A stretch of 64,000 nucleotides of DNA from Mesostigma viride (lineage: Eukaryota > Streptophyta > Mesostigmatophyceae > Mesostigmatales > Mesostigmataceae). This document shows positions 1-64,000 of the stretch, piece by piece; the first letter of the stretch is position 1; each line of letters opens with the position of its first letter. The stretch spans positions 1-64,000 of the forward strand of contig RPFO01000412.1 of NCBI GenBank assembly GCA_009746045.1, written 5' to 3'. The translations under genes and the position numbers were made by a program. A model generated the notes under the pieces. It did no database searches, had not been told where the DNA came from, and worked only from the letters and a program-made list of their open reading frames with translations.

Positions 1-3000
1 GTCGCACATCACATTGGTTTCACGGCGGGAACCCGTACAAAAAGAAGGGGGTGCAGTGCACGTGACAACGACCAACATAAAGACCTCCCGAGCCCTTAGT
101 CGCACATCACAGTTGTTTCACGGCAGGGACAGTACCAGAAGAAGGGGTGCAGTGCACGTGACAACAACCAACATAAAGACCTCACTAGCCCTTAGTCACA
201 CATCACAGTTGTTTCAAGCAGGGACAGTACAAGGGGAAGGTAGTGCAGTGCATATGGCAACGACCAACAACAAGACCTCCCGAGCCCTTAGTCGCACATC
301 ACAGTTGTTTCACTGCAGGACCGTACAAGAAGAAGGGGGTGCAGTGCACGTGACACGACCAACATAAAGACCTCCCGAGCCCTTGAGTCGCACATCACAG
401 TTGTTTCACGGCAGGGACAGTACCAGAAGAAGGGGGTGCAGTGCACGTGACAACACCAACATAAAGACCTCACTAGCCCTTAGTCACACATCACAGTTGT
501 TTCAAGGCAGGGACAGTACAAGGGAAGGTAGTGCAGTGCATATGGCAACGACCAACAACAAGACCTCCCGAGCCCTTAGTCGCACATCACAGTGTTTCAC
601 TGCAGGGACCGTACAAGAAGAAGGGGGTGCAGTGCACGTGAATCAAACCAACATAAAGACCTCCCGAGCCCTTAGTCGCACATCACAGTTGTTTCACGGC
701 GGGGACCGTACAAGAAGAAAGGGGTGCAGTGCACGTGACAACGACCAACATAAAGACCTCCGAGCCCTTAGTCACACATCACAGTTGTTTCTAGGCAGGG
801 ACCGTACAAGAAGAAGGTGGTGCAGTGCACGTGACAACGACAACATAAAGACCTCACGAGCCCTTAGTCGCACATCACAGTTCTTTCAGCAGGGACCGTA
901 CAAGAGGAAGGTGGTGCAGTGCACGTGACAACGACCAACATAAAGACCTCCCGAGCCCTTAGTCGCAGATCACAGTTGTTTCACGGCAGGGACCGTACAA
1001 GAAGAAGGTGGTGCAGCGCACGTGACAACAACCAACATAAAGACCTCCCGAGCCCTTGGTCGCACATCACAGTTGTTTTCTGGCAGGGACCGTACAAGAA
1101 GAAGGGGTGCAGTGCACGTGACAACAACCAACATAAAGACCTCACTAGCCCTTAGTCACACATCACAGTTGTTTCAAGGCAGGGACAGTACAAGGGGAAG
1201 GTAGTGCAGTGCATATGGCAACGACCAACAACAAGACCTCCCGAGCCCTTAGTCGCACATCACAGTTGTTTCACTGCAGGGACCGTACAAGAAGAAGGGG
1301 GTGCAGTGCACGTGACATCAACAACATAAAGACCTCCCGAGCCCTTAGTCGCACATCACAGTTGTTTCACGGCGGGGACCGTACAAGAAGAAGGGGTGCA
1401 GTGCACGTGACAACGACCAACATAAAGACCTCCGAGCCCTTAGTCACACATCACAGTTGTTTCTAGGCAGGGACCGTACAAGAAGAAGGTGGTGCAGTGC
1501 ACGTGACAACGACCAACATAAAGACCTCACGAGCCCTTAGTCGCACATCACAGTTCTTTCATGGCAGGGACCGTACAAGAAGAAGGTGGTGCAGCGCATG
1601 TGACAACGACCAACATAAAGACCTCACGAGCCCTTAGTCGCACATCGCAGTTGTTTCAAGGCAGGGACCGTACAAGAAGAAGGGGTGCAGCACACGTGAC
1701 AACGACCAACATAAAGACCTCACGAGCCCTTAGTCGCACTTCGCAGTTGTTTCTAGGCAGGGACCGTACAAGAGGAAGGTGGTGCAGTGCAAGTGACAAC
1801 AACCAACATAAACACCTCACAAGCCCTTAGTCACACATCACAGTTGTTTCAAGGCAGGGACCAAACAAGAAGAAGGGGGTGCAGTGCACGTGACAACGAC
1901 CAACCTAAAGACCTCCCGAGCCCTTGGTCGCACATCACAGTTGTTTCACGGCGGGGACCGTACAAGAAGAAGGGGGTGCAGTGCACGTGACAACGACCAA
2001 CATAAAGACCTCCCGAGCCCTTAGTCACACATCACAGTTGTTTCTAGGCAGGGACCGTACAAGAAGAAGGTGGTGCAGTGCACGTGACAACGACCAACAT
2101 AAAGACCTCACGAGCCCTTAGTCGCACATCACAGTTCTTTCATGGCAGGGACCGTACAAGAAGAAGGTGGTGCAGCGCATGTGACAACGACCAACATAAA
2201 GACCTCACGAGCCCTTAGTCGCACATCGCAGTTGTTTCAAGGCAGGGACCGTACAAGAAGAAGGGGGTGCAGCACACGTGACAACGACCAACATAAAGAC
2301 CTCACGAGCCCTTAGTCGCACTTCGCAGTTGTTTCTAGGCAGGGACCGTACAAGAGGAAGGTGGTGCAGTGCAAGTGACAACAACCAACATAAACACCTC
2401 ACAAGCCCTTAGTCACACATCACAGTTGTTTCAAGGCAGGGACCAAACAAGAAGAAGGGGGTGCAGTGCACGTGACAACGACCAACATAAAGACCTCCCG
2501 AGCCCTTGGTCGCACATCACAGTTGTTTCACGGCAGGGACCGTACAAGAAGAAGGGGGTGCAGCACACGTGACAACGACCAACATTAAGACCTCACGAGC
2601 CCTTAGTCGCACTTCGCAGTTGTTTCTAGGCAGGGACCGTACAAGAGGAAGGTGGTGCAGTGCAAGTGACAACAACCAACATAAAGACCTCCCGAGCCCT
2701 TGGTCACACATCGCAGTTGTTTCACGCAGGAACCGTACAAGAAGAAGGGGGTGCAGTGCATGTGCCCACGACCAACATAAAGACCTCCCGAGCCCTTGGT
2801 CGCACATCACAGTTGTTTCAAGGCAGGGACCGTACAAGAAGAAGGTGGTGCAGCACACGTGACAACGACCAACATAAAGACCTCCCGAGCCCTTGGTCGC
2901 ACATCACAGTTGTTTCAAGGCAGGGACCGTACAAGAAGAAGGTGGTGCAGTGCACATGACAACAACCAACATAAAGACCTCCCGAGCCCTTAGTCGCACA

Positions 3001-6000
3001 TCACAGTTGTTTCACGGCGGGGACCGTACAAAAAGAAGGGGGTGCAGTGCACGTGACAACGACCAACATAAAGACCTCACTAGCCCTTAGTCACACATCA
3101 CAGTTGTTTCAAGGCAGGGACAGTACAAGGGGAAGGTAGTGCAGTGCATATGGCAACGACCAACAACAAGACCTCCCGAGCCCTTAGTCGCACATCACAG
3201 TTGTTTCACTGCAGGGACCGTACAAGAAGAAGGGGGTGCAGTGCACGTGACATCAAACAACATAAAGACCTCCCGAGCCCTTAGTCACACATCACAGTTG
3301 TTTCTAGGCAGGGACCGTACAAGAAGAAGGTGGTGCAGTGCACGTGACAACGACCAACATAAAGACCTCACGAGCCCTTAGTCGCACATCACAGTTCTTT
3401 CATGGCAGGGACCGTACAAGAAGAAGGTGGTGCAGCGCATGTGACAACGACCAACATAAAGACCTCCCGAGCCCTTAGTCGCACATCGCAGTTGTTTCAA
3501 GGCAGGGACCGTACAAGAAGAAGGGGGTGCAGCACACGTGACAACGACCAACATAAAGACCTCACGAGCCCTTAGTCGCACTTCGCAGTTGTTTCTAGGC
3601 AGGGACCGTACAAGAGGAAGGTGGTGCAGTGCAAGTGACAACAACCAACATAAACACCTCACTAGCCCTTAGTCACACATCACAGTTGTTTCACGGCAGG
3701 GACAGTACAAGAAGAAGGGGGTGCAGTGCACGTGACAACAACCAACATAAAGACCTCCCGAGCCCTTGGTCGCACATCACAGTTGTTTCTAGGCAGGGAC
3801 CGTACAAGAGGAAGGTGGTGCAGTGCAAGTGACAACAACCAACATAAACACCTCACAAGCCCTTAGTCACACATCACAGTTGTTTCAAGGCAGGGACCAA
3901 ACAAGAAGAAGGGGGTGCAGTGCACGTGACAACGACCAACATAAAGACCTCCCGAGCCCTTGGTCGCACATCACAGTTGTTTCACGGCAGGGACCGTACA
4001 AGAAGAAGGGGGTGCAGCACACGTGACAACGACCAACATTAAGACCTCACGAGCCCTTAGTCGCACATCACAGTTGTTTCAAGGCAGGGACCGTACAAGA
4101 AGAAGGGGGTGCAGCACACGTGACAACGACCAACATAAAGACCTCACGAGCCCTTAGTCGCACTTCGCAGTTGTTTCTAGGCAGGGACCGTACAAGAGGA
4201 AGGTGGTGCAGTGCAAGTGACAACAACCAACATAAACACCTCACAAGCCCTTAGTCACACATCACAGTTGTTTCAAGGCAGGGACCAAACAAGAAGAAGG
4301 GGGTGCAGTGCACGTGACAACGACCAACATAAAGACCTCCCGAGCCCTTGGTCGCACATCACAGTTGTTTCACGGCAGGGACCGTACAAGAAGAAGGGGG
4401 TGCAGCACACGTGACAACGACCAACATTAAGACCTCACGAGCCCTTAGTCGCACTTCGCAGTTGTTTCTAGGCAGGGACCGTACAAGAGGAAGGTGGTGC
4501 AGTGCAAGTGACAACAACCAACATAAAGACCTCCCGAGCCCTTGGTCACACATCGCAGTTGTTTCACGGCAGGGACCGTACAAGAAGAAGGGGGTGCAGC
4601 ACACGTGACAACGACCAACATAAAGACCTCACGAGCCCTTAGTCGCACTTCGCAGTTGTTTCTAGGCAGGGACCGTACAAGAGGAAGGTGGTGCAGTGCA
4701 AGTGACAACAACCAACATAAACACCTCACAAGCCCTTAGTCACACATCACAGTTGTTTCAAGGCAGGGACCAAACAAGAAGAAGGGGGTGCAGTGCACGT
4801 GACAACGACCAACATAAAGACCTCCCGAGCCCTTGGTCGCACATCACAGTTGTTTCACGGCAGGGACCGTACAAGAAGAAGGGGGTGCAGCACACGTGAC
4901 AACGACCAACATTAAGACCTCACGAGCCCTTAGTCGCACTTCGCAGTTGTTTCTAGGCAGGGACCGTACAAGAGGAAGGTGGTGCAGTGCAAGTGACAAC
5001 AACCAACATAAAGACCTCCCGAGCCCTTGGTCACACATCGCAGTTGTTTCACGGCAGGGACCGTACAAGAAGAAGGGGTGCAGTGCATGTGCCCACGACC
5101 AACATAAAGACCTCCCGAGCCCTTGGTCGCACATCACAGTTGTTTCAAGGCAGGGACCGTACAAGAAGAAGGTGGTGCAGCACACGTGACAACGACCAAC
5201 ATAAAGACCTCCCGAGCCCTTGGTCGCACATCACAGTTGTTTCAAGGCAGGGACCGTACAAGAAGAAGGTGGTGCAGTGCACATGACAACAACCAACATA
5301 AAGACCTCCCGAGCCCTTAGTCGCACATCACAGTGGTTTCACGGCGGGGACCGTACAAAAAGAAGGGGGTGCAGTGCACGTGACAACGACCAACATAAAG
5401 ACCTCCCGAGCCCTTAGTCGCACATCACAGTTGTTTCACGGCAGGGACAGTACCAGAAGAAGGGGTGCAGTGCACGTGACAACAACCAACATAAAGACCT
5501 CACTAGCCCTTAGTCACACATCACAGTTGTTTCAAGGCAGGGACAGTACAAGGGAAGGTAGTGCAGTGCATATGGCAACGACCAACAACAAGACCTCCCG
5601 AGCCCTTAGTCGCACATCACAGTTGTTTCACTGCAGGGACCGTACAAGAAGAAGGGGGTGCAGTGCACGTGACAACGACCAACATAAAGACCTCCCGAGC
5701 CCTTAGTCGCACATCACAGTTGTTTCACGGCAGGGACAGTACCAGAAGAAGGGGTGCAGTGCACGTGACAACAACCAACATAAAGACCTCACTAGCCCTT
5801 AGTCACACATCACAGTTGTTTCAAGGCAGGGACAGTACAAGGGGAAGGTAGTGCAGTGCATATGGCAACGACCAACAACAAGACCTCCCGAGCCCTTAGT
5901 CGCACATCACAGTTGTTTCACTGCAGGGACCGTACAAGAAGAAGGGGGTGCAGTGCACGTGACATCAAACAACATAAAGACCTCCCGAGCCCTTAGTCGC

Positions 6001-9000
6001 ACATCACAGTTGTTTCACGGCGGGGACCGTACAAGAAGAAGGGGGTGCAGTGCACGTGACAACGACCAACATAAAGACCTCGCGAGCCCTTAGTCACACA
6101 TCACAGTTGTTTCTAGGCAGGGACCGTACAAGAAGAAGGTGGTGCAGTGCACGTGACAACGACCAACATAAAGACCTCACGAGCCCTTAGTCGCACATCA
6201 CAGTTCTTTCATGGCAGGGACCGTACAAGAGGAAGGTGGTGCAGTGCACGTGACAACGACCAACATAAAGACCTCCCGAGCCCTTAGTCGCAGATCACAG
6301 TTGTTTCACGGCAGGGACCGTACAAGAAGAAGGTGGTGCAGCGCACGTGACAACAACCAACATAAAGACCTCCCGAGCCCTTGGTCGCACATCACAGTTG
6401 TTTTCTGGCAGGGACCGTACAAGAAGAAGGGGTGCAGTGCACGTGACAACAACCAACATAAAGACCTCACTAGCCCTTAGTCACACATCACAGTTGTTTC
6501 AAGGCAGGGACAGTACAAGGGAAGGTAGTGCAGTGCATATGGCAACGACCAACAACAAGACCTCCCGAGCCCTTAGTCGCACATCACAGTTGTTTCACTG
6601 CAGGGACCGTACAAGAAGAAGGGGGTGCAGTGCACGTGACATCAAACAACATAAAGACCTCCCGAGCCCTTAGTCGCACATCACAGTTGTTTCACGGCGG
6701 GGACCGTACAAGAAGAAGGGGTGCAGTGCACGTGACAACGACCAACATAAAGACCTCCCGAGCCCTTAGTCACACATCACAGTTGTTTCTAGGCAGGGAC
6801 CGTACAAGAAGAAGGTGGTGCAGTGCACGTGACAACGACCAACATAAAGACCTCACGAGCCCTTAGTCGCACATCACAGTTCTTTCATGGCAGGGACCGT
6901 ACAAGAAGAAGGTGGTGCAGCGCATGTGACAACGACCAACATAAAGACCTCACGAGCCCTTAGTCGCACATCGCAGTTGTTTCAAGGCAGGGACCGTACA
7001 AGAAGAAGGGGGTGCAGCACACGTGACAACGACCAACATAAAGACCTCACGAGCCCTTAGTCGCACTTCGCAGTTGTTTCTAGGCAGGGACCGTACAAGA
7101 GGAAGGTGGTGCAGTGCAAGTGACAACAACCAACATAAAGACCTCCCGAGCCCTTGGTCATACATCGCAGTTGTTTCACGGCAGGGACCGTACAAGAAGA
7201 AGGGGGTGCAGTGCATGTGCCCACGACCAACATAAAGACCTCCCGAGCCCTTGGTCGCACATCACAGTTGTTTCAAGGCAGGGACCGTACAAGAAGAAGG
7301 GGGTGCAGCACACGTGACAACGACCAACATAAAGACCTCCCGAGCCCTTGGTCGCACATCACAGTTGTTTCAAGGCAGGGACCGTACAAGAAGAAGGTGG
7401 TGCAGTGCACATGACAACAACCAACATAAAGACCTCCCGAGCCCTTAGTCGCACATCACAGTTGTTTCACGGCGGGGACCGTACAAAAAGAAGGGGGTGC
7501 AGTGCACGTGACAACGACCAACATAAAGACCTCCCGAGCCCTTAGTCGCACATCACAGTTGTTTCACGGCAGGGACAGTACCAGAAGAAGGGGTGCAGTG
7601 CACGTGACAACAACCAACATAAAGACCTCACTAGCCCTTAGTCACACATCACAGTTGTTTCAAGGCAGGGACAGTACAAGGGGAAGGTAGTGCAGTGCAT
7701 ATGGCAACGACCAACAACAAGACCTCCCGAGCCCTTAGTCGCACATCACAGTTGTTTCACTGCAGGGACCGTACAAGAAGAAGGGGGTGCAGTGCACGTG
7801 ACATCAAACAACATAAAGACCTCCCGAGCCCTTAGTCGCACATCACAGTTGTTTCACGGCGGGGACCGTACAAGAAGAAGGGGGTGCAGCGCACGTGACA
7901 ACAACCAACATAAAGACCTCCCGAGCCCTTAGTCACACATCACAGTTGTTTCTAGGCAGGGACCGTACAAGAAGAAGGTGGTGCAGTGCACGTGACAACG
8001 ACCAACATAAAGACCTCACGAGCCCTTAGTCGCACATCACAGTTCTTTCATGGCAGGGACCGTACAAGAAGAAGGTGGTGCAGCGCATGTGACAACGACC
8101 AACATAAAGACCTCACGAGCCCTTAGTCGCACATCGCAGTTGTTTCAAGGCAGGGACCGTACAAGAAGAAGGGGGTGCAGCACACGTGACAACGACCAAC
8201 ATAAAGACCTCACGAGCCCTTAGTCGCACTTCGCAGTTGTTTCTAGGCAGGGACCGTACAAGAGGAAGGTGGTGCAGTGCAAGTGACAACAACCAACATA
8301 AACACCTCACTAGCCCTTAGTCACACATCACAGTTGTTTCAAGGCAGGGACCAAACAAGAAGAAGGGGGTGCAGTGCACGTGACAACGACCAACATAAAG
8401 ACCTCCCGAGCCCTTGGTCGCACATCACAGTTGTTTCACGGCAGGGACCGTACAAGAAGAAGGGGGTGCAGCACACGTGACAACGACCAACATTAAGACC
8501 TCACGAGCCCTTAGTCGCACTTCGCAGTTGTTTCTAGGCAGGGACCGTACAAGAGGAAGGTGGTGCAGTGCAAGTGACAACAACCAACATAAAGACCTCC
8601 CGAGCCCTTGGTCACACATCGCAGTTGTTTCACGGCAGGGACCGTACAAGAAGAAGGGGGTGCAGTGCATGTGCCCACGACCAACATAAAGACCTCCCGA
8701 GCCCTTGGTCGCACATCACAGTTGTTTCAAGGCAGGGACCGTACAAGAAGAAGGTGGTGCAGCACACGTGACAACGACCAACATAAAGACCTCCCGAGCC
8801 CTTGGTCGCACATCAAAGTTGTTTCAAGGCAGGGACCGTACAAGAAGAAGGTGGTGCAGTGCACATGACAACAACCAACATAAAGACCTCCCGAGCCCTT
8901 AGTCGCACATCACAGTTGTTTCACGGCGGGGACCGTACAAAAAGAAGGGGGTGCAGTGCACGTGACAACGACCAACATAAAGACCTCCCGAGCCCTTAGT

Positions 9001-12000
9001 CGCACATCACAGTTGTTTCACGGCAGGGACCGTACAAGAAGAAGGGGGTGCAGCACACGTGACAACAACCAACATAAAGACATTGCGAGCCCTTAGTCGC
9101 ACATCGCAGTTGTTTCAAGGCAGGGACCGTACAAGAAAGTGGTGCAGTGCACGTGACAACGACCAACATAAAGACCTCCCGAGCCCTTAGTCGCACATCG
9201 CAGTTGTTTCTAGGCAGGGACAGTACAAGGAGAAGGTGGTGCAGTGCACGTGACAACGACCAACATAAAGACCTCCCGAGCCCTTGGTCACACATCGCAG
9301 TTGTTTCACGGCAGGGACCGTACAAGAAGAAGGTGGTGCAGCGCACGTGACAACGACCAACATAAAGACCTCACTAGCCCTTAGTCGCACATCACAGTTG
9401 TTTCACGGCGGGGACCGTACAAGAAGAAGGTGGTGCAGCACACGTGACAACGACCAACATAAAGACCTCCCGATCCCTTAGTCGCGCATCACAGTTGTTT
9501 CAAGGCAGGGACCGTACAAGAAGAAGGTGGTGCAGTGCACGTGACAACGACCAACATAAAGACCTCACGAGCCCTTAGTCGCACATCACAGTTGTTTCAC
9601 GGCAGGGACCGTACAAGAAGAAGGTGGTGCAGCGCACATGACAACGACCAAAATCAAGACCTCCCGAGCCCTTAGTCGCACATCACAGTTGTTTCAAGGC
9701 AGGGACCGTACAAGAAGAAGGTGATGCAGTGCACGTGACAACGACAAACATAAAGACCTCATGAGCCCTTAGTCGCGAATCACAGTTGTTTCAAGGCAGG
9801 GACCGTACAAGAAGAAGGGGGTGCAGTGCATATGGCAACAACCAACATGAGGACCTCCCAAGCCCTTAGTCGCACATCACAGTTGTTTCAAGGCAGGGAC
9901 CGTACAAGAAGAAGGTGGCGCAGGGAAGGTGACAACGACCAACATAAAGACCTCCCGAGCCCTTAGTCGCACATCACAGTTGTTTCAAGGCAGCGACCGT
10001 ACAAGAAGAAGGTGGTGCAGTGCACGTGACAACAACCAACATAAAGACCTCCCGAGCCCTTGGTCGCACATCACCGTTGTGTCAAGGCACAGACCGTACA
10101 AGAAGAAGGTGGTGCAGTGCACGTGACAACAACCAACATAAAGACCTCCCGAGCCCTTAGTCGCACATCGCAGTTGTTTCAAGGCAGGGACCGTACAAGA
10201 AGAAGGGGGTGCAGCGCACGCGACAACAACCAACAACAAGACCTCCCGAGCCCTTAGTCGCACACCACAGTTCTTCCATGGCAGGGACCGTACAAGAAGA
10301 AGGGGGTGCAGTGCACGTGACAACGACCAACATAAAGACCTCCCGAGCCCTTAGTCGCACATCACAGCTGTGTCACGGCAGGGACCGTACAACAAGAAGG
10401 TGGTGCAGCGCACGTGACAACAACCGACATAAAGACCTCCCGAGCCCTTGGTCGCACATCACCGTTGTGTCAAGGCACAGACCGTACAAGAAGAAGGTGG
10501 TGCAGTGCACGTGACAACAACCAACATAAAGACCTCCCGAGCCCTTAGTCGCACATCGCAGTTGTTTCAAGGCAGGGACCGTACAAGAAGAAGGGGGTGC
10601 AGCGCACGCGACAACAACCAACATAAAGACCTCCCGAGCCCTTAGTCGCACACCACAGTTCTTTCATGGCAGGGACCGTACAAGAAGAAGGGGGTGCAGT
10701 GCACGTGACAACGACCAACATAAAGACCTCCCGAGCCCTTAGTCGCACATCACAGCTGTGTCACGGCAGGGACCGTACAAGAAGAAGGTGGTGCAGCGCA
10801 CGTGACAACAACCGACATAAGGACCTCACGAGCCCTTAGTCGCACATCACAGTGGTTTCAAGGCAGTGACAGTACAAGAAGAAGGTGATGCAGTGCACGT
10901 GACAACGACCAACATAAAGAGCTCCCGAGCCCTAAGTCGCACATCACAGTTGTTTCAAGGCAGGGAAATAACAAGAAGGTGGTGCAGTGCACGTGACAAC
11001 GACCAACAGAAAGACCTCCCGAGCCCTTAGTCGCACATCACAGTTGTTTCAAGGCAGGGACCGTACAAACAGAAGGTGGTGCAGTGCACGTGACAACGAC
11101 CAACATAAAGACCTCCCGTGCCCTTAGTCGCACATCGCAGTTGTTTCAAGGCAGGGACCGTACAAGAAGAAGGTGATGCAGTGCACGTGACAACGACCAA
11201 CATAAAGACCTCCCAAGCCCTTAGTCGCACATCACAGTTGTTTCAAGGCAGCGACCGTACAAGAAGAAGGTGGTGCAGCGCACGTGACAACAACCAACAT
11301 AAAGACCTCCCGAGCCCTCAGTCGCACATCACAGTTGTTTCAAGGCAGGGACCGTACAAGAAGAAGGTGATGCAGTGCACGTGACAACGACCAACAACAA
11401 GACCTCACGAGCCCTTAGTCGCACATCACAGTTGTTTCAAGGCAGGGATCGTACAAGCAGAAGGTGCAGCGCAAGTGACAACGACCAACATAAAGACCTC
11501 ACGAGCCCTTAGTCGCACACCACAGTTCTTTCATGGCAGGGACCGTACAAGAAGAAGGGGGTGCAGTGCACGTGACAACGACCAACATAAAGACCTCCCG
11601 AGCCCTTAGTCGCACATCACAGTTGTTTCACGGCAGGGACCGTACAAGAAGAAGGTGGTGCAGCGCACGTGACAACAACCAACATAAAGACCTCACGAGC
11701 CCTTAGTCGCACATCACAGTTGTTTCAAGGCAGGGACCGTACAAGAAGAAGGTGGTGCAGTGCACGTGACAACGACCAACAACAAGACATCACGAGCCCT
11801 TCGTGGCACATCACAGTTGTTTCAAGGCAGGGATCGTACAAGCAGAAGGTGCAGCGCAAGTGACAACGACCAACATAAAGACCTCCCGAGCCCTCAGTCG
11901 CACATCACAGTTGTTTCAAGGCAGGGACCGTACAAGAAGAAGGTGATGCAGTGCACGTGACAACGACCAACATAAAGACCTCACGAGCCCTTCGTGGCAC

Positions 12001-12560
12001 ATCACAGTTGTTTCAAGGCAGGGATCGTACAAGCAGAAGGTGCAGCGCAAGTGACAACGACCAACATAAAGACCTTACGAGCCCTTAGTCGCACATCACC
12101 GTTGTGTCAAGGCACAGACCGTACAAGAAGAAGGGGGTGCAGTGCACGTGACAACGACCAACATAAAGACCTCCCGAGCCCTTAGTCGCACATCACAGTT
12201 GTTTCACGGCAGGGACCGTACAAGAAGAAGGGGGTGCAGCGCACGTGACAACAACCAACATAAAGACCTCCCGAGCCCTTAGTCGCACATCGCAGTTGTG
12301 TCACGGCAGGGACCGTACAAGAAGAAGGGAGTGCAGTGTACGTGACAACGACCAACATAAAGACCTCCCGAGCCCTTAGTCGCACATCACAGTTCTTTCA
12401 TGGCAGGGACCGTACAAGAAGGTGGTGCAGTGCACGTGAGAACAACCAACATAAAGACCTCCCGAGCCCTTAGTCGCACATCACAGTTGTTTCAAGGCAG
12501 GGACAGAAAAAGAAGAAGGTGGTGCAGTGCACGTGACAACGACCAACAAAAGCAACCAGC
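1..12560. repeat. 97-bp satellite array 1 (about 129 units, open at the left edge)
   Basis: Head-to-tail copies of a 97-bp unit that starts near GTCGCACATCACAGTTG, contains GGGACCGTACAAGAAGAAGG and GTGCAGTGCACGTGAC, and ends CCCGAGCCCTTA. Units differ by point changes and 1-bp indels. Because 97 is not a multiple of 3, each unit shifts the frame; the many short open frames here are by-products, not genes. Most units carry one CACGTG hexamer next to GTGCAC. Variant units recur at spacings of several units (for example 485 bp between 4211 and 4696), so the array has higher-order structure. The last units, from about 12540, decay into unique sequence. Confidence 0.97.
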
Positions 12561-12737
12561 AACAAGACCGACAAAATGACCACACGTGACTGCCATTACT
12601 AGACCACAGTCCGTACCAGAGGAAAAGCTATGCTGCGGTTGGGTCGTGCACTGCACCAGTAAACAAAACTTCGAGGAGAACATATTGTAACAATTGTGAG
12701 AAAATTTGTACTAGTTTTCCTAGGAGCAACCACCTGG
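6512..12737 (+). repeat. Segmental duplication, copy 1
   Basis: This 6.2-kb stretch (satellite plus about 190 bp of unique right flank) recurs at 22854-29076. The offset is 16343 at the left end, 16344 after one extra G near 23070, and 16339 after a cluster of small deletions at 28815-28850. Identity stops sharply after CACCTGG at 12737. Confidence 0.93.
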
Positions 12738-12848
12738 AAAATCAAATAACAGCCACTTGCCAAAATCCCAGCCACCAGCAGGCAACTCATTGTCGTCAAC
12801 ATCGTTGGGAGAGCAGTAGCATAAAGTGCGTCTGGCAATAGACATATT

Positions 12849-12869
12849 GGGGGGGGGGGGGGGGGGGGG
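12849..12869 (+). repeat. G homopolymer, 21 bases
   Basis: Uninterrupted run of G followed by AGGGAG. It is a likely spot for base-calling error. Confidence 0.95.
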
Positions 12870-14414
12870 AGGGAGATAGGCATATAATATACACGACTAC
12901 ATATTATATACGACTTAATATGTGTAATATATACCTTACAAGCTAAAGCTGGATTACCAACCATTACGCAGCACTGAGGTCAGGTTGGAGGGCGAAGGTC
13001 AACACACCTGAAATCATAGTTTAATTCTATCATCTAGAGCTGCCTTTCGTCGTGTTTTACATCATTTTCACTGCCATCATATTTATAATCATGGTCACCA
13101 CAGCAACATTCCTATCAGCAATTGTGAACACGCTCATAAACATCTAAGCACCAACACAGCATAGTGATGTACCCAACTGACTAGCTGCGGCTTATGATCC
13201 ACCAGCAGTTACGTCAAAAGTGGTTATCTTACCTGGATACTTTCAAATTAACGTATCATAGCAGATACAGCAGATAGTAGTTAAGTAGCCCTCAGGTAAA
13301 AACGCCCTCAGCTCTAGCACTCAGTGATAGGAGTTGCGCTTGAACTTGTAGCAGCAATAGTAAAATAGTGATAGTTTTGCTAATCGCATCAGTAATAAAT
13401 GAAAGGTAATATCGGCAATAGCCAGATGAGTAATAGCGATATACTCGCAGCAGCAACAGTAAAAATAATAATGGAAGTATTACTACGGATAGATGCAGTA
13501 ATGGCAGTACCAACTGCAGTGATATATTAGTGTTAAATTTACCAAAAGTTTCATTAGTCTTATTGATGGTAAGCAGTAGTCATATTGATGGTAAAAAAGA
13601 GCAGTACTAGCAGGAGAAGCCTTGCAAAATAACTTAGGTTGTGCAGAGGCAAGCAACTTACTACAGAAACATTGATTCTGGTGTGGAGCAACAGCAGAAG
13701 TAAGAATGGAATTAGTACTAGAATGATAGAAGCAATAATGGCAGTGACACATGAGTCGTAACAGCGTAAGCCAAACAGTAGTTTTTTAGTAGTTAAGTAA
13801 GCAACTTACCACTGATACTGGCATGGAGATCAGAAAACCATTGGTGGGGATTTACAAATCACATTAACAGCAGGCGAAGCTTAATTTACGAAAACAGGAT
13901 GAGAGTTTTATAGGTGTTAGGGTCCTAAGGTGTTAGAAATGACAACAAACAAAAATCCTAGTGGCAGCGACAGCGGTAGTGAGGAAGTGAGATAGTGAGA
14001 TAAGGACATGATGATATACTGGTAGTTTTAGTGACATTGACAGGCGTGGTTATTCTGACAGTAATTGTGGTACTGATTTTGAAATGCTAGTAGTGACACT
14101 TACACTAGAAAGGGCGGCAACAATACTATTTACTCTTATTTAAAAATAGTATAGTAAAAGTACAAATGACACCAAATATCACTATTACCAGTGGTAAATA
14201 ATACCCTTGAAAATACTGATTAATAACGATGCTGACAGAAGACTGCACAGAAGAGGCAGCGTAGCACTAGCATTAGCACTAACTAGCCCTAGTGGTTATC
14301 ACATGATGATGCTTAGTCTGTAGGTTAATATTCCAGAAATAGTGTACCAATGCCTGCAAAAGTATACAATATCAAGTAACGTGCGTGTTTGCAACTTGCC
14401 CGTTGAAACTCTAC

Positions 14415-14603
14415 GGCGGAGCCAATGTTCGGAAGAACCTCACCCTTATGCTTGCAAATTCGGGACAAATTCGGTGGATGTAAGTATGGATGGATGGATT
14501 GACGGATTTTCATCCCCTATTCCTATGTTTTCTCACGTGTACGGCCTTATAAGCTTCGCCAATTCTGGCGAACCTAACGGTTCTTCCGAAAATTGGCTCC
14601 GCC
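14415..14603. repeat. Inverted repeat with 25-bp arms
   Basis: The arms 14415-14439 and 14579-14603 are reverse complements with one mismatch (GGCGGAGCCAATGTTCGG against its complement). The 139-bp loop holds GGATGGATGGAT. It could be a small hairpin element, but I find no target duplication. Confidence 0.7.
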
Positions 14604-15239
14604 TGATTAAACTGATACTGGTTCTAAGTAATTTCACAACACCAAATATCGATAATGACAGTGTCGGTGATTGTGGTAGTAAGGTAGTAATAACCGTAGA
14701 TAAATGACGATGGGTAATAAAAAAGATAGTGGCAGTCATAGAGGTAGCGAACGTGCTAATATTCCAGTTTACTGCTAATATTCAAGTATCCAGAAACACT
14801 GGTACTGACACTAATCATTCACAACTTAGTGGTTAGATGTGGCTGACAGCATTAATATAAGTGTTAAGAGTACTAGCACTGGTTTAACGACAGTAGTACA
14901 ATTCAAACAATCATGCAATAATGGAAGAATCAGCGCTGGTGGCCAGTGGGTAATGGTAGTCATAAAGGCAGCGAAGGTGTTTACTGCAAACATTCTATTA
15001 GTACAACAAGTACAAGAATCAATAGCAGCAACAAACTAATGCAAGATTATTCACAACATATCACAGTGATGCTGATGAAGAAAGGGCAGTGACAATCATA
15101 GCGATAGCCAAAGTGATAGAGTCTATTTAACAATAATACTGCTGCCAATGGTAGTGACTGACAACACCGGTTTAGTGCTAACAGTAGAAGTAATGATACA
15201 ACAATAATCGATACTTACAATAATACTCCAGCCACCCAG

Positions 15240-15380
15240 TGGATATGACGATCTAGTGACTGTGATGAACCGTGATCGTGATGAACCATGATGGTAACCG
15301 TGACTGTGATGCACCCTGACCGGGTGATGAACCGTGACCGAGATGAACAGTGATAAACCGTGACCGTGATGAACCATGAC
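15240..15380. repeat. Degenerate short tandem repeat (GTGATGAACCGTGACC type)
   Basis: About nine imperfect copies of a 12-18-bp motif built on GTGATGAACC(G/A)TGA. Open frames on the minus strand rich in H, S and V are by-products. Confidence 0.75.
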
Positions 15381-15410
15381 AGCCCGTGAACATGATTAAC
15401 GATGAAATTT

Positions 15411-15438
15411 CTGACCTGCGCTGGTTGTCTCCTTGATG
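15411..15438 (+). repeat. Truncated copy of the 17290-17613 element end
   Basis: Only about 28 bp (TCTGACCTGCGCTGGTTGTC and the next eight bases) remain. They lie between two 16-bp direct repeats that differ at one base: GATTAACGATGAAATT on the left and GATTAACCATGAAATT on the right. This looks like a target duplication round a severely truncated insertion. Confidence 0.55.
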
Positions 15439-15479
15439 ATTAACCATGAAATTGGAAATATGTCCACAGGATCGCGAAA

Positions 15480-17720
15480 AAAGTCAATCAAAAGACTTAT
15501 TAACATGGACATTGATGATATGTCAATAAGTAAAAGATCATGTGAATGTAAATAAATCGATTTATGAATCATCGAGATATTAATTCAAGCAATGCGACAG
15601 TAACAACATAATTATGAATCATCGAGATATTAATTCAAACAGTGCAACAGGAACAATGTAATTTATAACAATTTCATCAGAAATATGTTCGAAACATCAA
15701 TAAAAAGACTTCTAGGCTGTTTATAGTTATTGGAATGGACGGTGATCATATGTTAATCAATCAAAGATTGTGTGAATTAAAACAATGGATTTATGATAAT
15801 CATAATTCCTTTGAATCATATTTACTCTAACCATGAGACAATAACAAGAATATTTATGATAATTTCGTTGAATATATGTTCATACGGGCAAAAAAAAACT
15901 ATAAAAAGATAGGATTATAAATGCACATCGATGATATGTTAATTAAAAAATTGTGCATATCAAGAAGTGGATTTATGACTGATCATAATACCTTTGAATC
16001 TTTTTAGTTCAAAATATGCGACAATAACATTAGTATTTACAATTTTTCATCAGAAATATGTTCATAGGAGCCAAAAGATCAATAAAAATTTTTCAATGAA
16101 AAGAGTCATAGTTATTAAAATGGACTTCAATAATATGTCACTACATCTTTGAACCATAGTAGCTCTAACCAGGAGACGCTAGCAACAATTTTTACAATAA
16201 TTTCATTGGAAATATGTTCATAGAAACCCCCCAAAATATATGAAAAGACCTTTTGTTATTATTAGACTGGACTTCAACAATCAAAGATTGTGCAAATATG
16301 AATAAACAGATTTATGAATCATCATGACTCCTTTGAATCAAAGTTCGAACAACGAGACAGTAGCACTGCTATTGAATAATGTCATTGGAAATATGTTCAT
16401 AGAAACAAAAAACAACAACAACAAGACTTACCGTTATTAAAAGACTTCTATGAAATGTTAATCAATAAAAGATTGCATCACTATTAGTTAATTTATTTAT
16501 AAATTATCGTGATTCCTTTTAATCATAATAGCTGTAACCATGGGACGATAACAAGAGTATATATATTAGAATAGACTTTGATAAGATAGTCCTTCCACGA
16601 CGTTGGAACACCACGCGCCCAGGAATAGTTGTCTCATATAATATGTTAGTCAATTAAAGATTGTGTGACTACTAAAAAAATTGATTTATGAATAATCAAG
16701 ATTCCTTCTAGTCATAACAGTTGTAACTGTGGGACGATAACAAGGGCATTTATAACAATGTCATCAGACATGTACCAAAAATCAATCTAAAGGCTAACAT
16801 AGCTGTAAGAAAGGGCTTCAATACTATGAAAATAAAAAAAAAACTTCTGTGAATATACAGGAATGGATTTATGAACCGTTGTAATTCCTTTGAATCATAA
16901 TGGTTGAAAACATGAGACGATAACAAGAACTTTTATAACAGTTTCATCCAACATAGGTACAAAAAATCAATAAAAAAGTCTGACATAGTTACTAGAATGG
17001 ACTTACCATAATATACCAATAAATAAAAGAGGTTGTGTGAACATAAAGAAATAGATGTGTGCACCACAATAATTCATTTGAATCATATTAGTTGTAATCA
17101 TGAAACAATACCAAGAGTATCTATATCAATGTCATCACAAAAACATTCATAAAAACCAAAGATTGTGTGAATATAATCAAGTATCGTGCGTTAAGACTTG
17201 CCCGTTAAGTACCACACTTTCAGTTATTAGAATGGACCTCGATAATACCTTAACCAATAAAGATCATGTAAATATAAATATACAGATTTTCAGTGGTTTT
17301 CCATTTGCGGGTATTTCCTCGTAAATGGTGGGAGAGCGATCGCAGCAATGGTGCTCACCACTAGACACTCCCGGCCAGTTGGGCTCGAAACACACGCCCT
17401 GATCAAGCATGCTGTTTCCGGCCACACCGTCTAGGTCATCTAGTCGCTCTACACGTAAGCCAGCCATAATTTCAATGCACAAGGATACACATTTCCATCA
17501 CCATTCATCTTCATCATCCTGAACGACTCGAACACGCGGACAAGATAACGGCAGGCTCGAGCTACCATGGTCCGGATTCTCCCGATTTCTGGCCTGCGCT
17601 GGTTGTCTCCTTGATACAGACTTATGAATCATCATAACTGCTTAGTCATAGTAATTGTAACCATACAACGATAACAAGAGTACTAAAATAAATTTCATGA
17701 GAAACATATTCATAGGATAC
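15480..17720. repeat. Old, diverged satellite of about 186 bp
   Basis: A degenerate unit repeats about eleven times. It combines a TTTATGAATCATCAT-like box, CCTTTGAATCATA, a GAGACGATAACAAGAGTATTTATAA-like stretch in several forms, AAATATGTTCATA and AATCAATAAAAGATTGTG. The (C)CTTTGAATCAT box lies near 15809, 15992, 16147, 16331, 16516, 16705, 16888 and 17076. These spacings are 183-189 bp with one of 155. No coding potential is seen. The array is interrupted at 17290-17613. Confidence 0.8.
17290..17613. mobile_element. 324-bp insertion in the 186-bp satellite, probable short non-LTR/SINE-type element
   Basis: Satellite sequence runs up to ATACAGATTT (17280-17289) and resumes after ATACAGACTT (17614-17623). 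This is a 10-bp target duplication with one mismatch. The insert is GC-richer than its surroundings. Its right end, ...CTGCGCTGGTTGTCTCCTTG, recurs alone at 15411-15438, 48545-48570 and, inverted, 60507-60572, as expected for a family truncated from one side. The minus strand has tRNA-promoter-like words (TAGAGCG and TTTCGAGCCC), so polarity is unresolved. Confidence 0.6.
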
Positions 17721-17799
17721 CAAAAAACAGTACAGAACCTACATCAAAGCTGACAAAAAAATCTTTGAAAGATAGTAGGAAAGTTCCAAACAACCTCAA

Positions 17800-18600
17800 A
17801 CGAAGTGAATAAATACTTTACCTTGTCAGCAGAATGCCATCTCCTCATCATTCGGCATGAAACTCGCAACGGCCCCGTCGACCTCCGCAGTCCAGTTCAA
17901 ACCAAGGGTGAGTTGTTTCGCAAACCAGATGCAGAGTCACAAGAAGACTCCCATTCTACTTGCCAAGCATTTAAATCATCGCCCACTGCCCATCCCCCCA
18001 CATGTGGATGCCAACACAAATCTCGCCCCAGAGCCCCATCCAGCCATCCATTCCGCCAACATGTTTCCATGCTGAATCTCGCCCCATATTGATTCCACTT
18101 TAACCGAATCGTCCCTACAGGCAACCAGTTCACACATTAAATGGCCAAGTTTTACAAAGCGAAGCAGGCAGGGCTGCACTTGAGGAGGATTTGCGGAAGT
18201 GCCCGAGCAGACCAGACCGGACATTTGCCTCCATCCACGATAGCAGCTTGGCCATGCATCGGCCCGAAAAAGAAGTCACACCCCAGCATCTCAGGAAAAT
18301 GTGCTGACTCCCGTCAACGCCGAGTGAGATGATCCTGTGACTTTCCCGACTGTCACAATATTCTGGAAATATCTCCCTGGCAACCGCCAGCTGGGACCCC
18401 ACAAATCCAGGGATAAGGAGAAGCGAATGCTATCATGAAATGATGCCACCAGTGCACTTTCCCACTTTTTCCATGAAAAAAGGCTACGATGGAGCCCTCT
18501 GAAACTGCCCAAACTTTTCAGTTTTTCCTTGTGCTCCATGCAACAGCCCAGCTGTGCAAGGATTGCAATTAAACTACATGTCATTCAAATATAACCTCTG
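17800..18600. other. GC-richer segment with unrecognised open frames
   Basis: Base composition is clearly higher in GC than on either side, and open frames of 60-98 codons overlap on both strands, mainly minus (about 18584 down to 17897). No motif is familiar, and no splice chain could be supported. It may be a decayed transposon or part of an unknown gene. Confidence 0.3.
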
Positions 18601-20616
18601 AAAGGGGGAGGGTTGCCAATTGTGTAATTGTGTTGGAATTTATATAAACAATTGTGTTGATTAGGGAGTTCAATGTTCATTAAGTGAGACAGTTTAAATT
18701 AACCTAGGTATTGGCAGTACCCGAAGGCAACGACGAACATACCCAAAGCCCAAGACGTTGCACTTGAGTATGCTATATCCCAACACAGACAAACATCGAG
18801 GCTGATCTGTGCCATGACCTCCAACAAAGCATGACATTGATAGTGTCCTATATTTCTTTAATTTAAAAAAAGGCTGTTAGCATACAGCAAATTTGAGTGC
18901 CTCTTGTCTAGGAGCAACAATCGGCATACACACATTTCATTCAATTTGACATTCTACATAACATCAACACATGACATGTTCAACTTGGTTTGTGTCACAC
19001 CTACTACAGCTCATTCATTAAGTGTCAGCATTTCTATTCGAAATTTGCACCCGGGAGTGCTATTATGGGTCGTGTGAATCATTTCCTACTAGACAATAGC
19101 ATGCGCAACATCTTTAAACTTGGGCAAGGTTGAAATATGTTGTTATTGCTGCGCACTCGCACTAGCATCACCTAGACGAAGTTGTGTAACATTACATGAT
19201 GTTTACTTGGCTAAAAAATACTTGAAAGCCTTACAGGCCATGCCATTATACTAACAGCCAAGAAGGATGTAACTAAACGAGGGAGGGAATGACAGGCGCC
19301 AGGAGGATTAATATGCCCACAATGTGAATAACGAAATTAATATTGAACCATAGTTGTTTGAAGGCAGCACCAGTGCTAGCCCAAGTAAAAAATGAACAGG
19401 ATGCAAATCAGGGGCTGTAAGCGGTTGACGGTGGCTAACACCATGTCACCATGCTTGATTTTCCAAGCATTTGTACACACACACCAAAACCAATCCCAAG
19501 CCCACAAACCCCGGGCATACTCAGATCCTGAGGACACTCCACGAAAAGGAGGTCGTACAACTATACAGTGGTCAATACTTGTGGTGGATCTTGAAAAGAC
19601 TTCTTATACAATACAACTAATCAAATCAGCCCAAGTCTACGCCGATCGACTAATCAAGGCTGACAACGTAGCAACTGGGCGCAAGGGACGAAGCGAAGGG
19701 GATGACGCCGCCTGAACAGATATGCTGATCTAGACACGCCGCCGATCCCTTCGAGGAGTCAACCAAGCACCGCAGCCCCCAAGCGTCTGCCAGCTCCTCC
19801 CGTTGAACGCAACATCCCGACTAGAGAACCCAAGGCATGGGGCGAGGCACGGAGAGACATGAGAAGACGCAGCGCCAACGAAACTACTCGCTAAGCACGG
19901 ACGAGACCTCCCCCGGAGACAGCCATCCACCAAAAAAAACGGCCGCAACCCGCTGCTGCTCAAGCAAAAGGCCCTCGCAATGCACAGTCCAAGATGCGCC
20001 TTCCACGTATACCCTGCCGAACGCAACGCCGGGCGCCGAGCTCGAGATCCTCGGTAGCTTCGCCATCATGTCCGAAACCAGCGGTCTCGCCGCCTTGATC
20101 CCTCGCCTTCCGTCACCTACTTCGTGGCCCTGTAAACATGGCGAGCAAGTGGTGATCACGCAAAAAAATTCAAGCTGCGGTTAGCTGAGGTAGCGACACC
20201 GGCCGGTTAAAACGCGCGCAATTGAGGGAAGAAATACGAACAAAGCGGCAAGGCAAAAGAGACTCACGATGCATACTTCGAGCAGCAAACGTCTACAACC
20301 CGTTAAGACTAACGACTAAATAAACGAATTCAGAAGGTAATTAGAATTGACAGCCATTGCCACAGGCCCGCGGGACGTATGTTTCGATGGTGCAGACCGT
20401 TGCGCACGTAATCGAGTCGCAAACCTTTCTTCTTGTCTTGTATGGTCCCAGTCCAAACGAAACGTCTGGAAACGTCTAGAGCCACACTAAATTTGGCACG
20501 CTGTCCTCAGTGCCCCGCGCGTACCTGTGGCAACGTGGCAACGTGTGCGATTGGGTTGAAGTTGCGGTTGACAGATGTCGCCAGCTGACAGCCAAAAGCT
20601 GACACGTTCGATCTTG
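18601..20616. other. No recognisable gene
   Basis: The AT-rich part (18600-19700) has no convincing open frame. The GC-rich part (19700-20190) has overlapping frames on both strands of about 90-115 codons (plus 19837-20184, minus 19884-20159) with no family signature. Confidence 0.5.
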
Positions 20617-20660
20617 AAGTCTTGAGTCTTGAGTCCTCGTCTTGAGTCTTGAGTCTTGAC
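20617..20660. repeat. CTTGAGT simple repeat
   Basis: Five to six copies of CTTGAGT with small interruptions, next to the 210-bp dispersed repeat. Confidence 0.8.
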
Positions 20661-20671
20661 AGGATTGCTCA

Positions 20672-20878
20672 TGCGTATTTCTTATTCCGGGGCCCAATGG
20701 CCGGCGCCGCGCCAGACTCGCCCGCCTTTGGGCTTTGGGCGTCTTGGAATTGGGCTTTGGGCGTCTTGGAAGTTGGCTTTGGGCGTTTGCGCTTTTGGAT
20801 TTCTACACTACACTGGTACTACGTAAAAAAGCACAGACTGGTGCAGCGTAACATCCATACAACGTAAAATTACCGCCG
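20672..20878 (+). repeat. 210-bp dispersed repeat, uninterrupted copy
   Basis: Reads ATTTCTTATTCCGGGGCCCA, then GGGCGTCTTGGAA-type internal repeats, then TACGTAAAAAAGCACAGACT. It is about 90% identical to the reverse complement of 31737-31951. It keeps the sequence that the copia element interrupted, so it is a paralogous empty site. Confidence 0.9.
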
Positions 20879-21074
20879 CACATGAGGCCGGCAGCAATAA
20901 ACTGGCAGCCAGCAAGAACCGGACAATGGCGTCGGTTGCTGGTATTTCACTTACACTTCACAGACTGCTTTGGAGTTTTGAGCATTTCCAGGCTAACCGA
21001 ACTCAACATATTACCACATACAGCCTAGGAGGCTCCGGCGTAGTTCTTAAGCAGGAGCGTCCCGGCCGTTTCCA

Positions 21075-21216
21075 ATGGCGCATGATGCATTCAAGCACCA
21101 TGTGGCTTTTATCTCGACATTATTGCTCATCGTGTCTACATCTTTCGGCGTGCGGGCTAGCACTGACACGAGTGCGCAAGGCGGTTCTGATCGTGGGACT
21201 TCAATCAAGATCTTAC
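21075..21216 (+). CDS. Possible first exon encoding a signal peptide (unrecognised secreted protein)
   Basis: An ATG at 21075 opens a frame of 59 codons (stop at 21252-21254). The first residues, MAHDAFKHHVAFISTLLLIV, run into STSFGVRA. This is a basic start, a hydrophobic core and an A-x-A-like cleavage region, the layout of a secretory signal peptide. A strong donor (TTAC then GTAAGC) follows at 21217, so the exon may end at 21216. If the acceptor TTCTACAG near 21347 is used, the frame continues into a stretch with several cysteines up to about 21478, followed by a GTGAGG donor. The gene is unrecognised and the splice chain is my inference. Other short frames overlap the region, so this is tentative. 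Confidence 0.25.
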
Positions 21217-21640
21217 GTAAGCTAATTTTTGTACACAAGCGAGGTTCCGAATGATCCAAGGGACCCGGCCCCTCATTATTCGGCCGCGGGTTCTTCTTAT
21301 GCATGATGCTGCTGTGGATTGTCCGTGCCGGTAGTCTCTGTTCTACAGTAATGACGCGAATCCGCGTTGTGCTTGATCATGTAGTCAGCCCTTCGTGTTC
21401 ATTACCTGTAAACGTGGCAACTTGCACAGCGATGGAGTGTAGGGTAGAGGATTGTAGACCCGCCCTGCGCACGCCTGTGAGGGTGCTCCGGTATGTAGTG
21501 TGCATCCTTTGTGTGTGTTATCATTAGTTGGCCTACTCACTACCAAGTGGGAGTGTAATTGTTCGTGGTGGGAGTCCTGCCTTGGATGCCGTCCGCCCCG
21601 GCAAGCCCGTCCTCCAGGCAGTCAGGGGAACCACCATTGG

Positions 21641-21709
21641 GGGGAGGTGGCTCAATTGATGGAGGTGGTAAGCCCCTGCACCGATTGGCTAGTCGGTCGA
21701 ATCCCACCA
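21641..21709 (+). repeat. tRNA-like segment (SINE head candidate)
   Basis: GGTGGCTCAATTGATGGAGG resembles a tRNA A box, and GGTCGAATCCCACC about 45 bases later resembles a B box. No full cloverleaf can be folded by eye and the acceptor stem does not pair well, so it is not a functional tRNA. A tRNA-derived SINE remnant is the simplest reading. Confidence 0.25.
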
Positions 21710-22599
21710 GATGATGTAACTCTCACTGCGTAATGATGGGGAGCTAATTGGTGGTGGCATAGTCATGGGATGCGTAGGTCTACTTCATGATTACCCGCTA
21801 TCTTACTTTGTTTTTATCGTGGTCCTCTCTACTGCTGCAAGGGGCTCCCTACCTGTTGGGGGGGGGGGGGGCAGGTTATCATTTGTTAGTTATATACGCC
21901 GTCTCTCAGTGGTGTTACGTCCGTTCGATATGGACTTGCCTACAGAGGGTGGTACTGACGTGTTGATCGGGAGTTCCGGTTGAGCCTGTGATACATTATT
22001 TTTCAATTTGCGTTTCAATTTGCGGTGGTTGATCAAGCATGACTATATGGTTGTCTCCTTGATATGCTGTATAGTTTTCGGAAGACACCGACGCACGGCT
22101 GACACGCATGGTTGACACTATACGTACCAACTTGATTATTTGGGTGGTTATGCCCTTTCATACGGCTTCACGTTGCATGGCTTTACATTTCCCTTCCTTA
22201 TTTAAGTGAATGACATGGGGAGACATGCTTTAGGACTTGGTGCACTTTGCCTGAGCAAGGTGTGACAATTAATTCACCGCTATAAATGTGAATGGACCTG
22301 TGAATGGACCAAGTTCGTCGAAACGGGGAAATAACGTTACTTGATACTAGATTTAGGGAGGTCCTGTGTTCGTAACTTGCTGGTAGCTACTGTGGTTTCT
22401 CATTTTCGGTGTTGTCCGTGGAATCTCATATTTGGGCAGCTAGCCCCATGCACGTTGAGCGCTTACTGACAACAATACAAGATTTAGACGCGTAGGGGGG
22501 CAAGAATCAATTGTGCGTCGGCACGGTAGCTTGCATCATTCACGATTTGTGCGTTTTAATCGAAGGGCATCTACTTAGTTCGGCAGAGCAACGGGGGTT

Positions 22600-22725
22600 G
22601 TTTAGTTAGTAGTTAGTTAGTACTTACTTAGTTAAAATAGTTAGTCAGTTAGTGAGCTAGTGAGCTAGTTAGAACTTGATAGGTAGGTCAGGTAGGTAGG
22701 TAATTAATTAATTAACTAATTAGAC
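22600..22725. repeat. TTAG / TAGG / TTAA simple repeat tract
   Basis: Runs of GTTAGTTAG, GAGCTAGT, GGTAGGTAGG and AATTAATTAA follow one another just before array 2. No coding potential. Confidence 0.85.
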
Positions 22726-22853
22726 TCGTGCTCCCGTTGGGGAGTCACGGAGCCCGAACTGCCTTTCATCCCTTTGTTTGCACAACAGGAAGGAAGGTCA
22801 TAGACCCCCTTTCTCCTTCATGCTAGAGGGGAAGGTAGTGCATATCTCCTTCA

Positions 22854-25800
22854 AGTACAAGGGGAAGGTAGTGCAGTGCATATGGCAACGACCAACAACA
22901 AGACCTCCCGAGCCCTTAGTCGCACATCACAGTTGTTTCACTGCAGGGACCGTACAAGAAGAAGGGGGTGCAGTGCACGTGACATCAAACAACATAAAGA
23001 CCTCCCGAGCCCTTAGTCGCACATCACAGTTGTTTCACGGCGGGGACCGTACAAGAAGAAGGGGGTGCAGTGCACGTGACAACGACCAACATAAAGACCT
23101 CCCGAGCCCTTAGTCACACATCACAGTTGTTTCTAGGCAGGGACCGTACAAGAAGAAGGTGGTGCAGTGCACGTGACAACGACCAACATAAAGACCTCAC
23201 GAGCCCTTAGTCGCACATCACAGTTCTTTCATGGCAGGGACCGTACAAGAAGAAGGTGGTGCAGCGCATGTGACAACGACCAACATAAAGACCTCACGAG
23301 CCCTTAGTCGCACATCGCAGTTGTTTCAAGGCAGGGACCGTACAAGAAGAAGGGGGTGCAGCACACGTGACAACGACCAACATAAAGACCTCACGAGCCC
23401 TTAGTCGCACTTCGCAGTTGTTTCTAGGCAGGGACCGTACAAGAGGAAGGTGGTGCAGTGCAAGTGACAACAACCAACATAAAGACCTCCCGAGCCCTTG
23501 GTCATACATCGCAGTTGTTTCACGGCAGGGACCGTACAAGAAGAAGGGGGTGCAGTGCATGTGCCCACGACCAACATAAAGACCTCCCGAGCCCTTGGTC
23601 GCACATCACAGTTGTTTCAAGGCAGGGACCGTACAAGAAGAAGGGGGTGCAGCACACGTGACAACGACCAACATAAAGACCTCCCGAGCCCTTGGTCGCA
23701 CATCACAGTTGTTTCAAGGCAGGGACCGTACAAGAAGAAGGTGGTGCAGTGCACATGACAACAACCAACATAAAGACCTCCCGAGCCCTTAGTCGCACAT
23801 CACAGTTGTTTCACGGCGGGGACCGTACAAAAAGAAGGGGGTGCAGTGCACGTGACAACGACCAACATAAAGACCTCCCGAGCCCTTAGTCGCACATCAC
23901 AGTTGTTTCACGGCAGGGACAGTACCAGAAGAAGGGGTGCAGTGCACGTGACAACAACCAACATAAAGACCTCACTAGCCCTTAGTCACACATCACAGTT
24001 GTTTCAAGGCAGGGACAGTACAAGGGGAAGGTAGTGCAGTGCATATGGCAACGACCAACAACAAGACCTCCCGAGCCCTTAGTCGCACATCACAGTTGTT
24101 TCACTGCAGGGACCGTACAAGAAGAAGGGGGTGCAGTGCACGTGACATCAAACAACATAAAGACCTCCCGAGCCCTTAGTCGCACATCACAGTTGTTTCA
24201 CGGCGGGGACCGTACAAGAAGAAGGGGGTGCAGCGCACGTGACAACAACCAACATAAAGACCTCCCGAGCCCTTAGTCACACATCACAGTTGTTTCTAGG
24301 CAGGGACCGTACAAGAAGAAGGTGGTGCAGTGCACGTGACAACGACCAACATAAAGACCTCACGAGCCCTTAGTCGCACATCACAGTTCTTTCATGGCAG
24401 GGACCGTACAAGAAGAAGGTGGTGCAGCGCATGTGACAACGACCAACATAAAGACCTCACGAGCCCTTAGTCGCACATCGCAGTTGTTTCAAGGCAGGGA
24501 CCGTACAAGAAGAAGGGGGTGCAGCACACGTGACAACGACCAACATAAAGACCTCACGAGCCCTTAGTCGCACTTCGCAGTTGTTTCTAGGCAGGGACCG
24601 TACAAGAGGAAGGTGGTGCAGTGCAAGTGACAACAACCAACATAAACACCTCACTAGCCCTTAGTCACACATCACAGTTGTTTCAAGGCAGGGACCAAAC
24701 AAGAAGAAGGGGGTGCAGTGCACGTGACAACGACCAACATAAAGACCTCCCGAGCCCTTGGTCGCACATCACAGTTGTTTCACGGCAGGGACCGTACAAG
24801 AAGAAGGGGGTGCAGCACACGTGACAACGACCAACATTAAGACCTCACGAGCCCTTAGTCGCACTTCGCAGTTGTTTCTAGGCAGGGACCGTACAAGAGG
24901 AAGGTGGTGCAGTGCAAGTGACAACAACCAACATAAAGACCTCCCGAGCCCTTGGTCACACATCGCAGTTGTTTCACGGCAGGGACCGTACAAGAAGAAG
25001 GGGGTGCAGTGCATGTGCCCACGACCAACATAAAGACCTCCCGAGCCCTTGGTCGCACATCACAGTTGTTTCAAGGCAGGGACCGTACAAGAAGAAGGTG
25101 GTGCAGCACACGTGACAACGACCAACATAAAGACCTCCCGAGCCCTTGGTCGCACATCAAAGTTGTTTCAAGGCAGGGACCGTACAAGAAGAAGGTGGTG
25201 CAGTGCACATGACAACAACCAACATAAAGACCTCCCGAGCCCTTAGTCGCACATCACAGTTGTTTCACGGCGGGGACCGTACAAAAAGAAGGGGGTGCAG
25301 TGCACGTGACAACGACCAACATAAAGACCTCCCGAGCCCTTAGTCGCACATCACAGTTGTTTCACGGCAGGGACCGTACAAGAAGAAGGGGGTGCAGCAC
25401 ACGTGACAACAACCAACATAAAGACATTGCGAGCCCTTAGTCGCACATCGCAGTTGTTTCAAGGCAGGGACCGTACAAGAAAGTGGTGCAGTGCACGTGA
25501 CAACGACCAACATAAAGACCTCCCGAGCCCTTAGTCGCACATCGCAGTTGTTTCTAGGCAGGGACAGTACAAGGAGAAGGTGGTGCAGTGCACGTGACAA
25601 CGACCAACATAAAGACCTCCCGAGCCCTTGGTCACACATCGCAGTTGTTTCACGGCAGGGACCGTACAAGAAGAAGGTGGTGCAGCGCACGTGACAACGA
25701 CCAACATAAAGACCTCACTAGCCCTTAGTCGCACATCACAGTTGTTTCACGGCGGGGACCGTACAAGAAGAAGGTGGTGCAGCACACGTGACAACGACCA

Positions 25801-28800
25801 ACATAAAGACCTCCCGATCCCTTAGTCGCGCATCACAGTTGTTTCAAGGCAGGGACCGTACAAGAAGAAGGTGGTGCAGTGCACGTGACAACGACCAACA
25901 TAAAGACCTCACGAGCCCTTAGTCGCACATCACAGTTGTTTCACGGCAGGGACCGTACAAGAAGAAGGTGGTGCAGCGCACATGACAACGACCAAAATCA
26001 AGACCTCCCGAGCCCTTAGTCGCACATCACAGTTGTTTCAAGGCAGGGACCGTACAAGAAGAAGGTGATGCAGTGCACGTGACAACGACAAACATAAAGA
26101 CCTCATGAGCCCTTAGTCGCGAATCACAGTTGTTTCAAGGCAGGGACCGTACAAGAAGAAGGGGGTGCAGTGCATATGGCAACAACCAACATGAGGACCT
26201 CCCAAGCCCTTAGTCGCACATCACAGTTGTTTCAAGGCAGGGACCGTACAAGAAGAAGGTGGCGCAGGGAAGGTGACAACGACCAACATAAAGACCTCCC
26301 GAGCCCTTAGTCGCACATCACAGTTGTTTCAAGGCAGCGACCGTACAAGAAGAAGGTGGTGCAGTGCACGTGACAACAACCAACATAAAGACCTCCCGAG
26401 CCCTTGGTCGCACATCACCGTTGTGTCAAGGCACAGACCGTACAAGAAGAAGGTGGTGCAGTGCACGTGACAACAACCAACATAAAGACCTCCCGAGCCC
26501 TTAGTCGCACATCGCAGTTGTTTCAAGGCAGGGACCGTACAAGAAGAAGGGGGTGCAGCGCACGCGACAACAACCAACAACAAGACCTCCCGAGCCCTTA
26601 GTCGCACACCACAGTTCTTCCATGGCAGGGACCGTACAAGAAGAAGGGGGTGCAGTGCACGTGACAACGACCAACATAAAGACCTCCCGAGCCCTTAGTC
26701 GCACATCACAGCTGTGTCACGGCAGGGACCGTACAACAAGAAGGTGGTGCAGCGCACGTGACAACAACCGACATAAAGACCTCCCGAGCCCTTGGTCGCA
26801 CATCACCGTTGTGTCAAGGCACAGACCGTACAAGAAGAAGGTGGTGCAGTGCACGTGACAACAACCAACATAAAGACCTCCCGAGCCCTTAGTCGCACAT
26901 CGCAGTTGTTTCAAGGCAGGGACCGTACAAGAAGAAGGGGGTGCAGCGCACGCGACAACAACCAACATAAAGACCTCCCGAGCCCTTAGTCGCACACCAC
27001 AGTTCTTTCATGGCAGGGACCGTACAAGAAGAAGGGGGTGCAGTGCACGTGACAACGACCAACATAAAGACCTCCCGAGCCCTTAGTCGCACATCACAGC
27101 TGTGTCACGGCAGGGACCGTACAAGAAGAAGGTGGTGCAGCGCACGTGACAACAACCGACATAAGGACCTCACGAGCCCTTAGTCGCACATCACAGTGGT
27201 TTCAAGGCAGTGACAGTACAAGAAGAAGGTGATGCAGTGCACGTGACAACGACCAACATAAAGAGCTCCCGAGCCCTAAGTCGCACATCACAGTTGTTTC
27301 AAGGCAGGGAAATAACAAGAAGGTGGTGCAGTGCACGTGACAACGACCAACAGAAAGACCTCCCGAGCCCTTAGTCGCACATCACAGTTGTTTCAAGGCA
27401 GGGACCGTACAAACAGAAGGTGGTGCAGTGCACGTGACAACGACCAACATAAAGACCTCCCGTGCCCTTAGTCGCACATCGCAGTTGTTTCAAGGCAGGG
27501 ACCGTACAAGAAGAAGGTGATGCAGTGCACGTGACAACGACCAACATAAAGACCTCCCAAGCCCTTAGTCGCACATCACAGTTGTTTCAAGGCAGCGACC
27601 GTACAAGAAGAAGGTGGTGCAGCGCACGTGACAACAACCAACATAAAGACCTCCCGAGCCCTCAGTCGCACATCACAGTTGTTTCAAGGCAGGGACCGTA
27701 CAAGAAGAAGGTGATGCAGTGCACGTGACAACGACCAACAACAAGACCTCACGAGCCCTTAGTCGCACATCACAGTTGTTTCAAGGCAGGGATCGTACAA
27801 GCAGAAGGTGCAGCGCAAGTGACAACGACCAACATAAAGACCTCACGAGCCCTTAGTCGCACACCACAGTTCTTTCATGGCAGGGACCGTACAAGAAGAA
27901 GGGGGTGCAGTGCACGTGACAACGACCAACATAAAGACCTCCCGAGCCCTTAGTCGCACATCACAGTTGTTTCACGGCAGGGACCGTACAAGAAGAAGGT
28001 GGTGCAGCGCACGTGACAACAACCAACATAAAGACCTCACGAGCCCTTAGTCGCACATCACAGTTGTTTCAAGGCAGGGACCGTACAAGAAGAAGGTGGT
28101 GCAGTGCACGTGACAACGACCAACAACAAGACATCACGAGCCCTTCGTGGCACATCACAGTTGTTTCAAGGCAGGGATCGTACAAGCAGAAGGTGCAGCG
28201 CAAGTGACAACGACCAACATAAAGACCTCCCGAGCCCTCAGTCGCACATCACAGTTGTTTCAAGGCAGGGACCGTACAAGAAGAAGGTGATGCAGTGCAC
28301 GTGACAACGACCAACATAAAGACCTCACGAGCCCTTCGTGGCACATCACAGTTGTTTCAAGGCAGGGATCGTACAAGCAGAAGGTGCAGCGCAAGTGACA
28401 ACGACCAACATAAAGACCTTACGAGCCCTTAGTCGCACATCACCGTTGTGTCAAGGCACAGACCGTACAAGAAGAAGGGGGTGCAGTGCACGTGACAACG
28501 ACCAACATAAAGACCTCCCGAGCCCTTAGTCGCACATCACAGTTGTTTCACGGCAGGGACCGTACAAGAAGAAGGGGGTGCAGCGCACGTGACAACAACC
28601 AACATAAAGACCTCCCGAGCCCTTAGTCGCACATCGCAGTTGTGTCACGGCAGGGACCGTACAAGAAGAAGGGAGTGCAGTGTACGTGACAACGACCAAC
28701 ATAAAGACCTCCCGAGCCCTTAGTCGCACATCACAGTTCTTTCATGGCAGGGACCGTACAAGAAGGTGGTGCAGTGCACGTGAGAACAACCAACATAAAG

Positions 28801-28890
28801 ACCTCCCGAGCCCTTAGCCACATCACAGTTGTTTCAGGCAGACAGAAAAAGAAGAAGGTGGTGCAGTGCACGTGACAACGACCAACAAAA
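22854..28890. repeat. 97-bp satellite array 2 (about 62 units)
   Basis: Same 97-bp unit and orientation as array 1. The left edge is abrupt: a short partial unit (GAGGGGAAGGTAGTGCATAT near 22826) precedes the first full one. The order of variant units matches 6512-12540 one for one, so this array is a copy of part of array 1 and not an independent expansion. Confidence 0.97.
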
Positions 28891-29076
28891 GCAACCAGCA
28901 ACAAGACCGACAAAATGACCACACGTGACTGCCATTACTAGACCACAGTCCGTACCAGAGGAAAAGCTATGCTGCGGTTGGGTCGTGCACTGCACCAGTA
29001 AACAAAACTTCGAGGAGAACATATTGTAACAATTGTGAGAAAATTTGTACTAGTTTTCCTAGGAGCAACCACCTGG
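22854..29076 (+). repeat. Segmental duplication, copy 2
   Basis: Direct-orientation partner of 6512-12737. It differs by one G in a homopolymer near 23070 and by about five deleted bases within 50 bp at 28815-28850, where copy 1 still has a regular unit. Everything else I compared is identical, so the event is very recent or an assembly product. Confidence 0.93.
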
Positions 29077-29082
29077 CAAATG

Positions 29083-29530
29083 CCACCACATGCAAGAAGC
29101 CACAAGCCGGGGACATGCAGTCATCACAAGGATGGTAACTGCCGGCAGTGCCACGCCATGCAAGACCCCACAAGCCATCCTTGCGTCAAGGGGACATGCA
29201 GTCATCACAAGGAGCGGTAACTGCCGGCAGTGCCACGCCATGCAAGACCCTACAAGCCGTCCTTGCATAAAGGGGACATGCAGTCATCACAAGGAGTGGT
29301 AACTGCCGGCAGTGCCACGCCATGCAAGACCCCACAAGCCATCCTTGCATAAAGGGGACATGCAGTCATCACAAGGAGTGGTAACTGCCGGCAGTGCCAC
29401 CCCATGCAAGAACACACAAGCCGGGGACATGCAGTCATCAAGGATGGTAACTGCCGGCAGTGCTACCCCATGCAAGAACCCACAAGCCAGCCATGCAATC
29501 ATCACAGGAGTGGTAACTGCCGGCAGTGCG
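29083..29530. repeat. Minisatellite of about 82 bp, six copies
   Basis: Each unit holds GGGGACATGCAGTCATCAC, GGTAACTGCCGGCAGTG and CCATGCAAGA(C/A)(C/A)C. The copies are 66-84 bp, the shorter ones lacking CATCCTTGCATAAAG. It begins a few bases after the end of the segmental duplication. Open frames on both strands are by-products. Confidence 0.9.
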
Positions 29531-29535
29531 CGGCC

Positions 29536-29755
29536 CTAACGTTAATTCCCACACCCCCTCTGCTAACGTTAGTTTCCACACCCCTCTTCTAACGTTAGTT
29601 TCCACACCCCTCTGCTAACGTTAGTGCCCACCCCCTCGGCTAACGTTAATTCCCACACACCCTCTGTTAACGTAAGGTCCCACACCCGTCTGCTAACGTA
29701 AGTACGTGCCCCTCCCCCTCTACTATCGTTAATTCCCTCCCCCCTTTACTAACGG
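29536..29755. repeat. CTAACGTTAG palindrome array, block 1
   Basis: About eight units of 24-28 bp. Each has CTAACGTTAGT or a close variant, a perfect 10-bp palindrome, followed by a C-rich spacer such as TTCCACACCCCTCTG. Confidence 0.85.
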
Positions 29756-29756
29756 C

Positions 29757-30027
29757 CCCGGGCAGCCTCCTGGTTTGTCTGTAATATGGAGGCAGATGGT
29801 ACGCAAGGATAGATGGCAAGTAGTGATGAAGGATCTACCACCCCCAAGCCTGTGGGGGCTCCGCGTGTGACCAAGTATGGCATTCATAGCGATTCGGGCC
29901 GCGGTGCCCACACCCCTGTAACTAGGACCTAGATAGCTTACACCATCCATTCCATCCCATGCCCCTCCCACTGAGGACTTATGCTCACGTGACGCAGTCA
30001 CGTGTCTATTAATTAATAAATTAATTT
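29757..30027. other. Spacer between palindrome blocks 1 and 2
   Basis: Unique sequence of about 270 bp. The minus strand is open across most of it (30001 to 29729) but no family is recognised. An acceptor-like ATATTACAG lies near 29780 on that strand. Confidence 0.3.
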
Positions 30028-30100
30028 ACTAACGTTAGTCCACAGCCCCCTCTGCTAACGTAAGTGCCCTCCCCCCCCTGTTATCGTTAATGCCCACCCC
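30028..30100. repeat. CTAACGTTAG palindrome array, block 2
   Basis: Three units of the same type (ACTAACGTTAGTCC, CTAACGTAAGTGCC and a TTATCGTTAATGCC variant). Confidence 0.75.
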
Positions 30101-30241
30101 CCTTAAAAAATTAAATTAAATTAAATTATAACATGCCTCCGTGGGGAGATCATGTAGCACATATTCCGTGATGGATGGGGTGGAGGAAGCCGCCTGATCG
30201 AACTATCCTAACTCTAAGCTATCTAGAAAATACTAACTACA

Positions 30242-30343
30242 CTACTCATCAAAACGCCTCCTCCGCTTGGGGGGAGGGGGCTTGCCCACAGGGTCGGGCG
30301 TGTGCGCCTTGACAATCTTCTTCCGCCGTGTCTTGTCCTGCAT
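30242..30343 (-). CDS. Possible terminal exon fragment, basic protein tail (unrecognised)
   Basis: Read on the minus strand, a short frame of 33 codons runs from an ATG at 30343 to a TAG at 30242-30244. It starts MQDKTRRKKIVKAHTPDPVG and ends in four prolines and a KRRRR stretch that looks like a nuclear-localisation tail. The frame stays open a little upstream (...LPSWTA before the Met). It lies between two palindrome blocks. It is too short to assign; it could be the last exon of a gene or a transposase remnant. Confidence 0.25.
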   Translation of the reverse strand: MQDKTRRKKIVKAHTPDPVGKPPPPKRRRRFDE

Positions 30344-30376
30344 GGCAGTCCAAGACGGGAGAGTCCCACCCCCCTT

Positions 30377-30805
30377 CACTAACGTTATTCCCCAGCCCCC
30401 TCTGCTAACGTTAGTGCCCGCACCCCTTTACAAACTTTAGTGCTCGTGCCCCTCTGCTAACGTTAGTGCCCGTGCTCCTTTATTAACGTTAGTGCCCCCC
30501 CCCTCCCCCCCTCTGCTAACGTTAGTGCCCGTGCCCCTTCACTAACGTTATTCCCCAGCCCCCTCTGCTAACGTAAGTGCCCGCGCCCCTTTACAAACTT
30601 TAGTGCTCGTGCCCCTCTGCTAACGTTAGTGCCCGTGCTCCTTTACTAACGTTAGTGCCCAGCCCCCTCTGCTAACGTTAGTGCCCGTGCCCCTTCACTA
30701 ACGTTAGCGCCCGTGCCCCTTCACTAACGTTAGTGCCCGTGCCCCTCTGCTAACGTTATTCCCCAGCCCCCTCTGCTATCGCTAATGCCCGTGCCCCTTT
30801 ATATT
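30377..30805. repeat. CTAACGTTAG palindrome array, block 3
   Basis: About sixteen units of 24-28 bp with CTAACGTTAGTGCCCGTGCC or near variants. A higher-order unit of about 150 bp appears twice (from about 30377 and 30540), marked by ACGTTATTCCCCAGCCCCC and TTTACAAACTTTAGTGCTCG. Confidence 0.88.
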
Positions 30806-30816
30806 TGGACCAGGAA

Positions 30817-31232
30817 CACATCCCACAACTAGGCTCGACTATCCCACAACCAGGAACCCATCCCACAACCAGGAACGAGTATCCCACAACTGAACTAGGA
30901 ACGTGTATCCCACAACCAAGAACAAGTATCCTACAACCAGGAACGTGCATCCCACAACCAGGAACGTGCATCCCACAACCAGGAACGACTATCCCACAAC
31001 TAGGAACGTGTATCCCACAACCAGGAACAAGTATCCTACAACCAGGAACGTGTTTCCCACAACCAGGAACATGTATCCCACAACCACGAACGAATTTCCC
31101 ACCACCAGGAACAAGTATCCCACAACCAGGAACACATCCCACAACCAGGAAAGTGCATCCCACAACCAGGAACAAGTATCCCAAAACAAGGAACACATCC
31201 CACAACCAGGAACGTGTATCCCACAACTAGTC
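30817..31232. repeat. 21-bp minisatellite (ATCCCACAACCAGGAACGTGT type), about 20 copies
   Basis: The unit ACAACCAGGAACGTGTATCC plus one C repeats with substitutions. Since 21 bp is seven codons, all copies keep frame and both strands stay open for over 110 codons. The heptad products (such as PTTRNVY) are not evidence of a gene. Confidence 0.92.
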
Positions 31233-31269
31233 GCGCAGTCGGTCTGAATGACTGGCATTATAACGAGCG

Positions 31270-31434
31270 TCATATTCGTCTCCGGCTTGGCAGTGCCGTC
31301 ATCCTGCATACAAAAAGCACATTGGAGCCAGCACTTTCCCGCGGGTTGTAGCCGATATTCCTCCATGCAGCGATATTCACCAATGCGCTATCAATAAACA
31401 AGTCGACACCATCCGGGTATGTAAAAAAAGCACG
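31270..31434 (-). CDS. Possible exon fragment (unrecognised)
   Basis: On the minus strand an acceptor-like GGCCAGCAG ends at 31435. It is followed by 54 open codons starting RAFFTYPDGVDLFIDSALVN and continuing IAAWRNIGYNPRESAGSN..., up to a TGA at 31270-31272. The composition looks like real protein and differs from the minisatellite next to it. Further upstream on the same strand, CAGACGACCGG then GTAAGT at 31533 makes a perfect donor, so a spliced minus-strand gene or a decayed transposase may lie here. I do not recognise the family. Confidence 0.3.
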   Translation of the reverse strand, partial: RAFFTYPDGVDLFIDSALVNIAAWRNIGYNPRESAGSNVLFVCRMTALPSRRRI

Positions 31435-31736
31435 CTGCTGGCCACGACGGTCACGGCGATGATGAACGACAATAACAAGAACGCCTAATAGCAGGCGTCA
31501 TACAAACTAGAACAGACTGGAACAACTACTTACCCGGTCGTCTGTGATCTTGACACAGAGCCTGGTTTACAAGGAAGCGAGGGAAACCGGCCACTATGAG
31601 CACCCCTACTTAACCCACATAATGAAGGTTAGGAATCCTCCCCATCATGCTAACCGTAGACTCGGTGAAACGCCCCATGCTACAAATACGATAGCCCAGC
31701 AACGACTACTTGCGGCCATCACCTTGTCCAGTTCTG

Positions 31737-31951
31737 GCTGGCTGTGCGGCGGTAATTTTACCAAGTTTAAAAATGTTACGCCGCACCAGTCTGTGCTTTT
31801 TTACGTAGTACCAGTGTAGTGTAGAAATCTGCCAAAAGAGCAAACGCCCAAAGCCAACTTCCAAGACGCCCAAAGCCAATTCCAAGACGCCCAAAGCCCA
31901 AAGGCGGGCGAGTCTGGCGCGGCGCCGGCCATTGGGCCCCGGAATAAGAAA
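31737..31951 (-). repeat. 210-bp dispersed repeat, inverted copy cut by the copia element
   Basis: Inverted copy of 20672-20878. It ends in GGAATAAGAAA exactly where the copia 5' LTR begins. The internal CAAAGCCAA(C/T)T(T/C)CCAAGACGCC motif is repeated about three times. Confidence 0.9.
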
Positions 31952-32351
31952 TGTCAGAAGTATCGACACACCTGCCTGAAACTAGTACTTATAGTTTAGT
32001 GCTAGCTCTGGACTACATGGACGGGCATGTGCCGCATGTTTAAGTTCTGTTCCATAAGTGACCCAGTCATTCTGTGACTGACCTTGAACTTTGGTTGTGA
32101 ATGGTTGGCTTGAGATCACGTTATGATTGTAACTGCCACACAGTCAGAAAAGAACCGGTTTGGTGTGGCCACGTTGTAGGTAGATCATAACTGCTACCCA
32201 GTAGCTGAGCCTGGAATTGTTTAAAAGGCGAAGCTACGCACCTTGTTTGCTCTCTCAGTACCTCACACCTCACACACTCCTGTGGTGGAACTAGCAGCCG
32301 GCCAGCTGCCGACTGAGACTTATTTTTATCTGAGTGAAATAAAGTAAAACT
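31952..32351 (+). repeat. Copia 5' LTR, first part (400 bp)
   Basis: Starts TGTCAGAAGTATCGACACAC and matches the 3' LTR up to GAAATAAAGTAAAACT, where the LINE enters. Relative to the 3' LTR it lacks GTA after GGACTA and a 3-bp CGC-type step before ACGTTGTAGG. The GAAATAAA near its end may serve as the polyadenylation signal. Confidence 0.97.
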
Positions 32352-35300
32352 ACACAATGGATGGTGGCCCTATTTCAAGCTGGCTATGGTGGCCCTGACG
32401 GCGGACGAGATAGCACCTTACGTAGTAATCTAAACGCGAAACAAAGGGCAGATTCGGATTCAGCACGAAAAGGTACGTCTAGCCATCTCTTCTGAGGGGC
32501 GGAACAGCTAGCCGTCACTTGAAACGTGTGGGTAGAAGGAGCAGGCCTTACGAAATTCGTAAGTCCGCCCCTCGCCTCACTGTTTCTCGTGACGGCTACC
32601 CCATTATGGCATTCGGTCAGTGAGCCACGGCTCGGATTCGAAAACCCATCGGCAGGATGGACTAGGCCTGGGCCCCTCCACCTGGGTGGGCGAGTAGTCT
32701 CCTTGGAGCGTGACCTCCTGTACCCTCGGTTACCCTTTCACAGGCGCAATGACTATGGAATAGTTATCGCCACACCAGGTGATCCGCTATCACCAAGACA
32801 CCTCCATAACGACTTTTCTCAATACCTGCTGCCATTACCCAAACGTGGGTGTAATGCAGCCTTTCCAATCGCTTTGGTTCTGCTCACAGCACACTGCACA
32901 GTAGGTCTCTCTTTTAATGACTATCTCACGCCCACGCCCTGTGCATGTTGTGCCGTGTCTTTCACCTTTCGCAGGTCCAATCTCACCACGCCATGGGGAC
33001 CTACACGGAACCTACCCGGCCTGGTCCGCTGGAGCCCTGCAATGACATGAGTCAACTAACACTGGTATCGTGGAATGTCAGGGGGCTGAACACATACGGG
33101 TCACACACACCAGGGCAGGGACAGCGAATACCTCGCACACGAGAATTAGCAAATGCATTACACAACTTGCTCGAGCGCTACGTGGGCCCCTCGCATGAAA
33201 TTTGGATAGGACTGCAGGAACATAAAATCCAAGAAGCTGCCACACGCACCGCCCTTAGAGCTGCTAGAGCACTTGCACCTAGGACAGTTCACCGTTGGGC
33301 ATGGGCACGCGGTACACAAGGGGGCACTGCCCTCATTCAATACCGTAAACCTCCCAACCCTACGCTGACATGCCAGGACTGGGCTATAGCTACCGACACA
33401 GCGGAGGCTAGATGGCAGGGCCGTTGGACGCGGCAGTCCATTACATGGGCAGGAAATAAGGGATACATTATTAGTGTATATGCCCCAACCGAGCCAACGG
33501 ATCAAGCCTCATTCTACCCTTCCCTCTTCAAAATGGCCGCTGACCTTATCTCACAGGGGTTCGAAATTGCGTTGATGGGCGATTTCAATATAGACCTGGA
33601 TGAACACCCCCCTATACGCACAGCGGCCTTCAGTAAACAGATCATGGACCTGAACTTACAGGATGTCATCCGCTCACGAGACCACGGGCCCACTTGGCTG
33701 GCCACACGTTTAAATGTACGCACTACTCGTCGTCTTGATAAAATCTACATCACACCCGCATGGGCGGACCTAGTTTGCTACGCATCGGTCGACCGTTCTG
33801 TTAATTTTTCTGATCACTACCCACTCATCGTTACCCTTGCCCATCACACCAACTCCGCCCGGGGCCCCGGCATTCCCCGCTTAAACAAACACCTACTCGC
33901 GGACGATAAGTACTACCTTGAGATCATGACACGCTGGCAGTCGTGGAGAGCCAGCAAGGGTAGCTACACAGACTGCTGCAGCTGGATGCAGGAGGGCCTA
34001 GCTAACATTCTAGAATTTTCCCAACTGTATTCACAAAATATCCGCCGCCAGAAAGGACAGGACTATCGGTACTACCAACGCATAGTGAATAAACTCCAAG
34101 CGAAGCCTACCCTGTATCAATCGGAACTAACAAAACTTCAAAGAGCTCAGACCGAACTTGACAAACTACGTTTCGAGCGTCACACATTAGCACTAGACTC
34201 AGAAAATCTGTGGTGGCACCAGGTAGGAGAGAGAATGACCAAAGAGTTCTTTGCTCTGATTCCTACCCCTAAAGCTCACTCCTCTATCACGGAAATCCAA
34301 GACGAACACGGCAGCCACCGAGACATCACCTCCATACTACAGAGTGGTCACCGTTACTACTCAGCTCTCTTTCTAAACGAACCCCATCCTGACTCATCTG
34401 CAGCCATGCAAAAAATCCTACATGCCATTCCCCGTCGCCTTACACCAGCTCAACAGCAGGAACTCGATCAAATCCCCTCCATGGAAGAGGCCACAACAGC
34501 TATGGAACACATCAAAACCGGTAGCGCCCCCGGGGTCGACGGTCTGCCTATTGAATTCTGGAAAACGTTCTGGTCCCTTCTACACATAGATTTCTACGAA
34601 TGTATTCTTGAAATTTGGCGGCACGGTAAGGTGAGCGGCAGATGGGCTGAATCTGCGCTTATCTTACTGTACAAAAAAGGAGACAAGACTCTATGGAAAA
34701 ACTACCGCCCAATCCGTCTCCTTACGGTAGCGTACAAAATCATCAGTAAAATAATCCAACGACGCTTATACACCGTCCTAGACTTCCTCATTGGTCCGGA
34801 GCAAGTGGGCTTTAGGGCCAATCTCCACATCAACGACAGCATTACCCTCATCATGGACATTGTGGAAAAAGCCTGGCGCGACGATATAGAGGGTTTCATA
34901 TTGTTTTGGGATTTTGAAAAAGCCTTTGACCGTATGTGCTGGGAATACCTAGAACACATTCTAACCGCACTAGGATTTGGCCCACAACTCATGACCGTCA
35001 TTATGGGTATGATCAAATCCCTGGCTTGGTATTTACTAATAGACGGACACAAGTCAGCGACCGGCGCTAGCTCACGATCGCTACCACAAGGAGATTGCAT
35101 GTCCCCTATTCTATTTCTCTTGGCCCACGCAGGACTCTACTGGCTACACCAGAACGATCCTCGCATTCGGGGCTTCCCGACAGGTAACGGTAAAGGTATA
35201 TTCCAAACGGCTTATGTGGATGACACAACAAATGTTTGTATCTCTCTGCCTGAAGTGCATGCTGTCATGGATAATATCACTACCTATTCTGTTGCCACAC

Positions 35301-37571
35301 AACAACGATGCAATGTGCTCAAGTCCACGGGACTGCATATCGGCAAAACCAACACCCTACGCTACGCCCTCCCCAACCTGGCTGTGACCTGGGTCAAGCC
35401 GGGGGATCACCACCTTTTGCACAATTGTCCCATCGGCTGCACACCCGAGGGACGCTTGGCTGAACAACGTTCTTTCATGTATGATGAAACCAACCACGTG
35501 GGCAAGCTTGCAGGCGTTCTCCTTACCGCAGGGCGCTGGGGGGCCGTCCACCGCATGAGCCTACGAGGGCGAACCCTGATCGTCAACCAACTGTTGTTCT
35601 CTAAGGTCTTGTATTATTGCCAAGCACACCCACCCAATGATGCCACCACACAGCTCATCCAACGCCTTGGCAGCAATTTTGTCTGGAAACAGAAAGGCTT
35701 AATCTCCCACACGGTCCACGGATGGATCAACAGAGAGATGTCCTTCATGTCATGGGTGCACGGGGGCCTCGGGCTCCACAACATACAATGGCGTCTGTGG
35801 TCGCTGTATGCTAAACAAGTGATATCCGTTTTTATGGGCGTTAACACACACCCTGGCTGCATGCTTGCACGTGAAACGCTAGCCTCTCTTTCCACCCATG
35901 CTAGTGGCACCTCGTGGCAACTGGGGGCGGGCATACTGGGCAGCACCCTTATTTCGTACAAAGGACTCCCATGGTATTGGCAGCGCATATGGACAGGTTA
36001 CAATAAGCTCAAGCCGGGTCGCCTAGTCTTTCCTACTACTAGAGAGGAGGTGGCACGGCAGCCACTCTTTTTTAATGACTTAATCACAGACGCTACTAAC
36101 AAGCCCCTGGGCACTCTCCACGGACACAACCCGTATGATGGCTTTCTGCGCGCGTCACCGCCGATTGTCAGGGTGCTGGACCTCTACCTGGGGCACGGCG
36201 CTGCGTACCGACGGCTCAGCTACGACGAGGTCAGCACTTGGGTCTCCCACATGCCCTCCCTGCAAGCGTGGCAAACTCTTATAAGTGCGATACCAGCGGC
36301 GTGGCATGCATTGATGACTGCCCCACGCAAGCCAATTATAACCGGCGACTGGGTTAGCTTCTACGCCGACGGAGTCACGCCTGCGTGCAAGGGTTTAGTC
36401 GTGACGGTTCTGCCACCTGAGGGGCTCCAACTACAACTGCTGGACGCTATTTCTGGCCACAATGGGTGTCTGTATCAACTATCCACCTTATATGCGTACA
36501 CGCCAGCTTCCCAGTGTCACCGCATACGCGTAGTCCCATGGTCTGTGCCAAGATCTTGCATGATCCAGCCGGACCCATTATCCCCGGTTGAGAGCATTAC
36601 ATGGCTACACGTGGGCAACACACGGCTCGATCTACTACATCTGGACCCGGTTGAATTTGGATGGGTCTTAACCAAGGGGGACATCAGAACCAGCAAATGT
36701 ATCTTTGAGTACACCGCAGATTGGGGTTATGATATCTTGTTGCATATGTACCATCAGCCCCACCCGGGCCGAGCCCGCTGGGGAATACATTGGCCGGGCT
36801 ACACTTGGGTTAAGATGATTACCCTGGCGGTAGACCACCCTCTCGTGGACCGCAGGGCCACTGATGTACAACACCTTTTGATGCATAGGGCGATAGGGGT
36901 CTGCGCCATGCTCCACGAGCGTTTTGGTCATGATGCATCATGCCTGTGCACGCACCCTAGTGAAACCATTGAGCACAGGTTTCTTTACTGTAATCTCCCT
37001 GGGGTTTGGACGTGGCTCATTAACATCTGGGCCGCATGGACGGCATCGCCACCCACTCTCCCAATCAGCGTGCGTACCATCATTTTCGGTATTGCTGGCA
37101 CACCAGGGTCCGAGCTTTCAGTTTCCCAAGCAGAATGGATATGGCTACGCACTACTATGCTATACGCGATCTGGACCATACGCAACGAGACAGTCTTTAA
37201 GGTCCGCGAGGAGTATACCCGCGGCGGCGTAGTCCGGCGCTTTATATACCTATGGAATGCGGCTATGCGCCGCTACTGGCTGTTAGCTCAGGAACAACAC
37301 AGGGTGTGGGACCCAGGGCCCAATAACGACAAGCCCAGCCCGCTCCAGCTTTTTCATGATCTACTGGGCCGTAATCAGGTATTCACCAGTATGCCTCATG
37401 GCGACATCACTCAGGTCCAATGGCTTCCCTGGTCTAATAACGCGCCCTATTAGCCTTTCACCTGTCACCGCCACACGTGTGTGTGCCCACCTTCATTAGG
37501 ATTCGCTGATACTCATTTCCCCTCTCACCTCTTTGGTCCATAATTGGCTAATAAAATATACCCATTTCCCC
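32352..37571 (+). mobile_element. LINE (APE-type non-LTR retrotransposon), full coding length
   Basis: A 5220-bp insertion bounded by the 16-bp target duplication. It has about 590 bp of leader, one large frame (endonuclease, reverse transcriptase, CCHC motif) and about 118 bp of 3' tail ending ATACCCATTTCCCC. No poly(A) tail is seen. A separate ORF1 is not evident: the leader has an open frame of 174 codons (32526-33050) without recognisable features. The combination of AP-endonuclease, reverse transcriptase and a C-terminal CCHC fits the L1-like elements of algae and plants. Confidence 0.96.
32945..37453 (+). CDS. LINE endonuclease/reverse transcriptase polyprotein
   Basis: An uninterrupted frame of 1502 codons. 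Residues 38-300 are an AP-type endonuclease: VSWNVRG at 41-47, QEHK, SVYAPTEP, GDFN at 212-215 and the catalytic SDH at 289-291. The reverse transcriptase follows: APGVDGLPIEFW, NYRPIRLL, D656 in FWDFEKAFD, LPQGDCMSP and the YVDD box at 757-760. A C-terminal zinc motif (C1333, C1335, H1344, C1349) matches the CCHC usual at the end of such proteins. The first Met could also be residue 35 (33047), just before the endonuclease fold; I prefer that start on domain grounds but give the full frame. It nicks the target and primes reverse transcription there. With no stop or frameshift it may be active, in contrast to the copia element around it. Confidence 0.95.
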   Translation: MLCRVFHLSQVQSHHAMGTYTEPTRPGPLEPCNDMSQLTLVSWNVRGLNTYGSHTPGQGQRIPRTRELANALHNLLERYVGPSHEIWIGLQEHKIQEAATRTALRAARALAPRTVHRWAWARGTQGGTALIQYRKPPNPTLTCQDWAIATDTAEARWQGRWTRQSITWAGNKGYIISVYAPTEPTDQASFYPSLFKMAADLISQGFEIALMGDFNIDLDEHPPIRTAAFSKQIMDLNLQDVIRSRDHGPTWLATRLNVRTTRRLDKIYITPAWADLVCYASVDRSVNFSDHYPLIVTLAHHTNSARGPGIPRLNKHLLADDKYYLEIMTRWQSWRASKGSYTDCCSWMQEGLANILEFSQLYSQNIRRQKGQDYRYYQRIVNKLQAKPTLYQSELTKLQRAQTELDKLRFERHTLALDSENLWWHQVGERMTKEFFALIPTPKAHSSITEIQDEHGSHRDITSILQSGHRYYSALFLNEPHPDSSAAMQKILHAIPRRLTPAQQQELDQIPSMEEATTAMEHIKTGSAPGVDGLPIEFWKTFWSLLHIDFYECILEIWRHGKVSGRWAESALILLYKKGDKTLWKNYRPIRLLTVAYKIISKIIQRRLYTVLDFLIGPEQVGFRANLHINDSITLIMDIVEKAWRDDIEGFILFWDFEKAFDRMCWEYLEHILTALGFGPQLMTVIMGMIKSLAWYLLIDGHKSATGASSRSLPQGDCMSPILFLLAHAGLYWLHQNDPRIRGFPTGNGKGIFQTAYVDDTTNVCISLPEVHAVMDNITTYSVATQQRCNVLKSTGLHIGKTNTLRYALPNLAVTWVKPGDHHLLHNCPIGCTPEGRLAEQRSFMYDETNHVGKLAGVLLTAGRWGAVHRMSLRGRTLIVNQLLFSKVLYYCQAHPPNDATTQLIQRLGSNFVWKQKGLISHTVHGWINREMSFMSWVHGGLGLHNIQWRLWSLYAKQVISVFMGVNTHPGCMLARETLASLSTHASGTSWQLGAGILGSTLISYKGLPWYWQRIWTGYNKLKPGRLVFPTTREEVARQPLFFNDLITDATNKPLGTLHGHNPYDGFLRASPPIVRVLDLYLGHGAAYRRLSYDEVSTWVSHMPSLQAWQTLISAIPAAWHALMTAPRKPIITGDWVSFYADGVTPACKGLVVTVLPPEGLQLQLLDAISGHNGCLYQLSTLYAYTPASQCHRIRVVPWSVPRSCMIQPDPLSPVESITWLHVGNTRLDLLHLDPVEFGWVLTKGDIRTSKCIFEYTADWGYDILLHMYHQPHPGRARWGIHWPGYTWVKMITLAVDHPLVDRRATDVQHLLMHRAIGVCAMLHERFGHDASCLCTHPSETIEHRFLYCNLPGVWTWLINIWAAWTASPPTLPISVRTIIFGIAGTPGSELSVSQAEWIWLRTTMLYAIWTIRNETVFKVREEYTRGGVVRRFIYLWNAAMRRYWLLAQEQHRVWDPGPNNDKPSPLQLFHDLLGRNQVFTSMPHGDITQVQWLPWSNNAPY

Positions 37572-37587
37572 GAAATAAAGTAAAACT

Positions 37588-37619
37588 TTGTGGCAAACAT
37601 TGTTTTCTCACTCCTAACA
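37588..37619 (+). repeat. Copia 5' LTR, last part (32 bp)
   Basis: TTGTGGCAAACATTGTTTTC continues to CTCCTAACA, matching the end of the 3' LTR exactly. With the first part it gives 432 bp, against 438 bp for the 3' LTR. Confidence 0.97.
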
Positions 37620-37633
37620 TGGCATCGGAGTGC
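37620..37633 (+). promoter_or_regulatory. Copia primer-binding site
   Basis: TGGCATCGGAGTGC directly follows the 5' LTR. It is close to TGGTATCAGAGC, the usual copia site complementary to the 3' end of initiator tRNA-Met, with two transitions in the first eleven bases. Confidence 0.85.
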
Positions 37634-37865
37634 GGTTCGCACGCCTTTCGACCTGCTTACCGCTGGTAAAAGTCGTTTCCCGAGGCTCTGCTCGCGGTTG
37701 ACTTTAGATTTGTGTATTTCGGCGAAATTTGCATGACGACAGCGTAGGCGGAGGTTTGATTCCCGTCTGGCGCGTGATACGAAAGGTGCTTGGTTCGATT
37801 CCTGGCCGGAATCTATTGGCCAACGTTACCTTTTTTTCGGAGTTTTTTGCTGTTTTTTTGCTGGA

Positions 37866-38862
37866 ATGGCTTCCGGCACTCGCAGCCAGGTCGCTTCCGC
37901 GGGTCGCGCTGCTGGCAGTAACGATTTCGATGCCGATGACGCTGCCGGTCTGGCCGCTTTGACTGCATCATCCGTAACTCTTACCGATTCGGGTCTCCCA
38001 GGCGAAGTATTTTTTGACGCAGCAGCTGGGCTGGCTGCCCTGGCTTTGCACCCGCCAGGTGGTGACGAGGACGCCGCCCACGGTGCTCCCGACGGTGAGA
38101 ATCCGGCGGTTGACGGTGGTGGTTTGAGCCGCGGTACGGGGGGGGGGCCCCGCCCGAGCCTCCTTTGTGGCTTGCAAGGAGCTTTTGAAGGATGTTCGTG
38201 GGGTCAAGGTTTTTACCGGCTCAGATTGGACGCTGTGGATCCCTTTTAAGGACCATTTCTTGGGCCTTGTTTCCCTTTATGCTGGCCTCCTTGGAGTGCT
38301 GGCAGGTGTTGTCCAGAACGTGCAACTGGATCGGCTCCTTTACGTTGCCTTGTTGGCCGTCGTCGATGGGCCTGCGCGTGCCTTGATGCAGACGCTCCCC
38401 CTGGATCGTCGCCTGGGCAGTCTGGCCATCACCAAGCTCATCCAGGTCTATGAGCATGGCAAGCTCACCAAGTCCATGCGTCTGGACTTGTGGAAACAAA
38501 TGGCCCAACTTCGTCAAACTGCTCGCGAGACTGTGGAGCCGTATGTGAACCGCTCGGAACTGCTGTACGCCAAGCTACAGGCTGCAGGCATTACGTTCCC
38601 AGTCGCTGCCTTCATTGCCAGCGTCCTCAGCGGTCTGCGCGCCGAGTACAGGCCCGCGCTAATCTCCCTCCGTCTTGACGAGGTCGAGACTGTTCCGGTC
38701 CTGCGGCAGCGCCTGATGGAAGTTGAAGATCTGCTGACGGGTGGCCTCCCGTCCCCTGCAGATTCTGGCTCTGCCTCCAACCACGCATACCATACCCCTG
38801 GCCGGGGGCGTGGCCCACGGCATGGCGGTGCCCGCGGCAACGGCAACGGCAGCAGCAACGGA

Positions 38863-38893
<31 letters not shown>

Positions 38894-38909
38894 ACGGCAC
38901 GGCAACGGA

Positions 38910-38951
<42 letters not shown>

Positions 38952-39150
38952 CATGGCAACGGCCGCGCCCACGGCAATGGCCACGGCAACGGCCACAGCC
39001 ATGGCGGCAGCAGCGGGGGGCGCGGCGGGCGCGGTGGTGGTCGCGGTGGTGGCGCAGGGGTCGGGCGTGGTCGCGGGCCGCCCTGCTCCGTCTGCGCCAA
39101 GCCTGGACATGACGCCGCCACCTGCTGGACTGCCCATCCCGCCCAGCGCC
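37866..39150 (+). pseudogene. gag: Copia gag, frame broken twice
   Basis: Translation starts at 37866 (MASGTRSQVASAGRAAG...). The frame is lost at a ten-G run (38138-38147) and resumes one frame over as LACKELLKDVRGVKVFTGSD at about 38170. This part has the helical capsid-like body of copia gag (LWIPFKDHF, then RLDLWKQMAQLRQT and VEPYVNRSELLYAKL). A Gly-Asn/Gly-Ser tract coded by AACGGC repeats (about 38836-38995) follows, and a single missing base near 38898 shifts the frame again. In the new frame comes a CCHC knuckle, CSVCAKPGHDAATC, at about 39084. Both breaks lie in slippage-prone sequence, so mutation and read error are equally possible. Confidence 0.85.
38836..38995 (+). repeat. AACGGC hexanucleotide tract inside copia gag
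   Basis: About 25 copies of (A/C)ACGGC with AGC interruptions encode alternating Gly and Asn/Ser before the zinc knuckle. The 1-bp deletion near 38898 falls here. Confidence 0.9.
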
Positions 39151-41060
39151 CTGCTCACCTCCGCGGTGACGGCGCCGGGCACGCCCATCACACCGACGCA
39201 GGCCTGCCTCCCTTGGAGACGACGTACGCGTTCCACGTGGGTCGAGGCCCTTTGTGTGCTTCCCTGCGCGCCAACCCTTTAGGTGCTTCCCTGCGCGACG
39301 GTGTGCAGCCTCACGGGCAGGCCTCGCTTCGTCCAGTGCACGGCCTTGCGCCTTCCCCGTCCCGCTCGGGCAGTCGTCTCTCGGCACCCCGCCCCAGCAC
39401 CTCCTCGGACTCGACGGCTGGTTCCTCAACCACCGCTCCTTCTGTGCTTCACACGGCCGCAACGGCCTCGGCTAGGTGTGCCCCGGAGTGGGTGGTTGAC
39501 ACGGGTGCCACGTACCACATGACGCCTCACCGGGCGGACTTTGGCGATGGATTTGATCCCGCCTTCCGGCTGCGCATCACCGGCTCGGGCGGCAATCTGC
39601 ATGCGGGCGGCAGGGGCCCTCTGCTTCTCCGGCTCGGCACCCCGGACGTGCACCTCGGCCCAGCTTTGTATGTCCCAGGCCTTCAGGCCCGCCTACTCTC
39701 GGTGAGCCAGCTCTTTAAAGCCGGCCATGATGTGGACTTTAAGCACCTGCGCCTCACTTTGGGGACCCGCACGTTCCCCCTCGTGGAGTGTGACGGCATT
39801 TACTTGCTCCGCGGGGTGGCGCCCCATGCCCTCGCCACATCAGCCGCCCCCGTGGACCTGATGCAGTGGCACCTGCGCCTCGGACACGCTGGCGCGGATC
39901 GTATTGCTCGGCTAGCCGCCGACCCCGCCTCAAACATGGTGACCCACGGTCCCAAGGCTCCCACGTGTCCTTCCTGCCCTGCCGGACACTTGCGGCGGAG
40001 CAGCTTTCCCCCCAGCACGACGCCACGCTGCGCGACCCCTCGCCATCGCCTGCACTGCGACCTGCTAGGTCCCATGCGGACCCCTGCCGTGTTGGGGGAC
40101 TGGCGGTATGTCCTGGGCATCACGGATGAAGCCACTCGTTTTCACTGGGTTTACTTCTTGAAGACGAAGGACGCTGCCGTTGGGAGCCTGCGTCACTTCC
40201 TGGCCACGGAGATCAAGCCGTTCCGGGCGTCCGCGGCCACGGCGCCTGTGGAGCTTCGCTCCGACCAAGACGCGGTTTTCACTGGCCAGGACTGGCGCGC
40301 CGTCTGCGCCGAGTATGGCGTGCGGCAAGAGTTCTCGTCCCCCTATACGCCGGAGCAGAACGGCGTGGCGGAGCGATTCTGGGGCGTCGCAGTTAGCATG
40401 ACCAGGAGCATGCTGGCGCATGCTGGCCTCGGCAAGGAGTTCTGGGCTCTAGCCTTTGCATGCGCCATCTACATCATCAACAGGCTGCCCTGCCGCAGCA
40501 ACCCGGAGCACGCAACGCCCTACTTCCTCATGTATGGGCGCCCTGCGGATTTATCCGGCATGCGTGTGTTTGGCTGCCCCTCCCACGTCTTGGTTGAGGG
40601 GGCAGCCCGTGAGAAGTTTGATTCTCGCGCTGAGGATGGCCTCTTCGTGGGATACAAGCTTGACTCCCCGGCCTACCTCGTATGGGTGCCCGACAAGGCG
40701 ACGGGCGGCGGGCGTGTCATCGAGCGCAAGCACGTGCAGTTCGACGAGACGTGGCGCAACCGGGCCCCGCAGGCTGCGCAGTGGCTCCCGGCGGCCCCCT
40801 TTGCGGAGGCCGACCTCTTTCCCGCCGACATGCTGACTCCTGCCCCTTTGCAGTTACCCTCTGCCTCTGCCGAGGACTCTGGGGGGCCGGCAACGCCCTC
40901 CACTGCCTTGCCCGCAGGCCGTGAGGACAGCTATGTCAGCATCGGGGGGACTCCTGAGCGTTTCGTTCTCCCCCCGGCCGCCGCTGCGGCCATCCAGGCA
41001 CTTGTGCGGAACGGCCTGCTCCGACGGCTCCGGCTCCTGCCTCGGCGCCGACATCTTACC
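39151..41060 (+). pseudogene. pol: Copia pol part 1: protease and integrase
   Basis: This frame runs on from the gag zinc knuckle (the first Met within it is at 39213). The aspartic protease signature WVVDTGATYHMT has its DTGA at 39498. A GAG-pre-integrase region with QWHLRLGHAGADRI and CPSCPAGH gives the HHCC zinc motif. The integrase core has D at 40059 (LHCDLLGP), D at 40263 (RSDQDAVF) and E at 40353 (TPEQNGVAERF), then AIYIINRLPC and FGCPSHV. The frame runs to a stop at 41175-41177, but the reverse transcriptase lies in another frame that overlaps from 41066. A frameshift must therefore fall at about 40960-41066. All catalytic residues are present. Confidence 0.92.
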
Positions 41061-42712
41061 TCACCGTGTCAGATGCTCGACAGCATGCCCCTCTGTTGCG
41101 CGGACAGGCCTCTGGCCACTCGCGTTCTGCGGCGTCATATGAACACGCCGGGGCGGGGATGCCTCCGCCGCATTTGAGTACCTCGGTTGACCTGGAGAGC
41201 ACGGCTGACAGCACCGGCTATTCTCCTCCGGCGTCCCCTGGTGCCTCTGCAGGTCTCCTCCCCGTGTGGGGTTCCCGTGGTGCTGCCTTGTGTGGCGACC
41301 TTTCTCATGGCAGTAACACCCCCGCTCCCCCTGGTTTCGGGGGCGATGATGTATTGGATGACGCACTTTCTTCCTGGCCGGATCAACCTGTCACCAAGGC
41401 TGCACGGATCCACGCGCATCACTCACTTGTCGCTGACCTGTGCTTCGCTGCTGCTTTTCATAGCCAGCCTGCGTCCGTGCCCTCCTCTCCCGCTGCCGCC
41501 CTTGCCTTGCCGGAATGGCGCACGGCCATGGAGAGTGAGCTGGCCAGCCTCCAGGAGCACCAGGTTTACGAGCTTCTGCATATGCGTGATCTTCCGCGCG
41601 GTGCCAAGCTCCTACCCACCAAGTGGGTCTTCGCCCAGAAAGCTGATGGGCGGTGCAAGGCCCGGTTTGTGTGCAAGGGGTTTGCACAGCGCGAGGGCAT
41701 TGATTTCGGTGAGACTTTTGCTCCCACCGTCCGTGCTGCCACCGTGCGCCTGGGCTTGGCTCGTGCTGGCACTGCTGGCCACCCCATCCGGCAGCTGGAT
41801 GTCCGCACCGCGTTCCTCTATGCTGAGTTGGAGGAGGACGTGTATGTCCTTCCCCCCAAGGGCTTTGAGGAGCGCGACCCCACTGGCCAAACGTACCTCT
41901 GGCGCCTCCGGCGGAGCCTCTATGGGCTCAAACAGGCGCCCCGGAACTGGCACCACACGCTCCGGGACTACCTCATCCATGAGACTGGCGCTGTCCAGAG
42001 CACCACGGACACGTGTCTGTTCCTGTATGTTGGTGGTTTTGCCTTCGTCCATGTCGACGATCTCCTGGTCTCCCACTCCTCGGCGGAGTGGCTATCGCAG
42101 TGGACCCAACGGGTGTCCCAGCGCTTCCAGATCACCGAGACGGATGCCCCCTCCCTCTTTCTGGGGGTCTCCCTGGTCCTCGACCCGCCGGCGCGCACAG
42201 TTTTTCTGCACCAAGGCCCGTATCTGGAGGCCCTCGCTGAGCGCTTTGGGGTCTCCCCACGGGCGGTGAAGACGCCCATCGTCCCCAACACCCCCCGTGG
42301 TGAGGGGGGGCTTCTCAACGCGGACGACACTCGCGTCTACCAAGCGATCACCGGGGCACTCCTGTATGCGATGGGATGCACTCGGCCTGACCTGGCATTC
42401 GCAGTCAACCTGCTGACTCAGAATATGAAAAACCCTACTGTAAGCGACCTTGGGCTGGCACGCCGGGTGCTTCAGTACGCGGTACACACCAAGGACCTGG
42501 GTCTGTCCTACTCGGGGCAGGGGGGGCTGGTGGCCTACTCGGATGCCGACTGGGCAAACGATCCTGTGGACCGCAAGTCAATCACTGGCAACGTGGTCAT
42601 GTACCGCGGTGCTGCGGTGGAGTGGACCAGTCGCAAGCAGCCCACTCCAGCCCTGTCCACCTGTGAGGCCGAGTACATGGCCCTGTGCGGTGTCACGCAG
42701 CAGGTGGTCCCC
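41061..42712 (+). pseudogene. pol: Copia pol part 2: reverse transcriptase and start of RNase H
   Basis: After a variable Ser/Pro-rich linker comes the copia reverse transcriptase: WRTAMESELASL, LPTKWVFAQKADG, RFVCKGFAQREGIDF, then QLDVRTAFLYAELEEDVYV and SLYGLKQAPRNWH. The catalytic VDD is at 42053-42061 (FVHVDDLLV), followed by YQAITGALLYAMGCTRPDLA. RNase H begins with YSDADWANDPVDRKSITG near 42540 and CEAEYMAL near 42665. The frame then fails near 42700: VTQQVV is followed by a wrong-frame tail, while the next expected residues lie one frame over. Confidence 0.93.
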
Positions 42713-42986
42713 TTCTCACCATCACCAAGGAGTTGGGTGACCCGGCCTCAGGGCCAATTCAGGTGTTTTGCGACAACACTGGTGCTGTGGCTCTGTCACG
42801 AGACCCTGTTCACCCTCGGCGTACCAAGCACATCGACGTCAAGTACCACTACATTCGCGCGAAGGTCGCGGATGGCACCGTTCAGGTGTCTCACCTTCCT
42901 GGGGCAGCGATGATCGCCGACATGCTCACCAAGGCACTACCGAGCCACGTTTTGTGGAGCTCAGACACAAGTTGTTGGGTATTTGA
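42690..42986 (+). pseudogene. pol: Copia pol part 3: end of RNase H
   Basis: Continues part 2 in another frame: TITKELGD, CDNTGAVALSRDPVHPRRTK, then HIDVKYHYIRAKVADG and MIADMLTKAL. One more shift at about 42940 is needed to reach the usual end, EPRFVELRHKLLGI followed by a stop at 42984-42986. The final motif is typical of copia RNase H C termini. Confidence 0.88.
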
Positions 42987-43120
42987 GTTACTGGCAATTC
43001 GTGATGAGACAACATAAGGACACACTTGCTAGCCTGTGACAGTGGTCCCATACTACAGTTCTTTTTTTAGTGAACATTTGTTCTGGCTTGCTTGAGTTTG
43101 TTTTCCGGCCTGTGTGCCGA

Positions 43121-43130
43121 GTAAGGGGGG
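43121..43130 (+). promoter_or_regulatory. Copia polypurine tract
   Basis: GTAAGGGGGG lies immediately before the 3' LTR, where the plus-strand primer of reverse transcription is expected. Confidence 0.85.
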
Positions 43131-43568
43131 TGTCAGAAGTATCGACACACCTGCCTGAAACTAGTACTTATAGTTTAGTGCTAGCTCTGGACTAGTACAT
43201 GGACGGGCATGTGCCGCATGTTTAAGTTCTGTTCCATAAGTGACCCAGTCATTCTGTGACTGACCTTGAACTTTGGTTGTGAATGGTTGGCTTGAGATCA
43301 CGTTATGATTGTAACTGCCACACAGTCAGAAAAGAACCGGTTTGGTGTGGCCCGCACGTTGTAGGTAGATCATAACTGCTACCCAGTAGCTGAGCCTGGA
43401 ATTGTTTAAAAGGCGAAGCTACGCACCTTGTTTGCTCTCTCAGTACCTCACACCTCACACACTCCTGTGGTGGAACTAGCAGCCGGCCAGCTGCCGACTG
43501 AGACTTATTTTTATCTGAGTGAAATAAAGTAAAACTTTGTGGCAAACATTGTTTTCTCACTCCTAACA
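43131..43568 (+). repeat. Copia 3' LTR (438 bp, intact)
   Basis: Begins TGTCAGAAGT directly after the G-rich tract and ends CTCCTAACA. It is followed by the target duplication AGAAA. Confidence 0.98.
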
Positions 43569-43573
43569 AGAAA

Positions 43574-45499
43574 TACCCCCCGAAAATTGCTCATGTGACT
43601 GGTTATTGACGTTATGGCGCGGCGCGGAATAGGAATACAAAAGTGCACTGAAAAACAAGATGACGTGGCAACTGGCAGCGCCCAGGTAATATAGGTAAGT
43701 TGCGTTCGAGGTTTTTGAGGGGTCAACTTAAGGCGTAAAACCAACTTGAGGCGTGAATGATTCTACTAAATTCTACTCATTTGAACTAAAGATACTAACT
43801 CATAATATTTTGAACTACTTTGAACTCGGAATGCCGAAATCCTATTCGACCCAATTAGGGCGTGAACACAACTTAAGCCAACCCAACTTAAGGCGTGAAT
43901 GACTGTAATAACATGCGCCTTCGCAACAACATGTTGTGTAAGCACAAAAATACATAATTTCGCACATGATTTCGCATGAGTACATCTCTAATCATCTGTT
44001 GCCGAAGGGCACACAACCTAATATTATATCATATATTCAGATTTAATAATATGATTGTATGGCCCACGCGCCAAATAATTGGGTCAGGATTTTGTAGCAA
44101 TTTTTGGCACCTATTTATGCTTGGCAGCATGTTGGCAGTTGCTAGCAAAGGCGCTCGCTTGATAATGCAAACCCAACCAAGATAAGCGAGAATAATTATT
44201 TCGTAAAATTATTGGTCGCCATTTTGTGAAGGTACAATTGGTGTTCACGGAGGCACCTTATGCTTCTATCACGATAGGCACGTGGTTACCTAATTGCGTC
44301 GACTACCTTCGGTTTATCCTTTACGCTATGGCTGTCTCGGTTCAGAGTACTAATTCCTTGCTCACAGGCCTTCATGCCCACAAGTATCTGCAGCATAAAT
44401 GCATGCGGTGCTTAGATCGCGACAATTATTGAAGTCCAACGTTTTTATCCTTCTGGAGTTGCATGTCGGTGGTGTGGCACGGAGGTTTGTGCCGCAAGCT
44501 TGGTTTGAGCTCCGTGCTCAATCCCTATTGATAATTAGCAAGCATGTTCGGTCATCAACCCGCTGGCTGTGTTGAAAGGACGTCATGCCACAGCTGGCCA
44601 CTGCCAAAATGACCTGACAACTAAGGAGTACCACTAAAGAGCTGAAACGATGGTGACGAGTCGAAGGGAGGCCGCCAGAGAAGACGACGAGGACATACTC
44701 CAGATAGTTGACCGGTTTGGAAATTGGTAGGTCTTCAAACATGAAGTCCTGAAAAGCGAGCGTATATGCCCTCGAGCGCTTCTATCTAGTAGATAACCAT
44801 CTGGTTTGGGGAGTATTGGCCAAGATCCATGGTTTCAGAGCTTATTATGCCAGAAGAGACTTTATGCATGGTCTTCCTTTTCAATTAGCGCTATTGCTTC
44901 CTTCTTGGATGTATTAGTCATGTTGGTTTAATTCTGCCAGCTCGCGCTTATAGCTAAGAAGCATCACGACCTTGTTTTGGCGGCAATGCCTGTCAGCCTG
45001 TCCATAAAGCTTACTTCATGCCAGCTCAGAGACTAAACAGGTACTCTCTATAGCAACAGGTAGCTTTCCCTTGCTTTGTTTGGCTGAACCTTGCTTTCTT
45101 GGTCATGGATAGCCGCTATTTTGACGCATGGTCTGGTGCCAGCTGGGCCAAGTAGTGTAGGCTGATTGTTGGGAAATTGGGAAGGTTGCCAAGCATGGAA
45201 GATGAACCGGGCGCTAGGCAGACACAGCCATCCATACGTCGTGACCTCACAATTGAGGCATTTGTTAAGAAAGTGTAAATTAAGTAAACCACATGCCCAA
45301 ATAAAATGAACACCAGGCATGGAAAGGGGAGTGTTGCACCAATTTTGCATGCTCTGCCCACCTTCCACCATCTGCAAAGCTTTCAACTTCTCACGACCTT
45401 TCACCATCTGCCCACCCCCCTCTTGTGCCAACCGCACACCCTCTGCCAATCCCCCACCCTCTGCCCACCCCGTGCCCGTGACCCATCATTGCTTACCAG
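43574..45499. other. No recognisable gene; leads into the MORN gene
   Basis: AT-rich to 45050, with short open frames only. The last 200 bp are pyrimidine-rich (repeated CTCTGCCCACC-like words) and end at the acceptor CTTACCAG before 45500, so this part is probably intron. I could not find the upstream exon(s), the start codon or a promoter of the MORN gene here. Confidence 0.5.
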
Positions 45500-45591
45500 C
45501 TACAACGGCGACGTGGTGGATGGCCGGCCGCATGGCAAGGGCGTGCTCCTCTGGAGCAACGGCGCCCGATATGTGGGCGCCGTGGTGCAAG
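45500..45591 (+). CDS. MORN gene exon 1 of those found (MORN 1 and part of 2)
   Basis: Acceptor CTTACCAG, donor CAAG/GTGAGG. It encodes YNGDVVDGRPHGKGVLLWSN and then GARYVGAVVQ. It begins with the last base of a split codon, so at least one exon lies upstream. It ends one base into a Gly codon that exon 2 completes. Confidence 0.85.
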
Positions 45592-48500
45592 GTGAGGTGG
45601 TAGGGGAGGGGGAGGGGAGGAAGGGAGGGGGGGGGGGGGGGGGCCAACAAACGCTGTCCTCTGCTGGAGTAGTGTGGGATGGATGTGTGGCGGCGCCGCA
45701 ACATGATCCTAGGATGCAAGGTAGCGCGGGTTTCCCCGACAATATTTTCCTAATCCAACCCTCTTGGGTTAGGGGGTTGCCTTGCAAAGCCGTAGGCATA
45801 GGCATAGGGTAGGGTAGGGTACCATAGGGGAGGGGAGGGGAGGGAGGGGAGGCGCCACCATGCAACGTAGCTTGTAGCATGGCACATGTAGCAACGTGGC
45901 TTGTAGCATGTGGGTTCTCAATGGCACGGGGCCGAGTGGGGAAGAGAAGGGTAGGTTGAGATGGGTGGGGAGGGGACGGGCTTGGGCAGACAGGTGCCCT
46001 TCTCTCTTACGCGTTCAGCAATACGTTCCTCTGTCTACCGCTTTTTGTAAGACATCTGTTACACCAACGCATCATCACACTGGTGCAGCGGCACATGATA
46101 CTGGCCCATCGAATTGTTTCACTACATGGGTTTGTTGTACTGGTCCATTGCACGGTTCCATTGTATTATCCGTCCCATTTTGATATCTGTCTACAATATC
46201 ATTCCTTGGCGCCTGCTGGGCAGCCCATGCAAATTTGGTGTGCTGTGCCCTTGTCTTGTTGTCATTAACAATGTATTCCTCCGTGGTCGTGGCATGCATG
46301 GGAGACGGTGCCCACACTATCTGCACAGCTAGCGCATTCTGTCGTGATGTTAGTAGTATTGCTCCTCCTTTGTTATGAATGTGCGACAAAGCAGTCACGG
46401 AACTTGCCACGAGCAGTGTCATGTCCGTACATTTGACGATTCAGCCCGCAATCCAGTATTTCTTTCCTCTCCCCCTAATCCCGTCCCCCAACCACCCCAC
46501 AGAGCTCCTCGCATATCTTGCAACCCATATTCCCCACACACCCTACCCCCAATCCCCAGACCCTTTTGTTTCCATCAACACTCTTGTAAGCTTTCCCTCA
46601 AAACGTCTATCAGAGACGACCACCCTACCAGAGCGGCTGCCAGCATACCCAGGGAGGGTCACCAAGGAGCTTCCCTCATCGCCCCCACGTGGGATACTCA
46701 TTCTTTAGCAACACGAGTCCTCACAAACACCCTCTGGTCACGCTACCCTGGCCTGCAGGGGAGATGGAAGGGACGGGCCGGCTCCAGTGGCCGGACGGCA
46801 GCACATACTCCGGGCAGTGGCTGCGCGGCCGCATGCACGGCCAGGGCAAGCTGGAGGTAATGCGGGCGGTCCCTACGATCTGTTTATAGTGTCGGACCGG
46901 ATACGTGCGGAGAACCACCTGAATGGTTGGATAAATTCATTTATCATGCTAGAGGCGAGGCGAGCAGTCCCCACGATCCATTTAATGGTATCTTATATGT
47001 TGGGAACTGAATCCCTGCGGAAGCACCAATCAAGCAATCCGTTTATCAGGCTACAGAAGGGGCGGGCGGTCCCTATGATCTTTCTAATCCATGCTCTATC
47101 AACCGGTATCGGGGGCATGCGGAAGGTGCATGCGGAAGCACATGTAGCCATGCTCTATCAAACGGTATCGGGGCTACGCGGAAGGTGCATGCGGAAGCAC
47201 AAGTAGCCATGCTCTATCAAACGGTATCGGGGGTATGCGGAAGTAAATGTCATTGTTGTCACAGCTCGGGCAGGCTGGAGGTGAGGCAAGCTGCCTGCGG
47301 GGGCAGATGCAGATACCTGCACGCCTGCACATCGTTGGGTACAGCGGGCAGTCATGAGGTCTTTCCGTGGAGTGGTATACCGGACAACTGAGATGTCTAC
47401 GTCAGCTACAGTTCCTGTACAAGGCTAGCGGCGAGACAGTTGGCCGGGCGTTTTTTTCTGCAAACTATCTGTGGGGTTTTGTGTACCTGCGGAAAACGTT
47501 TCTTCTGGGGGATCGCCGCGGCTCATTTTTCCCCTTTTGTTTTCTCAACATTTCCTGCACTAGTGCTTTTGTCTAAGCCCTGAAAACTTGCTGTTTGAGG
47601 TCAAGCGACATAATAGGTCATCCGACATAATAGGTCACCCGCTTGTATGAGCCCACATGATTGAATGCCCAGATGTCGGCCACGTGGCACGGCCATGATG
47701 TCATGCTGCGTCGCTGCTCCCCCTCGCTAGCTCCTACTTGGTGCTGCTCCCCCTGGCTGCATCACTCTTGGTGTTGCTGCCCATCGCTGCATCACTTGGT
47801 GCAGTGCCGCTTGCTCATGCCCCTTTTATTAGCACAATGCCATATATGCTCGTATTTCACGAGGATCATCGCATGCTTTCCGCGCATGGCTTGCCGCTTG
47901 CTCATGCCCCTTTTATTAGCACAATGCCATATATGCTCGTATTTCACGAGGATCATCGCTTGCTTTACGCGCATGGCTTGTCCACGGTTACCCCCCGACC
48001 ATGGCATAATGACATCTACAAGGCTGACTTTGCGTTCGTGGTTTTTCCTCACTGCGCCTTGCACTACATCACGCACACTGGCCATTCTTAAATGTTTATA
48101 CTACTATAAATAATAACTATGATAATAGCAATAACTCTGATGATTAGAATAACTCTGATGATTCTAATAACTCTGAACGCTGGATCACCCCTATACCTCG
48201 CATATTGTTGGAGATGGTGTCAGGCTGGCAGCTACGAGGGTGTGGCGCTTCATACGTGACTTAACCTTCACACTCACATCACCCGTTCTGACCATGGCAA
48301 CCATCGCGACCACTTAACCCCGCAGATCGCGGGAGATGGCGGCAGCTACGAGGGCGGCTTTGCGTGCGGCCTGTTCCACGGGAAGGGATACCGCCGGTTT
48401 GCCAACGGTGACGAGTACAGGTAGCGTGCATGCAGGCTTTCACAGTAGAATAGTGACCCGCTGGGTATACTTAAAGCCTTGTTCCTGGAGTAGCTTCGAT

Positions 48501-51500
48501 AATAGCAGCCAGAGCTATATTAAAACCCGGATCCTTCAGACTTGTGACCTGCGCTGATTGTCTCTTTGACATCCCAGGAAATCTGAGTTAAACCAGTCCA
48601 AATTGTCACTTTGCGGTGGCCATGAGGGGCAGTAAGCAGTTCTAGATGATTGGCTGTTGTAGCTAGAGTATTTTCGGGGTCGGTGAGCCGCCTGCCTTCC
48701 CATCCTCTCTTTTCCCCTTCCCACCTCTCTTCGCACCTTCCCAACTTCTTGGGTCAACCTCCCCACTTCCCCCACCTCCTCCCCGTCCCGACCTCCTCCC
48801 CTTGCATATAACCCATGCCTGGCGTCGCTCTCCCCTGTACCATGGCCTCCCTACCGGGAACCTTTCTCCTCCTAGACCCCTGTATTACATATACTTATGA
48901 ACACTCCACGTATTCTGTTTACGGTCTCCCATCCATGCTGCCTGCAACGTGGACAGGGGCTCATCCGCACAGACCCATATTCTCTAGTACCCAAGGCTTG
49001 CACCTTGTTAGGGAGTTGGAGTGCCAGGTACATGGTGTGGGCAAGTTCGTGCACACTCCCACATCCCCCGACTCCCTAAGAATACTGTCTGCCTATATCC
49101 TGGCCAGGGACTGTCTTTGCGAGGGCCAGCTGCATGGCGTGAACAAATACGTACTCAAGAACCTCACATTCTCGCCGACCCCTATTCCCTGATGATGCCA
49201 TTCGTTTGCATCCTTGCCAGGGGCTCCTTTTGCGAGGGCCAGCTGCACGGCGTGGGCGAGTTTGTGCACAAGGCCAGCCAGTGGCGGTGTCGCGCCGAAT
49301 GGGAAGCCGGCGAGATCTGTGGCATGGGGCGCGCCGTGTGGGCCGACGGTCTCCAATACGTGGGCCAGTGGCTGCACGGAAAACCGGAGGGATACGGTGA
49401 GTTCGGACATATTCTGTTCAAAGTTTGAATAGGACGGAAGCCGGAAGGCTACACTGAGTCCATGTAGGCAGTGCCGTGATAGGCGGGTGGAGGCGGGCGC
49501 AGAGGTTACGATGAGTGCAGGCAAGTAAGCCGAGGGGCGTATGTCTGGGTAAAGCAAACCCGAGTGGCTACGGTGAGTCCGTGGCATATTGTGGCGGTGA
49601 CAAAGCGTGAGGGGTGTGGTGGATGTGGTGGCAAATCCTAGGGCGGAGGCAGGCTGGTGGGAGGGATGGGATGGGTTGTCTTGTGCCAGGAACTTGGCTA
49701 TTTTTCCCTTCCATTAGAATTTTCTCTTCCAACGCAGCCGGTTGAAGTCATGCTCTTGTTAATAGGGGCGGCATGTCTCCGCCCAACCTTGGTAAGCTGT
49801 GTGACATTGATTTCCTACATTCGTTGTTGTTTCCTGCATGGTACTGACGCATTTTGTGATTTTTTGGCTTACATGGGCATCAAGGTCTGGGAGACTACCT
49901 TGTGACATGCCGCTGACTAGCTTGTGACATGCCGCTGACTACCTTGTGACATGCCGCTGACTACCTTGTGACATGCCGCTGACTACCTTGTGACATGCCG
50001 CTGACTACCTTGTGACATGCCGCTGTGCATCTGTGCACACTTGTACTGGACCGGCTTGGTTCCGCACCGGTCTCAAAAGCTTGCCCGTACTAGTATCATG
50101 CGCATGATGTTTCCTTTTCTCCCATATTACTTAAGTTACGGCTTACCTACTCATATTACTGGTACCATCGCCTGGTCGCAACTTGCACTCATGCGCGGTG
50201 TGGCCTAACGGGCCGACTACTCTGCGCGTACCCCTCTTTGTGTGCTTACGCGGTTCCTTTACCTGTCGGAGCCTGTACTTGGCACTCATGTGCGGGCAAC
50301 AGGCAGCCTGGTGTGGCCCAACGGGGCGTCCTACGAGGGCGACATGGCCGATGGGCTGCCCCACGGTTTTGGCACCAAGCAGTTTGGTGAGTTAACATGG
50401 ACCATGGAGGCGGGACGTGAGTGGTATAGCATCGCCATCCGTTTTTAGAGCAGGAAGGCTTGTGCACATTTGTCTTTCTGGAAGTGCCCGCATATGCCCC
50501 ATAAACGGGCTACTCCCCAGTTTGGTTTGGATACGGGATACGGTATACTGGATACGAGATACAGGCTAGTATGCTCCCTTTCAAGGTACCCAGATGTGCA
50601 CCTGTCCCCAGATGTCCACGTATCACTACGTTATATTTATCAACGCGTATACTATCACCAGGTTCTATTTTTTTCTTCGCTCTGTGTCAAGATGTGTGCC
50701 CTTCATCATCTACACTGTGTGGCATCGTAAACTGCATGAGCGCAGTGAATGGCGCCCGCTATGTCGGCCTTTTCTCTCAAGGAGACATCCTGCACCAGCC
50801 CAGCAGCAGCAGCAGTGGCGGCGGCGGTGGTGGCAGCGGTGGCAGCAGTCAACGTGTCGCCACGGCTGGCAGCACAACAACCTCCAACTCGACCGGTTCG
50901 CCCGCCTCCCGGGTGGCCACCCCGTCCACCACGCCCGTCACCGCCCCCCTCGCGTGCGCCAGGGACCCTGACCACGCGATGGAGGTCCAGAAGGCTCTTC
51001 TTGCGATGAGCCTGCGGTCCCGTGGGTGGGTCAACGCGAACGCGGGCAGTGGCTGGGTGGGGGAGTGGGCACGCGACGAGATGGAGGACCGGGTGAGGAG
51101 CGGTGGTGGGAACGAGGGTAGGAACGATGGTGTGCAGAATGCAGGGATAAACCATGCGTTCGGCGATAGCACGGGTACTGCGCTCCAAGCCAAGCCGCTG
51201 CCTGTGTTGCTACGGGACGAGCACGGCTTCCCTCTGAGCATCATGGAGTACCCCGACGGGTCATGGTTCCAGGGGTATGTGGCCAGCGGGATGCCGCTGC
51301 CAGGGCCCGGGCGCAGGGTGTTTGAGAACGGAGCGAGCTTAGAGGGCACGTTCATCGCGGCAGCACCATCGGAGGACAACGATGGGGGGAGTAAAAGCGG
51401 GGCGCCTGCGGCGAGGGGGCTGTTCGGGCGCCGAGTATCATCCAATTCGAATCGGAAAGGGGATCCGTCGGGGGCTTCGCCAGCTGCTGGGCCCAAGGCT

Positions 51501-54500
51501 GTAAATAATAGCAGCAACAACGCCAGTAACAGTAACAGTAATGTGACAGATGGCAGCCAGGATGGTGCAAGCAATGGACTCGGGCCCAACAGCCTCGTTG
51601 GGCCGGGCTCTGGGGGACCCGCTGCGGCTGTCAGTAGCGGGATCAGCGGGTCCACTGCTGCGTCTACTGCCAGCATGGCCTCTTCCTCTGCTGCCACTCC
51701 TCCCACCAGCGGGGGATCTGGGGGCACATCAGGGGCACGGATGTCTGGGAGCCCCTCCGCCCCGAGACCTGCCGTGGCGCGACTCGTCCTGACTGGCGAA
51801 GGGGTCCGGTGCTGGGCAGATGGCAGCACTTATGAGGGCATGCTGCAGGAAGGGCGGCCGGTCGGCAAGGGCCGGTTTACGTGGGGCAGCGGACCGGACA
51901 GCTGGAGCTTTGTGGGGCGGGTGAGCGAGGAGACGGGGGTGGTGGAGGGGTGGGGCAAGCTCACGTGGCGGATGGCAGAGCACGGGCGCTGCAGCTACGA
52001 GGTGGGTCCTTTCCCATGATGGTGTCTTCAGGAGTGCGATGTGCAGCTACGAGGGGGGGGGGGGGGAGGGAGAGGCCAAGAAATTGTAGGTCAAGAAATG
52101 TTTGAATGTGGGTCGGTGCAGACGTTACGAAGTGCGAGGGTATATACGAGGTGGGCCATCTCATGGGCTGTTGCAATACTGCTTCTACGTGTAATAATAG
52201 CGCATGGGTATGGGGTGGGGGTGTCACGGTGGAAGGTGGCGGATGCCAGAGCACGGGCGGTGCACACCACGAGGTGGGTCCTCGTGTATGTTCTTGTCCG
52301 AGCGATCATGTGGTGTGTGGCTCTGGCATGCTTGCCCGCTCGGGATGGGGAGCGACGAGCTTGTGCATACGGGTGAACTGTGTGAAATCGTTTGGTACCA
52401 TTCCGGATTCGAACACAGGCCCTCTTTCATGATTTCGCGGCTATAGGGGTCTCCTGATCTGAAGGCATCCCGAGCGATAGCCCACCTGCGAAAAAGCTCT
52501 TTACTGGAGAGCGGTGCAAGTGCGTTCAAAATTATCCTATTCGAACCAGTGGATCAAATCGAACTGCTAGCCCCACGGGGGCGGATGCGTATGCATCATG
52601 TGTATGCATACAGGTAAACTGTGTATGCATACGGGTAAACTGTGCATGCATATGGGTAAACTGTGTATGCATTTTGTGAGCTCACGCTCGTATTATCTAT
52701 GACCTGCGGAAGTCTCAAAGGGGGAGGGGAGGCCGCAGTAGACAGGTCTGACTTGGTAGTATGAGGGGGGGGGGTACGGTAGTGTGGGGGGGGGTACCGG
52801 GGACGGTACTGTGGACCGGGTCCAGTTGTGTGGACCGGGGGCAGTCCTGTGGACCGGGGGCGGCGCGGCGCCACTGGCCTGGTGGTCAGTGGGCTGGCGT
52901 CCGCCACCCCACCTAGGTAAGACGGCGGCTACTTAGGGTTGTGGCGGGGCAACAACCAGTCCTCTTTGCAGCTCCCACCCACCCGCCCTTGCTGCCATGA
53001 GGATGTTACAAAGCCCAGGTCCTCTTGACTGGCCCAGGTCCCTATGGCTGGTTAAGTGATGTTTCGGCCCGTTTTGTGTGGCCTAGTTAGCTTAGAAACT
53101 GCAGATTCTTAGGTTGGCTAATGACTTGGACGTGGGCCTACCACGCATTTGTAATAAACATGTATTCTCTGGCAGCCCCTCACTCCAATGGACATAAGCA
53201 GCAATTGGATACGGGTAAACTGTGTATGCATACGGGTAAGCTGTGCATGCATACGGGTAAATTGTGTATCCATACGGGTAAACTGTGATGCATACGGGTA
53301 AACTGTGCATGCATACGGGTAAACTGTGCATGCATACGGGTAAAGTGTAAACTGTGCATGCATACGGGTAAACTGTGTATGCATACGGGTAAACTGTGTA
53401 TCCATACGGGTAAACTGTGCATGCATACGGGTAAACTGTGCATCCATACGGGTAAACTGTGTATCCATATGGGTAAACTGTGTATGCATAAGGGTAAGCT
53501 GCGTATGCATACGGGTAAACTGTGTATGCATACGGGTAAGCTGTGTATGCATACGGGTAAACTGTGTATGCATACGGGTAAGCTGTGTATGCATACGGGT
53601 AAACTGTGTATGCATACGGGTAAGCTGTGCATGCGTACGGGTAAATTGTGTATCCATACGGGTAAACTGTGCATGCATACGGGTAAACTGTGCATGCATA
53701 CGGGTAAAATGTGTATGCATACGGGTAAACTGTGTATGCATACGGGTAAACTGTGCACACGGATAGCGTGTGTGTGCGTGAGACACCCCATGTGTTTAAC
53801 AGGGCTCATATTGCTACGTCATCCACAACTACGTCATACTACTTTGCTTAACAGGGCTCATTCTGCTATGTCATCTGGACGCTGCATCCGATGGCATTAA
53901 ACGGATCCTATGTGTTGTTATAGTAGTATCATCATCATGTTACAATTGTTACCATTCTCTGATTTTCGGGTGGACTGACGATTGCCGGCATCTGCAACCA
54001 TCGCTGGCCTTTATCTCTCTGTGGCGCTCTCTGCCACATGGCCATGTGTTTCCCTTCCAGGGGGACTTCCAGCAAGGGTTGTTCCACGGGCAGGTGCGTA
54101 CCCAGTGCTTCTTGGAAGCGTGATTGGTCACGGTACTTGAATCATGGTCGTTGTACCTGCTTGTGGAAGCCGTAGGCTTGTTGTTTTGGCGGATTGGGCA
54201 TGCGTTTTCCTTTTTGGTAGGCTAACCTTGGCTCCCCGTAGATCGTTTATGTGGAGCCTGACAGTGTCCCGTATTCGTGGCTCCCTGCGTGATGCTTGTC
54301 CTATGGGCAAGGGGCAGGGGATATGGGGCATGGGGCATGGGGGATGGGGCAAGGGCACGGGCGCTTGCACGTGCATGGGTACGGTATTGTATGGTATGGT
54401 ATGGTATAGGAGCTGATGTGCATTCACATGCCTTGCATTGACACCTTGCATTCGTGCAGTCGTGTGCCTTGCGTTGGTTTGCCTGGCACATGTATGCCTT

Positions 54501-57500
54501 GCACTCATACTACTAAGCCTCCGTATGCCTTGCACTTATATGCCTTCAATCATATGCCTTGATTTCAATCACCCTGCATTCATGCATTCTCGCGCCTTGC
54601 ACTTGTATGGCTGGAGTTCATATGCCTTGCACTAAATGCCTCGCGTTCATATTCTGTCACACCGCACAGGGCGAGGTCCACTTTGGCAGCGGGGGCCTCT
54701 ACCGCGGCGAGTTCTACCACGGCATGTACCACGGGAAGGGTGTGTTCATCTGGCCGTCGGGGCTGTACGGCGACGGGATGTCCTGCTCATATAGCGGCAC
54801 GTGGGCGCGCGACCAGATGCAGGGGCAAGGCCGGCTGGAGTGGGTGGACGGCGACTACTTGGAGGTGCGTTCGTGGGGTTGGTTGTGTTTCAATTCGTTT
54901 GGGCACATGGAACGCATCACGCATTCCATGTTTTGGGATAGTATCATGCTGTTTTGAGGACATCCCCACATAGGTCACTTTTTGGAAAGATCTGACATTC
55001 CCCTGGTAAATGCAAGAGCCGTCTCCCACCGACTTTGCAGATCATCTGTGCTTGCTTCTCAGCTTTTTAATAGCGTCCTGGGCAGTGGCTGCGCTGTGCT
55101 CTTTCAATAGTAGTATTCATTTACTGTGGATGAAGCGAACTAGATGTTTGAAATGGATGCTTTCAGCGGCTTTCTCTTTCAGCTCGCCCAACCGTATCCA
55201 ATCACTTTGCACCCTTTATGCGCTCGAAGTGCTTACCTGCTGCTCACTCTGCAATTGCCGCTCCATACGAATTCACGATTTACCTGGCCGTGCCCACCGT
55301 CTCCTCCCCCTTTCTCCCCGCACCTTCTCTTTTCTCTTCCCCTCCCCATGTCCCATGTCCTCTTCCCTATTGCCGCCCCTGGCCAGGGCACATTCAAGGA
55401 CGGCCAGCTCGTCAAGGGCAAGGGGCGGCGCACGCTGGCCTGTGGTGACGTCTGCGAGGGTGGCTGGGTGGCCGGCAGCCTGCACGGATATGCCGAGTAC
55501 AACTGGAAGGACGGCAGCTACTACCTCGGTGGTGTGGACCGGGGCAAGCACTCGGGGTACGGCAAGAAGGTGGGTGGTCTGCAGCGTTATTAGTACCCCT
55601 ATTTTTGCCGAGTACAACTGGAAGGACGGCAGCTACTACCTGGGTGGTGTGGACCGGGGCAAGCACTCGGGGTACGGCAAGAAGGCCCGTTTGTTATAGG
55701 GGTTGTTTTCTTACGACTATGTAGTAGTAGATCTGTGTAGAAGTTGATAGATGTTGAATGCTTGGGTCGGCTATGTATTGCCCTTTATACTATGACTTTA
55801 GACAGCGAAAAGTTTGCGCATACCCTTCCGCAAACTGTTGCCGCGTGCGAGTAGCGTTTCGCGGCGACCGCGATTGGGGGGTCGACCGTAGGGGTTCCCT
55901 TACATGCGTGAAGTTAGCTTGGTTGCGTCCCCTGGTTGCGCGCCAAAGTTTGTCCCATTTGTGCCACCATTGCGGCCAAACTTTTGTCAGACAGCAAACC
56001 GTGCGATTTTGGGCGGGCGGGCTGAAAGTTGTTTGCCCAAACTGTTGCCGAAAGTGTCGCGCAAACTCTTCCGTAGTCGAGTAGTGTGGCCTATTGACCA
56101 CAGAATTTGCGGCGTTGCGACCGATTCAAGCGGTATGTGCGTGAGAAACGTGGTTGGGTTGTTGCCGGGTTATTCGCTGTCTCATTGAGTTGTAACCCAC
56201 GCCCCTCGAGTAAGGAACCAATAAATGATCGGTTTGAAACTGACCACGGGTTGTTATTAGGCGATACTATATATGTTTGTTCCCAAGGTTAATTACCGGT
56301 GGAAACATCTCTTTGTCAAGAACGAGTACCGCGTTGGCACTTGGCTCCCACGTTGGCAGTTGTAACCCACGCCCCCGAGTAAGGGGCCAATAAATGATCG
56401 GTTTGAAACTGACCACGGGGTTCTATTAGGCGATACTGTATGTGTTAAAACAGCCGAGTCCAGCCGTTGAGTTGAGTTGAGAGTCGTGGGCAGGATGGTG
56501 GGATCACACAACTATGCTGTACGAGCCCGCTGAGTTCAGCATTGGCCAAGGTGGTGGGGTCACACAACTATACCGTACGAGCTTTCTGTAGTACAACAAC
56601 GGGTCGCTGCGTACCTGTCGAGTAAGGGACCAATAAATGATTGGTTTGAAACTGACCACGGGTTCTTAGAGAGCTGCAACCGTTTTCTCCAACGTGTCCA
56701 AAAAAGGTGTCCGAGGCGGCGAAACGCTAGGGTTTTATACCGTAGTGGCTGAAATCACATTGCGAATAAATCTTTTCGAATGACCCCCCGAAAAGTGCTA
56801 AAATAATACTTCAATTTACCCCGTAAAGTATGAAAACCGGGAGGCGCTACACCTGGTTCTGGCTGCAGGCCGCGGCGCAGCTAGATGAAGTGGAGCGCCG
56901 CGCTTGCCGCGCCGCGCCGCGTCGCGCCAGATTGAGAACGCGTTCAATTTTGAATTCTAGGCCCTATTAGCACTGATTCATAGGGGCCCTATTAATTAAG
57001 ATTAGGGCCTTATGTCATCCTGGTACTCACTTAATTGTCAGATAGGAACTGCGCTTGGTGGCCGGTGGGTAATTAATGTACTTGATAGGTTAGAATCCAA
57101 GTCAGACACTGAACTAGGCGCCCTAATATAAACAAGCTCCCGGGCTCGAAGTTTACCTAACCCGGGCTGAACTTTCCCCGCAAAGTGTCAAAACCATGCA
57201 GAAAAACCCTCGAAAAATTATTTATTCGCAATGTGATTTCAGCCACTACGGTAGACAAGACGCTTGTGTATGCGGCTCGTGCATTGGCAACGCAACTGCG
57301 ACGGCTACCGCAACTTTCTATTACTCACCGTTTTTTGCATCTGTTCTTTGTATTTTCGACTCATGGCTGGAATGTCAACCCAACCAAAGCTGAGCCATTC
57401 AGCTAGGATGGCTGGCTTGAGGCACTCTTTTGACAAGGCACAAGTAACAAAGCATTTGGAGTATAGGGGGAAAAGGAATGGGCAGGCAAAAGAAAGTTAT

Positions 57501-60500
57501 ACAAACAAAATAGAGGCAATGGACGAAAATGAGAAGGTTGCACACGCAATTAAAAGGAGGGGGATCGTGAATAAGCATCGGGAAAACGAAACTCAAGAGA
57601 GACATGCTGAACGCAAGCAGAAGGCCACCCTGGTGAAATCAATTCCTATTCCTGACCGTCTTTGTTTTTTTCTGGATCAGGTCATTGAGTCCGAGACCAA
57701 CCCTACTCGGAAGGCCTTACTACAATCAGTCAGGGATCTTGGATATGTTAAGATTGCGGGTTCTAAATACATTGACAAAAGGACCGTTGATCTGCTTAAG
57801 GAGGTCGGGAAAGAACTCCAAGCCAAGGAGTCGGCAGGAGTGAATCTTTTTAGGAACGTGCCCGATGATTTGACAAATGACCGAACGGCATACAAAATAG
57901 CGTTGGATGATGAGGGGTATGATTGTATTCGCAGACCCTTGCAAGGTGTTGTTGACCAGGTCTTGGGCGAGAAGTATGCCGTCCACAATTGCTACGCATT
58001 ATATAGCAAGCCTGGTTGTGATCCCCAGTGCCCACACTCTGATATGGCCCGTAAGCTTGAGGAACATCCCACTTACTCTTTTTTGCTGTCGAGTGACCCT
58101 AAGGCAAAGTGGATCTCTTTTGATGGCAGTTTGCAAGCCACTGGACACAATGACCCCATGAACAACTTGAGGATACGTGAGGGTCAAGGTGTTAAGAAGT
58201 CCAATCTAACATTTGGGAAAGGCGCAATGATCATGTTCCATGCTTGCCATGTGCATGCCGGTGCATCATACCCTAAAGAAGAATACCCGCAAGGCCACTG
58301 GCGCTTTTTTTTCCAAGCATCCCGTATGGGTGCGGGGGGCAATGACACTGCTGCCGTCTCATATTATACCTATAAACCAAAAGCAGAGTAAGGTCTTAAC
58401 AAGAACGCGGGCTTCGCCCCCGGGCCCCCGGTAGTAACCAATATTGTGCCTCTCCGGCGTTTGTGGCCGGTCTCCGGCCGGACCCGTCACCTACTCTACT
58501 ACAACCTTCTACGGAACCTGTGCACATTTCACCTCAGATGTTAAATACATGTACCATGCGCATACATACAGAGAATGGCATTATGTGCATTATAATGAAT
58601 CAAGCATTATAAATGCATAAAATAAAACACAACCGTCTTTGCCCCTCACTGATTCAGGAGGTCGCGACTCACATATTAAGACCTTACTCTGCTTTTGGTT
58701 CATAGGTATAATATGAGACGGCAGCAGTGTCATTGCCCCGCGCACCCATACGGGATGCTTGGAAAAAAAAGCGCCAGTGGCCTTGCGGGTATTCTTCTTT
58801 AGGGTATGATGCACCGGCATGCACATGGCAAGCATGGAACATGATCATTGCGCCTTTCCCAAATGTTAGATTGGACTTCTTAACACCTTGACCCTCATGT
58901 ATCCTCAAGTTGTTCATGGGGTCATTGTGTCCAGTGGCTTGCAAACTGCCATCAAAAGAGATCCACTTTGCCTTAGGGTCACTCGACAGCAAAAAAGAGT
59001 AAGTGGGATGTTCCTCAAGCTTACGGGCCATATCAAAGTGTGGGCACTGGGGATCACAACCAGGCTTGCTATATAATGTGTAGCAATTGTGGACGGCGTA
59101 CTTCTCGCCCAGGACCTGGTCAACAACACCTTGCAAGGGTCTGCGAATACAATCATACCCCTCATCATCCAACGCTATTTTGTATGCCGTTCGGTCATTT
59201 GTCAAATCATCGGGCACGTTCCTAAAAAGATTCACTCCTGCCGACTCCTTGGCTTGGAGTTCTTTCCCGACCTCCTTAAGCAGATCAACGGTCCTTTTGT
59301 CAATGTATTTAGAACCCGCAATCTTAACATATCCAAGATCCCTGACTGATTGTAGTAAGGCCTTCCGAGTAGGGTTGGTCTCGGACTCAATGACCTGATC
59401 CAGAAAAAAACAAAGACGATCAGGAACAGGAATTGATTTCACCAGGTTGGCCTTCTGCTTGCGTTCAGCATGTCTCTCTTGAGTTTCGTTTTCCCGATGC
59501 TTATTCACGATCCCCCTCCTTTTAATTGCGTGTGCAACCTTCTCATTTTCGTCCATTGCCTCTATTTTGTTTGTATAACTTTCTTTTGCCTGCCCATTCC
59601 TTTTCCCCCTATACTCCAAATGCTTTGTTACTTGTGCCTTGTCAGAAGAGTGCCTCAAGGCAGCCATCCTAGCGGAATGGCTCAGCTTTGGTTGGGTTGA
59701 CATTCCAGCCATGAGTCGAAAATACAAAGAACAGATGCAAAAAACGGTGAGTAATAGAACGTTGCGGTAGCCGTCGCAGTTGCGTTGCCAATGCACGAGC
59801 CGCATACACAAGCGTCTTGTCTATAAAACCCTAGCGTTTCGCCGCCTCGGACACCTTTTTTGGACACGTTGGAGAAAACGGTTGCAGCTCTCTAAGAACC
59901 CGTGGTCAGTTTCAAACCAATCATTTATTGGTCCCTTACTCGACAGGTACGCAGCGACCCGTTGTTGTACTACAGAAAGCTCGTACGGTATAGTTGTGTG
60001 ACCCCACCACCCTGCCCACTGCTGAACTGAGCGGGCTCGTACAGTATAGTTGTGTGATCCCACCATCTTGCCCACGACTCGCAACTCAACTCATCGGCTG
60101 GACTCGGCTGTTTTAACACATAGACTATCGCCTAATAAAAACCCATGGTCAGTTTCAAACCGATCATTTATTGGTCCCTTACCCAACCAAAAGCAGAGTA
60201 AGGTCTTAATATGTGAGTCGCGACCTCCTGAATCAGTGAGGGGCAAAGACGGTTGTGTTTTATTTTATGCATTTATGATGCTTGATTCATTATAATGCAC
60301 ATAATGCCATTCTCTGTATGTATGCGCATGGTACATGTATTTAACATCTGAGGTTATTGCACTACAAATTACAAAGTCTTTTGTACGTTTTCCTTACCCA
60401 GGCGTAGTATTTTGGGGACGGAGCCGGTGGAGCATGCATGTCATTGTTTATGAAAGCAAAGAGTACCCTAATATGTGAGACAACTATGACTAGACGTTGT

Positions 60501-63472
60501 TGATAGATCAAGGAGACAACCAGCGCAGGCCCGAAATCGGAAGAATCCGGACCATGGTAGATCGAGCCTGCCTTTAGAGTCTTATGCATTAATTTATTAA
60601 TGGACAAACTAAGATATCTATATGGGAGCGAAGATGCGACATTTCGGTTACGCCAATACAAATTCGCGGTCAAACATATATCTCGATAGAGGCATGCATA
60701 TGGGTCTTTTTTAACTTCAAGGCACGTCATATTAAAATCAATCATTAAGTCATAAATACCATATACCCGAAAAGGAGCCAATTTTACCGCGATCCATACA
60801 AGCAAAATCATTGTGCAATTTTTTCCCCCTTTTTTATGTGTACTTGTGACCTTTTTATAATTAATCTCGGCCCCCGCCCCCCGCTAATTTGCTAAAAAGG
60901 AGCCCATTTTACCACTCCATACAAGCATAATCATTGTGCAATTTTTTTTCCCGTTTTTTTTAAGTGTGTACTTGTGACCTTGTAGTGTACTTGTGACCTT
61001 GTGTTGTTTTAGTTTGTTTGTGTATGTGTGTTTGTGTAGCCTTTTTACCTACGTGAGTGTGTTTTTTTTTCATAAACTTTTTGTGTTACCCATTCTCTTA
61101 TTCCAAGTGCAAGTATACGGAAAGTACTGAAGTTGCGGTAGCGTCGCGGATACGTTTCTACTTTCTAGATCGATGGCGCAGTCGACGGTTACAATGAAGA
61201 GAAGCGGTGTTAACCCCACGGTTACAAATGGTAAGGACCTCAGTCGCACATCTCCATAGCGCCATGGGAAGGGCAAATATCTCTAGAATCTCCGTTTGGC
61301 CGGGAACTAGCTTACGATTTTCACAGATTTTCACTCAAGTTGGTCGCCCGGACTGGAATATTTGCTCGCGCTCAGTGGGCCCTAAATGTGCACAGGTTCC
61401 GTAGACGGTTGTAGTAGAGTAGGTGACGGGTCCAGCCGGAGACCGGCCACAAACGCCGGAGAGGCACAATATTGGTTACTACCGGGGGCCCGGGGGCGAA
61501 GCCCCCGTTCTTGTATTGGGGGTTAAGAATTACGTCAGCACCTTTTGAGGTTCTTTTGTGGTCAAATATAGAAACAGTGAGGTATGGCAAGAAGGTCGAT
61601 CCTTCATAGTTTTGTGGATTGCTTTCATTTGCTACAGCAGGACTACATGCTTACGCCACATGTCTGCTTTTATTGTTGTGTATTTCAATGTGACATACCT
61701 CTAGTGTCTCCACCCACCCCACCTCCAGTTTCTCCACCCACCCCACCTCCAGTGTCTCCACCCACCCCACCTCCAGTGTCTCCACCCACCCCACCTCCAG
61801 TTTCTCCACCCACCCCACCTCCAGTTTCTCCACCCACCCACCTCCAGTTTCTCCACCCACCCACCTCCAGTTTCTCCACCCACCCACCTCCAGTTTCTCC
61901 ACCCACGCCACCTCCAGTTTCTCCACCCACCCCACCTCCAGTTTCTCCACCCACCCCAGCTCCAGCTTCTGCACCAACCATTGATTCTTGTGTTCTCGCT
62001 ATTCCCAGATGGAGCCATGGGAACCACATGGAACCGAAAATACACTGCTCTGCAGCTTGCTGAGTATGCTTCCTCGGCCACATGTCGTGGCCCCAACTCC
62101 TTCGCTTGCAACCCATGTTCGCCCTCATGGCCAGGTGTGGGCGTCGGGGGAAATGTATCCGGACCCGTTTGTGTTGTTCCGCGGCTCACATCTCCTACAC
62201 TACACTTGCTACCGGCACTGTAGTCATCCTTGATTGCCATCATCACCAGGTGTGGGCGTCGGGCGGATTCTGTCTGGACCCATGAGTGTTGGTTGGTGTC
62301 TCACACCTCCTAAGCTATACTTGCTACCGGCACTGTACCTAACTACTTCGTTGCCTTTATCACCAGGTGTGGGCGTCGGGGGAGATGTACGTGGGCCACT
62401 TCTCCCATGGCCAAGAGGATGGGCAGGGCGTGCTGTTCGATAAGCTGCGGCGGCGCCGCGTGCTCGGGCGATGGAAGGTGAGAAGCAGGAAGACAGTGGA
62501 GCACCGGATTACAGCACAAGTGGGCGTGGGTGCTCAACGGGTGAAAGATGATTGCTCGTCTCCATCCCCGTTTCGTTGATTATCTATGGTTTCGCACCAG
62601 AGAACAGCAACCATGGTACGGTGACTACGGCGTAGTGACCACGGTACAGTGAACATGGTAACAGTAACGGCGCGTTTCCTTATTTCTCTATACCCAAACG
62701 TCTAGACGTAGTGACCATGTGACCATGGTATTGTGACCGTGGTACTGTGATCGTGGTAGTGGGTAGTGGCAGTGGCGCTTCATTATCGCTTACATAGCAG
62801 CATTTTCATGCTACTAATTACTCTTTCCCTTGGGCAAGAGCTAGGCAGGCAAGTTGAACAGAAACAACAAGCTGTGACATCAGGAAAATGGCTAGGTAAC
62901 TCCCCCTTCCCATCATTCCCACATTGTTATCTGAGTGACCACGTCTGAAGTACCACATGATGTGTGAATAACCACATGTGGCGTGCTGTGTACTGTTTTC
63001 CGTATCTTGCTTGGTTCTTTCTTTCGCCCTCGTCTTTAGCAGCGATTCTTGAGCCCCGCTTCTTAAGCCCGTAGCGTAAGAGTTCCCAATGAGCATCTTC
63101 TAAAGGCGTGCATCTATCGTATGTATTCAACTAGTATCATACTTCTGGTATCATACTTCTGGTGTCATACTTCTGGTATCATGTTTTGTTCTTCTTCGTT
63201 TTGTTGTTGTTTTTGCTACGATATTTTCTCATCAACAGGAGGGCACGCTGGCGGAAGAGATCGTGGAGAAAGTGTGCGACCCCACGAGTGACGGCACTGT
63301 GTACCTGGACATGTCGTCCGGTAGCGCCAAACCGTGGGGGGGTGGGACCGGGCATGCGATCGTCATCTACACCAAGAAGGGAGACGAGGGCGTGTACGTG
63401 GGGACGCTGGACGCGGGGCGGCGCGAGGGGGGAGGGATCCTTGTGGACGCGCAGGAGGTGGTCAGCATCGGG
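45500..63472 (+). CDS. Large MORN-repeat protein gene, 11 internal exons (both ends missing)
   Basis: Exons: 45500-45591, 46759-46856, 48326-48420, 49221-49396, 50303-50386, 50746-52001, 54061-54093, 54670-54864, 55387-55569, 62367-62477 and 63239-63472. Together they give about 852 codons without a stop. All introns are GT-AG. Each junction keeps codon phase and also the MORN period (Y-x-G-x-W/F-x3-G-x2-x-G-x-G), which is strong support for the model. There are about 18-20 MORN motifs: eight in a row, a Ser/Gly/Ala-rich linker of about 300 residues in exon 6, then about ten more. MORN arrays in other proteins bind lipids or act as scaffolds at membranes, cilia or the cell cortex; no catalytic domain is visible in this part. 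The first exon(s) and the last are outside what I can see. Intron 9 (6.8 kb) carries the palindromic element pair. Several exon edges have decayed local copies. Confidence 0.88.
46759..46856 (+). CDS. MORN gene exon 2
   Basis: Acceptor GCCTGCAG, donor GAG/GTAATG. Encodes GEMEGTGRLQWPDGST, then YSGQWLRGRMHGQGKLE. Joining to exon 1 restores a perfect MORN motif. Ends in phase 0. Confidence 0.88.
46860..47245. repeat. Tandem repeats in MORN intron 2
   Basis: Units of about 95-104 bp begin GCGGGCGGTCCCTACGATCT and recur at about 46862, 46957 and 47061. Then comes a unit of about 60 bp (CATGCTCTATCAAACGGTAT), three times. The first unit starts at the exon 2 donor itself. Confidence 0.8.
47806..47979. 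repeat. 87-bp tandem duplication in MORN intron 2
   Basis: Two nearly identical copies of a unit starting GCCGCTTGCTCATGCCCCTT, at 47806 and 47893. Confidence 0.9.
48326..48420 (+). CDS. MORN gene exon 3
   Basis: Acceptor CCCCGCAG, donor TACAG/GTAGCG. Encodes IAGDGGSYEGGFACGLFHGK and GYRRFANGDEY. It ends after two bases of an Arg codon. Confidence 0.87.
48545..48570 (+). repeat. Truncated copy of the 17290-17613 element end, in MORN intron 3
   Basis: GACCTGCGCTGATTGTCTCT and a few following bases match the shared end with two changes. It lies inside intron 3 of the MORN gene. No clear target duplication. Confidence 0.45.
49020..49160 (+). repeat. Two decayed copies of the exon 4 5' edge
   Basis: GTGCCAGGTACATGGTGTGG (49021) and GGCCAGGGACTGTCTTTGCG (49102) each match the acceptor and first 40-45 bases of exon 4 (CCAG/GGGCTCC...GTGCACAA). 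The second still encodes CEGQLHGVNKY. Confidence 0.8.
49221..49396 (+). CDS. MORN gene exon 4
   Basis: Acceptor CCTTGCCAG, donor TACG/GTGAGT. Encodes GSFCEGQLHGVGEFVHKASQ, then a less regular motif (WEAGEICGMGRAVWADG), then YVGQWLHGKPEGYG. Two decayed copies of its 5' edge lie upstream (acceptor-equivalent positions 49028 and 49108). Confidence 0.88.
49893..50024. repeat. 22-bp tandem repeat, six copies, MORN intron 4
   Basis: Unit GACTACCTTGTGACATGCCG plus CT, nearly perfect. Confidence 0.93.
50303..50386 (+). CDS. MORN gene exon 5
   Basis: Acceptor GGGCAACAG, donor TTTG/GTGAGT. Encodes SLVWPNGASYEGDMADGLPH and GFGTKQF. The first two bases complete the Gly codon begun in exon 4. Confidence 0.88.
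50746..52001 (+). CDS. MORN gene exon 6, long, with disordered linker
   Basis: Acceptor GAGCGCAG, donor CGAG/GTGGGT. It opens with VNGARYVGLFSQGD, then a Ser/Gly run. Later come MEYPDGSWFQGYVASGMPLP (an irregular MORN) and a long Ser/Asn/Gly/Ala stretch at about 51400-51780. It ends with WADGSTYEGMLQEGRPVGKG and the motif ending CSYE. The linker splits the protein into two MORN blocks. The 3' edge is partly copied at 52237-52281. Confidence 0.88.
52237..52281 (+). repeat. Decayed copy of the exon 6 3' edge
   Basis: TGGCGGATGCCAGAGCACGG through CACGAGGTGGGTCC matches 51966-52010 (exon end and donor) with a few changes. A shorter fragment, TGCAGCTACGAGG, sits near 52041. Confidence 0.75.
52598..52676. 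repeat. 21-bp minisatellite, small block in MORN intron 6
   Basis: About four copies of TGTGTATGCATACGGGTAAA plus C, the same unit as 53205-53760. Confidence 0.9.
53205..53760. repeat. 21-bp minisatellite, about 26 copies, MORN intron 6
   Basis: Unit TGTGTATGCATACGGGTAAA plus C, with a GTATGCATAC palindrome in most copies. Seven codons per unit leave three frames open on the minus strand and one on the plus (heptads such as MHTGKLC). It lies in an intron, so the 180-222-codon frames are by-products. Confidence 0.95.
54061..54093 (+). CDS. MORN gene exon 7, 33-bp microexon
   Basis: Acceptor TTCCCTTCCAG, donor CAG/GTGCGT. Encodes only GDFQQGLFHGQ, in phase 0 on both sides. CSYE + GDFQQGLFHGQ + GEVHFGSG makes a regular MORN motif, which argues that this tiny exon is real. 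Confidence 0.8.
54670..54864 (+). CDS. MORN gene exon 8
   Basis: Acceptor CACCGCACAG, donor GGAG/GTGCGT, 65 codons, phase 0 on both sides. Encodes GEVHFGSGGLYRGEFYHGMY, HGKGVFIWPSGLYGDG and YSGTWARDQMQGQGRLEWVD. Confidence 0.9.
55387..55569 (+). CDS. MORN gene exon 9
   Basis: Acceptor CCCTGGCCAG, donor AAG/GTGGGT, 61 codons, phase 0. Encodes GTFKDGQLVKGKGRRTLACG, EGGWVAGSLHGYAEYNWKDG and YLGGVDRGKHSGYGKK. Its last 79 bp are repeated with one mismatch at 55606-55684. Confidence 0.9.
55606..55684 (+). repeat. Copy of the 3' part of exon 9
   Basis: Begins TGCCGAGTACAACTGGAAGG and repeats 55491-55569 with a single change (CTCGGT to CTGGGT). It ends GAAG/GCCCG where the real exon has GAAG/GTGGG, so the donor is lost, and no acceptor directly precedes it. 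Confidence 0.93.
55700..56190. other. Intron 9 sequence, nothing recognised
   Basis: Contains scattered (G)CAAACT and AGTTTG words in both orientations but no regular repeat, RNA gene or frame worth naming. Confidence 0.5.
56191..56440 (+). repeat. Direct duplication carrying the GAGTAAGG...GACCACGGG motif
   Basis: GTTGTAACCCACGCCCC plus the ~45-bp motif beginning GAGTAAGG and ending GAAACTGACCACGGG occurs at 56191 and 56360. A third copy of the motif is at 56620, with inverted copies at about 59899-59942 and 60142-60186. Confidence 0.85.
56741..57251. mobile_element. 511-bp MITE with 32-bp terminal inverted repeats and TA target duplication
   Basis: The ends CCGTAGTGGCTGAAATCACA... and ...TGTGATTTCAGCCACTACGG are inverted for about 32 bp. 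TA flanks both ends (56739-56740 and 57252-57253). Copy B has the uninterrupted sequence GGGTTTTATAGACAAGACGC (inverted at about 59812-59831), a precise empty site. TA duplication points to the Tc1/mariner group. It has no coding capacity. Confidence 0.93.
57264..58391 (+). CDS. Element-encoded protein with 2OG-Fe(II)-oxygenase-like pattern, copy A
   Basis: An intact frame of 375 codons. The in-frame Met at 57363 (MAGMSTQPKLSHSARM) is a likely start; the 33 residues before it are hydrophobic (LLLTVFCICSLYF) and may be leader. The N-terminal half is charged and helical (GKRNGQAKESYTNKIEAMDE). The C-terminal half has PQCPHSDMARK (H258, D260), then LTFGKGAMIMFHACHVHAGA (H326, H329, H331) and GHWRFFFQAS (R347). 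H-x-D, a second His about 70 residues on and an Arg about 16 later is the metal and co-substrate layout of Fe(II)/2-oxoglutarate oxygenases. That assignment is inference from motif spacing; substrate unknown. Copy B is about 98% identical and also intact. Confidence 0.75.
   Translation: MCMRLVHWQRNCDGYRNFLLLTVFCICSLYFRLMAGMSTQPKLSHSARMAGLRHSFDKAQVTKHLEYRGKRNGQAKESYTNKIEAMDENEKVAHAIKRRGIVNKHRENETQERHAERKQKATLVKSIPIPDRLCFFLDQVIESETNPTRKALLQSVRDLGYVKIAGSKYIDKRTVDLLKEVGKELQAKESAGVNLFRNVPDDLTNDRTAYKIALDDEGYDCIRRPLQGVVDQVLGEKYAVHNCYALYSKPGCDPQCPHSDMARKLEEHPTYSFLLSSDPKAKWISFDGSLQATGHNDPMNNLRIREGQGVKKSNLTFGKGAMIMFHACHVHAGASYPKEEYPQGHWRFFFQASRMGAGGNDTAAVSYYTYKPKAE
58403..58672. other. Spacer between the palindrome arms (3' region of copy B)
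   Basis: Reverse complement of 60195-60354 plus 61384-61514. It contains a GC hairpin (GGGCTTCGCCC) near the left side and an AATAAA-like word (minus strand ATTTTATGCAT region) after copy B's stop. No frame of its own. Confidence 0.7.
58673..60186 (-). mobile_element. Palindrome element, copy B (right arm, no MITE)
   Basis: Inverted partner of copy A. Its 3' side continues through the 270-bp spacer (58403-58672) to a GC-rich end that reads CGGGGGCCCGGGGGCGAAGC on the minus strand. That region matches the third partial copy (60187-61514), which lets the 3' terminus be placed near TTCTTGT. Confidence 0.65.
58684..59811 (-). CDS. Element-encoded protein with 2OG-Fe(II)-oxygenase-like pattern, copy B
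   Basis: An intact 375-codon frame on the minus strand, the mirror of 57264-58391. About ten residues differ (for example HFDMARK for HSDMARK, VPD for IPD, MGARGND for MGAGGND, YEPKAE for YKPKAE). The proposed metal ligands H258, D260 and H331 and R347 are unchanged. Both copies have changed at the DNA level yet neither has a stop or frameshift, which suggests selection or recent homogenisation. As in copy A, translation may start at the internal MAGMSTQ. It lies antisense inside intron 9 of the MORN gene. Confidence 0.75.
   Translation of the reverse strand: MCMRLVHWQRNCDGYRNVLLLTVFCICSLYFRLMAGMSTQPKLSHSARMAALRHSSDKAQVTKHLEYRGKRNGQAKESYTNKIEAMDENEKVAHAIKRRGIVNKHRENETQERHAERKQKANLVKSIPVPDRLCFFLDQVIESETNPTRKALLQSVRDLGYVKIAGSKYIDKRTVDLLKEVGKELQAKESAGVNLFRNVPDDLTNDRTAYKIALDDEGYDCIRRPLQGVVDQVLGEKYAVHNCYTLYSKPGCDPQCPHFDMARKLEEHPTYSFLLSSDPKAKWISFDGSLQATGHNDPMNNLRIHEGQGVKKSNLTFGKGAMIMFHACHVHAGASYPKEEYPQGHWRFFFQASRMGARGNDTAAVSYYTYEPKAE
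60187..60354 (+). mobile_element. Palindrome element, partial copy C, first piece
   Basis: Starts CCAAAAGCAGAGTAAGGTC, that is, with the last codons and stop of the element's frame, then matches copy B's 3' region with few changes up to AACATCTGAGGT. Confidence 0.85.
60355..61383. other. 1029-bp insertion splitting copy C
   Basis: AT-rich, no recognised gene. The longest frame (minus, 60811-60362, 149 codons) matches nothing I know. It contains the 66-bp element end at 60507-60572 and a tandem duplication of about 126 bp (GGAGCCAATTTTACC at 60773, GGAGCCCATTTTACC at 60899). I see no clean target duplication at its ends. Confidence 0.6.
60507..60572 (-). repeat. 66-bp copy of the 17290-17613 element end, in MORN intron 9
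   Basis: Reverse complement of 17550-17615 with a few mismatches, including the ACCATGGT core and the CTGCGCTGG...CCTTGAT terminus. It lies inside the 1029-bp insertion that splits the third partial palindrome element. Confidence 0.7.
61384..61514 (+). mobile_element. Palindrome element, partial copy C, last piece with terminal hairpin
   Basis: AAATGTGCACAGGTTCCGTA onward matches the spacer's inverted sequence. It ends at GTTCTTGT, after which B and C diverge. GGGGGCGAAGCCCCC at 61492-61506 folds into a perfect 6-bp stem with a short loop, close to the element's 3' end. Confidence 0.85.
61704..61972. repeat. 24-bp minisatellite, about 12 copies, MORN intron 9
   Basis: Unit CCACCTCCAG(T)TTCTCCACCCA with some 23-bp copies. 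It makes a PPVSPPTP-like frame on the plus strand and W/G-rich frames on the minus strand, but it lies in the intron and the frame is shifted three times inside it. Confidence 0.92.
62131..62366 (+). repeat. Two upstream copies of the exon 10 acceptor region
   Basis: CCAGGTGTGGGCGTCGGG occurs at 62131 and 62246, and then at the true acceptor (62363). Copies are spaced 115-117 bp and share CTTGCTACCGGCACTGTA between them. Both upstream ones retain an AG acceptor. Confidence 0.88.
62367..62477 (+). CDS. MORN gene exon 10
   Basis: Acceptor TTTATCACCAG, donor AAG/GTGAGA, 37 codons, phase 0. Encodes VWASGEMYVGHFSHGQEDGQ, then GVLFDKLRRRRVLGRWK. Two upstream copies of its acceptor region (62135 and 62250) look like decoys. 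Confidence 0.87.
63239..63472 (+). CDS. MORN gene exon 11
   Basis: Acceptor CATCAACAG, donor GGG/GTATGT, 78 codons, phase 0. Encodes EGTLAEEIVEKVCDPTSDGT, a non-MORN stretch with TGHAIVIYTKKGDEG, then VYVGTLDAGRREGGGILVDA. The gene goes on beyond the window or in an exon I could not place. The 3' edge is copied at 63555-63591. Confidence 0.85.
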
Positions 63473-64000
63473 GTATGTTCAGGATGGCTTATGCTTGCAT
63501 TCTGTCAGTTACATTTGAAGACTAACTTCCTGTCCATCATGTCTATGAGCCACTGATGCGCTGGAGGTGGTCAGCATCGGGGTATGTGCGCCGGCATATT
63601 CTACCGTTTACGTGATGACATGTTGTTAAAAATGGATACCGGCACGGTTTGTTTGTTAGCTGGTCCGATTGGCCATAATTGGGGTTCATTATGCTAACAT
63701 GAAGGATGGCACATCTTCATGGATGGAGGCCAGCGTGAAATGATAGCTTTACTGATTAGGGAAAAGGTGTGTTCGGAAGGGTATGCTGGATTCATGCGAG
63801 TATCGTATCGGTGCTGATGTCATCAAGGAGTGCTACGAGTACACGGGATATTTCGAGATGCCAGCACAAGGATGGGTGTGCCCACTTGTGGCAGCGTAGG
63901 GCCGCAGCGCCGCACATGGGTAGTCATTCTACTGAATTTAGCTTCTAATTCTTGCAATGGCGTTAAGGATGTGTCGCGAAGGAATCCCTGTTGTGCGTGC
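63473..64000 (+). other. Start of MORN intron 11, with a copy of the exon 11 3' edge
   Basis: GATGCGCTGGAGGTGGTCAG...GGTATGT at 63555-63591 repeats 63446-63482 (exon end plus donor), 109 bp downstream. No further exon could be supported up to the window end. Confidence 0.7.

What the first reader, a model, noticed from the sequence alone, without database searches (positions are those of the whole stretch)
46759..63591. Exon edges of the MORN gene are repeatedly copied into the adjoining introns
At least five junctions have local tandem copies that include the splice site: exon 4 acceptor (49028, 49108, true 49221), exon 6 donor (true 52001, copy ~52272), exon 9 3' part (true to 55569, copy 55606-55684), exon 10 acceptor (62135, 62250, true 62367) and exon 11 donor (true 63472, copy ~63581). 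A weak case lies after exon 2 (GGGCAGGCTGGAG/GTGAGG at 47268). Spacing is mostly 80-117 bp. One gene showing this five times suggests a recurring process (tandem duplication across junctions, possibly linked to intron growth) that leaves decoy splice sites. I know of no described system that does this routinely.
Basis: partly seen in the sequence, partly recalled or inferred. Interest (0 to 1): 0.78.

Follow-up and report, generated by a model that had tools for sequence, protein, structure and literature searches.

The report
Short tandem duplications overlapping exon edges
In one gene of an unidentified eukaryote, stretches of DNA about 110 letters long have been copied nearly side by side many times, and several copies carry an exon edge into the neighbouring intron; this looks like ordinary copying or repair error tolerated in introns rather than a process aimed at splice sites.

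Summary
The gene is a predicted 12-exon MORN-repeat gene (44650-63472, + strand; 878-aa open frame; 11 GT-AG introns). The copy of the exon end at 55569 stops one base past the junction, so no GT was copied.
A junction-linked process is not established. At score 15, 14 non-array duplication loci: 7 overlap exon edges, 7 are intronic, none purely exonic. A naive model expects 18% at junctions (p=0.006). If pairs with one constrained copy last twice as long, it expects 30% (p=0.09; 0.33 with minisatellites). Other thresholds and borderline calls range from 0.001 to 0.55.
Best reading: recurrent short tandem duplications of roughly 50-130 bp, as made by nick repair, tolerated where the outer splice site still works; intronic copies then drift. 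Unexplained: junction copies cluster at offsets 109-122. The genome-wide test was impossible because the genome search did not complete.

The parts
44650..63472 (+). Predicted MORN-repeat gene, 12 exons (44650-44726, 45500-45591, 46759-46856, 48326-48420, 49221-49396, 50303-50386, 50746-52001, 54061-54093, 54670-54864, 55387-55569, 62367-62477, 63239-63472); may run on past the window
   Evidence: open frame 878 aa through all junctions, GT-AG at 11 of 11 introns; MORN E=2.3e-55
48187..48258 (+). Copy of acceptor region of exon at 48326 (offset 114-122, 47/58); AG lost (AT)
48962..49055 (+). First copy of acceptor region of exon at 49221 (offset 205-215, 69/94); AG aligned at 49012
49066..49159 (+). 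Second copy of acceptor region of exon at 49221 (offset 113, 66/94); AG kept at 49108
50178..50220 (+). Copy of start of exon at 50303 (offset 113-118, 31/38); acceptor lost
52236..52282 (+). Copy of end of exon 50746-52001 with its donor (offset 271-272, 42/46); GT kept
52042..52058 (+). Short nearer copy of the same donor edge (offset 52, 16/17), GT lost, in a G-rich stretch
52145..52162 (+). Short middle copy of the same donor edge (offset 149, 15/18), GT kept; may be chance
55606..55685 (+). Copy of last 79 bases of exon 55387-55569 (offset 115, 79/80); stops one base past the junction, no GT
62113..62267 (+). Two upstream copies of the acceptor region of exon at 62367 (offsets 232 and 117; with the true site a three-unit array of about 115 bp); AG kept in both
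63555..63602 (+). Copy of end of exon 63239-63472 with its donor (offset 109, 41/48); GT kept
46945..46992 (+). Weak copy of donor region of exon 46759-46856 (offset 98, 35/47), GT lost; part of an intronic series that starts 10 bases inside the exon and was counted as intronic
49434..49593 (+). Two weak copies of donor region of exon 49221-49396 (offsets 57 and 176)
   Evidence: exon-only probe not significant (p=0.16)
47089..47243 (+). Purely intronic duplication, 59-bp unit x 2.6 (control locus)
47805..47980 (+). Purely intronic duplication, 87-bp unit x 2 (control locus)
54442..54649 (+). Purely intronic duplication, several offsets including 113 and 128 (control locus)

Best explanation
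The introns of this gene grow by recurrent short tandem (or near-tandem) duplications of roughly 50-130 bp. The likely maker is repair of paired nicks: fill-in of staggered ends followed by end joining. Where a duplicated unit happens to include an exon edge, the outermost splice site still yields the original mRNA, so the mutation is tolerated; the inner copy becomes intron and drifts. Duplications wholly inside exons change the protein and are mostly removed. Junction copies stay recognisable longer than intron-intron copies because one partner is held by selection. Shown here: the copies, their differing identities, intronic neighbours of the same kind, and no purely exonic ones in the size range tested. 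Inferred: nick repair as the maker, neutrality, drift of the copies, slower decay at junctions, and use of the outer sites in the living cell.
For: At score 15 and offsets 40-299, 7 of 14 non-array loci in the gene are purely intronic, 7 overlap exon edges and none is purely exonic. At offsets 30-499 the gene part examined (13.6 kb, arrays masked) has 34 repeat segments of score 15 or more, 15 of them at offsets 90-129; five dinucleotide shuffles of its 11.1-kb part gave 1 in all. Pairs are 70% to 99% identical over 14 aligned copies, so there were many separate events. Similarity can span most of the unit: 94 of 113 bases at 49221; at 62367 a gapped alignment of 153 columns at offsets 115-117, with the two copies matching each other over 110 of 115. 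Exon edges match the intron beside them in 7 of 23 cases but the far end of the same intron in 0 of 22. Mismatches fall 13, 12 and 24 on codon positions 1, 2 and 3 (chi-square p=0.06), the direction expected if the copy drifts freely and the exon changes mainly at silent sites. In rice, tandem duplications make up 70% of insertions at small sizes, decline beyond 125 bp and fall to 5% by 200 bp, ascribed to repair of adjacent nicks (PMC7971508, passages).
Against: Junction loci exceed a naive model: 7 of 14 against 18% (p=0.006; 0.002 at score 14, 0.031 at score 18). One-sided probes also favour exon edges: 7 of 23 against 7.7% of 1111 array-free intron probes, p=0.001 (21% of 1347 with arrays). 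The factor of two is my assumption, not measured. Junction offsets look tighter than intronic ones (109-122 in 6 of 7 against 2 of 7, Fisher one-sided p=0.051, two-sided 0.10; 7 of 7 gives 0.010; chosen after seeing the data). The copy at 55606 is not perfectly tandem: 35 uncopied bases lie between the two copies. Outside the gene, local repeats in the window mostly have other periods (near 185 and 82 bp), so the 90-130 mode is not shown to be genome-wide.
Confidence: 0.72

Rival explanations
1. A junction-directed process: duplications start preferentially at exon-intron borders (for example through nicking or R-loops tied to co-transcriptional splicing), with a preferred unit of about 113 bp.
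For: Junction loci exceed a naive expectation (7 of 14 against 18%, p=0.006; one-sided probes p=0.001); offsets of 6 of 7 junction loci lie at 109-122; in the youngest case (79/80) similarity stops one base past the junction.
Against: Counted from either copy, exon-edge windows are no more covered than intron windows: 7 of 23 against 23% and 32%, p=0.27 and 0.64 at score 15; p 0.17 to 0.82 over scores 12 to 18. Intronic duplications of similar size are as many.
Confidence: 0.14
2. The copies are selected decoy splice sites that regulate output of the gene (unproductive splicing).
Against: 6 of 14 have lost it, and an intronic addition of 100 bases or more usually brings a stop, so one search is weak; no conservation or RNA data.
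Confidence: 0.05
3. Decayed tandem exon duplications: extra MORN-coding exons that lost function.
For: The gene consists of MORN repeats, and tandem exon duplication is common in repeat proteins (recalled).
Against: Exon-interior probes (40 bases or more from an edge) hit in 3 of 294, all overlapping the single 79-base copied stretch. No copy with both splice sites was seen among the 14 aligned.
Confidence: 0.04
4. Assembly artefact.
For: One copy is 79/80 identical.
Against: The other 13 aligned copies differ by about 6-30%, with different offsets and gaps; a haplotype or polishing error does not give that.
Confidence: 0.04

Closest known systems
Short tandem duplications from repair of adjacent nicks (patch-mediated; Vaughn and Bennetzen 2014 and Schiml 2016, known here through passages of PMC7971508 and, for the first, PMC7407515)
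   Same: Unit size mostly below about 130 bp, head-to-tail or nearly so, sometimes with other bases between, recurrent over time
   Different: There shown by comparing genomes of one species or by induced nicks; here only inferred from one assembled gene
Intron gain by tandem genomic duplication (AGGT model; PMC3443670, PMC2891723, passages)
   Same: A local duplication brings splice signals and turns a copied piece of exon into intron
   Different: Here existing introns are lengthened; the duplicated unit spans an existing junction, and the layout of the AGGT model was found in 0 of 22 tests
Internal gene duplication (Gao and Lynch 2009; seen only as a reference in PMC3443670)
   Same: Duplication inside a gene, which can reach exon-intron borders (recalled)
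   Different: Unit here is small and one-sided at each junction; the paper itself was not held
Minisatellites / intronic VNTRs
   Same: The same gene carries 21-24-bp arrays and a 59-bp repeat
   Different: Junction copies number one to three and have a longer period

Membership tests
Short tandem duplication by nick/patch repair | Unit of about 50-125 bp | tested here: met
   Each of the 14 loci has an offset between 52 and 122; junction loci mostly 109-122. The good copy of donor 52001 is at 271 (its 52 and 121 partners are weak)
Short tandem duplication by nick/patch repair | Copies adjacent head-to-tail over the whole unit | tested here: inconclusive
   Most of the unit at 62367 and 49221 (94 of 113); not at 55569 (80 of 115); others too diverged to tell
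Short tandem duplication by nick/patch repair | Ancestral single-copy state in a sister strain | not testable with these tools
   No close relative was found and the own genome could not be searched: the identical genome search was unanswered 11 times
Intron gain by tandem genomic duplication | Intron end copies the end of the upstream exon, or intron start copies the start of the downstream exon | tested here: not met
   0 of 22 probes reach p below 0.05 (11 introns, two probes each, up to 600 bases of intron; mononucleotide shuffles; lowest p 0.060 twice). Old, diverged gains could be missed
Introners | Same element dispersed in many introns | tested here: not met
   44650-55780 against the whole window shows, beyond 700 bp, only one 21-bp array within a single intron (E up to 1e-6, low complexity masked); 61560-64000 was not used as query and the rest of the genome not searched
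Junction-directed duplication process | Excess at exon edges over matched intron positions | tested here: inconclusive

The most novel reading that the evidence does not exclude
In this lineage a duplication process with a nearly fixed step of about 113 bp acts preferentially at exon-intron borders and is a main cause of intron growth, leaving ladders of decoy splice sites beside many exons.
Probability: 0.12. Interest if true: 0.7.

Novelty: new member of a known kind. Interest (0 to 1): 0.34.

Why it matters
It is a clear example of how introns can lengthen by short local duplications and of a likely reason why exon edges turn up inside them: constraint on the exon should keep the pair readable after purely intronic pairs have faded. 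If so, exon-edge copies could serve as a clock for intron growth. If a genome scan did show a real junction bias with a fixed step near 113 bp, it would point to a mutational process coupled to splicing or transcription.

Tried and rejected
Junction bias was tested with exon-edge probes against shuffles, against intron and exon-interior probes, by coverage and by loci (extra counts); the answers differ with the null, and all are reported. The AGGT layout of intron gain was tested and not found (0 of 22). Introner-like dispersal was not seen in the part of the window tested. Decayed whole exons were rejected because exon interiors are hardly copied. A search of viral contigs with the protein of the inverted-repeat element in intron 10 found no relative. 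A search of bacterial and archaeal genomes with the first 223 residues of the MORN protein gave two distant bacterial MORN-like loci (36% and 34% identity), not pursued. The stretch 12.6-22.8 kb gave no near match in plasmids, and Rfam at gathering scores gave nothing in the window. A first exon list had wrong borders and was replaced. Paper searches were seen as listings; searches returned 0, 1 and 4 papers. Passages of PMC8226300 on Chlamydomonas introns gave nothing used. The thought that the host might be a brown alga rests on recall of intron length and GC only and was not settled.

Full report
What was checked. The finding says that exon edges of a MORN gene are repeatedly copied into the neighbouring introns. 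I rebuilt the gene: 12 predicted exons from 44650 to 63472 on the + strand join into one open frame of 878 aa, with GT-AG at all 11 introns, and the protein matches the MORN repeat family at E=2.3e-55. There is no RNA evidence. The species is not known to me; the genome search did not complete (11 identical requests) and the genome is not given as a file. All tests below rest on this one gene.

The observation. I compared the 40 exon bases at each of 23 edges (33 for the short exon) with up to 600 bases of the adjoining intron, leaving the splice consensus out. Seven edges beat all 200 dinucleotide shuffles: acceptors at 48326, 49221, 50303 and 62367, donors at 52001, 55569 and 63472. The same kind of probe against the far end of the same introns gave 0 of 22 below p=0.05. 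Two more donors (46856 and 49396) show weaker copies when intron bases are included. One claim needs correcting: the copy of the end at 55569 is 79/80 identical but stops one base past the exon, so the donor itself was not copied. Across the 14 copies I aligned, 8 keep AG or GT and 6 do not.

What kind of thing it is. The same introns hold local duplications that do not touch exons: 59 bp at 47089, 87 bp at 47805, offsets 113 and 128 among others at 54442, about 100 bp at 46934, and several minisatellites. Clustering ungapped repeats of score 15 or more with offsets 40-299 (minisatellites out) gives 14 loci: 7 overlapping exon edges, 7 purely intronic, none purely exonic. Below that threshold or size range there are exonic repeats: a pair at offset 33 with score 13 in the largest exon and a 12-bp repeat there. 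At offsets 30-499 the 13.6 kb of gene examined has 34 segments of score 15 or more, against 1 in five shuffles of its 11.1-kb part; 15 of the 34 have offsets of 90-129. Elsewhere in the window the same scan gives 38 segments in 12.6-22.8 kb (mostly a degenerate array near 185 bp), 23 in 28.9-32.5 kb (mostly an 82-bp array), 12 in the intron-10 element, 1 in the transposon coding stretch 32.5-43.5 kb and 1 in 43.5-44.6 kb. So the gene's introns are a field of short tandem duplications, and exon edges are part of that field; the 90-130 mode is seen in the gene and is not shown for the genome.

Is there an excess at junctions? It depends on the null, and I give all results. One-sided probes: 7 of 23 exon edges against 7.7% of 1111 array-free intron probes (binomial p=0.001) or 21% of 1347 with arrays; intron probes overlap one another, so p is optimistic. 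Coverage from either copy: 7 of 23 against 23% (p=0.27) or 32% (p=0.64) at score 15, and p from 0.17 to 0.82 at scores 12, 14 and 18; this null is generous to introns, since an intron window can be either member of a pair. Loci, under a 113-bp unit placed at random: 18% expected at junctions, 7 of 14 seen, p=0.006; if junction pairs stay detectable twice as long, 30% expected, p=0.09; with arrays (7 of 19) p=0.037 and 0.33. At score 14 (8 of 15; 8 of 20 with arrays) the four values are 0.002, 0.049, 0.016 and 0.226; at score 18 (5 of 11; 5 of 16) 0.031, 0.209, 0.136 and 0.548. The intronic locus at 46847 starts 10 bases inside an exon; counted as a junction it gives 8 of 14, p=0.001 and 0.031. 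The factor of two is reasoning, not measurement. My conclusion is a possible mild excess, not an established one.

Mechanism. The 14 aligned pairs range from 70% to 99% identity, so events happened at different times. At 49221 similarity covers 94 of 113 bases, and at 62367 a 153-column gapped alignment runs at offsets 115-117: tandem duplication of intron end plus exon start. At 55569 only 80 of 115 bases are copied, so other bases lie between. Mismatches by codon position are 13, 12 and 24 (chi-square p=0.06), the direction expected if the intron copy drifts at all positions and the exon changes mainly at silent ones; some exon bases enter more than once. Passages of PMC7971508 report that in rice tandem duplications start at 70% of insertion events, decline beyond 125 bp and fall to 5% by 200 bp, and ascribe them to repair of adjacent nicks; passages of PMC7407515 describe tandem and partly tandem duplications in rice and attribute them to asymmetrical nicks. 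The sizes here fit. If the outer splice site is used, the mRNA is unchanged; all 8 AG or GT decoys tested would add a premature stop, though any such addition usually carries one.

What it is not. It does not have the layout of the AGGT route of intron gain (PMC3443670 and PMC2891723, passages): 0 of 22 tests. It is not an introner family within the part of the window tested. It does not look like decayed whole exons: exon interiors match in 3 of 294 probes, all overlapping the one 79-base copied stretch. Assembly error is unlikely for the 13 copies that differ by 6-30%.

What remains open. Junction loci have similar offsets, 109-122 in 6 of 7 (donor 52001 counted as outside because its good copy is at 271), against 2 of 7 intronic loci: Fisher one-sided p=0.051, two-sided 0.10, or one-sided 0.010 if 52001 is counted by its weak 121 partner; this was chosen after seeing the data. 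A genome-wide scan would decide it. Verdict: observation confirmed with corrections, special junction process not shown and not excluded, ordinary short tandem duplication most likely.

Noticed in passing
55780-61560 (in intron 10): A nested inverted-repeat element: 57252-58399 pairs with 58676-59823 (98.8%), 56379-56739 with 59822-60182, 58531-58700 with 60185-60354, 58399-58529 with 61384-61514. Each large arm carries a nearly identical 378-residue frame; the + strand one has no Pfam match and no relative found in viral contigs.
   Followed up: partly
1-12552 and 22855-28891: Two long arrays of the same 97-bp satellite, about 130 and 62 copies.
   Followed up: no
32921-42913: A LINE-like frame with endonuclease and reverse transcriptase domains, followed by a Copia-like element with integrase and RVT_2 domains (element names recalled).
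   Followed up: no
about 15450-17000: Degenerate tandem array with a period near 185 bp in an AT-rich part of the window.
   Followed up: no
60507-60576, 17546-17615, 15407-15437: A dispersed 31-70-bp repeat, about 94% identical; the two upstream copies are inverted relative to 60507.
   Followed up: no
45600-45860 and 52599-53757: G-rich runs (read) and a 21-bp minisatellite inside introns 2 and 7 of the MORN gene.
   Followed up: no
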